Below, one piece after another: positions 1-52,911 of a stretch of DNA of 52,911 nucleotides. The notes under the pieces are model-generated. The model worked only from the letters and a program-made list of their open reading frames with translations. It made no database searches and was not told the origin of the DNA. Source of the stretch: Bacillota bacterium (lineage in GTDB: Bacteria > Bacillota > Dehalobacteriia > UBA4068 > UBA4997). The stretch spans positions 1 through 52,911 of the forward strand of contig JAETTP010000013.1 in the NCBI GenBank assembly GCA_021769035.1. Direction: 5' to 3'. Position 1 is the first letter of the stretch. Each line of letters begins with the position of its first letter. Made by a program: the position numbers and the translations under genes.

Positions 1-1703
1 TACATCGCTTCCATCTGGTCGTAGCCCTTAGCCACCTCGGCAAAATTGCTCCGGCGATAATCCGGGTGCAGATAACTAATTGAAACGCGTTGCACCCGCT
101 GCTTCTGGGCAAAAAATTCCGCGTCCGGCTCGCCGTTTTTGTGCAGATATTTCGCTTCATTAATAGTCGCGTCCAGCTCGCCAGTGCGCAGATAATGGTC
201 GATAACCTTGGCCGCCTGTTTGGCGTGGGCCACCGCCTGCACCGCAATGCCGGGGCCGTCGTTAATCGCGTCGCCGCCGGCAAATACGCCGGGGATAGAA
301 GTGGCAAAAGTCCGCTCGTCGGCGGCAATCGTCTGCCAAGGCGTGTATTGCAGGGCGTTTTCATTGCCCTCGCCCAAGGCCAGCGGCACCACCTTTTGAC
401 CAATGGCGGCAATCACCAAATCCACCGGCAGAGTTTCCAGGCCGCCAGGCACCGGCACCGGCTTGCGCCGGCCGCTTTCGTCCGGCTCGCCCAGCTCCAT
501 CTGCTGCAATTCAATAGCCACCGCCCGGCCGTCCTCGCCAATCACCCGGGTGGGCGCCACTAAAAACTTAAACTGCACGCCCTCTTCCCTGGCCTCGCGG
601 ATCTCCACATCTTCCGCCGGCATTTCCGCCTCCGTTCGGCGATACAAAATATAAACCTCGCTGGCGCCCAGGCGCACCGCCGTGCGGCAAGCGTCCATCG
701 CCGTGTTGCCGCCGCCCACCACGGCCACCCGGCCGCCCAGTCTGGTCAAATTACCCATGGCTACATTGCCCAAAAAATCAATGCCGCCCACCACGCCGGG
801 CAGGTCCTCGCCCTCGCAGCGCAAGCCGGCGCTGCGCCACGCGCCGTTGGCCAGATAAATCGCGTCAAAATCGCGCTGCAAATCGGCAAACTGCACATCG
901 CGCCCCAGCATGCATTTGGTGCGGATTTCCACGCCCAGCTTTTCAATCAGGGCAATTTCCAGATCCAAAATATTTTTCGGCAAACGATATTCCGGTATGC
1001 CGTAGCGCAGCATGCCGCCCGCCTGCGGCATCATTTCAAAAATCACGGGCTGGTGCCCCTTGAGGGCCATAAAATAAGCCAGCGTCAATCCCGCCGGGCC
1101 GCCGCCCACCACTGCCACCCGTTTGCCGGTAGGCGCTTCCTTTTGCGGCAGATAAGGCTCCGCCGCGTTCAAATCCACATCGGCGGCAAACTGCTTCAAG
1201 CGCGCCAGGTTGATGGGCTGCTCCACCTTGGCCCGGCGGCAAGCCTCCTCGCAAGGGTGCGGGCAGACCCGCCCCAGGGAGGCCGGAATAGGATAACTCT
1301 CCTTAATCAGCTGCAAGGCCTCCGCAAAGCGGTTGTTGGCAATCAGTCCCACGTAGCCCTGGCAATCGCTGCCGGCCGGGCAGGCCAGCTGGCAGGGAGC
1401 CTTGCAATCGCCCTTGTGGTTGGAAAGCAGCAGCTCCAAAGCTGTTTTGCGGGCCGCCCGCACCGCCTCGGTGTCGGTGTAAATCACCTGGCCCTCAGCC
1501 GCCTCCGTGGCGCAGGCGCGGAACAGCCGCGGGCTGCCCTCCATCGCCACCACGCACATACCGCAGGCGCCGTAAGGCTTCAGGCTGTCGTCATGGCACA
1601 GGGTGGGGATTTCAATCCCGGCCCGGCGGGCCACGGCCAAAATCGTTTCGCCGGCAGAGGCCGTCAGTTCTCTGCCGTCAATAGTCAATTTAATTTCAGA
1701 CAT
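1..1703 (-). CDS. 2Fe-2S/FAD NfnB-GltD-like oxidoreductase subunit (StnA-like), 3' end off window
   Basis: Partial: 567 codons are visible and no stop is reached before the left edge. The ATG at 1703 has GGAGGAGGCTT just upstream. Residues 1-70 form a plant-type [2Fe-2S] ferredoxin domain (C36, C47, C50, C64). A cysteine-rich helical stretch follows (C-rich motifs around GDCKAPCQLACP and VCPHPCEEAC), then a GltD/NfnB-like FAD and NAD(P) binding core with GGGPAGL and GGGNTAMDACR. It lies 21 bases downstream of a HydB/NuoF-like gene and a HydC/NuoE-like gene. This trio matches the architecture known for the Sporomusa-type transhydrogenase Stn, which couples NAD, NADP and ferredoxin by electron bifurcation in the cytosol. 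Alternatively it could be the diaphorase part of a formate dehydrogenase or hydrogenase whose catalytic gene is outside the window. Family assignment is firm; complex identity is inferred. Confidence 0.85.
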   Translation of the reverse strand, partial: MSEIKLTIDGRELTASAGETILAVARRAGIEIPTLCHDDSLKPYGACGMCVVAMEGSPRLFRACATEAAEGQVIYTDTEAVRAARKTALELLLSNHKGDCKAPCQLACPAGSDCQGYVGLIANNRFAEALQLIKESYPIPASLGRVCPHPCEEACRRAKVEQPINLARLKQFAADVDLNAAEPYLPQKEAPTGKRVAVVGGGPAGLTLAYFMALKGHQPVIFEMMPQAGGMLRYGIPEYRLPKNILDLEIALIEKLGVEIRTKCMLGRDVQFADLQRDFDAIYLANGAWRSAGLRCEGEDLPGVVGGIDFLGNVAMGNLTRLGGRVAVVGGGNTAMDACRTAVRLGASEVYILYRRTEAEMPAEDVEIREAREEGVQFKFLVAPTRVIGEDGRAVAIELQQMELGEPDESGRRKPVPVPGGLETLPVDLVIAAIGQKVVPLALGEGNENALQYTPWQTIAADERTFATSIPGVFAGGDAINDGPGIAVQAVAHAKQAAKVIDHYLRTGELDATINEAKYLHKNGEPDAEFFAQKQRVQRVSISYLHPDYRRSNFAEVAKGYDQMEAM

Positions 1704-1724
1704 TATTGTAAAGCCTCCTCCATA

Positions 1725-3485
1725 TTACAGCGCCTCCACCGCGCCAAAACGGCAGACGGCGGCACAGTTGCCACATTTAATACATTTGGCCATATCAATT
1801 ACAAAAACTTCCCGCAGCTCGCCGCTGATGGCGCCGGCCGGGCATTTGCGCGCGCAAAGCGAACAGCCCTTGCACTTGTCCGGCTTGATGTGATATTCCA
1901 GCAGGGGCCGGCAGCTGTGGCTGGGGCATTTGTGCTCCTCAATGTGCGCCCGATATTCCTCGGCAAAGTAGCGGATAGTGCTCAGCGCCGGGTTAGGGGC
2001 CGATGCGCCCAGGCCGCAAAGGGAGCCGGCCTGAATTTGCTTGCCCAAATCCTGCAAAAGCTCCACGTCGCCGGGCTGTCCCTCGCCGCGGCAAATCCGC
2101 TCCAAAATCTCCAGCATGCGCTTAGTGCCAATCCGGCAATGCACGCATTTGCCGCAGCTTTCCTTTTGCGTAAAATCCAGGAAAAAGCGGGCCATATCCA
2201 CCATACAAGTGGCCTCGTCCATAATAATCATGCCGCCGCTGCCCATAATCGCGCCGGTTTGGCTAATGCTCTCGTAATCCACCGGCGTATCCAGCAGAGA
2301 GGCCGGAATACAACCGCCGGAGGGGCCGCCCATCTGCACGGCCTTAAACTGGCCGCCGTCCTTAATGCCGCCGCCAATGTCAAAAATAACCTCCCGCAGG
2401 GTGATGCCCATCGGCACCTCCACCAGGCCGCCGCGCTTAATTTTGCCGGCCAGGGCAAACACTTTGGTGCCCTTGCTGGTTTCCGTGCCCATTGCGGCAA
2501 AGGCCTCGCCGCCGTTGCGGATAATCCAGGCCACGTTGGCAAATGTTTCCACATTGTTAATATTGCTGGGCCGCTGCCAAAAGCCCTTTTGGGCCGGGAA
2601 AGGCGGCTTCAGCCGCGGCATGCCGCGCTCGCCCTCCAGAGAGGCCAGCAGGGCGGTTTCCTCGCCGCAAACGAACGCGCCCGCGCCGGCCTTGATATAA
2701 ATATCAAAATCCCAGCCGCTGCCGAAGATGTTTTGGCCCAAAAAACCCTTTTCCCGCGCCGCCTGCATAGCCAGCTCCAGCCGGTGAATACTCAGGGGAT
2801 ACTCCGCCCGCACGTAAATCACGCCCTGGCTGCTGCCGATGGCGCGGGCGGCGATGGCCATGCCCTCCAGCACGCTGTGCGGGTCGCTTTCCAGCACGCT
2901 GCGGTCCATAAACGCGCCGGGGTCGCCCTCGTCCGCGTTGCAAATCACATATTTCACCGCTCCCTCAGCCTTGCGGCAAGCGTCCCACTTAAACCAGGTC
3001 GGGAAGCCCGCGCCGCCGCGGCCGCGCAGGCCGGAGGTTTTCACCGTGTCGATAATGCTCTCCGGGGTCAGCTCGCAAACCGCCTGGCGCAACGCCTGAT
3101 AGCCGCCACGCTCTATGTAGTCCTCAATATTTTCCGGGTCAATCACACCGCAGTTGCGCAAGGCAATGCGGGTTTGGCTGTGCAGAAAATGCAGCTCCTC
3201 CTCGGAAAGCAGCAAATCCTCCTGCACCTGACCGCCTAGAATATGCCCCTCGGCAATCCGGGCCGCCGCCGCCGCGTCCACCCGGCCGTAAAACCAATTT
3301 TGGCCGGCCGCCTCGTCGCAAACCTCCACCAGCGGTTCTGCAAAGCACAGACCAATGCAGCCGGTGCGCTCGCTGCGGACAGCCGAACCGGCCGCGGCCA
3401 AAGCCGCGTCCAAAGCCTGCTGAGTTTGCCGGGCGCCGGCAGCCATGCCGCAGCTGCCCAGACCAATTTTCACTCTCATCGCCAT
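1725..3485 (-). CDS. NuoF/HydB-like NADH-binding flavoprotein subunit
   Basis: 586 aa. An N-terminal thioredoxin-like [2Fe-2S] region (C12, C43, C47) is followed by the NuoF core: FMN/NADH-binding GRGGAGFP at 155-162 and CNADEGDPGAFMDR at 182-195. A [4Fe-4S] site follows (C444, C447, C450, C490). The C-terminus adds a two-cluster ferredoxin domain (C538/C541/C544/C548 and C568/C571/C574/C578). The thioredoxin-like and ferredoxin extensions are typical of HydB of bifurcating hydrogenases and of StnB, not of complex I NuoF. It should oxidise or reduce NAD(H) through FMN. The start at 3485 has GGAGG 7 bases upstream and overlaps the TAA of the preceding gene by one base (TAATG), so the two are probably translationally coupled. 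An in-frame ATG two codons later is less well spaced. Confidence 0.92.
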   Translation of the reverse strand: MAMRVKIGLGSCGMAAGARQTQQALDAALAAAGSAVRSERTGCIGLCFAEPLVEVCDEAAGQNWFYGRVDAAAAARIAEGHILGGQVQEDLLLSEEELHFLHSQTRIALRNCGVIDPENIEDYIERGGYQALRQAVCELTPESIIDTVKTSGLRGRGGAGFPTWFKWDACRKAEGAVKYVICNADEGDPGAFMDRSVLESDPHSVLEGMAIAARAIGSSQGVIYVRAEYPLSIHRLELAMQAAREKGFLGQNIFGSGWDFDIYIKAGAGAFVCGEETALLASLEGERGMPRLKPPFPAQKGFWQRPSNINNVETFANVAWIIRNGGEAFAAMGTETSKGTKVFALAGKIKRGGLVEVPMGITLREVIFDIGGGIKDGGQFKAVQMGGPSGGCIPASLLDTPVDYESISQTGAIMGSGGMIIMDEATCMVDMARFFLDFTQKESCGKCVHCRIGTKRMLEILERICRGEGQPGDVELLQDLGKQIQAGSLCGLGASAPNPALSTIRYFAEEYRAHIEEHKCPSHSCRPLLEYHIKPDKCKGCSLCARKCPAGAISGELREVFVIDMAKCIKCGNCAAVCRFGAVEAL

Positions 3486-3979
3486 TATTCCGCCTCCTTT
3501 GCCCGCAAATCTTTCAGCACTGACCGCACTGAATCCGCCGTTAAGTTGCCATAAACCTCGCCGTTAATCATCATCGCCGGCGCCAAGGAGCAGCAGCCCA
3601 GGCAGGCCACATGCTTCAGCGTAAACAGGCCGTCCGCCGTGGTTTGGCCGTCGGCAATGCCCAGTTCCTCGCCGATAATGGCGGAGATACTCTCCGCCCC
3701 ATTCACGTGGCAGGCCGTGCCCTGGCACAGCATAATCAGATAACGCCCCACCGGCTGCAACCGAAACTGGGTGTAAAAGGAGGCCACCCCCAGCACCTTG
3801 GCCGGGGTCACGCCCACAGCCTCGCTGATTTTAGCCAGCGCCGGCTGGGGCAGATAACCGTAAATATCCTGTGTGTGCTGCAAAATCGTAATCAAGGAAC
3901 CCGGCTTGGCCGCATATTCCGCCAGCACCGGCTCCAAGGGCTGCAAATCAATTTCCGCTGCCTTACCCATAATATCCAT
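3485..3979 (-). CDS. NuoE/HydC-like [2Fe-2S] subunit
   Basis: 164 aa, the usual length for the NuoE family. Thioredoxin-like fold with the four conserved cluster ligands C85, C90, C126 and C130 (CQGTAC and CLGCC) and the family signature region YGYLPQPALAKISE near residue 40. It is the first gene of the three-gene electron-transfer operon and should relay electrons from the NuoF-like flavin subunit. AAGGGG lies immediately upstream of the ATG at 3979; the in-frame ATG three codons later is slightly better spaced and could be the real start. Downstream coupling with the NuoF-like gene is seen as a TAATG overlap. Confidence 0.92.
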   Translation of the reverse strand: MDIMGKAAEIDLQPLEPVLAEYAAKPGSLITILQHTQDIYGYLPQPALAKISEAVGVTPAKVLGVASFYTQFRLQPVGRYLIMLCQGTACHVNGAESISAIIGEELGIADGQTTADGLFTLKHVACLGCCSLAPAMMINGEVYGNLTADSVRSVLKDLRAKEAE

Positions 3980-4033
3980 TTCCCCTTATATAAAATTTCA
4001 CTCATTAATATTACACAGCAAACCCGTTTTTTC

Positions 4034-4052
4034 TGTTAGCATTCTGCTAACA
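4034..4052. promoter_or_regulatory. Palindrome upstream of the NADH-linked redox operon (possible operator)
   Basis: Perfect 8-base inverted repeat TGTTAGCA-ttc-TGCTAACA, 55-73 bases upstream of the NuoE/HydC-like start. Extended by one base it reads TTGTTA...TAACA on the minus strand, resembling the half-sites of the NADH-sensing repressor Rex. The spacing (9 bases between TTGTTA and TAACA) is longer than the usual 6, so the match is imperfect. It lacks the T-run expected of a terminator for the upstream carB-dapF gene. Confidence 0.4.
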
Positions 4053-4086
4053 AATTTCTGGCAAATTGCCATTTTATTTTTGTATT

Positions 4087-7000
4087 TTAAATTTCAACCA
4101 CGCCGTCAAAAAGCTTCTCCGCGCTGCCGGTCATGCGGATATTTTCACCGTCGAAGCTGATAATCAAATCGCCGCCGGGCTGCTTCACCGTGATGTCGCG
4201 GCCCTTGGCGCACAGGCCGTTCAGAACCGCCGCCACAACCGCCGCGCAGGAGCCGGTGCCGCAGGCGTTGGTGTAGCCGTTGCCGCGCTCCCAAACCTGC
4301 ATATAGAGAATGTCCTCGCTGAACACCTTCACAAACTCCACGTTCACCCGCTCCGGGAACCATTCGTGGTGCTCAAAGGCGGAACCGATTTTGTCCAGGT
4401 GCACGCCCTCCAAATCGTCGGTGAAGATAACCATATGCGGGTTGCCCACGGAAAGGCAGGTAGCGTTGTAAGTTTTGCCCAGCACCTCAATCGGCCGGTT
4501 GATGAAATCCGGCCCCTCCGCCAGCATCGGCAAAGCCGAGGGCACCAGCTGCGGCTTGCCCATCAGCACGGAAGCACCCCAAACCTTGCCGTTGCGCTTA
4601 ATCAGCTTCAGCTGCTTAATGCCGTAATCGGTTTCAATGCTCATCTCATCTTTGGCAACAATGCCGTTATCATACAGATACTTGCCCACGCAGCGGATAG
4701 CGTTGCCGCCAATGCCGCCGTTGCTGCCGTCCACATTATAAACCTTAACGTAAACGTCCGCCTTGTCGGAGGGGCAAATCATCACCACGCCGTCGCCGCC
4801 GACGCCGCGATTGCGCCGGCACAGGCGCACGGCCAGGCCGGCCGGGTTGTCCAGCTGCTGCTCCAGGCAGTTAAAGTAAATATAATCGTTGCCGCAGCTC
4901 TGCATTTTGGTGAAAGGCAAGGTTTGCAGCTGCCGCCGCAGATTGTTAATATCCACCAGCTCAATGCTCTCCTGCGTGTAGAGGCTGTGCAAGCTGTCCG
5001 CCAGCACGTTGGCGGTGTCGATTGAGGTCAGGCAGGGGATACCCCTCTCCACCGCTTTGCGCCGGGTGATTACGCTGTCCTTTTGGGGGTTGCGTCCCTT
5101 GGCGGAGGTGGAAATGACATAGTTCAGCTTGCCCTCCTCCATCAGCTTCACAGCGTTGTCGTCGCCCTCGTGGATTTTCTCCACAAAGTGCGATTCAATG
5201 CCCGCCTGCTTCAGCACCTGCCGGGTGCCGGCGGTGGCGTAAATCTCAAAGCCCATATCGGCAAATTTCTTCACCACGTGCACAATTTCCGCCTTGTCGC
5301 GGTCGTTCACGGTCACAAACAGGCCGCCCTTTTGGTTCAGGTTGTAGCCGGCCGCCACCAAGCCCTTGTAAATAGCCTCCTCAAAGTTGGAGCCAAGGCC
5401 CAAAACCTCGCCGGTGCTCTTCATCTCCGGCCCCAGCTGGTTGTCCACGTTCAGCAGCTTCTCAAAGGAGAAAATCGGCACTTTGACCGCGCAGTAAACC
5501 GGCGTGGGATAAAGCCCCGTGCCGTAGCCCATATCGGCCAGCTTTTCGCCCAGCAGGGCCCGCGTCGCCAAATCAACCATCGGCACGCCCGTCACCTTGC
5601 TCAAATACGGAATGGTGCGGGAGGAGCGCGGGTTCACCTCAATCACATACAGCTGGTCGTCCTTAATCAGGTACTGGATATTCACCAGGCCGTGAGTTTC
5701 CAGCTCCACCGCCAGCTTGCGGGTGGTTTCAATAATCACATCCACCATATCGTCGTTGATATTAAAGGAGGGATAAACGGCAATCGAGTCGCCGGAGTGC
5801 ACGCCGGTGCGCTCCACATGCTCCATAATGCCGGGTATCAAAATATCCTCGCCGTCGCAGATAGCATCAATCTCCAGCTCCACGCCCTGCAAATATTTGT
5901 CGATAAGCACCAGATTATCCACGTTCTGCTCCAGGATAATCGCCATATATTCCTTAATATCCGCCTCATTAAAGGCGATAATCATATTCTGGCCGCCCAA
6001 AACGTAGGAGGGACGCATCAAAACCGGGTAGCCGATATGCTCGGCCGCCGCCAGGGCCTCCTCGGTAGTTTTCACCGTTTCCCCCTGCGGCCGCAAAATA
6101 TTCAGCTTGGTCAACAGCTCGTCAAAGCGGCCGCGATCCTCCGCCCGGTCAATGCTGTCGGCGGAGGTGCCCAAAATGCGCACGCCCTGCTTATCCAAAA
6201 AGTTGGTTAGCTTAATAGCCGTCTGGCCGCCAAAGGCCACCACCACGCCGTAAGGCTTTTCAGTGGCGATGATGTTGCCCACGTCTTCCTCGGTCAGCGG
6301 TTCAAAATACAAGCGATCAGCCGTGTCGAAGTCGGTGGAAACCGTTTCCGGGTTGTTGTTGACGATAGCCACCTCAAATCCTTTTTGCTGCAAGGCCCAC
6401 ACGCAATGCACGGAAGCATAGTCAAACTCAATGCCTTGGCCAATCCGAATTGGGCCGGAGCCCAAAACCAACACCGTCGGCTTGGGGTTGGCGCGCTCCG
6501 CCAAAAATTCGGCCGCCTCGTTCTCCTCATCGTAGGTGGAGTAGAAATAAGGCGTTTCCGCCGCAAACTCCGCCGCGCAGGTGTCCACCATCTTGTAGAC
6601 GGCCCGCGCCGGCTCGGCCACCGGCTGGCCGGAAAGCTGGGCAATCACCTTGTCAGGAAAGCCCATCCGCTTGGCCGCCAGGTATTTCTCCCGGTCATAG
6701 CCGCCACGCAAGCTGGCCTCCATAGCGGCAATGTTAGCCAGCTTATGCAAAAACCACATGTCGATTTTGGTAATATCATATATTTCTTGCAGGTCCACAC
6801 CCTGCTTAATCGCCTGATAGATGACGAAAAGCCGCTCGTCGGTGCATTGGTGCAGTGCCTGGCGGATTTCCGCCGGGCTCATCTCCAGCTGCCGGTGGGC
6901 GTTCAAATCACTCAGGCCAATTTCCGCCCCGCGCACCGCCTTCATCAAGGCCTGCTCAAAGCTCAGGCCAATCGCCATCACCTCGCCGGTGGCTTTCATC

Positions 7001-8124
7001 TGGGTGCCCAAATCACGCTTGGCGTAAACAAACTTGTCAAACGGCCACTTGGGGAACTTCACCACAACATAATCCAGGGTTGGCTCAAAGGCGGCGGCCG
7101 TTTTGCCGGTCACCGCGTTCTTAATCTCGTCCAGGGTGTAGCCAATGGCAATCTTGGAGGCCACCTTGGCAATCGGGTAGCCCGTGGCCTTGGAGGCCAA
7201 AGCCGAGGAGCGAGAAACGCGCGGATTAACCTCAATCACGGCGTATTCAAAACTGTTAGGGTTTAAGGCAAACTGGCAGTTGCAGCCGCCCTCCACCTGT
7301 AGCTCGTTGATAATATCCAGCGCGGCGGTGCGCAGCATTTGGTATTCCTTGTCGGACAAGGTGACAGCCGGGGCAATCACAATGCTGTCTCCGGTGTGCA
7401 CGCCCACCGGGTCAAAATTCTCCATTGAGCAAATGGTGATATTGTTGCCCTTGCTGTCGCGCATAACCTCAAATTCGATTTCTTTCCAGCCGGCCACCGA
7501 TTTCTCCAGCAAAATCTGGTTGATAGGCGAAAGGCGCAGGCCGTTGTCGGCAATCTCGCGCAGCTCCGCCTCGTTGTTGACAATGCCGCCGCCGCTGCCG
7601 CCCAGTGTAAAGGCCGGCCGCACAATGACGGGATATTGCAGACGCTCCGCCAACACCACTGCGTCCTCCACCGTGGTAACAATATCCGAGGGTATGCAGG
7701 GCTGGCCGATTTTCAACATCGTTTCCTTAAAAAGCTGGCGGTCCTCCGCCCGCTCGATAGTTTCCGGCCGCGCGCCCAACAGGCGCACATTGTTGGCCGC
7801 CAAAAAGCCCTCCTTAGCCAGCTGCATCGAAAGGGTGAGGCCGGTCTGCCCGCCCAGGGTGGAAAGAATACTGTCCGGCTTTTCCTTTTTAATAATCCGC
7901 TTCAGCACCGGCAAAGTCAGCGGCTCGATATAAATTTTGTCCGCCATGGCGCTGTCCGTCATAATCGTGGCCGGGTTGGAGTTCACCAGCACCACCTCCA
8001 GGCCGTCCTCTTTGAGCGCCCGGCAGGCCTGCGTGCCGGCGTAGTCAAATTCTGCCGCCTGCCCAATCACAATCGGGCCGGAGCCAATCACCAAAACCTT
8101 TTTTATTCCCGGATTTAATGGCAT
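4087..8124 (-). CDS. carB: Carbamoyl-phosphate synthase large chain fused to a diaminopimelate epimerase-like domain
   Basis: 1345 aa in one uninterrupted frame. Residues 1 to about 1065 are a complete CarB: two ATP-grasp/synthase halves (GSGPIVIGQAAEFDY near the N-terminus; a second GSGPIRIGQGIEFDY near 560) and the MGS-like allosteric domain (about 940-1065). Residues 1069-1345 (bases 4087-4920) are a full-length DapF-like domain: KMQSCGNDYIYF, RGVGGDG, the second catalytic cysteine in TNACGTGSC (C1288), and HMVIF/VNVEFV motifs. The first catalytic cysteine position (C in the family motif CGNGxRC) is glycine 1139 here (GGNAIRC; codon GGC at 4708-4710). CarB makes carbamoyl phosphate for pyrimidine and arginine synthesis with CarA; DapF normally makes meso-diaminopimelate for lysine and peptidoglycan. 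The ATG at 8124 has GGGGAGG upstream and lies 14 bases after carA. A fusion of these two enzymes is unusual to me. Confidence 0.93.
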   Translation of the reverse strand: MPLNPGIKKVLVIGSGPIVIGQAAEFDYAGTQACRALKEDGLEVVLVNSNPATIMTDSAMADKIYIEPLTLPVLKRIIKKEKPDSILSTLGGQTGLTLSMQLAKEGFLAANNVRLLGARPETIERAEDRQLFKETMLKIGQPCIPSDIVTTVEDAVVLAERLQYPVIVRPAFTLGGSGGGIVNNEAELREIADNGLRLSPINQILLEKSVAGWKEIEFEVMRDSKGNNITICSMENFDPVGVHTGDSIVIAPAVTLSDKEYQMLRTAALDIINELQVEGGCNCQFALNPNSFEYAVIEVNPRVSRSSALASKATGYPIAKVASKIAIGYTLDEIKNAVTGKTAAAFEPTLDYVVVKFPKWPFDKFVYAKRDLGTQMKATGEVMAIGLSFEQALMKAVRGAEIGLSDLNAHRQLEMSPAEIRQALHQCTDERLFVIYQAIKQGVDLQEIYDITKIDMWFLHKLANIAAMEASLRGGYDREKYLAAKRMGFPDKVIAQLSGQPVAEPARAVYKMVDTCAAEFAAETPYFYSTYDEENEAAEFLAERANPKPTVLVLGSGPIRIGQGIEFDYASVHCVWALQQKGFEVAIVNNNPETVSTDFDTADRLYFEPLTEEDVGNIIATEKPYGVVVAFGGQTAIKLTNFLDKQGVRILGTSADSIDRAEDRGRFDELLTKLNILRPQGETVKTTEEALAAAEHIGYPVLMRPSYVLGGQNMIIAFNEADIKEYMAIILEQNVDNLVLIDKYLQGVELEIDAICDGEDILIPGIMEHVERTGVHSGDSIAVYPSFNINDDMVDVIIETTRKLAVELETHGLVNIQYLIKDDQLYVIEVNPRSSRTIPYLSKVTGVPMVDLATRALLGEKLADMGYGTGLYPTPVYCAVKVPIFSFEKLLNVDNQLGPEMKSTGEVLGLGSNFEEAIYKGLVAAGYNLNQKGGLFVTVNDRDKAEIVHVVKKFADMGFEIYATAGTRQVLKQAGIESHFVEKIHEGDDNAVKLMEEGKLNYVISTSAKGRNPQKDSVITRRKAVERGIPCLTSIDTANVLADSLHSLYTQESIELVDINNLRRQLQTLPFTKMQSCGNDYIYFNCLEQQLDNPAGLAVRLCRRNRGVGGDGVVMICPSDKADVYVKVYNVDGSNGGIGGNAIRCVGKYLYDNGIVAKDEMSIETDYGIKQLKLIKRNGKVWGASVLMGKPQLVPSALPMLAEGPDFINRPIEVLGKTYNATCLSVGNPHMVIFTDDLEGVHLDKIGSAFEHHEWFPERVNVEFVKVFSEDILYMQVWERGNGYTNACGTGSCAAVVAAVLNGLCAKGRDITVKQPGGDLIISFDGENIRMTGSAEKLFDGVVEI

Positions 8125-8138
8125 TTACGTTACCTCCC

Positions 8139-9230
8139 CTAATTCTGCGCCGCTTTATCAGCATTTTCCAAATTGGCGTCAATCATTTCCACAAATCTAT
8201 CAAACAAAAAGCCGGTATCCAACGGGCCGGCCGCCGCCTCCGGGTGGAACTGCACCGAAAAGGCCGGCTTGTCCAAATAGTCAATGCCCTCGCAGGAGCC
8301 GTCGTTTGCATTAATATAACGCAGGCGCGCGCAATCCGGCAGGCTGTCAATCAGAACCTCATAGCCGTGATTTTGGCAGGAAACGAAAACCTGGCCGGTC
8401 TGCAAATCCTTAATCGGCTGGTTGGCGCCCCGGTGGCCGTAATGCAGCTTGCCGGTTTTGGCGCCGTGGGCCAGGGCCAGCAGCTGGTGCCCCAGGCAGA
8501 TGCCAAACATCGGCAGGCCGGCAGCAAACAGCTTTTGCAGCTCCGCCACAATCGACATATTATCAGCCGGGTCGCCAGGCCCGTTGGAGAGCATAATCCC
8601 CTGCGGTTGCTGGGCCAAAATCTGCTCCGCCGTGCTTTCCGCCGGCATTGTGATAACCTGGCAGCCGTGCTTTAACAAATTACGGGCAATGCTATTCTTA
8701 GCGCCAAAATCCCACAGCACCACGCGGCGGCCCTCGCCTTGGGGCGCCAGGCTGCGGTTGCTTACGCTGAGCACCGCGTCGTTGATTTTATGCGCCTTAA
8801 TTTCTGCCAAAACCTCCGGCGTCACCGCTGGGTTACTGGTAATTTTGGCGTTCATCACGCCATGCTCCCGAATAATCCGGGTCAGCGCGCGCGTATCAAT
8901 ACCGCACAGGCCCACAATATGATTTTGCTCTAAAAAGCTGTTCAGCTCCCCCTCACTGCGGAAGTTGGAGGGCTCCCGACACCACTCGCGCACAATATAA
9001 GCGCTAAGATGTGGCTTGGCGCTTTCAAAATCTGCCGGAATAACCCCATAGTTGCCAATTAAAGGAAAGGTTTGAATAACCATCTGCCCGTAAAAACTGG
9101 GGTCCGTCAGGGTTTCCAGATACCCAACCATCGCCGTGGTGAAAACCAGCTCACCGCAAACCTCGCCTTGCCAGCCAAAGGATTGTCCTTTGAAAACACG
9201 GCCGTTTTCCAAAATAAGATACAGCTCCAC
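8139..9230 (-). CDS. carA: Carbamoyl-phosphate synthase small chain (glutaminase)
   Basis: 363 aa from the GTG at 9230. That start gives the classic N-terminus MELYLILENGRVFKG and has GGGAG 8 bases upstream. An in-frame ATG at 9248 and TTG at 9251 exist but have no Shine-Dalgarno. The class I glutamine amidotransferase domain has the nucleophile C245 (GICLGHQ) and H329/E331 (QFHPE). It hydrolyses glutamine and channels ammonia to CarB, whose gene follows after 14 bases. A consensus promoter lies about 50 bases upstream, leaving a leader too short for a PyrR-type attenuator. Confidence 0.96.
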   Translation of the reverse strand: MELYLILENGRVFKGQSFGWQGEVCGELVFTTAMVGYLETLTDPSFYGQMVIQTFPLIGNYGVIPADFESAKPHLSAYIVREWCREPSNFRSEGELNSFLEQNHIVGLCGIDTRALTRIIREHGVMNAKITSNPAVTPEVLAEIKAHKINDAVLSVSNRSLAPQGEGRRVVLWDFGAKNSIARNLLKHGCQVITMPAESTAEQILAQQPQGIMLSNGPGDPADNMSIVAELQKLFAAGLPMFGICLGHQLLALAHGAKTGKLHYGHRGANQPIKDLQTGQVFVSCQNHGYEVLIDSLPDCARLRYINANDGSCEGIDYLDKPAFSVQFHPEAAAGPLDTGFLFDRFVEMIDANLENADKAAQN

Positions 9231-9284
9231 GAAACTCACTCCCGTCATCAATTCGACTTAAAAAAAACTTCTCCAAATTGATTA

Positions 9285-9314
9285 ATTATACCATAAATAA
9301 GTATTTTCTGTCAA
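9285..9314 (-). promoter_or_regulatory. Sigma-A promoter of carA-carB/dapF
   Basis: On the minus strand TTGACA (9309-9314) and TATAAT (9285-9290) are separated by 18 bases. Transcription should start near 9278, giving a leader of about 48 bases before the carA GTG. Confidence 0.85.
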
Positions 9315-9338
9315 TCAATTTTCCGCCTAAACTCCCGC

Positions 9339-9959
9339 TTAAATCCCGGACAGCAGGCGGCCAAAACCCCAAAGCAGCTTGCCGGCGTAAAAAATGATCA
9401 CCAAGCCGCAAATCACATTCACCGCCCGCAGCAGCCTGGCGTTAAATTTACTGCGCAAATGGGAAACCAAAAGGGTTAGGCCGGCAAACCACAAGCAGCT
9501 GGCCAGCTCCACCCCGCTGATAAAAGGCAGCGTCTGCCCCGCCGGCAGGCTGGCGTGAAAAGCCCCCAACATCATAGAGCCGTCAATCAGGGCCTGCGGA
9601 TTAAACCAGGTGACGGCGCAGGCCGCGGCCGCCGTTTGGCGCAGGCTGGGCCCGCCCCCCGCTTGCAGCTTCAGCTCCGCCGGCCGGCTCCGCAGCAGCC
9701 GCAGGCCGATAACCAGCACCACGCAGCCGCCCAGCAGCAAAATCAGCATTTGCAGCCAAACAAACCGCTGCATAATCGCGCCAACGCCGAAAAAGCAAGC
9801 CAGCGAGAGCACAATATCAAAAAAGGCCACAATCGCCGCCGTCAAAAAAGCCCGGCTGCGGCGGCTGTTCAAGGCGGAATTGATAATAAACAAATTCTGC
9901 ATGCCAATCGGCGCGGAATAGGCCAGGCCGACGGTTAAACCCTGCAAAAAGTAAAGCAT
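9339..9959 (-). CDS. LysE/ArgO-family amino-acid exporter
   Basis: 206 aa, the normal size for the family, with about six hydrophobic segments. The N-terminal signature GLAYSAPIGMQNLFIINSAL and the central TWFNPQALIDG motif are typical of LysE/ArgO exporters of basic amino acids in the cytoplasmic membrane. The ATG at 9959 is preceded by GGGAGG. It is probably monocistronic: a terminator-like hairpin separates it from rny upstream and carA has its own promoter downstream. Substrate is inferred from the family only. Confidence 0.88.
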   Translation of the reverse strand: MLYFLQGLTVGLAYSAPIGMQNLFIINSALNSRRSRAFLTAAIVAFFDIVLSLACFFGVGAIMQRFVWLQMLILLLGGCVVLVIGLRLLRSRPAELKLQAGGGPSLRQTAAAACAVTWFNPQALIDGSMMLGAFHASLPAGQTLPFISGVELASCLWFAGLTLLVSHLRSKFNARLLRAVNVICGLVIIFYAGKLLWGFGRLLSGI

Positions 9960-9981
9960 TTAAACCTCCCATTCTTGATAA

Positions 9982-10029
9982 TAAAAGCCGCCCTGCGGTG
10001 CGTCACCAGCAGAAGCGGCTTTATTTTTT
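9982..10029 (-). terminator. Terminator of rny
   Basis: Stem AAAGCCGC (9984-9991) / GCGGCTTT (10015-10022) with a 23-base loop, followed on the minus strand by TTTTATTAT. A T-run on the plus strand means it could also stop opposing transcription. Confidence 0.65.
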
Positions 10030-10044
10030 CAATTTGCCAAAAGC

Positions 10045-11604
10045 TTATTTAGCGTAATCGGTAACTCTGGTTTCACGGATAAGTACCACCTTGATCTGGC
10101 CGGGATAATCCAGCTCAGCCTCAATGCGTTTCACAATTTCCCGCACCATAACCTCAGCGCGGGCCTCCGCCACCTTCTCCGGCTTCAGGATAATCCGCAG
10201 TTCGCGCCCAGCCTGGATGGCATAGGCAGTTTCCACTCCCTCAAAATCGTTGGCAATGGCTTCCAGCTTCTCCATACGTTTAATATAGGATTCCAGCGTA
10301 TCGCGGCGCGCGCCCGGCCGGGCTGCGGAAATCGCGTCAGCTGCCTGCACCAGCGCCGCCTCCACCGATTCCACCTCAACATCGCCGTGATGGGCCAAAA
10401 TACCATGCACCACTTGCTTGCTCTCGTGATATTTTTTGGCAATATCCGCACCGATTTCCACGTGTGGGCCCTCCATTTCGTGGTCCAAGGCCTTGCCAAT
10501 ATCATGCAACAGGCCGGCGCGTTTGGCCAAAGTCACATCAGCACCTAGCTCGGCCGCCATCACCCCAGCCAGATGCGAAACCTCAATGGAGTGTTTCAGC
10601 ACGTTCTGGCCGTAGCTGGTGCGATAATGCAGCCGCCCCAGCAGCTTCACCAGCTCAATATGCAGGCCGCGCACATTGGTTTCCAGCACCGCCTGCTCGC
10701 CCTCCTGGCGGATTTTCTGCTCAACCTCTTTTTTGGCCTTTTCCACCATTTCCTCAATGCGGGCCGGGTGAATACGCCCGTCTAAAATCAGCTTGCCCAA
10801 AGCAATGCGCGCGATTTCACGGCGGATTGGGTCAAAGCCGGAAAGAATAACCGCCTCCGGCGTGTCGTCAATAATCAAATCAATACCGGTCAGGTTTTCC
10901 AAAGCCCGGATATTGCGGCCCTCACGGCCAATAATCCGGCCTTTCATTTCCTCATTAGGCAGGGCCACCACGGAAACAGTGCTTTCCACAGCGTGGTCGG
11001 CAGCCACGCGCTGAATGGCCTCCGTGATAACCTCCCTGGCGCGGGTTTCGGCTTCGTCCTTGGCTTCGGTTTCCATCTCCCGAATCATCGTGGCCATATC
11101 CACCTGCACCTCTTTGTTGACGTCGCTCAGCAGCTTTTCCTTGGCCTGCTCGGAGGTCAGGCCGGAAATACGCTCCAGCTCCGCCAGCTGTTCCTGCTCC
11201 AGGTTGGCAATCTTCTCCCGTAGCACGTCCAGCTCGCTGTTTTTCTTTTGCAAATGAGCTTCCTTGCGTTCAATGCCCTCCAGTTTTTTATCCAGAGAGT
11301 CCTCCTTTTGCAACAGGCGTTGCTCCAGCTGGTTCAGCTCATTGCGGCGGGCTTTGGCTTCGTCCTCAGCCTTGCTGCGTAGCTTAAATATCTCGTCCTT
11401 AGCCTCCAGCAGGGCCTCTTTCTTCTGAGATTCCGCGTCCTTAGCCGCGTCGTCCAACATTTTATCAATAGTCCCTTTGGCCGCGCCCAGCTTGGCCTCC
11501 ACAATTTTGCGGTAAAAAGCAGCGCCGACAAAATAACCCAAAGCCAGGCCAATCACCAAAAACAGAGCGTTAATAAGCAAATTTAAGATTGAAAATTGCG
11601 GCAT
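10045..11604 (-). CDS. rny: Ribonuclease Y
   Basis: 519 aa, the usual length. One N-terminal membrane anchor (about residues 7-30), a long charged coiled coil (about 40-190), a KH RNA-binding domain with [13 protein letters not shown], and an HD domain with [12 protein letters not shown] and HHGDVE. RNase Y is the membrane-anchored endonuclease that initiates mRNA decay in Firmicutes. Its known specificity partner YlbF is also encoded in this window (27752-28189). AAAAGGAGGTGAAGG precedes the ATG at 11604. A strong promoter 230 bases upstream leaves a long leader. Confidence 0.97.
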
Positions 11605-11830
11605 TCCTTCACCTCCTTTTTACTTTTTATTTCTTTTTTTGCAAAAATAATAGCCCAGCCGCATAAGGCGACGGGCAATCAGAATAAACTCTGCCTTCAT
11701 TTTCCGCACATCACAGAATGGCGGCCTAAGGCCCCCAAAATTTTGCCATATTCTAATAACAAACTGTCTTCAGCAAAAAAACCTCCGGCCGCCGCCCGGC
11801 AGCCGCAACCAACTCCAGCCTTTTTCAGTC

Positions 11831-11859
11831 AATATATAAAATCAGAATATCTGTGTCAA
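11831..11859 (-). promoter_or_regulatory. Sigma-A promoter of rny; the gap 11605-12102 is otherwise AT-rich
   Basis: TTGACA (11854-11859), 17-base spacer, TATATT (11831-11836) on the minus strand. The predicted rny leader is about 220 bases and contains a weak hairpin (about 11655-11678, GCCC...GGGC) followed by TATTATTTTT, which could be an attenuator but is too weak to call. I see nothing else in the gap except the Shine-Dalgarno of the small ORF at its right end. Confidence 0.8.
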
Positions 11860-12102
11860 GTTTTTATTTCAAGCCCGACTACGCAAAAAAATGAGAAAAT
11901 TTATTCTAAAAGCCATAAAAATTTTATATGCGTTTTTGTAAAACTTTTATAACTATATAATATTCTATATTTTATAAGGCGACTTGTCAAGCTTTTAAGC
12001 AAAAGAAAGTGCAAACTTTTATTAAAATATAGGCAGGGCGGCCAAATATTGCATAAAATGCAGCAGAAAGCCTTTTTCAAACGTCATTTGGAGGTTTGTC
12101 CC

Positions 12103-12315
12103 GTGTTGGCATTATTATACTTTTTGTTGGCTTGCTGGCTGGCTGCAGCAATGCTGGGCGCCCTGCTGCTCGGCACAGCCGCCCTGGCAACCGCAGCCGT
12201 GGCTTTGGCCTCCTCAGCCATCAAATTAGCCCAAAAGGCCGGCCGCAGCCTAAGCCGCCTCAGCAAAACAGAACCGCTCAGCAGGAACGCTGGCGATAAA
12301 AGGCCAAAATCTTAG
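12103..12315 (+). CDS. Small hydrophobic protein, unknown function
   Basis: 70 aa from a GTG at 12103 with a perfect GGAGG (12090-12094) 8 bases upstream. The first ~45 residues are one or two hydrophobic, alanine/leucine-rich membrane segments; the tail is basic (KLAQKAGRSLSRLSK). I recognise no family. It runs convergently into aroK and overlaps its last 38 bases on the opposite strand. No clear promoter was found in the AT-rich region upstream. The strong Shine-Dalgarno is the main support; a chance ORF remains possible. Confidence 0.45.
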   Translation: MLALLYFLLACWLAAAMLGALLLGTAALATAAVALASSAIKLAQKAGRSLSRLSKTEPLSRNAGDKRPKS

Positions 12316-12796
12316 CCGCCACCTGCTCCAAAGCCCACTTATCCACATTAACAGCAAAATCCGCCGCCTCGGCATAAAGAGGCCCGCGCTCCGTCATCAG
12401 CTGCTGCACGGTTTCCGCCGTGGCCTGTTTGGGCAAAAACAGGCGGTTCTTTTTGCGGCGCATCCGCCGGAAAACCGTTTCCGCCTCCGCTTGCAGCCAA
12501 ACCACGCAGCCCAGCTGCCGCCAAAGCCGTAGGTGCTCCGGCAGGGGCGGCAAAGCCCCGCCGGCCGCCAGCACCTGCCCGCTTTTGCCCAGCTGCTTGC
12601 CCAGCAGCAGCTTTTCCTCGGAATAAAAACGAATTTGCCCGTATTTCCGATATATTTCCGGCAGCTTCAGGCCCGTCACCTGCTCCAGCTCCGCATCCAA
12701 ATCCACAAAATCAAAAGCCAGCTCCTCGGCCAGCAAACGGCCGACGGCGGTTTTGCCCACGCCCATCATGCCCACTAAAACGATATTCTCTGCCAT
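12278..12796 (-). CDS. aroK: Shikimate kinase
   Basis: 172 aa from the ATG at 12796, which places the P-loop GMMGVGKT at the expected position near the N-terminus; a longer upstream frame adds no conserved sequence. Other motifs: FVDLDAELE (DxD, Mg/shikimate), IRFYSEE (shikimate-binding arginine) and AAGGALP in place of the usual GGG. It phosphorylates shikimate at O3 in chorismate synthesis. It follows the phosphorylase gene by 52 bases with a modest GGGTGAG ribosome site. The 3' end overlaps a small plus-strand ORF. Confidence 0.93.
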   Translation of the reverse strand: MAENIVLVGMMGVGKTAVGRLLAEELAFDFVDLDAELEQVTGLKLPEIYRKYGQIRFYSEEKLLLGKQLGKSGQVLAAGGALPPLPEHLRLWRQLGCVVWLQAEAETVFRRMRRKKNRLFLPKQATAETVQQLMTERGPLYAEAADFAVNVDKWALEQVAAKILAFYRQRSC

Positions 12797-12848
12797 ACGC
12801 TCACCCACTTCATTTAAGATGTTTAAGCTTATGCAGAGCAGGCAGGTT

Positions 12849-13595
12849 TTAGCACTCCTGATAGGCGTAAACCAGCTGCAACAAAATTTTCGCCAGGCGC
12901 TCGGCATTGGCGCTCATCAGCTCCGTCACTTCCTCGTGCGTCACTTTCTCGGCCAGGCCGCAGGCAAAATTGGTCACCATCGCCAGAGAGCCGTATTGCA
13001 GGCCCAGCTCGTTGGCCAGCGTCACCTCCGGCACGCCGGTCATGCCGGATACGGTGCCGCCCAGGCGGGCAAAGGCGCGGATTTCCGCCCGCGATTCAAA
13101 ACGCGGCCCCTGCACGCAAACGTAAACGCCGTCCTCCACCAGCGGCACGCCGGCCCGCTCCGCCGCCGCCTTAATCTGCCGCTGCCAGTCCTTGGCATAG
13201 CAGTCCGTCATATCCGTATGGCGCACGCCAGCCTCGCCGCCCTCAAAAAAGGTCTGCTCCCGGCCGTAGGTGAAATCCAAAAAATCGTCCACCAGCACAA
13301 TGCTGCCCGGCGGCACCTCCCGCAGCAGGGAACCAACCGCGTTGACGGCCACAATCTTCTGCACGCCCAGGCTGTGCAGGGCCCAAATGTTAGCCCGATA
13401 ATTGATTAAATGCGGCGGGATACTGTGGCTGCGGGCGTGGCGCGGCAAAAAAACCAGCGGCTTGGGGCCGTTCGGCGTCGCCACCTCGCCCACAAACAGT
13501 GTCGCCTCGCCAAAAGGCGTCTGCACATGCTTCTCCTGCTGATTTTGCAGGGCTTCCCAATCGTAAAAGCCGGTTCCGGCAATCAATGCCAACAT
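12849..13595 (-). CDS. MTAP/PNP-family nucleoside phosphorylase (probably 6-oxopurine or methylthioinosine specific)
   Basis: 248 aa. Motifs of the MTA/MTI phosphorylase family: GTGFY near the start, PRHARSHSIPPHLINYRANI (phosphate and sugar site), NAVGS, GPRFES and GMTGVPEV. At the base-recognition position the protein has Asn (VTNFACG), where adenine-specific MTA phosphorylases have Asp; this favours 6-oxopurines such as methylthioinosine, inosine or guanosine. It cleaves the nucleoside with phosphate to base and (methylthio)ribose-1-phosphate in purine and methionine salvage. It starts 3 bases after the ftsY stop, so it is in one operon with ftsY upstream and aroK downstream. Confidence 0.9.
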   Translation of the reverse strand: MLALIAGTGFYDWEALQNQQEKHVQTPFGEATLFVGEVATPNGPKPLVFLPRHARSHSIPPHLINYRANIWALHSLGVQKIVAVNAVGSLLREVPPGSIVLVDDFLDFTYGREQTFFEGGEAGVRHTDMTDCYAKDWQRQIKAAAERAGVPLVEDGVYVCVQGPRFESRAEIRAFARLGGTVSGMTGVPEVTLANELGLQYGSLAMVTNFACGLAEKVTHEEVTELMSANAERLAKILLQLVYAYQEC

Positions 13596-13598
13596 TTC

Positions 13599-14570
13599 TC
13601 ATTCCTCCTGTATTGTGTCGTAATTATGTGCTTCCTCGTTGTCACCGGCAAACAGAGCCGAGGCAAAATCCGCCGCCACAAACTCGCGCAGGTCGTCAAT
13701 GCCCTCGCCCACGCCAATCATCTTCACCGGCAGGTTCAGCTCGTTAGCAATGCCAATCACCACGCCGCCCTTGGCCGTGCCGTCCAGCTTGGTGAGGATA
13801 ATGCCGGAAAGGGGCACAACCTCGCCAAAAAGCTTGGCCTGGCTGATCGCGTTCTGGCCGGTGCCGGCGTCCAGCACCAGCAGCACCTCCACATTGGCCT
13901 GCGGGGCCTCGCGCTCAATGATCCGATTAATCTTGCGCAGCTCCTCCATCAGGTTGGTTTTGTTCTGCAAACGGCCAGCGGTGTCCACAATCAGAATGTT
14001 GGTGCCGCGGGAAGCCGCCGCCTTGCAAGCGTCGAAAACCACGGCTCCCGGGTCGGAACCGCCGCTCTGGTGGATAACGTCCACCCCAGCCCGCTCGCCC
14101 CACATACAAAGCTGCTCAATGGCGGCCGCCCGGAAGGTGTCCGCCGCCGCCAGCAGCACCTTGTGGCCGATACTATGATAGTAAGCGGCCATTTTGCCGA
14201 TAGTGGTAGTTTTGCCCGCGCCGTTCACGCCCACCACCAGGATAATATTCAGCCGCCCGCCTTTCAGCAAAAAGCGGTTTTTGTTTTCGCCCTCCTCGGA
14301 GCCCTTGATGATTTTCACAATCTCCTCCTGGAGGGCGGCCCGCAAAGGCTCCGCCTCCCGGATATGCTGCTTTTTCTCAATCTCGCGCAGGCGTTCGCAA
14401 AGCTCAATGGCCGTCTGCACGCCCACGTCGGCCTGGATCAGCGTTTCCTCCAGCTCCTCGTAAAAATCCTCGTCAATCTTGCGCCCCATTGAAAACACCT
14501 GGGAAAGCTTGCTGTTAAAATCGTCCCGCGTTTTGCTCAGGCCCTGTTTCAGCTTTTCAAAAAACCCCAT
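13599..14570 (-). CDS. ftsY: Signal recognition particle receptor FtsY
   Basis: 323 aa. N domain helices (MGFFEKLKQGLSKTRDDF) followed by the GTPase G domain: GVNGAGKTTTIGKMA (P-loop), DTFRAAAIEQL, DTAGRLQNKTNLMEEL, TKLDGTAKGG, and the closing GVGEGIDDL. It lacks the long acidic A domain, as in most Gram-positives. It docks ribosome-SRP complexes at the membrane; the partner Ffh is encoded at 31569-32984. It follows smc by 27 bases with AGGAGG before the ATG. Confidence 0.98.
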   Translation of the reverse strand: MGFFEKLKQGLSKTRDDFNSKLSQVFSMGRKIDEDFYEELEETLIQADVGVQTAIELCERLREIEKKQHIREAEPLRAALQEEIVKIIKGSEEGENKNRFLLKGGRLNIILVVGVNGAGKTTTIGKMAAYYHSIGHKVLLAAADTFRAAAIEQLCMWGERAGVDVIHQSGGSDPGAVVFDACKAAASRGTNILIVDTAGRLQNKTNLMEELRKINRIIEREAPQANVEVLLVLDAGTGQNAISQAKLFGEVVPLSGIILTKLDGTAKGGVVIGIANELNLPVKMIGVGEGIDDLREFVAADFASALFAGDNEEAHNYDTIQEE

Positions 14571-14597
14571 AAGCCCAACCTCCTATATTTAAACTTT

Positions 14598-17500
14598 TCA
14601 GGAAACATATTGCTGCAAATCGTCCGTCAGCCGGACGGACACCATTTTGGAAACCCCGTCCTTTTCCATCGTCACACCCCAAAGGCGGTCGGCCGCCTCC
14701 ATCGTACCCTGGCGGTGCGTCACCACAATGAACTGGGTTTTCAGCTTAAATTTCTTAATATATTCCGCAAAGCGGTCCACATTGGCCTCGTCCAAAGCGG
14801 CGTCCACCTCGTCCAGAATACAGAACGGGCTGGGCTTCACCTGGAAAATAGCCAGCACCAAAGCCACGCCAATCAGCGATTTTTCCCCGCCGGAAAGCAA
14901 ATTGTAGTTGATCAGCTTTTTGCCCGGCGGCTGCACCAGCAAATCCACGCCGCTGGTCAGCAAATCGTCCGGCTCCGTCAAAAACAAGGCTGCCGAGCCG
15001 CCGCCAAACAGCTGCACAAAGGTTTGGCCAAAGTTCAAATTCACCTGCTCAAAGGCGGCGCGGAAACGCTGGGTCATAATCTCGTCCATTTCCTTAATCA
15101 CATTCAGCAGAGAGTTATGCGCCTCCAGCAAATCCTCCCGCTGGGCGGACAAAAACTCATACCGCTCCCGCACCTGGCGATATTCCTCGATAGCGTCCAG
15201 GTTGACGTTGCCCAAAGCCGTCAGCTGCTTTTTCAGCCGCTTCAGATTTTGAGCCAGCTGCGGCCGGCTTTGGCTTTCGTCCAACTGCGGCAGGGCCTGC
15301 TCAAAGGTCAGCTCAAAACCCTCGGCCAGCTTTTGCACGCCGGCCGCGTCCTCCGTTTGCAGGCGCGCCTCCTTAACCTCCAGCTGATGAATTTCCTGCT
15401 GCAACGCGCCGGCCTCCCGGCCCAAGGCCGCCGCCTGCCGCTCCCATTCCTCAATCCGCTGTTTCAGCAGACCGTTTTCGTCCGTATCCTGCGCCAGCCG
15501 CTCCTCCGCCTCGGCAATCTGCCCGGCCAACAACTGCGCCTCGGCCAGCTTGTCCTGCCAGGCCTGCCGCTGCTCCGCCAGTTGCTGCCGAAACTGCGCC
15601 GCCGCCTGTTCCTTCTGCGCTTTCTGCTCAAACAGGCTGCCCTTTTCCGCCGTCAAACGCTGCACCTCGCTGTCCAGGTTTTGATAAACCTGCCGCTTTT
15701 CCAAAGCCTGCAAACGGCTCTGTTCCAAAGCCTGCCGCTGCTCCTCCAGGGCCGCGCCGGCCGCCTGAACTCGTTGGCGCAGCTGCTCCAGCTGCTCGTT
15801 GGCCCGCTGGCTGCCCGCGTCCCAATCGGCCAAATCCGCTGCCAACTCCTGCCGCCGCCGTTGCAAACGCGCCTGCTCCTGTTGGGCCGCCGCCTGGCCG
15901 CGCTCCATCTGGGCCAGCTGCTCCTGCTTGTCTGCCAAATTATCCCGCAAATGAGTTATATCCTTAACCTGGCCCAAATATTGCAGCTCCAGCTCCCGGT
16001 CGGCCGCGGCCAGCTCCTGCCGCTCCGCGTCCAGCCGGGCCCGTTGCTGCTCCAACTCCGCCAAACGCTGCCGCCCGGCCTCGCCCTGCTGGCGCAACCG
16101 CTGCACGCTGTTTTGCAGCTGGGCCAGCTGATTTTTCTTCTGCAAAAGGTCGCCGCTGTTCTTCTGACGGCTGCCGCCGGTGATGGAGCCGCCCGGCGAG
16201 ATTATATCCCCGGCCAGGGTGACGATTTTAAACTGCTGCCGGTGCTGTCTGGCCACCAAAGTCGCCACGTCCAAATTTTCTACCAGCAAAGTGTTAGCGA
16301 ACAGAAACTCCACCGCCGGCCGCACCGCCTCCTGGCATTTGATAACCTGCGAGCAGCGGCCAATCACCCCCGGCCGGCCCAAGGCTTGCTCAATTTCCGC
16401 GTTGGGCCGCCAGCGCAGAGAAGCCAACGGCAAAAAGGTGGCCCGGCCCAGCTTTTCCTGCTTCAGATAAGCCACGCAGGCGCGGGCGGCTTGGTCGTCC
16501 CGCACCACCAAATTTTGCAGGCCCGCGCCCACGGCCGCCTCCAAGGCCTGGCTGAAACGCACGTCGGACTCTATCAAATCCAGCACCACGCCCAAAACGC
16601 CGTCGCTGGGCAGCTTGCCCTGCTCCTTAGCCCGCAGCACGGAGCGCACGCCGGGATAAAAGCCGCTCTTATTCTCCGCCATTTCCGACAATATCTTCAA
16701 GCGAGATTCCTCGCTGTTCAGCTGCATACGCACGGCCACATTGGCCTCGTTGGCCTGCACCAGCGCGGCCTCCATTTCATTCAAGCGGCCGGCCAGCTCC
16801 TGCAAGGCGGCCTTGTTGGCATCCCGCCGCTGCTGCAAAGCGGCCAAATCCTGCTGCATAGCCTCCGCCTGAGCCGCTCCTGCCTGCTCCTCTTGGCGCA
16901 AGGCCGCCATATTCTGCTCGGCCTCCGTCAGGCTTTGCGCCGCCTCGGCCAGGGTTTTCTGCAAAAAAGCCAACTCATTGTTCAGATTAGCCAACTGCTC
17001 CGTGTTAGCCAAAATATCCTGCTGGGCCAGCTCCTGCTCCGCCTGCAAGTCCGCCACCGTTTCCCGCTGGGCTGCAAAAGCCGCCTCCCGCCGGCCAATT
17101 TCCGCCTCGGCCGCCTGCAATTCCTGCTCGGCCGCCGCCCGCTGCTGCTGCAAGCGTTCCACCTCGGCCACAAAGCCGCTGTCCTGCTGCAAAAGGCTGC
17201 TCAATTCCGCCTGCAAGCGGCTGATGTTGGCCTCCGCGGCGGCCGCCTTTTCCTGCCACAGGGCGGCCTGGGCCTCGGCCTGCTCCCGGCCGCTTTTCAA
17301 ATCAAAAAGCTGCTGCCGGGCCGCCAAAAGCTGCTCCTCCGCCTGGTCGTATTGCAGACGGGCCGCCGCCAGCGCGGCCTCCGCCTCCAAACGGCCGGCC
17401 TCCGCCAGCGCAGCCTTGTCCCGCTTCTCCTGCAAGGTTTGGCTGTTCTGCTGCAAAAGCTGGCGGTTCTCCAGCATCTCCTGCAAAAGCAGATTGATCT

Positions 17501-18176
17501 CCTGCCTATCAGCGTCCGCTTTCAACTGCAAAAAGGTTTCCGCCCGGCTGCTTTGCTCCGCCAGCGGGGCCAGGCGGGCGGAAAGCTCGCTGATAATATC
17601 CCAAATACGGGTCAAATTCTGCTCCGTATCCGCCAGCTTACGCTGGGCGGTTTGCTTACGCGTGCGATATTTAACAATGCCGGCCGCGTCCTCCAAAAGC
17701 AGGCGGCGCTCCTCCGGCTTCATATTCACAACCTCCTGAATCCGCCCCTGGCCAATCAAGGCCAGCGAGTTGTTGCTGACCCCACTGTCCATAAACAGCT
17801 CCCGAATATCGCTCAGCCGGCACTGACGGCCGTTCAGCAGATATTCCGAATCCCCGTCGCGATAGGCGCGGCGGCAAATGTCCACCTCGGAAAACTCCAC
17901 CGGCAGAGAGCCGTCGGAATTGTCGATATGCAGAATAACCTCCGCCATCCCCAGGGGCTTGCGCTTGTTGGAACCGGCAAAAATAACGTCCTCCATCTTA
18001 TGCCCGCGTAAAATCCGGGCGCTTTGCTCACCCAGCACCCAACGCACCGCGTCGGCAATGTTGGATTTGCCGCTGCCGTTGGGCCCCACAATGCAGGAAA
18101 TGCCGTCCTCCAGCTTGATAACCGTGCGGTCGGTAAAGGATTTGAAACCAGCTAACTCAATACTTTTTAAGTACAT
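14598..18176 (-). CDS. smc: Chromosome segregation ATPase SMC
   Basis: 1192 aa, the family's usual length. Head motifs: Walker A GPNGSGKSNIADAVRWVLGEQ near the N-terminus, and C-terminal LLSGGEKSL signature and ILDEVDAALDEAN Walker B. Two long glutamine/alanine-rich coiled coils flank a hinge (about 510-660, GVLGVVLDLIESD...). SMC with ScpAB (not in the window) compacts and segregates chromosomes. Its own promoter overlaps the end of the upstream radical SAM gene; GGAG lies 4 bases before the ATG. The biased composition gives a spurious 1133-codon antisense frame. Confidence 0.98.
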   Translation of the reverse strand: MYLKSIELAGFKSFTDRTVIKLEDGISCIVGPNGSGKSNIADAVRWVLGEQSARILRGHKMEDVIFAGSNKRKPLGMAEVILHIDNSDGSLPVEFSEVDICRRAYRDGDSEYLLNGRQCRLSDIRELFMDSGVSNNSLALIGQGRIQEVVNMKPEERRLLLEDAAGIVKYRTRKQTAQRKLADTEQNLTRIWDIISELSARLAPLAEQSSRAETFLQLKADADRQEINLLLQEMLENRQLLQQNSQTLQEKRDKAALAEAGRLEAEAALAAARLQYDQAEEQLLAARQQLFDLKSGREQAEAQAALWQEKAAAAEANISRLQAELSSLLQQDSGFVAEVERLQQQRAAAEQELQAAEAEIGRREAAFAAQRETVADLQAEQELAQQDILANTEQLANLNNELAFLQKTLAEAAQSLTEAEQNMAALRQEEQAGAAQAEAMQQDLAALQQRRDANKAALQELAGRLNEMEAALVQANEANVAVRMQLNSEESRLKILSEMAENKSGFYPGVRSVLRAKEQGKLPSDGVLGVVLDLIESDVRFSQALEAAVGAGLQNLVVRDDQAARACVAYLKQEKLGRATFLPLASLRWRPNAEIEQALGRPGVIGRCSQVIKCQEAVRPAVEFLFANTLLVENLDVATLVARQHRQQFKIVTLAGDIISPGGSITGGSRQKNSGDLLQKKNQLAQLQNSVQRLRQQGEAGRQRLAELEQQRARLDAERQELAAADRELELQYLGQVKDITHLRDNLADKQEQLAQMERGQAAAQQEQARLQRRRQELAADLADWDAGSQRANEQLEQLRQRVQAAGAALEEQRQALEQSRLQALEKRQVYQNLDSEVQRLTAEKGSLFEQKAQKEQAAAQFRQQLAEQRQAWQDKLAEAQLLAGQIAEAEERLAQDTDENGLLKQRIEEWERQAAALGREAGALQQEIHQLEVKEARLQTEDAAGVQKLAEGFELTFEQALPQLDESQSRPQLAQNLKRLKKQLTALGNVNLDAIEEYRQVRERYEFLSAQREDLLEAHNSLLNVIKEMDEIMTQRFRAAFEQVNLNFGQTFVQLFGGGSAALFLTEPDDLLTSGVDLLVQPPGKKLINYNLLSGGEKSLIGVALVLAIFQVKPSPFCILDEVDAALDEANVDRFAEYIKKFKLKTQFIVVTHRQGTMEAADRLWGVTMEKDGVSKMVSVRLTDDLQQYVS

Positions 18177-18240
18177 TCATTAAACTCCAAAATAAAATTT
18201 GCGTTTTTTCATCTAAATATAATCTATCTAAATATAATAA

Positions 18241-18269
18241 ATTATATCATATCAGCTGATAAAAGGCAA
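18241..18269 (-). promoter_or_regulatory. Sigma-A promoter of smc-ftsY
   Basis: TTGCCT (18264-18269), 17-base spacer, TATAAT (18241-18246) on the minus strand. It overlaps the last codons of the radical SAM gene and leaves a 58-base leader before smc. Confidence 0.65.
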
Positions 18270-19343
18270 GCCGCAGAGCCGCCGCCAATCACGGCGAAAT
18301 TCCGCCTCCGTTTGGCAACGCTCCGCCCCGCCGGCCTGCACGATTAGCAGCCCGTCCGACAGAGCGCGCTCCGGCGGCAGGGCGCGCAGACGCAGCCGGG
18401 GCGCAATCTCCGTATAATACGGCCAATTCTGCCGTTTTTGCCCCACCACGGCCGAAAAATGCCGCCGGCCAACCAGCAAGTCCACCGCCTCCGTCAGAAC
18501 CTCCGCCGGCAATTCCCGCAAAAGCGCCAACACCCGCAGCCGCCAGTAAAGCCCCTGCACCAGCTCGCCAAAGGCCGGGTGATAAGGCCCGGCCAGCACC
18601 GCAGCCGCCAGCTCCAGGCTAGGCTGCAAACCCATCCGAATGACGGCAACCCCCCGCTCCTCCGCCAGCAGCTTGATAGCCAGCGTGATTTGAACCGCCT
18701 GCTCCAGGCTCAGCGGCTGATATTCGCCTTGCTGCCAAATCCGGCCCAGCTCGGTGTCCTGCAAAACCACCGTGGGATAAATGCGCAGCAATTGCGGCTG
18801 TTCCGCCAAAATTCGCTGTGCGCCAGCCCAGGCCGAGGCCAGAGTTTCCCCCGGCAACCCCGGCATTAGCTGTACGCCAACCGCAAAGCCGGCCTGCCGC
18901 AGCCTGCGCACCGCCGCCACAGACTGCGCCGCCGTGTGGCCACGCCGGGCCTGCCGCAACACCGCCTCCTCCATAGACTGCACGCCCAGCTCCACCGTGC
19001 CCACGCCAAAATGGCGCAGACGGGCCAATGTGGCCTCGTCCAGACAATCCGGCCGGGTGGAAACCCGCGCCCCGCCCAAAAGGCCCTCGGCCAAAGCCCG
19101 GCGCACCGGCTCCAGATAGTAAACCTGCCGATCTACCGGCAAGGCTGTAAAACTGCCGCCGTAAAAGGCCAGCTCATAATCCTGTCTTTGATCATTCGGC
19201 AGGGCGGTAATGGCCTGCCAAACCGCCTCCGCCGTGGGGGCCGCCTGCCCGGCAATCTTGTGCTGATCACAGAAAATACACTGCTGCGGGCAGCCCAAAT
19301 GAGGGATGAAAAAAGGCAGAATATGCTTTTTTGCCTGCGCCAT
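18252..19343 (-). CDS. Elp3-like radical SAM protein
   Basis: 363 aa. The radical SAM cluster motif is CPQQCIFCDQ (C18, C22, C25), the CxxxCxxC form with the extra glutamine typical of the Elp3/YhcC-like group, followed by FYGGSFTALP, VSTRPDCL, ELGVQSM and VQLMPGLPGET. This family is commonly found between rnc and smc in Clostridia, exactly as here. Related proteins modify tRNA wobble uridine, but this short form lacks the acetyltransferase domain, so the substrate is unknown. GAGAGGTGG precedes the ATG. Confidence 0.88.
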   Translation of the reverse strand: MAQAKKHILPFFIPHLGCPQQCIFCDQHKIAGQAAPTAEAVWQAITALPNDQRQDYELAFYGGSFTALPVDRQVYYLEPVRRALAEGLLGGARVSTRPDCLDEATLARLRHFGVGTVELGVQSMEEAVLRQARRGHTAAQSVAAVRRLRQAGFAVGVQLMPGLPGETLASAWAGAQRILAEQPQLLRIYPTVVLQDTELGRIWQQGEYQPLSLEQAVQITLAIKLLAEERGVAVIRMGLQPSLELAAAVLAGPYHPAFGELVQGLYWRLRVLALLRELPAEVLTEAVDLLVGRRHFSAVVGQKRQNWPYYTEIAPRLRLRALPPERALSDGLLIVQAGGAERCQTEAEFRRDWRRLCGLPFIS

Positions 19344-19430
19344 ATTCCACCTCTCTTAGCAATTTTTTGCTGTTATTTTTATTAGCGAAGCAACAGTGCG
19401 CCGACAAAACGGCGGTGATTGTTGTTCGGC

Positions 19431-20168
19431 TCAGCCACGGGCCAATCGGGCCACCCATTCGTCCTTGCGCTGCCAAGCCAGCCGGGCTGCCTTTTGCTCG
19501 GCCTCCTTTTTGCTGGGGCCGGAAGCGGAAGCCAAGGTTTCTCCGCAGTAAACCAACGCCACTGTGAAAGTGCGCTGGTGCGAGGGCCCCACGGCGGAAA
19601 GCAGCTGGTAGGTGATATGCCGGTCGGAAAGGGTCTGCACCAGCATTTGCATTAACCCCTTGTAATCCTCGTAGCGGTCGCCCACCTTTTCCTCCAACTC
19701 GGTGGTAAAGCGAGCCAGCAAAAAGGCCTCCACCTTTTCCTGCCCCTGCGCCAGATACATCGCGCCCACCACGGCTTCAAAAGCGTCCGCCAAAATAGAA
19801 TTGCGGTTTTGCTCGCCGTTTTTCAGGCTGCCCTTGCCCATAATAATATAATCGCCCAGGCCCAGCTCCCGCGCCAAATCTGCCAAGGAGCCCTCGCAAA
19901 CCAAGGCGGCCCGCGTTTTGCTCAGATAGCCCTCGTCGGCGGCCGGGTTGCGCTTAAAAAGCTCCCGCGCCACCACGAAGCCCAAAATGGAGTCGCCCAA
20001 AAACTCCAGCCGCTGGTTATCCTCGTCGCCCGGCAGCTTTTGGCCCTCAAAATAGGTCGGGTGAGTCAACGCCTGCTGTAACAGCTGCATATCCCCCTGC
20101 CAATTCAATTTTTCCGCCAATTCGCCCAGGCGTTCTCTTCTGCTTTTGTTTACGTCAACAGTATTCAA
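19431..20168 (-). CDS. rnc: Ribonuclease III
   Basis: 245 aa from a TTG at 20168 that has GGAGA 7 bases upstream; a GTG at 20189 in the same frame has no ribosome site. Catalytic signature NQRLEFLGDSILGFVV and the second acidic site ADAFEAVVGAMYLAQG are intact. A C-terminal double-stranded RNA-binding domain follows (YKGLMQMLVQ ... KKEAEQKAARLAW). It cleaves double-stranded RNA in rRNA maturation and mRNA turnover. It lies in the acpP-rnc-radical SAM-smc series typical of Firmicutes. Confidence 0.96.
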   Translation of the reverse strand: MNTVDVNKSRRERLGELAEKLNWQGDMQLLQQALTHPTYFEGQKLPGDEDNQRLEFLGDSILGFVVARELFKRNPAADEGYLSKTRAALVCEGSLADLARELGLGDYIIMGKGSLKNGEQNRNSILADAFEAVVGAMYLAQGQEKVEAFLLARFTTELEEKVGDRYEDYKGLMQMLVQTLSDRHITYQLLSAVGPSHQRTFTVALVYCGETLASASGPSKKEAEQKAARLAWQRKDEWVARLARG

Positions 20169-20252
20169 AACAAATCTCCAATTTAACACAAAATATTTCT
20201 TATTTCTTAAATCGCATTAACTTCTAAATAGTATTTCCCTTTTGCCGGCAAT

Positions 20253-20480
20253 TTATTTTCTGTCTTCAATATAGTCCAACAGCTGGCCCACTGTTTTCAG
20301 GCCCTCCACGTCCTCGTCGTCAATCTCAATATCAAAGGCCTCTTCAATAGCCATAATCATCTGCACCACATCCAGGGAATCCAAAGCCAACTCCTCAAAG
20401 GTGGTATCCGCGGTCAGCGGCCCCAAATCACGGCCCAGTTCCTTTTTAATTGCCTGCTGCAAGGTTTCAATCGTATTCAT
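20253..20480 (-). CDS. acpP: Acyl carrier protein
   Basis: 75 aa, acidic, four-helix. The phosphopantetheine attachment site is Ser35 in LALDSLDVVQMIM. It carries growing acyl chains in type II fatty acid synthesis and feeds PlsX, whose gene is 21 bases upstream in the same operon. GGAGG precedes the ATG at 20480. Confidence 0.98.
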   Translation of the reverse strand: MNTIETLQQAIKKELGRDLGPLTADTTFEELALDSLDVVQMIMAIEEAFDIEIDDEDVEGLKTVGQLLDYIEDRK

Positions 20481-20501
20481 CTGGCAAACCTCCTAATTAA
20501 T

Positions 20502-21527
20502 TCAATTTTCTTTCGCTTTACTATCAACAGTTTTTTTATCAACAAAAAAGCTGGCTGCCCGCTCCTTCATAGCGGGAATAAAACCACTTTTATGCAAATT
20601 CACCGTCTGTTTAACTGCGGCTTCAATCGTCACCGCGTCGGAGCTGCCGTGGCAAACCACGCTCAGTCCACCCACGCCCAGCAAGGGGGCGCCGCCCACC
20701 TTTTTGTAATCCAACATCTGCTTCAGATTTTTCAGCCCCGGCATCACCAAAGCCGCCCCCAGCCGCCGCACCATAGTGGCCGAAAGCTCCTGCTTCAACA
20801 CCCCGACAAAGGTTTTCGCCAGGCCCTCGGAGGTTTTCAGCACGGCGTTGCCGGTAAAGCCGTCCGTCACAATAACATCAACATTGCCGGACATCAAATC
20901 GCGCGCCTCGTAATTGCCGATAAAATTCAAGCCGGATTTTTTCAGTAGCTGGTGCGCCTCCACCAGCTTATCGGTGCCCTTGTGCTCCTCGGCTCCGTTG
21001 TTCAGCAGGCCAATGGTGGGGTTCTCCACCTGCAACAGGGCCTGCGCCGCCACCTGGCCCAGCACCGCAAATTGCAGATATTGCTCCACCTCCAACTCCA
21101 AATTAGCGCCAATATCCAACAGAATAGAGCCGCCTTTCAAAGTAGGAAAAATAGTGCAAATGCCAGGCCGGGTGATGCCCGGAATCCGGCCCAAAAGCAG
21201 CAGGGCAGAAGCCATTTGCGCGCCGGTGCTGCCGGCGGAGATCACCGCGTCGGCCCGGCCCTCTTTCACCATCTTGGTAGCAACCCAAATGGAGCTGTCC
21301 CGTTTTTTGCGCAGGTTCTCCACCGATTCGTCCATCGCCATCACCGTGGCAGCCTCCTCCACCGTCACGTTGGCTGGCAAAGACTGCTCCTGCGGCAGCT
21401 TATCCGGCTGCCCAACTAAAATAATTTGAACCTCCTGGTCAGCGGTGGCCGCCTTAACCGCCCCATCCACCAAAGCCTTAGGGGCCAAATCGCCGCCCAT
21501 AGCGTCAATAGCAATTCTCACGCTCAA
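20502..21527 (-). CDS. plsX: Phosphate acyltransferase PlsX
   Basis: 341 aa. N-terminal IAIDAMGGDLAPKALVDGA, central STGAQMASALLLLGRIPGI and TDGFTGNAVLKTSEG motifs. It converts acyl-ACP to acyl-phosphate, the first committed step of the PlsX/PlsY phospholipid pathway, and works with AcpP encoded next. GGAGG lies upstream of the ATG at 21527. Confidence 0.97.
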   Translation of the reverse strand: MSVRIAIDAMGGDLAPKALVDGAVKAATADQEVQIILVGQPDKLPQEQSLPANVTVEEAATVMAMDESVENLRKKRDSSIWVATKMVKEGRADAVISAGSTGAQMASALLLLGRIPGITRPGICTIFPTLKGGSILLDIGANLELEVEQYLQFAVLGQVAAQALLQVENPTIGLLNNGAEEHKGTDKLVEAHQLLKKSGLNFIGNYEARDLMSGNVDVIVTDGFTGNAVLKTSEGLAKTFVGVLKQELSATMVRRLGAALVMPGLKNLKQMLDYKKVGGAPLLGVGGLSVVCHGSSDAVTIEAAVKQTVNLHKSGFIPAMKERAASFFVDKKTVDSKAKEN

Positions 21528-21565
21528 AATTCCGCCTCCAAAAACAAATTTACCTAACTGAAATC

Positions 21566-22543
21566 TTATTTCACTTCCAGCAGCCGGGCAAATTCCGTCA
21601 GGCTAATGCCCTGGTCCACATTGCGCCGGTTTAGCTTCAAAGCATCGCTGCGGTTGTTTATCGTGCCTTTGGCCGTGGTCACAGCCACCAAAAAGCCGTT
21701 TCTGGCCAAAGCGTCCCGGCTAGCGCTGTTAGCCACGCCGTAAGGATAGGCAAAATAATTAACCGCCGTATTCAGCTCCGATTCCAAAATATATTTGGAC
21801 AAACGCAAATCCTGATTAACCCGGTCCCGATATTCCGCCTCCGTTTCCCGGCGGCTCTCGTCAGTCAGATATTTGCGGTCGATGAAAAAGCGCCCCAAAT
21901 CCCCGCTTTGGCTGGCTTTAATCATGCCGTGGCCGTCGTAGCTATGGCTGCCAATCTCCACCAGGCCGGATTGCTGCATCTCCCGCATCTGCTCAAAGCT
22001 CAGGTGCGGAATATTTTGGGCCGTCAGGCCGCCGTCGTCGGAAGCCACCACAGAGGACACCACCACCACGGCAATGGTTGCCTTTAAATTATAATCCTGC
22101 AAGATTGGATAAGCAAGCGTATAATTACTGGCATAACCGTCGTCAAAAGTGATTATCACCGATTTTTCCGGAAATGGCAGGGAATTATATAGAATAGAAG
22201 CCACCTCGGACATTTTAAATGTGTGATAACCGTTTTCAGACAAATAGCGCATTTCCTCGGCAAACTGGCTCACCGAAATAATCGCATTGTTATCCTCATA
22301 TTTGCCGCTGGCCATATCCGCGTCCGTCACCAAATGATGATACATCAGCACCACCGCCCCGTGGTCGCTACCAGCCTGATATTCCGGCGCCGGCAGCACC
22401 TCCGGGTCCGCTGGCTGAGAATCCACGGAAACGCCGTAAATCGTGTAGGGTACGTCCACAAAGCAAAAGAACGCCAAAATCAACACAATCAAAACGGCTC
22501 CCAGCAGGGTATATCTATGCTTTTCTAAAAATGAGCTAAGCAT
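21566..22543 (-). CDS. Membrane-anchored polysaccharide deacetylase (NodB domain)
   Basis: 325 aa. One N-terminal membrane segment (about 13-33, no cleavage site evident) places the enzyme outside the membrane. The NodB domain spans about 95-300: VLMYHHLV, TFDDGYASNY (metal-binding aspartates), SHSYDGHGM (metal-binding histidine), YFAYPYG. Such enzymes remove acetyl groups from cell-wall glycans; the exact substrate is unknown. GGAGG precedes the ATG. It lies 38 bases upstream of plsX. Confidence 0.9.
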   Translation of the reverse strand: MLSSFLEKHRYTLLGAVLIVLILAFFCFVDVPYTIYGVSVDSQPADPEVLPAPEYQAGSDHGAVVLMYHHLVTDADMASGKYEDNNAIISVSQFAEEMRYLSENGYHTFKMSEVASILYNSLPFPEKSVIITFDDGYASNYTLAYPILQDYNLKATIAVVVVSSVVASDDGGLTAQNIPHLSFEQMREMQQSGLVEIGSHSYDGHGMIKASQSGDLGRFFIDRKYLTDESRRETEAEYRDRVNQDLRLSKYILESELNTAVNYFAYPYGVANSASRDALARNGFLVAVTTAKGTINNRSDALKLNRRNVDQGISLTEFARLLEVK

Positions 22544-22680
22544 TACAACCTCCGTCTAATCAATTTCCTGCAATATAATAAACAACCCTTATTTAAATTA
22601 TTTTACCACAATTTTTACCACATTACAACGCCCTGTCGCTTAGTTATCCGCCCAATCCGGCAACTTTTTTTCGTCAAAAT

Positions 22681-22785
22681 CAAACAGTTGCTACCCTAAA
22701 GGGCACAACTGTTTGAAATGGTTCACATCCAGCGACTGGACTTCCTACGGTCGCTAAACTCTGCCGTCGTCCAGCTTTGCTGGAC
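22681..22785 (-). repeat. Three consecutive hairpins; candidate structured RNA or IS200/IS605-type end
   Basis: Within the 313-base gap between the deacetylase and rpmF lie three stems: 22681-22690/22706-22715 (perfect 10-base repeat), 22731-22736/22750-22755 (AGCGAC/GTCGCT) and 22769-22775/22779-22785 (GTCCAGC-ttt-GCTGGAC). The stretch is more ordered than its AT-rich surroundings. The arrangement recalls the right end and omega RNA of TnpB transposons, but no tnpB or tnpA frame remains. Strand is a guess. Confidence 0.4.
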
Positions 22786-22809
22786 TAGGCAATCGTTAAG
22801 TGTTCACAC

Positions 22810-22836
22810 AAAAACCCTCAACCATGCGGTTGAGGG
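22810..22836 (-). terminator. Terminator of yceD-rpmF
   Basis: Perfect 9-base stem 22815-22823/22828-22836 (CCCTCAACC/GGTTGAGGG) with a four-base loop, followed on the minus strand by TTTTTGTG. It lies 20 bases after the rpmF stop. Confidence 0.9.
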
Positions 22837-22856
22837 ATGTTTAAACTGCTTAAATT

Positions 22857-23057
22857 TTATTCTTCCACCTTTTCAGCTTTCACAGTTTTTACCGGACGGC
22901 CTTTGTAGTAGCCGCACTGCGGGCAAGCATGGTGCGGCAGCTTAAAAGCGTGGCACTGCGGGCACAGGGAAACTGCGGTGGCTGTAAAATCAGCGTAACG
23001 GCCGGCACGGTTCATGCGGCGGTTGGCTTTGGAAGTTTTATTCTTCGGTACACCCAT
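22857..23057 (-). CDS. rpmF: Ribosomal protein bL32
   Basis: 66 aa. Basic N-terminus MGVPKNKTSKANRRMNRAG and a zinc ribbon made by CPQC and CPQC, the C+ (zinc-binding) form. Structural protein of the large ribosomal subunit. It directly follows yceD, the usual pair in bacteria, and ends at a strong terminator. Confidence 0.97.
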   Translation of the reverse strand: MGVPKNKTSKANRRMNRAGRYADFTATAVSLCPQCHAFKLPHHACPQCGYYKGRPVKTVKAEKVEE

Positions 23058-23062
23058 TGGTT

Positions 23063-23602
23063 TTACACCTCCTTTTCCGGCTGCTGGCTCTGCATATCCT
23101 GCAAAAGGGCTTGCAGCTTGCTAAAACGTATGTCAATATCCTGGTGGTTACAAGTGCAGGGCTGCTGATTTAAATCAGCGCCACAATCCGGGCAAAGGCC
23201 TTTGCAATCCGGCCGACAGAGAGGCTGCATAGGCAGCTCCAGCAACAAGGCCTGCAAAAGAGCCGGGGCAATATCAATTTCATCGCCCTCAAAAAAGCTA
23301 ACCGCATATTCGTCATCCTTTGACATCGCCTCCGGCTTATTGGTGTAGGCCTCGGCAATTTCCGCTTGCAGGGTCAGCTCAAACTTAGCCAGGCAGCGAG
23401 CGCAGGTTAAGCGCAATCGGCCGGCTACTTGGCCGTGCAGCTCCAAAAAAGGCGCGGCATTTTCCACCCGGCCCACAAACTGCAGGGGCCCTTGCAGGGC
23501 CAACTCCGGGTAACCGTAAGCGGCGGCGTCAACCGCCTCGGCCAGGTTTAACCGCTCCGAGCTTTGCGCGGTGCTTTTTACTTTTGTAACATTTATCAAC
23601 AT
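23063..23602 (-). CDS. yceD: YceD/DUF177 family protein, apparently translated from a leaderless mRNA
   Basis: 179 aa. LRLTCARCLAKFE and the C-terminal CRPDCKGLCPDCGADLN cysteine clusters identify the YceD family, whose gene conservatively precedes rpmF; in plants and E. coli members assist 23S rRNA accumulation. The N-terminus MLINVTKVKS fits the family well. There is no Shine-Dalgarno: the TATAAT box ends only 8 bases before the ATG, so the transcript should start at or within a base of the start codon. No alternative in-frame ATG, GTG or TTG with a ribosome site is seen downstream. Confidence 0.92.
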   Translation of the reverse strand: MLINVTKVKSTAQSSERLNLAEAVDAAAYGYPELALQGPLQFVGRVENAAPFLELHGQVAGRLRLTCARCLAKFELTLQAEIAEAYTNKPEAMSKDDEYAVSFFEGDEIDIAPALLQALLLELPMQPLCRPDCKGLCPDCGADLNQQPCTCNHQDIDIRFSKLQALLQDMQSQQPEKEV

Positions 23603-23609
23603 AAATTAT

Positions 23610-23638
23610 ATTATACAACGTTTGCCCTAGCTTGTCAA
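23610..23638 (-). promoter_or_regulatory. Consensus sigma-A promoter of yceD-rpmF
   Basis: TTGACA (23633-23638), 17-base spacer, TATAAT (23610-23615) on the minus strand. A second TATAAT at 23605-23610 overlaps the first but would give a 22-base spacer. The start point predicted from the first is about 23602-23603. Confidence 0.85.
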
Positions 23639-23705
23639 GATTAAATATCCAAATTCGGTTATTTTTTTCTTGAAGTTTTTCTTTAAGGCTTTTTTGAAGC
23701 TTTTC

Positions 23706-24644
23706 CTAATACTCGCGCAAAAACCGCAGCAAATTTTCCCCCATAATCCTCTCCACCAATTCCTCGGCCAGGCCGGCCGCCGCCAAAGCCTCCGCCAAAA
23801 GCGGCCAACTCTGCACGCCAGCCAGCCCCGCCGGCAATTCGTCAACCCCGTCAAAATCAGAGCCCAAGCCCACGGCGGCCTCCCCGGCCATCTTCACGGC
23901 GTGCCGAATATGCCGCACCACATCAGCCAGCTCCGCCTGCCCAGTCTGACACAAAAAAGCCGGGGCCAGCGTCAGGCCCAGCCAGCCGCCACTTTGGCCC
24001 AGAGCCCGCAGCTGCTCGTCCGTCAAATTACGGCGGTGCGGGCACAACTCCGCACAGCAGGCGTGGCTGACAAACAGCGGTTTTCGGCAAAGCGCCGCGC
24101 CCTGCCAAAAGCTGTTGGCGGAGGCATGCGCCCAATCCAGCAGAAAACCGCGCGCCTCCGCACAGGCCACAAAAGCCTGGCCGGCCGCCGTCAGCCCCGT
24201 ATCCGCCGGGCCCTGGGCCGCCGCCCCGCAGCCCAGCCAGTTGTCGTTGTTCCAAAACAAGCCCAGGCTGCGAAAACCCAGCCGAAAAAGCTCCTCCGCC
24301 CCGGCCTCGCCAGCCTCCGCCAGCAAATCCAGGCCCTCCACGGCCAGCAGCAGCTGAGTCCGCTCCGCCTGCCGCGGTCTTCCGGCCTGCGCCAAATCCA
24401 TCAAAATTTCCACCCCGCCGTTTAGGGCCGTGGCCTGCTGCAAATTCCGCCAACAGGCCCGCAAAAAATCCCAGGCCTCCGCCGGGGGAGCCTGCCGCAG
24501 AAAAAAAGCCATAAATTGCAGTTGAGTCTGCTCCCGCAGGCGCGGCAAATCCAAATGAGCCCGCTCCGGCCCGCAGCCCCAAGCCAACTGCTGCGGATTC
24601 AGTTTGGTAACCGTGTCACAATGTGCGTCAGCAAATTTTAGCAT
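23706..24644 (-). CDS. Membrane dipeptidase family (M19) zinc peptidase
   Basis: 312 aa from the ATG at 24644, which has GAGGTGAT upstream; an earlier in-frame start at 24695 would run through the pfp terminator and is rejected. M19 metal ligands are visible: DAHCDT (HxD) at the N-terminus, Glu in LLLAVEGLDLL, His in FVSHACC, His in CPHRRNL and Asp in GSDFDGVDELPAGL. The family hydrolyses dipeptides, often tolerating D-residues. No signal peptide is seen, so it is probably cytosolic and may recycle peptides. Confidence 0.9.
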   Translation of the reverse strand: MLKFADAHCDTVTKLNPQQLAWGCGPERAHLDLPRLREQTQLQFMAFFLRQAPPAEAWDFLRACWRNLQQATALNGGVEILMDLAQAGRPRQAERTQLLLAVEGLDLLAEAGEAGAEELFRLGFRSLGLFWNNDNWLGCGAAAQGPADTGLTAAGQAFVACAEARGFLLDWAHASANSFWQGAALCRKPLFVSHACCAELCPHRRNLTDEQLRALGQSGGWLGLTLAPAFLCQTGQAELADVVRHIRHAVKMAGEAAVGLGSDFDGVDELPAGLAGVQSWPLLAEALAAAGLAEELVERIMGENLLRFLREY

Positions 24645-24682
24645 AAAATCACCTCGGCATAACTTATGCTTAAACGCTAAAT

Positions 24683-24714
24683 AAATCCCTCTCAAATTCG
24701 CTTGAGAGGGATTT
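24683..24714 (-). terminator. Terminator of pfp
   Basis: Perfect 13-base stem 24683-24695/24702-24714 (AAATCCCTCTCAA/TTGAGAGGGATTT) with a six-base loop. The T-tract is short on both strands. It separates pfp from the dipeptidase gene. Confidence 0.75.
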
Positions 24715-24734
24715 ATATTTATATTATGTCCAAA

Positions 24735-25970
24735 TTATTTTTGGGCTTGACCAACCCGGCCCAGCTGCATATTCAAAGCCACGTAATCCGGCAGGCCGCC
24801 ACGCATTGGCACGGGAACCTCGCCCTCGATCAACGGGCGGCAGTATTTAATAAACTCCTCGGTAACATAATTGCCCTCGGCGTTCACCCATTCGCGCGGC
24901 ACTTTTTTCTCCACATTGGCCACCGCGCTCAGGGGAGCCGCCCCCAGGGTGCATTTATATTCCTCGCCGGGAGCCCGGTCCAGCGTCACCATCAGGCCGG
25001 TTTGGCCGGCCAAAGCCAGCTCCACCGCCTTAACGCCTGTGGCGTAGGCCTCGTCGGAATCAGTTTTGGAGGCAAAGTGCATCGCGCTGCGCTGGGCAGT
25101 GCCCAAGGTATTGCAGCGGGCTTTCAGGCCCAAACGCTCCTCCACCAGATTTTTCAGGGTTTCGCCCGCGCCGGAAAGCTGCGCGTGACCAAAAGCGTCC
25201 ACCCGTCCGTCGGCGGCAATATAATTGCCGTCCTTGTCCATAATCCCCTCGCTGGCTACCACAAAGCAGTAACCCAAACGGTCGTAAACCGCCTGCACGT
25301 CTTTCAGGAATTGCTCCGTGTCAAAGGGCACCTCCGGCAGATAAATCAGGTGCGGGGCTTCCTCCGGCGTGCGCTTGGCCAGGGCGGCGGCCGCCGTCAG
25401 CCAGCCGGCGTTGCGCCCCATAGCCTCGATGATACAAACCTTGTTTTTGGTGGCAACCGAGGCCAAATCAATGCCGGTTTCCATCACCGTGGCCGCCAGA
25501 TATTTGGCGGCGCTGGCAAAACCGGGGCAATGGTCGGTAATCGGCAAATCGTTATCCACCGTTTTGGGAATCCCAATCACCCGCATTTCATAGCCCAGCT
25601 TTTCGGCTGCCAGGCTCATCTTATTGCAGGTGTCCATTGAATCGTTGCCACCGTTATAGAAGAAATAACGAATGTTGTACTTCTGGCAGATTTCCACCAG
25701 CCGGGGATATTCCGCCTCGCTCACCTTGTAGCGGCAGGAGAACAAGCCTGCGCCGGGCGTCCAGCGCAGACCGGCGATAACCTCGGCCGGCTGCTCGGCC
25801 AAATCAAGCAAATCCTCGTCAAAAAAGCCCTTAATTCCGGAAATTGCCGCGTAAATGGTGCCGGGGCGATTTTCTGCCGCCAGCCAGGTCTGCACCGCCC
25901 CACACACACTGCTGTTGATAACCGCAGTCGGCCCGCCGGATTGGGCAATCACTGCATTGCCTTGTAACAT
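24735..25970 (-). CDS. pfp: Pyrophosphate-dependent 6-phosphofructokinase
   Basis: 411 aa from the ATG at 25970 (GAGG 8 bases upstream); a GTG three codons earlier overlaps the ribosome site. N-terminal GNAVIAQSGGPTAVINSS. GGNDSMDT carries Asp where ATP-dependent enzymes have Gly, and GIPKTVDNDL carries the Lys characteristic of PPi users; EAMGRNAGWL, ASEGI and LGTAQRS complete the family. It interconverts fructose-6-phosphate and fructose-1,6-bisphosphate with PPi, allowing reversible glycolysis in anaerobes. Confidence 0.95.
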   Translation of the reverse strand: MLQGNAVIAQSGGPTAVINSSVCGAVQTWLAAENRPGTIYAAISGIKGFFDEDLLDLAEQPAEVIAGLRWTPGAGLFSCRYKVSEAEYPRLVEICQKYNIRYFFYNGGNDSMDTCNKMSLAAEKLGYEMRVIGIPKTVDNDLPITDHCPGFASAAKYLAATVMETGIDLASVATKNKVCIIEAMGRNAGWLTAAAALAKRTPEEAPHLIYLPEVPFDTEQFLKDVQAVYDRLGYCFVVASEGIMDKDGNYIAADGRVDAFGHAQLSGAGETLKNLVEERLGLKARCNTLGTAQRSAMHFASKTDSDEAYATGVKAVELALAGQTGLMVTLDRAPGEEYKCTLGAAPLSAVANVEKKVPREWVNAEGNYVTEEFIKYCRPLIEGEVPVPMRGGLPDYVALNMQLGRVGQAQK

Positions 25971-26017
25971 AGAAGCCACCTCTTTCTTGATTTTTATTCA
26001 GTTTTTAATTGTAACGC

Positions 26018-27181
26018 TCAGTTTGCAGCGCCGCCCTCAGTCTGGCCCTCGCCGCCAGTCTGCTCGCCCCCATCTTCCGGCTGCGGATTTTCCATCATAT
26101 CCTTGATAGACTGGATATAGTCCAAGTTCTCCTGAGCCGTCTGATATTCCTGGCTATTCTTATCAAAGGTATCCCGATAAGCGGTGAACACGGCAATCGC
26201 ATCGTCGTATCTGGCCGCATTCAGCAGGAAAGAGGCATAATTCATATTCGCGTTGTAATCGCCGGGGGCCGCCGCCACCGCTTGCTGATAAAAGCCCTCA
26301 GCCGCCGCCGCGTCGTCCTGAGCATTGGCGCAAACCGCCGCGTTGGTGTAAAGCTCCGCCAGGGCCGCCGGCTCCAGGCCGCTACCGCAGGCCTCCACCG
26401 CCTGCAAATAAAGCTGCTGGGCCTGGGCATAATCCCGCAATTCATAAGCGCTGGCCGCCGCGTTGCTGTAGTAGCCGGCAAGAGTGGCCGGCTCAATATC
26501 GGCCGGTTTGTTGGCAATGGCCTGCTGATAGAGCGCCAAAGCCTCCTGATAAGCCGGGTTTTGGTCAAATGTGTTATCCTGCTCGTGCTTGTAGTAGGCC
26601 AAAGCGCCGGTGGCGTCGGCCAAATCAGCCAGCAGGGCGGAATCGTTGGGTGTGTTGGCCAACTCCGCGTTCACCTCATCCAAACGGTGGCCCAAAGCAA
26701 TCACCATCCAGTTGTTCACCTCGGTCTGCATTGCGGCAGGATCCATGCTCTCCAACAAGCTTTGGGCCTGCACCCGCTGGCTCAGATAATTCGCCACCAC
26801 GGAAGCATTAGCATAGTTAGGATTAGCCTGGTAGGTTTCCTTGGCCTCGTCCGCCAGCATACCATAATACATATCGTAGTAGGTAATCGCCTCGTCGCTC
26901 ATGGCTTTGGCCTGCTCCGGCTCCTTGTGATTTTGATTCAAAAACACCGCGTAGCTGTTAAGCACCTGATACATATAGAACACATTTTCCGGCGATTCCG
27001 GGTCAGCCGCATAGGCCTCGCGCGCATCGGTGAGCATTCTTTCATAATCCGCCGCCGTGTAGGAAGAGCTGCTGCCAAAACGGCCGTAAGAAATCAACAA
27101 GCCCACCAGCAGCAAAGCGAAAACCACCAGCATCAACATTCTATTTTTGCGGAACCATTCCCGCATACCCATAATTGACAT
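26018..27181 (-). CDS. Membrane-anchored tetratricopeptide-repeat protein
   Basis: 387 aa. A basic N-terminus (MREWFRKNR) and one membrane segment (about 14-32) precede an extracytoplasmic, alanine/tyrosine-rich region of helical repeats. TPR-like units are clear from about 215 to 360 (YQEALALYQQAI, YAQAQQLYLQAVEAC, AAAEGFYQQAVAAAP, YDDAIAVFTAYRD). The tail is low-complexity Gly/Glu. Probably a scaffold at the outer membrane face; no specific role can be assigned. GGAGG lies 9 bases before the ATG. It precedes pfp by 38-47 bases. Confidence 0.75.
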   Translation of the reverse strand: MSIMGMREWFRKNRMLMLVVFALLLVGLLISYGRFGSSSSYTAADYERMLTDAREAYAADPESPENVFYMYQVLNSYAVFLNQNHKEPEQAKAMSDEAITYYDMYYGMLADEAKETYQANPNYANASVVANYLSQRVQAQSLLESMDPAAMQTEVNNWMVIALGHRLDEVNAELANTPNDSALLADLADATGALAYYKHEQDNTFDQNPAYQEALALYQQAIANKPADIEPATLAGYYSNAAASAYELRDYAQAQQLYLQAVEACGSGLEPAALAELYTNAAVCANAQDDAAAAEGFYQQAVAAAPGDYNANMNYASFLLNAARYDDAIAVFTAYRDTFDKNSQEYQTAQENLDYIQSIKDMMENPQPEDGGEQTGGEGQTEGGAAN

Positions 27182-27261
27182 TAATTTTTTCCTCCATTAT
27201 AAGCTTCTAAGACTTTATTCTATTTTTAAGCTTTTTACTTTATTTTATTATTGCCCTGTTC

Positions 27262-27320
27262 CGGCTTTTATTATTGCGGCTTTTATTATTGCAGCTTTTA
27301 TTATTGGAGCTTTTTTATTC
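27262..27320. repeat. 15-base tandem repeat
   Basis: Three contiguous copies of CGGCTTTTATTATTG (27262-27276, 27277-27291, and 27292-27306 with one change) followed by a degenerate fourth copy to 27320. A partial copy (TTTTATTATTG) lies at 27243 and another (TTTTATTATTGCGGC) at 28212-28226 upstream of ylbF. The array sits at and just after the 3' end of the Fur-family gene, in its downstream untranslated region. Confidence 0.8.
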
Positions 27321-27731
27321 CGGCTCTGTTTCCGCAAAGCGGCCCTCCGGCGGCAAGCAATCCTGGCAGAGGCCAAAAAAGTCCGTCCGCTGCCACAGCA
27401 TTTGGCCCGGCAAATCCGGCGGCAAATCAATCTGGCAGGCCGGCAGGTCAAAAACCCGCCCGCAGCCCTGGCAGAAAAAATGGCTGTGCGGCACCAGCTT
27501 GCCGTCAAAGCGCGAGCTGCCCCGGCCCCGGTCAATCTCCCTGGCCAGGCCCTCCTCCACCAAAAGCTGCAAATTGCGATAAACCGTGCCCAAGCTGATT
27601 TCCGGCAGCTGCCTGCGCACCGCATCGTAAACCATCTCTGCGGTGGGGTGCTCGTCCGTATTTGCCAAAAAATCCATAATCGCCTGGCGCTGCCTGGTCA
27701 TTCGGCGGCCAGCAGTTTTTTCATTTAACAC
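27315..27731 (-). CDS. Fur-family metal-dependent transcriptional regulator
   Basis: 138 aa from a GTG at 27731 that has AAGGAG 9 bases upstream. A TTG at 27755 overlapping the ylbF stop is the longest start but lacks a ribosome site. Winged-helix domain with RQAIMDFL, HPTAEMVYDAVR and ISLGTVYRNLQLLVEEG; metal region PHSHFFCQGC; a second CxxC (CQDC) near the C-terminus forms the structural zinc site. Members sense iron, zinc, manganese or peroxide; which applies here cannot be told. Confidence 0.9.
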   Translation of the reverse strand: MLNEKTAGRRMTRQRQAIMDFLANTDEHPTAEMVYDAVRRQLPEISLGTVYRNLQLLVEEGLAREIDRGRGSSRFDGKLVPHSHFFCQGCGRVFDLPACQIDLPPDLPGQMLWQRTDFFGLCQDCLPPEGRFAETEPE

Positions 27732-27751
27732 AAAGCTGCACTCCTTGCTGT

Positions 27752-28189
27752 TCAATTCAGATAAGTAGATTCATTGGGGGCCCGCTTATCGCCGGTTTCC
27801 AGCCAACCCAGCAACTCGTCCACGTCCTCGTCCTCCAAATCATCGTAAGGAAGAACCGGGTCAAAAATCTCACCAATATGTTCAATAATCCGGCCAAAGT
27901 TGTATTCCGCATTCAAAAAATCATTAACCACCGGGTTAAGCGCCACCGACATCAGCAAATCGTCCATACCCCGCTGCTTAGCGTCAAGCTCTCTAAGCTC
28001 CGGCTGGCCAGGTTCCTCGGCCAAAGCAAGCTGCTGTTGCCGTAGCTCCATAAAAATACGCTTATTCACCGGGTCCTGCAACAAGCGCTCCCTGGCGGTG
28101 ATATAACGGGTATATTCCGGGCAGGCGCGCAGCAGCTCGGCCAGCTGGCTGGCCGTTTGAAAAATTTTCGCATGCTTTTCCAAATTCAT
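27752..28189 (-). CDS. ylbF: YlbF-family regulator
   Basis: 145 aa from the ATG at 28189 (a GTG one codon earlier is possible; GAGG upstream). All-helical, acidic, with LLRACPEYTRYITARERLLQD and LNPVVNDFLNAEYNFGRIIEHI, typical of the Com_YlbF family. In Bacillus YlbF with YmcA and YaaT forms the Y-complex that guides RNase Y; rny is also in this window. The C-terminal acidic tail (DDLEDEDVDELLGWLE) is longer than usual. It is immediately followed by the Fur-family gene and is probably cotranscribed. Confidence 0.85.
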   Translation of the reverse strand: MNLEKHAKIFQTASQLAELLRACPEYTRYITARERLLQDPVNKRIFMELRQQQLALAEEPGQPELRELDAKQRGMDDLLMSVALNPVVNDFLNAEYNFGRIIEHIGEIFDPVLPYDDLEDEDVDELLGWLETGDKRAPNESTYLN

Positions 28190-28359
28190 CACAGCAAACC
28201 TCTTAAAACGTTTTTTTATTATTGCGGCCCCGTCGGTTGCTCACCAACAGAACCATTATTCTATATAATATCATGTTTTCCGGCAAATTTAAATAGTAAG
28301 TCATAAACTTTTGCAGAAACTTTTTGCCAAACCGGCCCAATTTTTCAGGCAGACAAGGA

Positions 28360-28387
28360 ACCAATCCCAAGACTCTGCTATAAACTA
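28360..28387 (+). promoter_or_regulatory. Possible sigma-K-like promoter of the LysM gene
   Basis: AC at 28360-28361, 17 bases, then TATAAACTA (28379-28387), one mismatch from the sigma-K -10 pattern CATAnnnTA. No sigma-A -35 box is present at the right distance. The ATG follows 36 bases later. Weak motif, so low confidence. Confidence 0.25.
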
Positions 28388-28422
28388 ATATATATCAAGC
28401 AGGCAAAACAAGGAGGAACAGC

Positions 28423-28980
28423 ATGAATTACCACATAATCGCAAAAGGCGAAAGCCTGTGGAGCATTGCCCAGGCCCACGGCTGTAGCCTGGCGGAGCTT
28501 TTGGCCGCCAACCCACAAATCACCAACCCTAACAATATCAGCCTGGGCGAAAAAATTTTTCTGCCGGAGGGCTGCGAAAAAAACGAATCCTGTCCCCCGG
28601 ACAATTCAACAAACGAGCCGCCCAGTCAGCCGACGCAACCGAGCCAACCCGCTCAGCCCAGCGCTCCGGCCCGGCCTAACGTCAGCATTAACGATATGAC
28701 GGAGGCGGAGCGGACTGAGTTTTGCACTGAGCTGGCCAACCTGCCCCGGCCGCTGATCTACGTGGTGCGCAAAAACGACAACATCTATCAGCTGGCCAAA
28801 TGCTTCAACATCAGCATTCAGGAGCTTCTGAAAGTGAACCCGCACATTCAAAACCCGGATATGATTTATCCTGGCGACAAAATCTTTGTGCCGCGGGCCC
28901 ACGCCAGCCACAACATTCACAGCTTCACCGGCGATTGCGGCGGCCGCTTCTGCCCCACCTGCGGCTCCCGGCTCAGTTAA
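28423..28980 (+). CDS. Two-LysM-domain protein with C-terminal zinc-ribbon-like tail
   Basis: 185 aa. LysM 1 at residues 1-50 (YHIIAKGESLWSIAQAHG ... LGEKIFLP), a Pro/Gln/Ser linker (about 58-85), LysM 2 at about 110-162 (YVVRKNDNIYQLAKCFN ... PGDKIFVP), then CGGRFCPTCGSRLS. There is no signal peptide although LysM binds peptidoglycan or chitin-like glycan; cytosolic LysM proteins in spore formers (SafA-like) are commonly spore coat or cortex proteins, so that role is a reasonable inference. AGGAGG lies 8 bases before the ATG. It is convergent with trmD. Confidence 0.85.
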   Translation: MNYHIIAKGESLWSIAQAHGCSLAELLAANPQITNPNNISLGEKIFLPEGCEKNESCPPDNSTNEPPSQPTQPSQPAQPSAPARPNVSINDMTEAERTEFCTELANLPRPLIYVVRKNDNIYQLAKCFNISIQELLKVNPHIQNPDMIYPGDKIFVPRAHASHNIHSFTGDCGGRFCPTCGSRLS

Positions 28981-29019
28981 ACCGGCTCAGCTAAGCAATG
29001 CCGGCAACGCCAATACCCC

Positions 29020-29053
29020 AAAGCAAGTCGGGCTATTAGTCCCGGCTTGCTTT
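29020..29053. terminator. Bidirectional hairpin between the LysM gene and trmD
   Basis: 13-base stem 29020-29032/29041-29053 with one G-U pair and an eight-base loop that contains the trmD stop codon. T-tracts are short on both sides. It probably ends both convergent transcripts. Confidence 0.6.
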
Positions 29054-30361
29054 GCTGCTTTCTCTGGCCTCGCCAAACAACCGGTCCAGAATAATCGAAA
29101 CCGCACTGCGTACGGAAAGGTGGTTGTAATCGCCCACGCCGTAAACCGGCCGCAGCACCCAATCCGCCTCCGCCAGCAGCTCGTCCGTCAGCCCCCAACC
29201 CGTGCCAAAAACCAGCAGATAAGGCTCGTCTGCCTCGGCAATCCGTTGGCGCATTTCCGCATAGCCCTGCATGCCGGGCGTGGGCCGGGCGGAGGTGGCC
29301 ACCAGCCGGGGCTTTTGTCCCGTCTGCTGCTCAATCGCCGCCTGCGCCTCAGCCAGGCTGGCACACAGGCTGATTCGGCTCAGCGCCTCATGCCGGTCCG
29401 GGTTGTAGCGCGCGCCGAAGCCGTATTGCCAATGCTTCAGCAGGCTGCCAATCAGCTCCTGCTGCCCGGCAGACGGCTGCACCAGAAAATATCCGGCCAA
29501 GCCAAAGGTGGCGCAGGCCCTGGCAATATCGTGAATATCTAAATTGGTGATCGAGGTGTTAATCACCTCGTGTTTTTTGTTGTAAACCGGATAATGCACC
29601 AGGGCCAACCAAACCTGACCGCGTCCCCGCCGCCGGGCCTGCCATTCCGCCAGCAGCTGCAAATCGGCCTGGGTTAAAGCGGCCTGGCGCAGCAGCTCCG
29701 GCCGCCGCTCCCAGGTGCGCCGCAAACTCTGCTCCCGGCGCCAGCGGCGGATTTCCGCGTGGTTACCGCCCAAAAGAGGCGGCGGCACCTCGCGGCCCTC
29801 AAAAACCGGCGGCCGGGTATACTGCGGATATTCCAGCAGCCCTTTCATATCCTCGCCGAAGCTTTCCTCCTGGCTGGATTCGTCATGTCCCAACGCGCCC
29901 GGCAACAGCCGCACGACGGAATCCGTCATCACCATGGCCGGCAGCTCGCCGCCTGTCAGCACAAAATCGCCAATGGAAAAAACGTCCGTTGCCAAAGCGT
30001 CCTCCACCCGCTGGTCAATGCCCTCGTAGTGGCCGCAAATGAAAATCAGCTGCTCCGCCTGGCTTAGCTCCTGCGCGGCCTGCTGGTCAAACAGGCGGCC
30101 GGCCGGGCTGGTGATAATCACCCTGGCTTTTTCGCTACGCCGCAAATCCGCCACCGCCTCAAACAGCGGCTCCGGCTTCATCACCATGCCCGCGCCGCCG
30201 CCGTAAAGTTTATCGTCCGTCAGGCCGTGCTTGGGGCCGGTGTAATCCCGAATATTTTTGATATTCAGCTGCAAAAGCTCATTTTTTACGGCTCTGCCCA
30301 CAATACTCTGCTGCAAGGGAGCGAACATCTCCGGAAAAAGCGTTAAAATATCAATTCGCAT
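29036..30361 (-). CDS. trmD: TrmD tRNA (guanine37-N1)-methyltransferase fused to a second SPOUT RNA methyltransferase domain
   Basis: 441 aa from the ATG at 30361 (GAGG upstream, 7 bases after rimM); the longer frame upstream overlaps rimM and is rejected. Residues 1-247 are complete TrmD: MRIDILTLFPEMF, KLYGGGAGMVM, CGHYEGIDQRV (110-120), IGDFVLTGGEL (130-140), RPPVFEGREVP. TrmD methylates G37 N1 in tRNAs reading CNN codons. Residues 249-441 (bases 29036-29617) are a separate SPOUT domain like the Thermotoga TM1570 family (Methyltrn_RNA_4), with ALVHYPVYNK, LDIHDIARAC, LVFGTGWGL and NHLSVRSAVSIILDRLFG. In several genomes that domain is a separate gene next to trmD. The RNA target of the second domain is unknown. 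Confidence 0.94.
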   Translation of the reverse strand: MRIDILTLFPEMFAPLQQSIVGRAVKNELLQLNIKNIRDYTGPKHGLTDDKLYGGGAGMVMKPEPLFEAVADLRRSEKARVIITSPAGRLFDQQAAQELSQAEQLIFICGHYEGIDQRVEDALATDVFSIGDFVLTGGELPAMVMTDSVVRLLPGALGHDESSQEESFGEDMKGLLEYPQYTRPPVFEGREVPPPLLGGNHAEIRRWRREQSLRRTWERRPELLRQAALTQADLQLLAEWQARRRGRGQVWLALVHYPVYNKKHEVINTSITNLDIHDIARACATFGLAGYFLVQPSAGQQELIGSLLKHWQYGFGARYNPDRHEALSRISLCASLAEAQAAIEQQTGQKPRLVATSARPTPGMQGYAEMRQRIAEADEPYLLVFGTGWGLTDELLAEADWVLRPVYGVGDYNHLSVRSAVSIILDRLFGEARESSKASRD

Positions 30362-30368
30362 ACCAACC

Positions 30369-30911
30369 TCAATCCAACAGGCCGGCCGGGATTTCCACCT
30401 GCATACGCCCCGCCGCCAAATCAACCTGCTTGATACAGCTTTGCAGGGCCGGCAGCAGAATTTCCGGCGGCAGATCGGGCTCCGGCTCCGCGTTTTTGAT
30501 GATATAAACGTCATTAGCGCCGGTTTCCATAATCTCCGTCAGCTGGCCCAGATAACGCTCGCCCGCAAAAACCTGCAAGCCAATCAGCTGAAAGTGGTAA
30601 TATTCCCCCTCCGGCAGCGGCGGCAGGCTGCCCCTGGGCACCCGCAGATAGGTATGCAGCAGGGCCTGGGCGGCGTCGCGGTCTTCAATGCCGGCCAAGG
30701 TCAGCAGATAAAGCCCCTTATGCAGGCTGGCGGCCAAAACCTGGCGGTTTTGGTGCAGCTTTTCCACGTAAAGCTCCGCGCCGGGCGCAAAGCGCACCTC
30801 CGGAAAATCCGTCAGGCATTCCACCTTAACCTGCCCTTTAATGCCGTGCGCGCCGGTGATTTCCCCCACGATAATCATATCCTCCGGCAAATATTGGTGT
30901 TTTGCACTCAT
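30369..30911 (-). CDS. rimM: Ribosome maturation factor RimM
   Basis: 180 aa. RimM N-terminal barrel (IIVGEITGAHGIKGQVKV ... TDFPEVRFAPGAELYVE) and PRC-barrel domain (YYHFQLIGLQVF ... ETGANDVYII, ILLPALQSCIKQVDL). It assists 30S head assembly through S19. It sits in the conserved rpsP-khpA-rimM-trmD order; AGGAG precedes the ATG. Confidence 0.97.
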   Translation of the reverse strand: MSAKHQYLPEDMIIVGEITGAHGIKGQVKVECLTDFPEVRFAPGAELYVEKLHQNRQVLAASLHKGLYLLTLAGIEDRDAAQALLHTYLRVPRGSLPPLPEGEYYHFQLIGLQVFAGERYLGQLTEIMETGANDVYIIKNAEPEPDLPPEILLPALQSCIKQVDLAAGRMQVEIPAGLLD

Positions 30912-30938
30912 AAATTCTCCTAAATATTAAATAGCACA

Positions 30939-30959
30939 GGGGAGGCAAGCAGCCTCCCC
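30939..30959. other. Stem-loop between khpA and rimM
   Basis: Perfect 8-base GC-rich stem GGGGAGGC (30939-30946) / GCCTCCCC (30952-30959) with a five-base loop and no T-tract. Inside the operon this is more likely an mRNA processing or stability element, or a weak attenuator, than a terminator. Confidence 0.6.
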
Positions 30960-30992
30960 ATGTAACAATAAAGTAACCTCAAGCTTAAAAAG

Positions 30993-31226
30993 CTAAACAA
31001 TGTCCAAATTGGCCTTTTTGCCCTCGGTGCTGGCTGCCGCTTTTAACACGATACGCATAGCTTTGGCAATACGCCCCTGCTTGCCGATAACCTTGCCCAT
31101 ATCCTCTTTGGCGGTGTGCAGCTCCAGATTGACGGTTTTTTCGTCCAAAATCTGCTCCACAACCTCAATGGCCTCCGGCTGAGTTACCAGCGATTTCGCC
31201 ATGTGTTCAACCAATTCCTTCATCAT
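30993..31226 (-). CDS. khpA: KhpA, KH-domain RNA-binding protein
   Basis: 77 aa, a single KH domain with the GKVIGKQGRIAKAMRIVLKAAA loop region. This small protein (YlqC) partners with KhpB in Gram-positive bacteria and affects cell-wall and division gene expression. It lies 22 bases after rpsP in the standard order. Confidence 0.94.
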   Translation of the reverse strand: MMKELVEHMAKSLVTQPEAIEVVEQILDEKTVNLELHTAKEDMGKVIGKQGRIAKAMRIVLKAAASTEGKKANLDIV

Positions 31227-31248
31227 AAGTCATCTTCCTTCCGCCAGA

Positions 31249-31506
31249 CTATTTGCTGCGTTTGGCCCAGATACCAGTTGTTTTCAACAGCTGTTTAACT
31301 GTTTCCGACGGTTCAGCGCCGGTTTGCAGCCATTTCAGAACCTTTTCCTCATTGATCTTAATTTCAGCAGGCTCTGAAATCGGGTTGTAGTAGCCAACTT
31401 CCTCAATAAAGCGGCCGTCGCGCGGGCTGCGAGAATCAGCCACCACCACACGATAGAACGGCGCTTTTTTGGCGCCCATACGGCGCAGACGAATTTTGGT
31501 TGCCAT
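31249..31506 (-). CDS. rpsP: Ribosomal protein bS16
   Basis: 85 aa. N-terminal [23 protein letters not shown] is diagnostic; [12 protein letters not shown] follows. Component of the 30S subunit. GGGGAGGTG precedes the ATG; ffh is 62 bases upstream. Confidence 0.98.
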
Positions 31507-31568
31507 AATCTTTCACCTCCCCTTTCTGCTAATCTCTATATAATCATTAAACTAATAAACAAATTCAA

Positions 31569-32984
31569 TCAGCGACCCATCAGCTTGGAGAACATGCCAG
31601 CCATGCTACTGCGGTTTTGCTTGCCGCCGCCCTTTTTGCCCTTGCCCTTTTTGTTGCGGGGCTTGTGCACGCGCTCCGGCTTCAGCATACCGTTTTCCGT
31701 CAGCTTCTTCATCATCTTTTTGGTGTCCTCAAACTGCTTCAGCAGCCGGTTCACCTGCTGCACCTGCACGCCGCTGCCCTTGGCCACCCGCTGCTTGCGC
31801 GAGGCGTTGAGTATCGCCGGATTTTGCCGCTCCGCCGGCGTCATAGAAAGCACAATGGCCTCCACCTTGCCGATTTCCCGCTCGTCAATTTCCAAATCCT
31901 TAAGCTGTTTGCCAATGCCCGGAATCAAAGCCAGCATATCCTTCATGCCGCCCATCTTACGCAGCTGGGCCATCTGGTCCAAAAAGTCGTCCAGGGTGTA
32001 GCTGGCGTTGCGCATTTTTTCTTCCAGCTCCTGCGCCTTTTGGTCGTCAACCTCCGCCTGCACCTTTTCAATCAGGGTCAGAACGTCGCCCATGCCCAAA
32101 ATGCGCGAGGCCATGCGGTCGGGATAAAAAGGCTCCATCGCGTCCAGCTTTTCACCCATACCGACGAATTTAATCGGCTTGCCCGTCACCGCCTTGGCGG
32201 AAAGCGCCGCGCCTCCGCGCGTATCGCCGTCCATTTTGGTGAGCACCAGGCCATCGATTTCCAGCTCCGCGTTAAAGGTTTCCGCCACCTTCACCGCGTC
32301 CTGGCCGGCCATGGCGTCCACCACCAGCAAAATCTCGTGCGGCTGCACCGTGGCCTTGATGTCTTTCAGCTCCTGCATCAGGGCTTCGTCAATATGCAGG
32401 CGGCCGGCCGTATCAATCAGCACCAAATCGTTGCCGTTGGCCTTGGCGTGCTCCACGCCCTGCCGGGCAATCTCCACCGGGCTAACCTTATCGCCCAACG
32501 CAAAAACTGGGATTTCCGTCTGCTCGCCCAACACCTGCAACTGCTTGATAGCCGCCGGCCGATAAATATCGCCGGCCACCAGCAGCGGCCGCTTGTGCTG
32601 CTTTTTGAACAAAAGGGCGATTTTGGCGGCGGAGGTGGTTTTGCCGCTGCCCTGCAAGCCGGCCATCATCACAATCGTGGGCGGCTTGTTCTGCATATTA
32701 ATCTTAACCTGCTCCGAGCCCATCAAAGCGGTGAGCTCCTCCTGCACGATTTTGATAACCTGCTGGCCAGGGGTCAGGCTGCCCAGAATATCCGCGCCCA
32801 GGGCCCGCTCCTTAACGGTGGCTACAAAATCTTTAACCACCTTGTAGCTTACGTCAGCTTCCAGCAGGGCCATGCGCACCGTGCGCATTGCTTCGTTAAT
32901 ATCAGCCTCCGTCAGCTTGCCCTTGCCGGTCAGCTTCTTAAAGGTTTCCTGTAATTTATCAGCCAGGCTGCTAAACACTGCCAC
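31569..32984 (-). CDS. ffh: Signal recognition particle protein Ffh
   Basis: 471 aa. N domain, G domain with GLQGSGKTTSAAKIA, DIYRPAAIKQL, DTAGRLHIDEALM, TKMDGDTRGGAALS and KFVGMGEKLD, and a methionine-rich M domain with MGGMKDMLALIPG and the RNA-binding SRKQRVAKGSG motif. The tail is Lys/Gly-rich. It binds signal peptides and 4.5S RNA (no SRP RNA gene seen here) and pairs with FtsY. Confidence 0.98.
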   Translation of the reverse strand: MAVFSSLADKLQETFKKLTGKGKLTEADINEAMRTVRMALLEADVSYKVVKDFVATVKERALGADILGSLTPGQQVIKIVQEELTALMGSEQVKINMQNKPPTIVMMAGLQGSGKTTSAAKIALLFKKQHKRPLLVAGDIYRPAAIKQLQVLGEQTEIPVFALGDKVSPVEIARQGVEHAKANGNDLVLIDTAGRLHIDEALMQELKDIKATVQPHEILLVVDAMAGQDAVKVAETFNAELEIDGLVLTKMDGDTRGGAALSAKAVTGKPIKFVGMGEKLDAMEPFYPDRMASRILGMGDVLTLIEKVQAEVDDQKAQELEEKMRNASYTLDDFLDQMAQLRKMGGMKDMLALIPGIGKQLKDLEIDEREIGKVEAIVLSMTPAERQNPAILNASRKQRVAKGSGVQVQQVNRLLKQFEDTKKMMKKLTENGMLKPERVHKPRNKKGKGKKGGGKQNRSSMAGMFSKLMGR

Positions 32985-33008
32985 TGTGCAGCCCTCCTTC
33001 CGCTTGTT

Positions 33009-33353
33009 TTAACCCTCTTCTTTGTCCGGCGCCAGCAACTGCAAAAGCTGCTGCCGAACCGCCGCCACCTGCGGCCAGCTGGCGTTTTGCTCCGCCTGGG
33101 CCAACTCCGCCGCCAAACGCCGCTCCGCAGCGCTGCGGGCAATCAGCCCCAGCTTGGCCTCGTAGTTCTCCAGCAAAGCCTCCGCCCGGCGCAGCGTGTC
33201 AAAAACCGCCTGCCGGCTGATGCCCAGCCATTCCGCAATCTCACCCAGGGAGTAATCCTCATTGTAGGTGAGGGCCAAAGCCTGCTGCTGTTTATCCGTA
33301 AGCAGGCCGCCGTAAGCGTCAAACAGCATTAATTTGTATCCCAGCTTATCCAT
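33009..33353 (-). CDS. ylxM: YlxM/p13-like DNA-binding protein (UPF0122)
   Basis: 114 aa. Sigma-70 region 4-like helix-turn-helix: LLTDKQQQALALTYNEDYSLGEIAEWLGISRQAVFDTLRRAE spread over about 17-58. In Firmicutes ylxM precedes ffh and its product is thought to modulate SRP; the same order holds, 24 bases apart. It is the first gene of the six-gene operon and has a perfect promoter. Confidence 0.95.
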   Translation of the reverse strand: MDKLGYKLMLFDAYGGLLTDKQQQALALTYNEDYSLGEIAEWLGISRQAVFDTLRRAEALLENYEAKLGLIARSAAERRLAAELAQAEQNASWPQVAAVRQQLLQLLAPDKEEG

Positions 33354-33417
33354 AAACAGCCCTCTTAAAATGTCGCTTAACCGGGTTCAACGAAAAAGCT
33401 TAACACCGAACTTGTTT

Positions 33418-33446
33418 ATTATATAATAAAAAACAGGCGGTGTCAA
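33418..33446 (-). promoter_or_regulatory. Consensus sigma-A promoter of ylxM-ffh-rpsP-khpA-rimM-trmD
   Basis: TTGACA (33441-33446), 17-base spacer, TATAAT (33418-33423) on the minus strand, giving a leader of about 58 bases. Confidence 0.9.
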
Positions 33447-33476
33447 GCTTTTTTACTTGATAGATGAAAATATTTT

Positions 33477-33935
33477 TCAGTCAGAAGTTTCAATCACCGG
33501 CCGCAGCCAGCGGGCCAGGCGCAAAAGCACTAATGAAAGCAAATACCACAAAACAGTGTAAGGCAGGCAAATCTGCCCCAAAAAGTTGCCGGGCAGCCAG
33601 GAGTAATCCCAAACGTTAAAGCCCAACCAGCAGTTAAAAACCAAGCCGAAGCAAAGCTCCACCGCGGTTATCACCAGGCAGCAAAGCCAAGCCTTGTGCC
33701 CGTTGCCGCAGCCAGGCAGCTGCACGTCCAGATAATTAACGCAGACAAAGCACAGGCCGCCGGCCAGCAGCATTGACCAATGCGTCCAACCGCGCCAACC
33801 GATTTCCAGCAGGCCATAGCCCAGAGCGCCGGCCAGCAGCAGCAAAAGCTGCCCAAAGCCGGGCGTGGCCGCCAAGGCCAGATTATCTGCCAAACGCCAA
33901 TTCCCAAGCCGCTCCTTGTGCCCCATAGAATCCAT
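33477..33935 (-). CDS. Putative ABC-transporter permease-like membrane protein (CmpB/PF06541 type)
   Basis: 152 aa with about four membrane segments. The signature FNCWLGFNVWDYSWLPGNFLGQICL matches, spread over about 100-125, the small clostridial membrane family named after CmpB. Despite the name no transport role is established. A TATAAT at 33958-33963 lies upstream but with a poor -35. The start could be the ATG at 33935 or the one three codons later. Confidence 0.75.
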   Translation of the reverse strand: MDSMGHKERLGNWRLADNLALAATPGFGQLLLLLAGALGYGLLEIGWRGWTHWSMLLAGGLCFVCVNYLDVQLPGCGNGHKAWLCCLVITAVELCFGLVFNCWLGFNVWDYSWLPGNFLGQICLPYTVLWYLLSLVLLRLARWLRPVIETSD

Positions 33936-34006
33936 TGCCCCTTTTAGTTTTGGGTTTATTATATGTTAAATCAGGCAAAATATTGAAGCGGCGGGCGGAT
34001 TTTAGC

Positions 34007-35431
34007 CTAGAATTTTTTGCCAAATACGCCCAGTTTGAAAGTTTGTTTCAGTTTTTGCAGCTTGCTTTCCGTATAAGGCGCATAACGCAGAGCGTTGGCG
34101 CCAAGCCGGTTTGTAAACACAGCCTGCGGCACGGAAAATTCCGCAAAACCGGCCTCCCCGTGATAGCGGCCGAAGCCGCTGGCTCCCAAACCGCCAAAAG
34201 GCAAGCCTGGGTGTAACATCTGTGTAAGCGTATCGTTTACGCAAATGCCGCCGCAACGCACTTTGGTGCAAACCTGCCGGGTCAACTCGTCCGTATTATC
34301 AAACAGATAGCAGGCCAAAGGCGCCGGTCGGCTGTTAATGAAACGGATTGCATTGCTGAGTTTGTCATAAGTAAGCACCGGCAAAATCGGCCCAAAAATT
34401 TCCTCCTGCATCACCGGGGCGTCCAAACCAACGCCGCTTAAAATTGTGGGGGCCAGCTTCAACTGGCTGGCATCGCTCTGGCCGCCGTAAACCAAGCTGC
34501 CGGTGTTGCGATAAGGCTCGATATAAGCCAGCAGGCGGTCAAAGTGCTGCTTGTTGATAATCCGCCCATAATCCGACGATTGCAGCGGCTCCTGGCCATA
34601 CATCTCTTTCATTGCAAACACCAACGAAGAAATGAAAGGCTCCTTTTGCTCCTCGCAAACCAGCGCGTAATCCGGGGCCACACAGGTTTGGCCGCAGTTC
34701 AGCAATTTGGCCCAGATAATACTTTTGGCGGCTTTGTAAATGTTGGCCGTAGGCGTAACAATGCAAGGCGATTTGCCGCCCAACTCCAACGTCACCGGGG
34801 TCAGGTTTTTGGCCGCCGACGCCATAACCTCCCGCCCCACCTGCTGGCTGCCGGTGAAAAAGATATGGTCAAAGGGGGCCTCCGCTAAAGCGCGGGCGGT
34901 TTCCGCGTCGCCGTTAATCACCCGAATATATTCCGGCTTAAAGGTGTTGCCAAGCATCTCCTCCAGCACCGCCGCCGTAGCCGGGGCCTGCTCCGAGGGC
35001 TTAATCACGCAGCAGTTGCCAGCCAAAATGGCCGAAATCAGCGGCATAATCGTCAGCAGCAGCGGATAGTTCCACGGCGCCATAATCAACACACAGCCCT
35101 TAGGTAGGTAATGCACCTTGGCCGAGCCGTGAGCCGTCAGCTTGTTGGGCAGCAGCCTTTTATCCTTCAGCCAGTTGCCGCCATTTTTAAAAGCATGTTC
35201 CAATTCCTGTTGCAGGGGAATAATCTCCGTCGTGTAAGCCTCATATTCCGCTTTAGCCAAATCCTGCTGCAAGGCCGCCAGCAACTGCGGCTCATATTTT
35301 TGCAGCGCGTCCCGCAAATCCGCCAGCATGGTGCTCCGAAAAGCCTTGCCTCGTATATAATGCGTGGTGTAGCCGGCCGCAAAATATTCCCGTTGCGCCT
35401 GCAACGCCTCCGCAATTTCCGCTTTATTCAT
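34007..35431 (-). CDS. Aldehyde dehydrogenase (class 3-like)
   Basis: 474 aa from the ATG at 35431 (AGGGGG 8 bases upstream); the longest frame begins two codons earlier at a TTG. Motifs: APWNYPLLLTIMP, KPSEQAP, FTGSQQVGREVM, LELGGKSPCIV (general base Glu) and NCGQTCVAPDY (catalytic Cys), EEIFGPILPV, and PFGGLGASGFGRYHG. It oxidises aldehydes with NAD(P); the lack of a C-terminal membrane anchor suggests a cytosolic enzyme. Substrate unknown. It is divergent from the HD-domain gene with a promoter of its own. Confidence 0.94.
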   Translation of the reverse strand: MNKAEIAEALQAQREYFAAGYTTHYIRGKAFRSTMLADLRDALQKYEPQLLAALQQDLAKAEYEAYTTEIIPLQQELEHAFKNGGNWLKDKRLLPNKLTAHGSAKVHYLPKGCVLIMAPWNYPLLLTIMPLISAILAGNCCVIKPSEQAPATAAVLEEMLGNTFKPEYIRVINGDAETARALAEAPFDHIFFTGSQQVGREVMASAAKNLTPVTLELGGKSPCIVTPTANIYKAAKSIIWAKLLNCGQTCVAPDYALVCEEQKEPFISSLVFAMKEMYGQEPLQSSDYGRIINKQHFDRLLAYIEPYRNTGSLVYGGQSDASQLKLAPTILSGVGLDAPVMQEEIFGPILPVLTYDKLSNAIRFINSRPAPLACYLFDNTDELTRQVCTKVRCGGICVNDTLTQMLHPGLPFGGLGASGFGRYHGEAGFAEFSVPQAVFTNRLGANALRYAPYTESKLQKLKQTFKLGVFGKKF

Positions 35432-35468
35432 AAGCAAAACCCCCTGTGTTCATTTCTCTAATATTAAC

Positions 35469-35497
35469 ATTATAACTTAAACTAAATATAAAATCAA
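35469..35497 (-). promoter_or_regulatory. Sigma-A promoter of the aldehyde dehydrogenase gene
   Basis: TTGATT (35492-35497), 17-base spacer, TATAAT (35469-35474) on the minus strand. It is back-to-back with the HD-gene promoter 14 bases away, so one regulator could affect both. Confidence 0.75.
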
Positions 35498-35510
35498 TCG
35501 GAATTTTCAG

Positions 35511-35539
35511 TTGCTTATTGGCGCTCATTATTATATAAT
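35511..35539 (+). promoter_or_regulatory. Promoter of the HD-domain gene
   Basis: TTGCTT (35511-35516), 17-base spacer, TATAAT (35534-35539) on the plus strand, 35 bases before the ATG. Confidence 0.6.
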
Positions 35540-35574
35540 ATGTATAAATTATTTTTACATGGGAGGATTGACAA

Positions 35575-36147
35575 ATGAACAAATTAGCCCGCAGCGACGC
35601 CTGGAACCTGCTGACTGAATACACCCAAACCGAAGCCCTGCAACATCACGCCCTGGCGGTGGAAGCCGTGATGGCCCATTTTGGCCGCTTAAACGGCGAG
35701 GACGAGGAAGTTTGGGGCGTGGCCGGCCTGCTGCACGATCTGGACTACGAAAAATTCCCGGAGCAGCACTGCCAAAAATCAGAGGAGATTATGCGCGAGC
35801 GCGGCCTGGACGAGCTTTATATCCGCGCTATGAACTGCCACGGCTGGGGTATCTGCACCAACGTGGAGCCGCAAAGCAAGCTGGAAAAAACCCTCTACAC
35901 CGTGGATGAGCTCTGCGGCTTGATTAACGCCACCTGCCTAATGCGCCCCTCCAAAAGCGTGCTGGATTTGGAAGTGAAATCCGTCAAAAAGAAGTTTAAG
36001 GACAAAGCCTTTGCCGCCGGCGTCAACCGCGAGGTTATCCGCAAAGGTTGCGAGCTTTTGGGCCTGGAGCTGGACGAGGTAATCCGGGAAACCATCGCCG
36101 GCTTGCAGGAAAGAGCCGAGGCCGTCGGAATGAAAGGCAATCTGTAA
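35575..36147 (+). CDS. HD-domain phosphohydrolase-like protein
   Basis: 190 aa. HD motif LLHDLDYEKFP with an upstream His (LQHHALAVE) and a downstream His (MNCHGWG) completes a metal site of the HDIG type. A lysine-rich segment KSVKKKFKDKAFAAGV follows. Members hydrolyse nucleotides or phosphate esters; the substrate is not known. GGGAGG lies 9 bases before the ATG. It ends at a shared terminator with the DUF6125-like gene. Confidence 0.85.
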   Translation: MNKLARSDAWNLLTEYTQTEALQHHALAVEAVMAHFGRLNGEDEEVWGVAGLLHDLDYEKFPEQHCQKSEEIMRERGLDELYIRAMNCHGWGICTNVEPQSKLEKTLYTVDELCGLINATCLMRPSKSVLDLEVKSVKKKFKDKAFAAGVNREVIRKGCELLGLELDEVIRETIAGLQERAEAVGMKGNL

Positions 36148-36177
36148 AACTTAATTTGTAAAATTTAAGCACAACAT

Positions 36178-36232
36178 AAAACAGCCCGCAGTTATTAACC
36201 CAATCGGTTAAGTATCTGCGAGCTGTTTTTTT
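36178..36232. terminator. Bidirectional terminator
   Basis: AACAGC-GCAG arm (from about 36180) pairs with CTGC-GCTGTT (ending about 36226), with an inner stem TTAACC/GGTTAA, followed by a run of eight T on the plus strand and A-rich sequence upstream that serves the minus strand. It serves the HD gene and the convergent DUF6125-like gene. Confidence 0.85.
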
Positions 36233-36753
36233 TACTCCTCTGGCAAGGTAAATTCCCACTTGCAGCAGCAAGTATTATCCACAGCCTCAGGATAACAGCT
36301 GAGGCAGCGGCAGAGCAAGCGGCTATCGATAGTTTTGGCAAAATCACCGTATTCAATCTCGCCCACCGCCTTGCAGGGGTGATAAGGCAGGCCTTTGCGC
36401 TCCCGCGCCGTCTGCACCCGGCATTTAGTCATGGTGTAAATCAGCTTGTTGCCGGAAAGTTCAATCTGCGCTTCATTCAAATTAGCGTAAAGCCGCAGCT
36501 GCAAAGCCTGCGCCAGCCCTGCCAGGCCGGCTTGCTCCGGCAGTCCCAAAAACTCCTTAATACGTTTAGCCTCAATCACCGTGAAGCTACGCCAAACCGC
36601 CAAATCATGGAACATCGCTTCCTCCATGCCGCTTTTGCGCTCCACCGACTGAAACCAAACGCCGTCCATTGCCAACCAGTTTTTGGAATATATTTCAATT
36701 AGCTGAATAAGCTCATCTTTGCTGAATTTGTTCAAAAAATCGTAATTTTGCAT
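36232..36753 (-). CDS. DUF6125-like cytosolic protein
   Basis: 173 aa. NWLAMDGVWFQSVERKSGM, FTVIEAKRIKEFLGL and KGLPYHPCKAVGEIEYGDFAKTID resemble a widespread clostridial family of unknown function. The C-terminal third is cysteine-rich (C110, CKAVG, LLCRCLSCYP, NTCCCKWEF), suggesting a metal site. No membrane segment or signal. Function unknown. Confidence 0.75.
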   Translation of the reverse strand: MQNYDFLNKFSKDELIQLIEIYSKNWLAMDGVWFQSVERKSGMEEAMFHDLAVWRSFTVIEAKRIKEFLGLPEQAGLAGLAQALQLRLYANLNEAQIELSGNKLIYTMTKCRVQTARERKGLPYHPCKAVGEIEYGDFAKTIDSRLLCRCLSCYPEAVDNTCCCKWEFTLPEE

Positions 36754-36789
36754 TTCAAACCGCCCCCAAACCGCTTAATTAAGTTTAGC

Positions 36790-39135
36790 TTAGTGCTCTT
36801 TCCATTCTTTTTCCGGCAAAGCCACCAACAGCACCGGCGAATCCGAGCCGTCCGGGGTGATATAGGTGACTGTGGCGGTTTGGCCGGCCTCAATAACGCC
36901 GATAATCACGCCCTCATGATTGGTCTGGATTTGGTCGGTGGCGCTGAGCAGGCAAAGCTGGCCGTTGAAAAGCAGCGCGCCGCGATAGATGGAGCCGCGC
37001 GGGTTTATCAGCAGGCCGGTGCGCTCAGTAGCCGTTAAATGCAGCGTCTGCACCATGCCATAGTTGCCCTTGTTCTCGGTGGTGCCGCCGGTCATCGCGT
37101 CCACGCCTTTCAGCAGATAGCTAGAAATCCAGCCGCCGAAAGAATCGGGATAGCCCAGCATAATCTTCTGGCCCTCCGCGCCCAGGGTAATATTGATGTC
37201 ATAGGCCGCCTTTTGGTAGCTACCGCGGGTTTGCGGGCCCACCGAGTTTGTCGGCTGCAAGTAGGTGTAATTGCGGAAGTCGCTGTCCGGATACATCGCC
37301 GCCACGGCCAGGGTCAGCTGACCTTCCGTGTAAATATCCACCAGACCGGATTGCAGATAAGCCGGCTTAACCGCCGTTTTCTGGTCGGCATTCAGCAGAT
37401 ATTTTTCGCCGGGCTGCAAGGTAACCGTGCGGTTCAAAGCCTGCGCGCCCAAATAACTTTGGTTCTCAATATAGCCCACCTGCATAGGATCCTGCGAGGG
37501 GCCGGCGAAGCCCATTTTACCAATCGTAAAGGTAATTGGCGCTTCTGTTTCATTGTGGGCGATCATATAAAATTTCAGCTCGCCGGCCGTGTTGTTCAAG
37601 TGATGATAATGCACGGCAATGTTGCCGGTGGCGGTGTCCTTGTAGAGCAGGCCGGGGCCGGCAACCTTTTCCGGGCTGTTGCTGTCCAGCAGGTTCACGT
37701 CCAGCTGGCGCAGACCGGTGGTTTGGGCCGGCGCCAAATTGTTGAAATTATATTTGGCCAGATTCAGGAAAATTTCGCCGGGGTTCAGGTTCTGGAAGCG
37801 AAACTCCGCCTCCGTAGCCATCACCTTGTCCTTAACCTCAAAGGTCAGCTCCGCCGTTTCGCTCCACTGGCCAAAAGCGTCCTGCAAGCGCAGGCTCACC
37901 GTATGCTCGCCCGGCCGGAAAAAGGCCGCCGGCTTGCCCAGCTTGGTAATTTTCTTGCCCTGGTCGTCCTCCCAGGAATAGGTGAAGTAAACCGAGGAAA
38001 GTTCCTCCCACTCTTCATTGTCGTAAAGATAGGAAATATCCAGCCTTTGGCCAATCGCCACGTCCATATTCAGAGCGGCAAGCTTGGTCACCTCCGGCGG
38101 GCGGTTCACCTCCAAATAGTAATCAATAATCACCGGTTCGCTCCACAGGCCTAGGGAGTTTTTCACCTTGTAGCTGATAGTGTAATCGCCGCCCTGCTTT
38201 TGATAGAACAGCCAATAGAGGCTCTCGCCGCTTTTGGTCTGGCCGGTGGCAACGTCCGTCACCTCCCACAGGCGTTCCACAATCGGCAGATTTTGCGGAT
38301 CAAAGCTGGAATCCACATATTGAACGGTTTGGCCGGCAGTGGCCGGCTGATAAGTAATATCCGCCACCGGCGGCAGCGGCTCCAACTCAACCGGCAAAGT
38401 AATCAAAATACTATGCTCCTCCGGAATATACTGCACCTGGCAATCCATCAGTTCCGTAATCAGACGCAACGGAACATAGGTGCGGCCCTCCACCACCGTG
38501 GGCGGCTGCGCCATCGTGTAAGGCTGTTCCCCGGCCTGCACCGTGCCGGCGGCCAAATCAACCAGCAAGCTCAGCTGGCCGCGCTCCACCCGCACCAAAT
38601 TAGTTTCCGCATCCCAAACCACCTGCGCATCCAGAATATCCTGGGCGATAAAGCGCAACGGCAACATCGTGGTGCCGTCCAGACTAAACGGGGCCGCTTC
38701 AATCTGCTGGCTTTGGCCCCGCACCAGAGCCCACTTGCTGTCAAGCGTCAGTTTAACCTGATTCAGCGCCGGGTCAATGCCGCTGCCGGCCGGCTGCTGC
38801 TCGCCGGGCTCCATCGGGTGAGTTGTTTCGGTCGGGTCGGTCGCTTCAGTTGGGTCGGTTGGTTCAGTTGCCTCGGTTGGTTCGGTTGGTTCGGTCGCTT
38901 CAGTTGGCTCAGTCGGGTCTGTTTGCGCCGGCGTTTCCGTTGCCGCCGCCGTGTCTTTCAGCTGGCCCGGATTGTCGGAATCATCATCGGGCTGCGGCTG
39001 CGCGGTGGTCTGCACCGGCTGGCCGGCCTCCGCCTGGGTTGCCTCGTCCGCCCAGGCCGCGCCCGGCAGCAAACACCAGGCCAGAACCAGGCAAAGCAAA
39101 AGTATCTTCTTCAAAAGCTTCTTAAAACTCTCCAT
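36790..39135 (-). CDS. Large secreted protein with copper amine oxidase-like N-terminal (stalk) domain
   Basis: 781 aa. Signal peptide 1-29 (KKLLKKILLLCLVLAWCLLP, cleavage after AWA). Residues about 68-108 are a Thr-Glu-Pro/Asp-Pro-Thr low-complexity linker. A stalk domain (about 126-246) has the paired MLPLRFIAQDI and YVPLRLITELM motifs typical of clostridial surface proteins. Two Ig/PKD-like segments follow (about 255-345, 350-440), then a C-terminal beta-rich domain of about 330 residues that I do not recognise. It is probably anchored at or released from the cell surface. AGGAG precedes the ATG. Substrate or partner unknown. Confidence 0.85.
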   Translation of the reverse strand: MESFKKLLKKILLLCLVLAWCLLPGAAWADEATQAEAGQPVQTTAQPQPDDDSDNPGQLKDTAAATETPAQTDPTEPTEATEPTEPTEATEPTDPTEATDPTETTHPMEPGEQQPAGSGIDPALNQVKLTLDSKWALVRGQSQQIEAAPFSLDGTTMLPLRFIAQDILDAQVVWDAETNLVRVERGQLSLLVDLAAGTVQAGEQPYTMAQPPTVVEGRTYVPLRLITELMDCQVQYIPEEHSILITLPVELEPLPPVADITYQPATAGQTVQYVDSSFDPQNLPIVERLWEVTDVATGQTKSGESLYWLFYQKQGGDYTISYKVKNSLGLWSEPVIIDYYLEVNRPPEVTKLAALNMDVAIGQRLDISYLYDNEEWEELSSVYFTYSWEDDQGKKITKLGKPAAFFRPGEHTVSLRLQDAFGQWSETAELTFEVKDKVMATEAEFRFQNLNPGEIFLNLAKYNFNNLAPAQTTGLRQLDVNLLDSNSPEKVAGPGLLYKDTATGNIAVHYHHLNNTAGELKFYMIAHNETEAPITFTIGKMGFAGPSQDPMQVGYIENQSYLGAQALNRTVTLQPGEKYLLNADQKTAVKPAYLQSGLVDIYTEGQLTLAVAAMYPDSDFRNYTYLQPTNSVGPQTRGSYQKAAYDINITLGAEGQKIMLGYPDSFGGWISSYLLKGVDAMTGGTTENKGNYGMVQTLHLTATERTGLLINPRGSIYRGALLFNGQLCLLSATDQIQTNHEGVIIGVIEAGQTATVTYITPDGSDSPVLLVALPEKEWKEH
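38821..38919 (-). repeat. Coding tandem repeat for Thr-Glu-Pro/Ala units
   Basis: Degenerate 9-base and 27-base periodic repeat coding for (D/E)PT and EAT units (residues 73-105 of the secreted stalk-domain protein). Such arrays vary in copy number by slippage. Confidence 0.8.
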
Positions 39136-39190
39136 TTTAATCTTTTCTCCTTTGACTTTAACACTATCTTATATAATTATCTGACCTTAA

Positions 39191-40531
39191 TCACAGCTTT
39201 TTAAGAAAACCGCGTATTTTGGCCAGGTTTCTGTTAAGAATCAGTTGCATTTTGGCATTTTTACCAAATCGCTGCGGGCTTTGAGCCCGTTTTACATAAG
39301 TGAGGAAGTTGCCCGGCTTATTATCCGCGCCCCGCACCGAATAAATGTTGTATAAGTTTTTTTTGCTGATGCGCCGGCCAAATCTGGTATAACCGTTGCT
39401 TTGAGCAATGGTTTTGGCCTTGCGGCGCATTCTCTGATAATACTTGGAAATGGTTTTGTCCCGTATGCTTACGTTTGCGCCGTCAAAGGTGAAGCCCAAA
39501 AAGTTCAAATAACGGTTAGAGCAATCAGCCTGCCGGTGCATAACCAGACCGCAGTTTTCTATCTTATTATCACAAAAATGGTAATATTGAGTTTTGTTTG
39601 GCTGCAATTCCAGGCCTGGGCTTTCCGGGCTGTTAAACAAAGCGCTGATTTCGCTCAAAATTTGCACGGCCGCTGCCTCTGCCACCTTTGGCAAGATAAC
39701 AATAAAATCATCGCTATACCGCATATACATACCTTTATAAGCGGCAACCAAATCCAAAATTTTTCTATCTTTTTCCAGCATATAGATATTAGCCAGAACA
39801 CCGCTCATCGGCGAGCCCTGCGGAATCCCACAGTTTTGGTTTTTATAAATACGAAAAGCGTTTTGCTTTAATTGCAGCGGGGTTAAAACCCGCTCCTTTT
39901 TATTTAATGCCCGCCGGCCTTTAAGGTTATTCTCCAAACCATTAATTGCCAGCAAATCAGTTAATTCAAAATAAGAAAATTTGGTGATATTTTTGAACAC
40001 CGCATAATGCTCCGGCGGGAGTTTATCTGCGTTTAACAAAGCGCACCATTGCTTTTTCAGATATTGGTGGTCCAGATTGTCAAAAAACTTGGTAAAATCC
40101 CCAATCATAACATAGCAATCCTGGCTGCCGCGAATAAACTGAATGGCCCGGTGCGCAAAATCAATATTGTTCTGCTTGTTTAAATTGGTGCGATAAGCAA
40201 CGGCGGCCCCTCCAATGCCCAACCGGGCACATTCAGCATTGTAATGCTCATTGAGGATAAAATTATAAAGCTGAAAAATGCAGCGGTCAATATGCGCGGC
40301 ATAGCAAATATCCCGCTGCTTGGGCTTTATAGCCTGCAGCTTGGCGGAATATTTGCTCATATCCATAACATAATGAATAAAAGGATAAAAACCATGCCGG
40401 CAGATATTTTGCGGATTGGAAATATAGCTCCAACATTTGGCAATATCTGTGCGATAATCAAAATGAGCGTAACAGCGCTTACTCTTTTCAATGGTTTTAG
40501 GGTTGGTTCTCCAGGCTTCAACGTCCAGAAT
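39191..40531 (-). CDS. Lone reverse transcriptase of the UG/DRT type (possibly DRT2)
   Basis: 446 aa if initiated at 40531. RT motifs in order: MIGDFTKFFDNLDH (motif A, first catalytic Asp), CGIPQGSPMSGVLANIYM (motif B), MRYSDDF (motif C, bases 39707-39718), NFLGFTFDG (motif E region). The N-terminal GFYPFIHY and KQRDICYAAHIDRCIFQLYN precede the fingers. There is no maturase X domain, HNH nuclease, or DGR-type motif, so it is not a group II intron or DGR; it is larger than typical retron RTs. Only noncanonical starts fit: GGAGG at 40538-40542 lies 6 and 9 bases before ATT (40531) and CTG (40528). The maximal frame begins at TTG 40597 without a ribosome site; the first ATG is about 55 codons further in. 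Codon use is AT-richer than neighbours. Upstream is a structured leader with a perfect promoter. Confidence 0.88.
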   Translation of the reverse strand: MLDVEAWRTNPKTIEKSKRCYAHFDYRTDIAKCWSYISNPQNICRHGFYPFIHYVMDMSKYSAKLQAIKPKQRDICYAAHIDRCIFQLYNFILNEHYNAECARLGIGGAAVAYRTNLNKQNNIDFAHRAIQFIRGSQDCYVMIGDFTKFFDNLDHQYLKKQWCALLNADKLPPEHYAVFKNITKFSYFELTDLLAINGLENNLKGRRALNKKERVLTPLQLKQNAFRIYKNQNCGIPQGSPMSGVLANIYMLEKDRKILDLVAAYKGMYMRYSDDFIVILPKVAEAAAVQILSEISALFNSPESPGLELQPNKTQYYHFCDNKIENCGLVMHRQADCSNRYLNFLGFTFDGANVSIRDKTISKYYQRMRRKAKTIAQSNGYTRFGRRISKKNLYNIYSVRGADNKPGNFLTYVKRAQSPQRFGKNAKMQLILNRNLAKIRGFLKKL

Positions 40532-40552
40532 TTTCCACCTCCAACATGCCGA

Positions 40553-40855
40553 TACCCGTTGACACGGAGGATAGCATTCCTTAGCCAACGGGTACAAATT
40601 AAACGTGGTATTTAAATTTCATTACGGATTTAGATTACCAGCTATCCTAAATTCAATAAGATAATTGTTTAACAATGAAGCAAACAATTATGCTAGGCAA
40701 AGCATGTCAACAAATTGAACAAGATAAACAATGCAAATTAATTGAGCCAGATAAGCAAAGCAAAGTTTTGTTCTGTTCAACTGAAGCGACCGGATAATCC
40801 GACCAACCAGGGTTGACAGCAATAAGCTTCCCTTATATCAATTATATAAGGTATC
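40553..40855 (-). ncRNA. Structured non-coding leader of the reverse transcriptase (candidate template RNA)
   Basis: About 300 bases from the predicted start (about 40852-40855) to the RT ribosome site. Stems seen on the transcript: 40844-40851/40831-40838 (CCTTATAT/ATATAAGG), 40774-40780/40715-40721 (TTGAACA/TGTTCAA), 40682-40691/40661-40670 (perfect 10 bases, ATAATTGTTT/AAACAATTAT) and 40586-40594/40553-40561 (TACCCGTTG/CAACGGGTA). No conventional gene fits here. Associated ncRNAs upstream of the RT are known for DRT2 and DRT9 defence systems. Confidence 0.6.
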
Positions 40856-40858
40856 TTT

Positions 40859-40887
40859 ATTATAGCACAAACACAGGAGCATGTCAA
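40859..40887 (-). promoter_or_regulatory. Perfect consensus promoter of the RT/ncRNA unit
   Basis: TTGACA (40882-40887), 17-base spacer, TATAAT (40859-40864) with an extended -10 (TG one base upstream) on the minus strand. Expected to be strong and constitutive. Confidence 0.9.
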
Positions 40888-40917
40888 CCCATAGGCCATA
40901 AAAAAGCCCTTAGTAAA

Positions 40918-40947
40918 GGTATATTCTGGACTGGCAATCATATACAT
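40918..40947 (+). promoter_or_regulatory. Sigma-E-like promoter of spoIID
   Basis: GGTATATT (40918-40925), 13-base spacer, CATATACAT (40939-40947). This resembles the mother-cell sigma-E consensus (ATATT near -35, CATA at -10). spoIID is a sigma-E gene in Bacillus. The same architecture precedes bofA at 47916-47943. Confidence 0.6.
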
Positions 40948-40980
40948 TTAAGGAATTTTTTTTGCAGGGAGGTTTGGTCT

Positions 40981-41991
40981 ATGAGGGAAAAAGTGGGCTG
41001 GCTGCGGCCGCTGCTAGGCCTGCTAGCGGCGGCGTTGCTGCTAGCGCTTATTTTCGGCAGGCCGCAAATTTGGCAATATCTGGAAAATTGGCTGGGCCAA
41101 GGAGAGCCCTCGGAGGAGCCGGACGCACCCCGCTATTATCTGACATTGCAGCACGTTGCCAAAAGCGAAGAGCAAGCAAACGAAACCAACCTGACAAGCG
41201 AGCCCGGCCAGCCAAACGAGCCGGACGGGCAAATTGAGCTGGAGGAGGCCGTGGTGGGTTTTGTGGCGGCGGAAATGCCGGCCGGCTACGCCGAGGAGGC
41301 CCTGGCAGCGCAGGCCGTGGCCGCCCGCAGCTACGCCTGGCACAAACAGCTGACGGAGGGCCAGGTTTGCGATAACAGCGCCCATTGCCTGGCCTATCTG
41401 GACGAGGCCGGTCGCCGGGAACGCTGGGGCAAGCATTTTGCGGAATATGAGGCTAAAATCCGCCAAGCCGTCAGCCAAACCGCCGGTTTGGTGCTAACGA
41501 AAGACGGCGAGGTACTGCCGGCCTACTTTCACGCGGCCTGCGGCGGCATGACGGAAAGTCCGGCCAACGGCTTTGGCGGCGCCAACCTGTGGCCGGCCGC
41601 CGCCTGCTATTGGGAAGCCGACAGCAGCCCAAGCAGCTGCTTTTGGCCCAAAGCGGAGCTGGCCGAGCGTTTGCAGCTGAGCCAAACGGAGCTGCCGCTG
41701 CTCTACATTTCCGCCAGCACGCCCAGCGGTCGGGTTAAGGAGCTACGCTGCGGCACCAACCGCTGGAGCGGCGCGGAGTTCCGCCAGCTGTTGGGCCTGC
41801 CCTCCAGCCGTTTCAGCTGGCTGGCTGGACAGGAGGGCTTTTGGTTCACCTGCCAGGGCTTCGGCCACGGCGTTGGTCTCTGCCAGCAGGGCTGCGGCGG
41901 CCTGGCCGCCCAGGGCGCGGATTGGCGGCAAATCCTCAGCGTCTATTATCCTGGCTGCCAGATCGAAAATTTAGCTGAAGTCAACAATTAA
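40981..41991 (+). CDS. spoIID: Stage II sporulation protein D (lytic transglycosylase)
   Basis: 336 aa from the ATG at 40981 (GGGAGG 8 bases upstream); the longer frame from 40813 covers the promoter and is rejected. One N-terminal membrane anchor (about 9-28), a Pro/Glu linker, then the SpoIID/LytB domain: VVGFVAAEMPAGYAEEALAAQAVAARSYAW with the catalytic Glu in AAEMP (spread over about 90-120), AYFHAACGGMTE, and GFGHGVGLCQQG near the end. It trims peptidoglycan during engulfment with SpoIIP/SpoIIM. The next gene encodes its usual neighbour, a SpoIIQ-like protein. Confidence 0.93.
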   Translation: MREKVGWLRPLLGLLAAALLLALIFGRPQIWQYLENWLGQGEPSEEPDAPRYYLTLQHVAKSEEQANETNLTSEPGQPNEPDGQIELEEAVVGFVAAEMPAGYAEEALAAQAVAARSYAWHKQLTEGQVCDNSAHCLAYLDEAGRRERWGKHFAEYEAKIRQAVSQTAGLVLTKDGEVLPAYFHAACGGMTESPANGFGGANLWPAAACYWEADSSPSSCFWPKAELAERLQLSQTELPLLYISASTPSGRVKELRCGTNRWSGAEFRQLLGLPSSRFSWLAGQEGFWFTCQGFGHGVGLCQQGCGGLAAQGADWRQILSVYYPGCQIENLAEVNN

Positions 41992-42014
41992 AGACCCGTT
42001 AAACAGGTATAAAA

Positions 42015-42071
42015 AACCACTCCGCCGGCCAAAATCAATTTAACGAAACAATTTTGGCTAAAGGAGTGGTT
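42015..42071 (+). other. Hairpin that sequesters the ribosome-binding site of the SpoIIQ-like gene
   Basis: Outer stem AACCACTCC (42015-42023) pairs perfectly with GGAGTGGTT (42063-42071); inner stem GCCAAAAT (42028-42035) pairs with ATTTTGGC (42051-42058). The right outer arm contains most of the Shine-Dalgarno AAGGAG (42061-42066) of the gene starting at 42074. There is no T-tract, so it does not look like a terminator. Confidence 0.75.
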
Positions 42072-42073
42072 AA

Positions 42074-42982
42074 ATGCTAAATTTTAAACCGGACAAGCTG
42101 GGAACCCGCCTGCTAATGCTGCGCTGGGCCGTGCTGGGCGCGCTGGTGCTGGCCGTGGGCGCGGTGGCCGTTTGGGGAAACGCCCGGCCGCAAATGGAAG
42201 CCAGGCAGGCCTCCGGCAATTTATCAAACCAGCTACAGGCGCACATAGGAGCCGACGCCCAGCCGCAGCTGGTGATTGCGGACAACAATCTTGAGGATAT
42301 ACCGGCAAATATTGCGCAAAATACGCCGTTGCCGGCGGCAAACAACACCGACCAGCCGGTGGCAAAAGAACCGCCGGAAACAGCCGAGCCGGAAATGCAG
42401 GCGGTGAGCGGCGGCAGCATAAGCAACGCGGCCCTGCTTGAGCCGAAAGCGGAGCCCAATGAGGACGACGACACCACCGCCAACGCCAATATCGACGCGG
42501 AGCCGATTGACGAGGTGGTGGATTTGGCGCCGGAGCCCTGGGTCGGCGATGCGTCACTGGCTGCGGAGGCCAGCCTGCAACAGCTGCAAGCGCCGCTGAG
42601 CGGCAGCAGCGGAATCAGCCGCAACTTCGGCTACGGCTACGACGCTGCCTTTGACGATTGGCGCTTCCACAGCGGCGTGGATTTGGCCGGCAGCCTGGGC
42701 GCAGCCGTTTTGGCCCCTCTGCCAGGGGAAATTAAGGAAATCCGTCAGGATAGCTTCACCGGCAGCAGCCTGGTTTTGCAGCACGAGGGCGGCCTGCTCA
42801 GCGCCTACTACGGCTTGCAGCTGCAACCGGGCCTCAGCCAAGGCCAGCAGATTATCGCCGGAGAAAAGCTGGGCGAGCTTTGCGCGCCGCCGCCCTTTGA
42901 GGAGGCCGCCGGCCCCCACCTTCATTGGGAGCTTTCCCTGGGCGACGAGCATATTGACCCGACCGCCTATCTTAAAAATTAG
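42074..42982 (+). CDS. SpoIIQ-like membrane-anchored M23 peptidase
   Basis: 302 aa. One membrane anchor (about 16-35), an acidic Ala/Pro-rich linker (about 40-175) and a C-terminal M23/LytM domain. Zinc ligands are complete: FHSGVDL (HxxxD) and GPHLHWEL (HxH). SpoIIQ of Bacillus lost the catalytic histidine, whereas clostridial versions keep it, as here. Together with SpoIIIAH it forms the forespore-mother cell channel. Its place directly after spoIID supports this role over a vegetative endopeptidase. The ribosome site is inside a hairpin. Confidence 0.85.
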   Translation: MLNFKPDKLGTRLLMLRWAVLGALVLAVGAVAVWGNARPQMEARQASGNLSNQLQAHIGADAQPQLVIADNNLEDIPANIAQNTPLPAANNTDQPVAKEPPETAEPEMQAVSGGSISNAALLEPKAEPNEDDDTTANANIDAEPIDEVVDLAPEPWVGDASLAAEASLQQLQAPLSGSSGISRNFGYGYDAAFDDWRFHSGVDLAGSLGAAVLAPLPGEIKEIRQDSFTGSSLVLQHEGGLLSAYYGLQLQPGLSQGQQIIAGEKLGELCAPPPFEEAAGPHLHWELSLGDEHIDPTAYLKN

Positions 42983-43000
42983 TCGGCTTAATTAACTATT

Positions 43001-43048
43001 GCTTAAACAGGCAAGCCGTCGATTTATCGACGGCTTGCCTGTTTAAGC
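43001..43048. repeat. 22-base perfect inverted repeat at a convergent gene junction
   Basis: Left arm 43001-43022 and right arm 43027-43048 are perfectly complementary with a four-base loop. The stop codon of the minus-strand FAD enzyme (43024-43026) is in the loop and its last seven codons form one arm. No T-tract follows on either strand. It probably acts as a bidirectional terminator or 3'-end protector for the SpoIIQ-like and FAD-enzyme transcripts. Confidence 0.9.
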
Positions 43049-44676
43049 ACATTTTCCGCTTGACGTATACCGTCAACCGCAGCTGATACAATACCGCCCG
43101 CATACCCCGCCCCCTCGCCGCAGGGATATAACCCCGGCAGATTAAGGCTCTGGCCGTCCTCCGGGTTGCGCAGCAAGCGCACCGGCGAGGACGAGCGAGT
43201 TTCCGGCGCGGTCAGCAGGCCGTCCGGCTCCGCCAGCAGCGGCAAACGGGCCGCCAGCAAGGGCAAGCCCTGGCGCAATGCCTCCGCCACAAAGGGCGGC
43301 AGGCAACCGGCCAAATCCGCCGGCCGCACACCCGGCAAATAGCTGGGCTGCACCCGGCCAAAGACGCGGCTGGCCCGCCCGGCCAGAAAATCGGCCACCG
43401 TTTGGCAGGGGGCCTGATAGGCCGCCCCGGCCAGCTGAAAGGCCGCCTGCTCAATCTGCCGCTGAAACTCCACCCCGGCCAGCGGCGCGGCCTCGCAACC
43501 GCCAAAATCGGCCGGCCCCACGTTCACCAGCAGGGCGGCGTTGCAATTTTGGCCCGCCCGCGCGTGCAGGCTCATTCCGTTGGTGACAACGCCACCCGCC
43601 TCCGAGGCCGCAGACACCACCTGCCCGCCCGGACACATACAAAAGCTGTAAACCGTGCGGCCGCCGGACAAATGCACCGCCAGCTTGTAATCCGCCGGCG
43701 GCAGGGCCGGTTGGCCGAACTCGTCCAGCACCGCCGCAAAATCACCGTACTGCACCCGGTTCAAATCCGCCTGCCGGTGCTCCGCCCGCACGCCCACCGC
43801 AAAAGGCTTGGCCTGCATCGCCAGCTTTTCCGCCGCCAGCCAAGCAAAGGTGTCGCGGGCGCTGTGGCCGACCGCCAATATCACATTTTCCGTGGGGACA
43901 AGCTGATTGGGGCCCTCGCCCGCAGCCGCCGCCAGCTCCACTGCCTTAATCCGGCCGCTTTCCCGGCGCAGACCCACCAGCTGACAACCAAAGCGCACCT
44001 GACCGCCCAGAGCAATAATCTCCCGGCGGATATTAGCCACCACCTGCCGCAGAATATCCGTCCCGATATGCGGCTTGGCCAGATAAAGGATTTCCGGCGG
44101 AGCCCCGGCCGCCGCCAACACCTGCAAAACCAGCCGATTGCGCCGGTCCTTGGTGTTGGTAGTTAGCTTGCCGTCGGAAAAGGCCCCGGCGCCGCCCTCG
44201 CCAAACTGCACATTGCTGTGCGGCAAAAGCGGCCCGCCCTGCCAAAAGGCCTGCACCTGAGCAACCCGCTGCTCCACCGGCGCGCCGCGCTCCACCAGCA
44301 GCGGGCAGGCCCCGGCCCGCGCCAGCCACAGTGCCGCAAAAAGCCCGGCCGGCCCAGCTCCCACCACCACCGGCGGGTTGGCAAAGCAAGCCTGCCCCGG
44401 CTCCGGCCATTCCGCCTCGGCGGCCGGCGGCAACGGCTGCACCAGATTGCGCCGCCGCGGATTAGTCAACAAGCTGCGCTCCAGCTTGGGCGGCAGCTGC
44501 AAGGCCAGTGCATAAACAAAATGCACGTCGGTTTTTTGGCGCGCGTCCACGCTTTTATGCACAATCTGCCATTTCAGCAGCTGCTCCGGCTTGATATGCA
44601 GCTTTTGAGCAACCAGCTCCGGCAGCAGGCTTTCTGGCTGCCCCACCGCCAAACGTAGCTGAGCGATTTTCAACAT
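43024..44676 (-). CDS. FAD-dependent dehydrogenase (COG2509 type)
   Basis: 550 aa. An N-terminal region of about 95 residues (KLHIKPEQLLKWQIVHKSVDAR) typical of this family precedes the FAD site VVVGAGPAGLFAALWLARAG. NVQFGEGGAGAFSDGKLTT, VILAVGHSARDTF, FCMCPGGQVV and the C-terminal GLYPCGEGAGYAGGIVSAAVDGI are family signatures. Widespread in Firmicutes; substrate not established. It ends the thiD-HI0933-COG2509 operon, 14 bases after the previous gene. Confidence 0.9.
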   Translation of the reverse strand: MLKIAQLRLAVGQPESLLPELVAQKLHIKPEQLLKWQIVHKSVDARQKTDVHFVYALALQLPPKLERSLLTNPRRRNLVQPLPPAAEAEWPEPGQACFANPPVVVGAGPAGLFAALWLARAGACPLLVERGAPVEQRVAQVQAFWQGGPLLPHSNVQFGEGGAGAFSDGKLTTNTKDRRNRLVLQVLAAAGAPPEILYLAKPHIGTDILRQVVANIRREIIALGGQVRFGCQLVGLRRESGRIKAVELAAAAGEGPNQLVPTENVILAVGHSARDTFAWLAAEKLAMQAKPFAVGVRAEHRQADLNRVQYGDFAAVLDEFGQPALPPADYKLAVHLSGGRTVYSFCMCPGGQVVSAASEAGGVVTNGMSLHARAGQNCNAALLVNVGPADFGGCEAAPLAGVEFQRQIEQAAFQLAGAAYQAPCQTVADFLAGRASRVFGRVQPSYLPGVRPADLAGCLPPFVAEALRQGLPLLAARLPLLAEPDGLLTAPETRSSSPVRLLRNPEDGQSLNLPGLYPCGEGAGYAGGIVSAAVDGIRQAENVLKQASRR

Positions 44677-44690
44677 ATTATAATAACTCC

Positions 44691-45971
44691 TTAATTAGAC
44701 AAAAGATACTGCACGGCGGAATGGGCCGCCAGGCGGCCGCTGCTCCAGGCCCAGCTGAGGTTGTAGCCGCCGCAGTCGCCGCAAACGTCCAGCAGTTCGC
44801 CGGCCGCAAACAGGCCGGGCAGCCGCCGGGCCGCCAAGGTTTGGCTGTCAAAGCCTTTCAGCTCCAGGCCGCCGGCCATCACCTGGGCCCGCTCCCAGCC
44901 CGTCACACCGCAAACGGCCAGCGGCAGGGCTTTAATCAACCCAGCCAGCCGGGCCATATCCGCCTCCGTCAGGCTCCTTGCCGGGGCGGAGAGCTTTCGC
45001 TCCCCCGGCAGCAGCTTCAAAAGCTGCTGGCCCAGACGTTTGTTCAACAGGCCGGTCAAAAAATCCTCCAGCAGCAAGGGCAGACTGCGACGGGCCAAAA
45101 GCTCCGCCAACAGCTCCGCCCGCGGCATTTGCGGTAGCAAATTCAGGCGGATTTCCTGAGCCGCCGGCTGCGGATTGGTGTAAAAATTGCGCGCCACCCA
45201 GCGGGAAAGCTGCAAAATCGGCGGGCCGGAAAGGCCGTAAGCCGCAAAGAGGATTTCCCCCTCCGCCTCGGCCAACAGCTCCTCCACCTGCCACAAAGCG
45301 GCCCGCCCATTGAATTTTATCCCTTGCAGGGAATTAGGCAGCGGGCCGCTGCATTTCAACTGGGTTAAGGCCGGATAAAGACGGGTGACTTTTAAGCCCA
45401 GCGGGGCCAGCAACTCGGTAAAGCCCTGGGCATGGCTTAACTGCGGCGAGGCCAAACCGCCCATCGCCAGCAGCAAAGCGCGGCAATGCAGCAGCCGGCC
45501 ATCGCTCAGGCGCAAGCGCCAACCGGCCGCCTGCCCCTCATTTTGCCGCTCAATCCCGCACACCTCCGCCTCGCACAGCAATTCCAACCGGCGGGCCGCC
45601 AGCTGCAACCGCAGGGTGTCCAGCACCGCCACCGCTTGGTCGCCCAGCGGATACATTTTGCCCTCCGCTTCCTGTTTAGTCAGCAGGCCCATGCTTCGGA
45701 AGAAAGCCAAATTATCCTGTTGCGTATATTTTTGCAGGGCCGGCTGCACAAAGGCGGGGTTCTGCCCGGCAGCGTTGTAGTAATGTCCGCGGTCGGCGGC
45801 GGCGTTGGCGATATTGCAACGGCCGTTGCCGGTGGCCAGCAGTTTTTTGCCTGGGCGCGGCAGACGCTCCAGCAGGGCGACGCGCAGCTTGGGCGCTTCG
45901 CAGTTAGCCTGAATGGCCGCCAGCATACCGGCCGCGCCTGCGCCCACGATGATTAAATCATATTTTTGCAT
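44691..45971 (-). CDS. HI0933/YhiN-family FAD-dependent oxidoreductase
   Basis: 426 aa. DLIIVGAGAAGMLAAIQA (FAD), RPGKKLLATGNGRCNIAN, LLLAMGGLASPQ, VCGVTGWERAQVMAGG and LFAAGELLDVCGDCGGYNLSWAWSSGRLA (split over the C-terminus) are diagnostic of the BaiN/HI0933 family. Flavoprotein of uncertain physiological substrate; some relatives act on bile acids, but that is not implied here. It lies 17 bases after thiD. Confidence 0.92.
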   Translation of the reverse strand: MQKYDLIIVGAGAAGMLAAIQANCEAPKLRVALLERLPRPGKKLLATGNGRCNIANAAADRGHYYNAAGQNPAFVQPALQKYTQQDNLAFFRSMGLLTKQEAEGKMYPLGDQAVAVLDTLRLQLAARRLELLCEAEVCGIERQNEGQAAGWRLRLSDGRLLHCRALLLAMGGLASPQLSHAQGFTELLAPLGLKVTRLYPALTQLKCSGPLPNSLQGIKFNGRAALWQVEELLAEAEGEILFAAYGLSGPPILQLSRWVARNFYTNPQPAAQEIRLNLLPQMPRAELLAELLARRSLPLLLEDFLTGLLNKRLGQQLLKLLPGERKLSAPARSLTEADMARLAGLIKALPLAVCGVTGWERAQVMAGGLELKGFDSQTLAARRLPGLFAAGELLDVCGDCGGYNLSWAWSSGRLAAHSAVQYLLSN

Positions 45972-45988
45972 AAATTATCCTATTTAAA

Positions 45989-46771
45989 TTATAAATCGCA
46001 GCAATGGTTAAGCGGCCCTTTGCCGCGGCCCAAATTAAGCTGGGCCTTTAGGGCCCGCAGCAAAAACTGCTTGGCCTTGTAAACCGCCTTGGCCGGCGGG
46101 CAGCCGGCCGCCAGCTGGCAGGCAATGGCGGAGGACAGGGTGCAGCCGGTGCCGTGGCTGTTGGGGTTGTCTACCCGCGGGCTCTTAAACCAGATAACCT
46201 GGTCCTGGATATAGAGCAAGTCGCTGGCTTCGTCGCCCGGCAAATGCCCGCCCTTAATCAGAATAGCCGCCGGGGTTTGTTGGCTGATTATTTGGGCCGC
46301 CCGCACCATATCCGCCTCGTCGTTGATTGTCAGGCCGCTCAAAATGCCTGCCTCATGCAGGTTGGGCGTAATCATATCCGCCACCGGCAGCAGATAACGC
46401 TGCAAGGCGGCCACGGCCTCCTCCTGCAACAGGCGGCCGCCGCTTTCGGCCACCATAACCGGGTCTAGCACCACGTTGCGCGCCTGATAGCGGCGTAAAT
46501 TCAGGGCGATAGTCATAATAATCTCACTGTTAAAGGTCATGCCAATCTTCACGGCGTCCGGCGGAATATCCTCAAACACGGCTTGCAGCTGGCTGGCCAC
46601 AAACTGAGGCGTGGCCTGCTGAATAGCGCTGACCCCCAAGGTGTTTTGCGCCGTGAGGGCGGTTATCACGCTCATCGCGTAGGCTTTGTGCACGGTAATA
46701 GTTTTAATATCGGCCTGGATTCCCGCGCCGCCGGAGCAATCGGAACCGGCAATCGTCAAAATTTTGTTCAT
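45989..46771 (-). CDS. thiD: Hydroxymethylpyrimidine/phosphomethylpyrimidine kinase
   Basis: 260 aa. Ribokinase-like fold with IAGSDCSGGAGIQADIKTI, ALTAQNTLGV, KIGMTF, DPVMVAESG, LLIKGGHLPG-type region and the anion hole GTGCTLSSAIACQLA. It phosphorylates HMP twice in thiamine synthesis, or pyridoxal in related enzymes. No TPP riboswitch is seen upstream, only a promoter and GGGGAGG. It leads a three-gene operon with two FAD enzymes. Confidence 0.93.
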   Translation of the reverse strand: MNKILTIAGSDCSGGAGIQADIKTITVHKAYAMSVITALTAQNTLGVSAIQQATPQFVASQLQAVFEDIPPDAVKIGMTFNSEIIMTIALNLRRYQARNVVLDPVMVAESGGRLLQEEAVAALQRYLLPVADMITPNLHEAGILSGLTINDEADMVRAAQIISQQTPAAILIKGGHLPGDEASDLLYIQDQVIWFKSPRVDNPNSHGTGCTLSSAIACQLAAGCPPAKAVYKAKQFLLRALKAQLNLGRGKGPLNHCCDL

Positions 46772-46809
46772 GCAGGCAAACGCCTCCCCACAATATCAAG
46801 ATTGCTTTA

Positions 46810-46838
46810 ATTATATCATCACCGGCCATTTTTGTAAA
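46810..46838 (-). promoter_or_regulatory. Sigma-A promoter of the thiD operon
   Basis: TTTACA (46833-46838), 17-base spacer, TATAAT (46810-46815) on the minus strand, 32 bases of leader before thiD. It lies just after the recombinase stop codon. Confidence 0.8.
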
Positions 46839-46845
46839 GAGCCGC

Positions 46846-47607
<762 letters not shown>

Positions 47608-47671
47608 TTACCTCCGTAAAATAATTTTTTGGCTTTGCATCCTGCATTAAATTGTCACGTTTTCAGCCTTT

Positions 47672-47690
47672 TTTGGCAATATTTGCCAAA
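47672..47690. promoter_or_regulatory. Palindrome upstream of the serine recombinase gene
   Basis: TTTGGCAA (47672-47679), three bases, TTGCCAAA (47683-47690). On the minus strand a -35-like TTGCCA within it lies 17 bases from GACAAT, so a protein bound here could repress the recombinase. It might also be a recombination subsite. The remaining gap 47602-47997 holds only the bofA promoter and AT-rich sequence; short ORFs there lack ribosome sites. Confidence 0.45.
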
Positions 47691-47915
47691 TAAAAATGTC
47701 GTATTTAGTGGTATTCGGCTGCGCCGCCGCCAGTTTTGAACTATTTTTCCGCTTTTGCAGGCAATTAAATGGCCCTTTTGGGGAAAAAGCAATCCTTAAA
47801 TTAGCAAACAAAACAATAAAACCTGAAAATAACTGCATTTGGTATTGTTTTTTTGCGCAAGGTATGGCAAAATATAAGATGAGGATTAATCTGAAACAGA
47901 CTAACCGGCCCAAAG

Positions 47916-47943
47916 GCATATTGCCAGGCCCACGGCATATTTT
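47916..47943 (+). promoter_or_regulatory. Sigma-E-like promoter of bofA
   Basis: GCATATT (47916-47922), 13-base spacer, CATATTTT (47936-47943), a close match to the sigma-E consensus. bofA is a sigma-E gene in Bacillus. Predicted leader about 47 bases. Confidence 0.6.
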
Positions 47944-47997
47944 TTAAGGGACTCTTTCGCTTGTCAGCCGTTTTGCTTGAAGAAAGGAGGATAACTT

Positions 47998-48258
47998 ATG
48001 CCGATAAGCCTGCTTTATGCGGCGGCCCTGGCCGTTGCCCTGTTGCTTTTGGGCTCTCTGTTGGGGCGCAGCTTTGGCCACAGCCTGGGGGTGGTGGCCG
48101 GCAACTTTGCCTTGGGCTTTGGCGCTCTGGCGCTAATCAACCTGCTGGGGCCGCAATTTGGCTTTTCATTGCCCATCAACCCGGTCACTTTGCTGGCCGG
48201 CGGCTGCTTGGGCCTGCCCGGCACCGCGCTGGCCGCAGCCCTGCAATTTGTGGCGTAG
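47998..48258 (+). CDS. bofA: Pro-sigma-K processing inhibitor BofA family protein
   Basis: 86 aa, two to three hydrophobic segments. The C-terminal INPVTLLAGGCLGLPGTALAAAL matches the BofA signature NxxTxxxxGxLGLPG. In Bacillus BofA holds the SpoIVFB protease inactive in the forespore outer membrane until the checkpoint is passed. GAAAGGAGG precedes the ATG. A sigma-E-like promoter lies upstream. Confidence 0.88.
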   Translation: MPISLLYAAALAVALLLLGSLLGRSFGHSLGVVAGNFALGFGALALINLLGPQFGFSLPINPVTLLAGGCLGLPGTALAAALQFVA

Positions 48259-48336
48259 CCTGGAACAGTTTACCGCAAAAAATAGTTTAAATCATTTTTA
48301 ACTTTTTTTGCAACAGTCCTTAGCCCAACTCCCCTG

Positions 48337-48449
48337 TAACACTTTTTTACGTTGTAACATTTTTCATTTAGGTAACAATTTTTAGGTAATAGTTTTACAT
48401 TAACAATTTTTTAGTAACAGTTTTTTTCAACAGAAGGGATTGATTAACA
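48337..48449. repeat. Array of TAACA-T-rich boxes upstream of nifJ
   Basis: TAAC/TAAT boxes start at 48337, 48355, 48373, 48387, 48401, 48415 and 48445, most as TAACA(n)TTTTT. Spacings are 18, 18, 14, 14, 14 and 30 bases. The boxes resemble half-sites of the redox repressor Rex (TAACAA) but are direct, not inverted. The last overlaps the nifJ ribosome site and start. Confidence 0.6.
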
Positions 48450-51400
48450 ATGGCGGCGAAAAAGCCTCAGGCAACAATGGACGGCAATCAGGCGGCAGCT
48501 TATGTGGCCTATGCCTTTACGGATGTGGCGGCAATCTATCCGATTACCCCCTCCTCAACAATGGCGGAATATGTAGATGAATGGCAGGCGGCCGGGCGCA
48601 AAAACCTGTTCGGCCAAACGGTTTCCATCACGGAAATGCAATCGGAGGCCGGCGCGGCCGGCGCACTGCACGGCGCGCTTTCAGCCGGCGCTTTGGGCTC
48701 CACCTTCACGGCTTCCCAGGGCCTGCTGCTGATGATACCAAATATGTATAAAATCGCCGGCGAGCTTTTGCCCGGTGTTATGCATGTTTCCGCCCGCACT
48801 CTGGCCGGGCACACCTTAAGCATCTTTGGCGACCACAGCGACGTTATGGCCTGCGCCCAAACCGGCTTTGCCCAGCTTTGCTCCGCCAGCGTTCAGGAAG
48901 CGATGGATTTGGCGGCGGTGGCCCATCTTTCGGCTATCAAGGGCAGCTTGCCCTTTTTGCACTTCTTCGACGGCTTCCGCACCTCGCACGAGCAGCAGAA
49001 AATTGAAATCTGGGACTACAACGAGCTGGCGGAAATGCTGGATCAGGAGGCCGTGGCTCGCTTCCGGGCGCGCGCCCTCAACCCGGAGCACCCTTGCATT
49101 AAAGGCACCGCCCAAAACCCGGATATATACTTCCAAAATCGGGAAGCCGGCAGCCATTATCACACGGAACTGCCCCAAATCGTGGCGGATTATATGCGGC
49201 AAGTCAGCGAGCGCACCGGCCGAGCCTACCATCCTTTTGATTATTACGGCGACCCGGCAGCCACCGACGTGGTAGTGGCCATGGGCTCTATTTGCGAGGT
49301 AGCCTATCAAGCGGTGGACTATTTGCGCGCTCAGGGCCGCAAGGTGGGCCTGTTGCAGGTACGCCTGTTCCGCCCCTTTGCGCCGGAATATCTGTTTGCC
49401 GTGCTGCCGGCCAGCGTGCAACGCCTGGCAGTGTTGGAGCGCGTTAAGGTGGACGGCGCCATTGCCGGCCCGCTGCACCAGGACGTGCTGACAGCCTGCT
49501 TTGAGGCCGGCCGCCAGCTGGAAATTATCGGCGGGCGTTACGGCCTGGCCTCCAAGGACACCACCCCGGCAGACATCGTGGGCGTTTACAACAATCTGGC
49601 TCTGCCGGCGGTGGAGCGTAAAAACAACTTCACCGTGGCTATCAACGACGACGTTTATCGCACCTCAATCACGCCGCAGGCCGATATGCCGGACATGCTG
49701 CCGGCCGGCACCATTCAGTGCAAATTCTGGGGCCTGGGCTCCGACGGCACCGTGGGCGCCAACAAACAGGCCGTGGGCATCATCAATGATGAAACTGAGC
49801 TGAACGCCCAGGCCTATTTCGCCTACGACAGCAAAAAATCCGGCGGCATCACCATCTCCCACCTGCGCTTTGGTCAGGCCAAAATCCAAGCCCCCTATTT
49901 AATCCGGCAGGCCGATTTTGTGTCCTGCTCCAACGCCGCCTACGTGAACACCTACGATCTGTTGGAGGGCTTAAAACCCGGCGGCACCTTCCTGCTGAAC
50001 TGCAAATGGCAGGCGGCGGAGCTGGAAACCGAGCTGCCCGCCGCTATGAAACGCTATATCGCGGAAAACAACATCAATTTTTACACCATCGACGCGCTGG
50101 GCATTGCGCAGGAGCTGGGCCTGGGCAAGCGCACCAATATGATTATGCAAAGCGCTTTCTTCAAGCTGGCCGACATTATCCCGATTGAAAATGCCGTGGC
50201 CGCGCTGGACCACAGCATTGAACACGCCTACGGCCGCAAGGGCCAGGACGTGGTGGATATGAATAAAAAGGCCGTCACCGCCGGCCTGGAGCGTCTGCAC
50301 AAGGTGGAGGTTCCGACGGCCTGGAAGCAGGCCCAGCCCACCGCTGCCGACGCGGAGCAGGCCGAGCGGCCGGACTTTGCCCGCAACATTTTGGATCCCA
50401 TCAACGCTCAACAGGGCGATAAGCTGCCCGTCAGCGCCTTTATGGATATGGCCGACGGCGCTTTCCCCAGCGGCACCGCCAAGCTGGAAAAACGTGGCGT
50501 GGCCCCCTTTGTGCCAGAATGGCTGCCGGAAAACTGTATCCAGTGCAACCGTTGCGCTATGGTTTGCCCGCATGCCTCCATTCGTCCGATATTGGTAAAC
50601 GAGGCAGAAAAAGCAGCCGCGCCGGAAAGCTTTGTCACCAAAAAAGCCATCGGCAAGGGCCTGGAGGGTCTGGAAATGCGCCAGCAGGTCAGCCCGCTGG
50701 ACTGCCAGGGTTGCGGCCTCTGCGTGGAGGTTTGCCCGGCCAAGCAAAAGGCTCTGCAACTGGTGGAGCTGGATCATCAATCGCCTGATGTGGCCAACTG
50801 GGAATACGCGATGACCGTGCCCGGCAAGGATGAGCAAATCCCCACCGATAACCTGAAAAACACCCAGTTCCACCAGCCCTATCTGGAATTTTCCGGCGCC
50901 TGCGCCGGCTGCGGCGAAACGCCCTACGCCAAGCTGGTTACCCAGCTGTTTGGCGAGCGAATGATTATCGCCAACGCCACCGGCTGCTCCTCTATCTGGG
51001 GCGCTTCCGTGCCGGCAATGCCCTACACCACCAACGCCAAAGGACAAGGCCCGGCCTGGGCCAACAGCCTGTTTGAGGACAATGCGGAATTTGGCCTGGG
51101 CATTGCGCTGGCCGTTAAACAGCAGCGCGCCCGCCTGGTGCAGGCGGCTGAGCAGGCCAAAGCGACAGCCAACCCGGCAACCGCCGCCGCCCTGCAAGAT
51201 TGGCTGGACAACCGGGACGACGCCAAAGGCAGCGCCAAAGCCGCCGCGGCTCTGACTCCCCTGCTGGCTGAAAGCGCCGACCCGCTGCTGCAACAGGTTT
51301 ACGCCCTGCGGGATTACCTGGGCAAAAAATCGCTGTGGATTTTCGGCGGCGACGGCTGGGCCTACGATATTGGCTACGGCGGCCTGGATCACGTGCTGGC

Positions 51401-51977
51401 CAGCGGTGAAAATGTCAACGTGCTGGTTTTCGACACGGAGGTATACTCCAACACCGGCGGCCAAAGCTCCAAATCGACCCCGGCGGCGGCCATTGCCAAG
51501 TTCTCCGTGACCGGTAAAAAGACCAAAAAGAAAGACCTGGGTAAAATGGCTATGTCCTACGGCTACGTTTACGTGGCCCAGGTTGCAATGGGCGCGGATA
51601 TGAACCAAACCTTGCGGGCCCTGCGCGAGGCCGAGGCCTACGACGGCCCCTCGCTGGTGATTGCTTACAGCCATTGTATCAACCACGGCATTAAAGCCGG
51701 CATGAACAAGGGCCTGGAGGAACAGGCCAAAGCCGTGAAAGCCGGCTACTGGCACCTGTATCGCTACAACCCGGATTTGCGGGCCAGCGGCCAGAACCCC
51801 TTTACGCTGGACAGCAAGGAACCCACCGGCGACCTGCGGGAATTTTTGCTGGGCGAGGTGCGCTACGACAGCCTGCGCAAGATTGACCCGGCCCACGCGG
51901 AGGAACTCTTCGCCAAAACCACCCAGGACGCTAAGGAGCGATACGAGGGCTATAAACGGCTGGCAGAGCAGGAATAA
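48450..51977 (+). CDS. nifJ: Pyruvate:ferredoxin (flavodoxin) oxidoreductase
   Basis: 1175 aa, the single-chain homodimeric form. Domain order: pyruvate-binding domain with AYVAYAFTDVAAIYPITPSS, gamma domain (KFWGLGSDGTVGANKQAV at about 425), an EKR-type linker region, two-cluster ferredoxin domain (CIQCNRCAMVC near 696; CQGCGLCVEVC near 751), and the TPP domain with CAGCGE near 818, GCSSIWG, GDGWAYDIGYGG and NTGGQSSKSTP. It oxidises pyruvate to acetyl-CoA and CO2, reducing ferredoxin, which can feed the bifurcating complex encoded at the left edge. Preceded by an array of TAACA boxes. Confidence 0.98.
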   Translation: MAAKKPQATMDGNQAAAYVAYAFTDVAAIYPITPSSTMAEYVDEWQAAGRKNLFGQTVSITEMQSEAGAAGALHGALSAGALGSTFTASQGLLLMIPNMYKIAGELLPGVMHVSARTLAGHTLSIFGDHSDVMACAQTGFAQLCSASVQEAMDLAAVAHLSAIKGSLPFLHFFDGFRTSHEQQKIEIWDYNELAEMLDQEAVARFRARALNPEHPCIKGTAQNPDIYFQNREAGSHYHTELPQIVADYMRQVSERTGRAYHPFDYYGDPAATDVVVAMGSICEVAYQAVDYLRAQGRKVGLLQVRLFRPFAPEYLFAVLPASVQRLAVLERVKVDGAIAGPLHQDVLTACFEAGRQLEIIGGRYGLASKDTTPADIVGVYNNLALPAVERKNNFTVAINDDVYRTSITPQADMPDMLPAGTIQCKFWGLGSDGTVGANKQAVGIINDETELNAQAYFAYDSKKSGGITISHLRFGQAKIQAPYLIRQADFVSCSNAAYVNTYDLLEGLKPGGTFLLNCKWQAAELETELPAAMKRYIAENNINFYTIDALGIAQELGLGKRTNMIMQSAFFKLADIIPIENAVAALDHSIEHAYGRKGQDVVDMNKKAVTAGLERLHKVEVPTAWKQAQPTAADAEQAERPDFARNILDPINAQQGDKLPVSAFMDMADGAFPSGTAKLEKRGVAPFVPEWLPENCIQCNRCAMVCPHASIRPILVNEAEKAAAPESFVTKKAIGKGLEGLEMRQQVSPLDCQGCGLCVEVCPAKQKALQLVELDHQSPDVANWEYAMTVPGKDEQIPTDNLKNTQFHQPYLEFSGACAGCGETPYAKLVTQLFGERMIIANATGCSSIWGASVPAMPYTTNAKGQGPAWANSLFEDNAEFGLGIALAVKQQRARLVQAAEQAKATANPATAAALQDWLDNRDDAKGSAKAAAALTPLLAESADPLLQQVYALRDYLGKKSLWIFGGDGWAYDIGYGGLDHVLASGENVNVLVFDTEVYSNTGGQSSKSTPAAAIAKFSVTGKKTKKKDLGKMAMSYGYVYVAQVAMGADMNQTLRALREAEAYDGPSLVIAYSHCINHGIKAGMNKGLEEQAKAVKAGYWHLYRYNPDLRASGQNPFTLDSKEPTGDLREFLLGEVRYDSLRKIDPAHAEELFAKTTQDAKERYEGYKRLAEQE

Positions 51978-52003
51978 TAACAAGCAGCAAAGGGTATATT
52001 GAA

Positions 52004-52588
52004 ATGAACAGCAATTTAGCTTTGCAAGATGAACCCTGGAATGAGTTGATTGCAGGAGAATTAAGCTATGCGATTGCGCACCCTTGCTTAAATCATTGTT
52101 ATATTGCTAGTAACATTTATATGATTTTTAGAAACTATCAAAAAAATTCTTCTATAAAAAACGCTGACTATGTTTTATCACACGCCACAGATTTATACCC
52201 AACGCCCTATGACCGCTTTATACCAGACATGATGGTAGTTTGCGACCGCAGCAAAATCAAAGCCAACGGCGTGCACGGAGCGCCGGATTTGGTGGTGGAG
52301 GTACTATCCCCCAGCACCGCCAAAAATGACCGCAAGTACAAAAAGGAGGTTTACGCCGCCTGCGGCGTGCGGGAATATTGGCTGGTGAACCCGGCGGATA
52401 AAACCGTGGAGCAGTACTTTCTGGAGGATAACGACCTGGTTTTGCAGGAGGTTTACGCTATTCACCCGGATTATATGCTGGAAAAAATGACCGAGGAGCA
52501 GCGGGCCGCTATCCCCACCAGCTTCAAATGCAGCTTGTATGACGACTTGCTCATTCAACTGACCGACGTTTTTGAAAATGTCGATTAA
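52004..52588 (+). CDS. Uma2-family (DUF820) putative restriction endonuclease
   Basis: 194 aa. RFIPDMMVVCD, GAPDLVVEVLSPSTAKNDRKYK and YAACGVREYWLVNPADKTVEQY are the Uma2 signature with the PD-(D/E)xK catalytic residues. The family is widespread, often multicopy, in cyanobacteria and Clostridia; biological role unsettled. The first ~240 bases are AT-rich, the remainder GC-rich like the host, suggesting a mosaic gene. It starts 26 bases after nifJ and may be read through from it. Confidence 0.88.
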   Translation: MNSNLALQDEPWNELIAGELSYAIAHPCLNHCYIASNIYMIFRNYQKNSSIKNADYVLSHATDLYPTPYDRFIPDMMVVCDRSKIKANGVHGAPDLVVEVLSPSTAKNDRKYKKEVYAACGVREYWLVNPADKTVEQYFLEDNDLVLQEVYAIHPDYMLEKMTEEQRAAIPTSFKCSLYDDLLIQLTDVFENVD

Positions 52589-52659
52589 AAACCCTACTAT
52601 ACTAAAAGGCACTCTGATTTAGCCGGAGGCCCATAAGGAAGTAAACTAAAATCCCGGTA

Positions 52660-52691
52660 AAACCGGCGTGGCAGAGGTCACGCCGGTTTTT
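52660..52691. terminator. Hairpin with T-run at the end of the recombinase gene
   Basis: Perfect 11-base stem AAACCGGCGTG (52660-52670) / CACGCCGGTTT (52679-52689), followed on the plus strand by a T-run, so it can end transcription from nifJ/Uma2. The right arm contains the recombinase stop codon. The gap 52589-52659 otherwise shows nothing clear. Confidence 0.75.
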
Positions 52692-52911
52692 CTGTATCTG
52701 TCAGTAGTTCCGGTTTGGCAAGTGGAATCCGGATTTTCCCCACATAGGTAAAATAGACTTCAATCGTGACATGTTTCTTCCCGCTGATCTTCTCCGGGCT
52801 GTGGACCACGATCTTTTCAATCAGTTCATTTACCGTAGAGGCGTCAAGCTCCTGCAAATCGGAATACCTGTCGGCAAGCTGAAGGAAACGCCCTACATCG
52901 GCAATCTGTCC
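52678..52911 (-). CDS. C-terminal fragment of a large serine recombinase, 5' part off window
   Basis: Only the last 77 codons are present; the gene continues past the right edge. The sequence VNELIEKIVVHSPEKISGKKH and VTIEVYFTYVGKIRIP is typical of the C-terminal DUF4368-like end of large serine recombinases of Tn5397/TnpX type. Codon use is less GC-biased than the host genes. Such enzymes integrate and excise conjugative elements or phages and usually lie at one end of the element, so an element boundary is probably within 52589-52677. Confidence 0.8.
   Translation of the reverse strand, partial: GQIADVGRFLQLADRYSDLQELDASTVNELIEKIVVHSPEKISGKKHVTIEVYFTYVGKIRIPLAKPELLTDTEKPA

Follow-up and report, generated by a model that had tools for sequence, protein, structure and literature searches.

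Among the described systems the closest is the anti-phage system DRT2 (UG2) of Klebsiella pneumoniae (KpnDRT2; PDB 9c0i), in which a reverse transcriptase (RT) copies the template of its upstream ncRNA from one ACA motif to another, returns by a jump and produces concatemers, of which the antisense strand contains a junction promoter and an endless open reading frame (PMC12039810, PMC11100668). Disruption of any scaffold feature of this ncRNA including the buttress, with the exception of the tower length, abolished cDNA production (PMC12039810). In divergent DRT2 clades, Neo was reported to be hard to annotate by Tang et al., who suggested alternative mechanisms (PMC11100668). The layout of an RT with an upstream ncRNA is also known from DRT9 (UG28).

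The DNA analyzed here, called the window, is a stretch of 52,911 nucleotides from the genome of a Bacillota bacterium. One of its loci (Table 1) resembles KpnDRT2 in having a single-domain RT of the same fold and an upstream ncRNA of about 280–305 nt, with the promoter upstream of the ncRNA and with a 5′ handle hairpin, a template region, a pseudoknot and a tower hairpin. In contrast, the two RTs are only about 30% identical, the window locus has ATTG as its predicted jump motif where KpnDRT2 has ACA, its neo unit is not open and comprises 166 nt instead of 120 nt, and both the buttress hairpin and the ATG start codon are missing. Judged from its sequence, the locus is by descent a DRT2 locus, while as a working system it fails in two defining features tested, neo and the buttress. 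What the window carries here is thus less a novel type of system than, in all probability, a relative of DRT2 that is inactive or in decay.

Table 1. Features of the DRT2 locus in the window (positions of the whole stretch).
Feature	Position	Strand	Basis
Inserted cassette: promoter, ncRNA and RT	39173..40912	-	blastn collinearity; boundaries read by eye
ncRNA-RT promoter TTGACA-N17-TATAAT, extended -10	40859..40887	-	12/12 consensus; same position in close relatives
DRT2-type ncRNA, about 305 nt, ends approximate	40548..40853	-	alignment with relatives, folding
RT-6 RNA (RF03027): 5′ handle, ATTG-1, complement of neo -35	40803..40853	-	Rfam 37.4 bits, E 1.1e-5
5′ handle hairpin CCTTATAT-aattg-ATATAAGG	40831..40851	-	folding, comparison with relatives
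4-nt element within the RT-6 match	40820..40823	-	kept in relatives
Complement of neo -35 (TGTCAA)	40813..40818	-	with 40812 can pair GTTGACA at 40705-40711
Template unit between ATTG-1 and ATTG-2, 166 nt	40658..40823	-	length not divisible by 3; every concatemer frame has stops
Longest remaining neo-strand frame, 40 hydrophilic codons, then TAA	40675..40797	+	frame search
Template hairpin, 10-bp stem, 11-nt loop with extra ATTG	40661..40691	-	stem read from sequence, fold
Jump motif ATTG-2	40654..40657	-	6 nt before pseudoknot arm, as in L004-L006
Pseudoknot arm GGATAGC; partner GCTATCC at 40569-40575	40641..40647	-	all eight sequences can form 7 bp
Linker at buttress position, no hairpin	40611..40640	-	comparison with relatives
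Tower hairpin, 11-bp stem; pseudoknot partner in loop	40553..40594	-	covariation
Shine-Dalgarno GGAGG of RT	40538..40542	-	read directly
Drt2 reverse transcriptase, about 445 aa	39191..40531	-	PADLOC, Foldseek, alignment

The RT is a Drt2/UG2 enzyme by profile, sequence, fold and phylogenetic tree. PADLOC assigned it to Drt2 with 465 bits (E 6.5e-140), far above every other family. The Drt2 equivalog of NCBIfam was the best match with 359 bits, under the curated cut-off of 390; since five of six relatives, including ones with a predicted neo, also fall under this value (347–414 bits in the six), it is a strict one for these clades. Among PDB entries, those closest in sequence are structures of DRT2, and a Foldseek search with the fold predicted by AlphaFold2 (pLDDT 80, pTM 0.79) found 9c0i as best match (E 1.9e-30, TM 0.74/0.77), followed by DRT9 (E 9.4e-13). 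In the tree, the RT falls into a starred clade together with DRT2s of Oscillospiraceae and Lachnospiraceae. Placement in DRT9 was rejected on the much weaker profile score (65 vs 465 bits) and fold match (E 9e-13 vs 2e-30), as were a group II intron RT (73 bits vs a cut-off of 300; no maturase domain) and a retron RT (St85, 43 bits vs a cut-off of 235). RVT_1 of Pfam is the only domain of the protein, and the YSDD active site (about 39707-39718) is intact, with D274 and D275 invariant in the alignment. The original prediction of a lone UG2/DRT2-type RT with intact catalytic motifs and devoid of group II maturase modules is borne out by these data, and the alternative it had named, an RT from among those of group II introns or retrons, does not hold by the profile scores. 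The RT frame reported by the ORF finder (39191-40597, minus strand) is likewise present, but not with its start: the TTG at 40597 falls inside the ncRNA at the edge of the tower hairpin, and the alignment with ten relatives lets the protein start at about 40528-40531, about 70 bp downstream. All ten relatives have an ATG there, whereas the window offers CTG (40526-40528) or ATT (40529-40531). Low-level translation initiation is possible at both of these codons. In comparison with the related loci L004–L006, synonymous sites are saturated (pS 0.74–0.76) and non-synonymous divergence is low (pN 0.17–0.19; dN about 0.2), which argues that the RT was constrained for most of its history. A loss of function, if real, would therefore be recent, or another role keeps the RT.

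The leader was compared with Bacillota DRT2 relatives from Oscillospiraceae/Lachnospiraceae (L004, L005, L006), with L007 and L008 and with a faecal phage scaffold (L012), of which the RTs are 72% (L004, L005), 71% (L006), 53% (L007), 50% (L008) and 41% (L012) identical to that of the window. In handle, ATTG motifs, pseudoknot and tower, these relatives are of the same kind as the window locus. They differ from it in that their predicted neo (141–165 nt, with TTGACA-N17 as promoter at the junction) is open and hydrophobic, that a hairpin occupies the buttress position and that the RT starts with ATG. The promoter of the window locus is the best site in the region and a perfect sigma-70 match, and the leader folds better than 100 of 100 shuffled sequences (z = −3.2). 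Among the eight sequences, 5 of the 11 tower pairs show changes of both partners while pairing stays at 100%, and in L012 the pseudoknot is formed by GGGTGAT/ATCACCC in place of GGATAGC/GCTATCC. From their position and form, pseudoknot and tower would correspond to the scaffold of Klebsiella DRT2 (PMC12039810). Compared to its nearest relatives, the window locus has a linker shorter by 9 nt at the buttress position, and no hairpin was found there, while all seven relatives compared have one. Both the textbook promoter and the structured RNA on the same strand had been predicted and are confirmed; the leader, moreover, is conserved among homologues, so the second refuting condition that had been named, a leader structure not conserved in close RT homologues, does not hold either. 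In L012 (MT839204), a group II intron RNA is located upstream of the DRT2 locus on the opposite strand (1460-1772).

The whole 75-position model of RT-6 from Rfam aligns to the 5′-most 51 nt of the leader RNA, with a score below the gathering score of 46.7 bits. At the same place RT-6 matches with 52–74 bits in L004 (2748-2821), L005 (2759-2834), L007 (2710-2783) and L008 (2693-2765), and with 38 bits in L012. In the four loci above the gathering score, the RT-6 match falls on the 5′ handle, the jump motif and the -35 complement. Given these scores in relatives, RT-6 is the 5′ end of the DRT2 ncRNA of this clade; the model comprises the 5′ part only, while the scaffold lies outside. A literature search for papers naming RT-6 found nothing.

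The template is flanked by ATTG/ATTG in this Bacillota clade, compared to ACA/ACA in Klebsiella DRT2. For a neo test, the template was concatenated from ATTG-1 to ATTG-2 and checked for an open frame and a junction promoter. This predicts repeats of 153 nt (L004, L006, L009), 141 nt (L005), 144 nt (L007, L008) and 165 nt (L012), each with one frame open across the junctions and with TTGACA-N17 followed by a -10 element matching in at least five of six positions, whereas at most 0.5% of shuffled leaders gave this result. With hydropathy values of +0.5 to +1.1, the Neo repeats predicted for the clade are hydrophobic. The distant loci L013, L014, L023 and L025 show the same neo pattern with other jump motifs. 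In leaders of a sister DRT2 clade (L010, L013, L014, L023), the predicted neo units have jump motifs of the GTAT, TTTGTA or AGTATTA type, and the jump motif thus appears to vary by clade. In the DRT2 of Lachnospiraceae B63 (L009, 3069-4420), the predicted neo is intact and the RT is split by a frameshift, so decay of single DRT2 parts occurs elsewhere.

Applied to the window, the test finds jump motifs that match over 7 nt, since ATTG lies within CTTATTG at both template ends, and a template unit without an open frame: each of the three neo-strand frames contains stops, and the 166-nt unit stays closed after any one substitution, insertion or deletion. The junction would read TTGACA-N18-AACAAT, a 10/12 match of non-optimal spacing, and the longest remaining frame has a mean hydropathy of −0.53, in contrast to the hydrophobic Neo repeats of the clade. 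If the RT jumped instead to the ATTG within the loop of the template hairpin, the unit would measure 147 nt and be in register, but every frame of it has a stop, the best one a single TAA in each repeat, and its -10 element is poor. For neo on the ncRNA-sense strand, open units occur only with poor junction promoters or at the wrong place. An exhaustive search of both strands yielded no credible candidate for an alternative neo.

The cassette of 1.74 kb has a GC content of 41%, while its flanks have 58–62%. By blastn, the window at 36794-39171 and 40914-46000 is collinear with 626-3011 and 3095-8121 of a contig from a congener, with matching flanking genes at about 84–85% nucleotide identity. 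In the congener the cassette is absent, and window 39173-40912 corresponds there to an unrelated intergenic sequence of about 84 bp. The insertion site lies between spoIID and the gene of a surface protein with a Cu_amine_oxidN domain, and no mobility gene was seen inside the insertion, which contains the promoter, the ncRNA and the RT only. In relatives of the genus, order and class (43 class members and 61 relatives), no DRT2 was found besides that of the window's own genome, and a phylum sample of 399 genomes contained three distant DRT2s in addition to it. Viral contigs held no close relative by protein search or by ncRNA pattern; by alignment, six distant relatives were found. These comparisons support horizontal acquisition of the DRT2 (UG2) locus, in agreement with the predicted acquisition of AT-richer DNA into a sporulation and surface-protein neighborhood. 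The Cu_amine_oxidN protein gene (36790-39135, minus strand) includes a TEPTEPTE-type repetitive stretch (window 38820-38960), which the congener has in a differing form. The genome encodes two further, mutually similar RTs on other contigs (1285-2460 of L001 on C59 and 485-2088 of L003 on C30), for which PADLOC returned generic 'RT' matches. The one on C30 is preceded by an ORF of 163 aa that looks Avd-like, and our impression is that both may be RTs of diversity-generating retroelements.

By analogy with the published Klebsiella system, the RT of intact relatives would bind the upstream pseudoknotted ncRNA and copy the template between the two ATTG motifs with an end-to-start jump. The junctions of the resulting tandem-repeat cDNA would create a sigma-70 promoter and the stop-free gene neo, the product of which would arrest the phage-infected cell. 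The window copy retains its RT and the larger part of the RNA scaffold. Its template, in contrast, no longer gives rise to an endless ORF or to a good promoter at the junction, its RT has a weak start codon and its buttress hairpin is lost; the locus would most likely lack the neo response and be decaying with its RT not yet lost. We thus consider it likely that a horizontally acquired DRT2 locus, its RT long under purifying selection, has recently lost its neo effector, and we favor such recent decay over a neo-independent variant, an assembly or sequencing error and an invertible template. Neo, the buttress hairpin and the ATG of the RT are all missing, which amounts to three separate lesions. 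Against decay speak the full-length RT frame with intact catalytic residues under strong purifying selection and an ncRNA that still has its promoter, handle, tower, pseudoknot and both ATTG motifs. Of the original prediction of a defence system composed of an RT and an ncRNA, the DRT2 family and the layout hold, while the idea of a working copy is not supported, given the missing neo, buttress and ATG. The window copy is presumably inactive, and a working canonical DRT2 defence at this locus is doubtful from its sequence.

The constraint on the RT could also be explained by a working DRT2 variant without an endless ORF, in which the effector would be the 166-nt repeat cDNA or a short peptide of 40 codons, or of 35 from the next ATG, similar to the cDNA-based DRT9 and DRT10. 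The 7-nt jump match, the correct placement of ATTG-2 relative to the pseudoknot, the perfect -35 element of neo, the strong template hairpin and the alternatives suggested for divergent clades in which Neo is hard to annotate (Tang et al., PMC11100668) are consistent with it. However, all close relatives in the clade have a canonical neo, the 40-codon frame is hydrophilic in contrast to their Neo repeats, and the missing buttress belongs to the scaffold features needed for cDNA production in Klebsiella (PMC12039810), and we judge such a variant unlikely. That a DRT2 RNP without an endless-ORF effector makes non-coding or short-peptide-coding tandem-repeat cDNA from the buttress-less ncRNA, in defence or in another role, seems to us rather improbable.

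Since the locus is known from a single draft genome of 117 contigs, and since neither the 43 class members nor the 61 relatives include a strain-level replicate, an intact DRT2 might be hidden by an error in sequencing or assembly. This is very unlikely, as more than one substitution, insertion or deletion would be needed to open the 166-nt unit and as neither the deletion of the buttress nor the altered start codon is part of the template fault. Even less credible, and in our view extremely improbable, is a working DRT2 in which the 100-bp template core between the inverted repeat TGTCAAC/GTTGACA stands in an OFF orientation. With the core inverted and a jump to the hairpin-loop ATTG, the unit would be open, measure 147 nt and contain an ATG behind AGG and one fully open, moderately hydrophobic frame of 49 codons; 30% of shuffled cores are equally open, so this frame is no evidence. 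Furthermore, neither a recombinase nor a second orientation was seen, and the jump site needed differs from the one placed by the scaffold.

The locus is a modest find in itself, because DRT2 and the de novo gene neo are already described. The predicted ATTG jump motif of the clade lets neo be predicted in Bacillota DRT2s, where published annotation of divergent clades was reported to be difficult. The RT-6 RNA of Rfam is the 5′ part of the DRT2 ncRNA of this clade. The window copy would illustrate how DRT2 looks with the neo effector gone and the RT persisting, and it may serve as a natural test of whether the pair of RT and ncRNA keeps any role without Neo.
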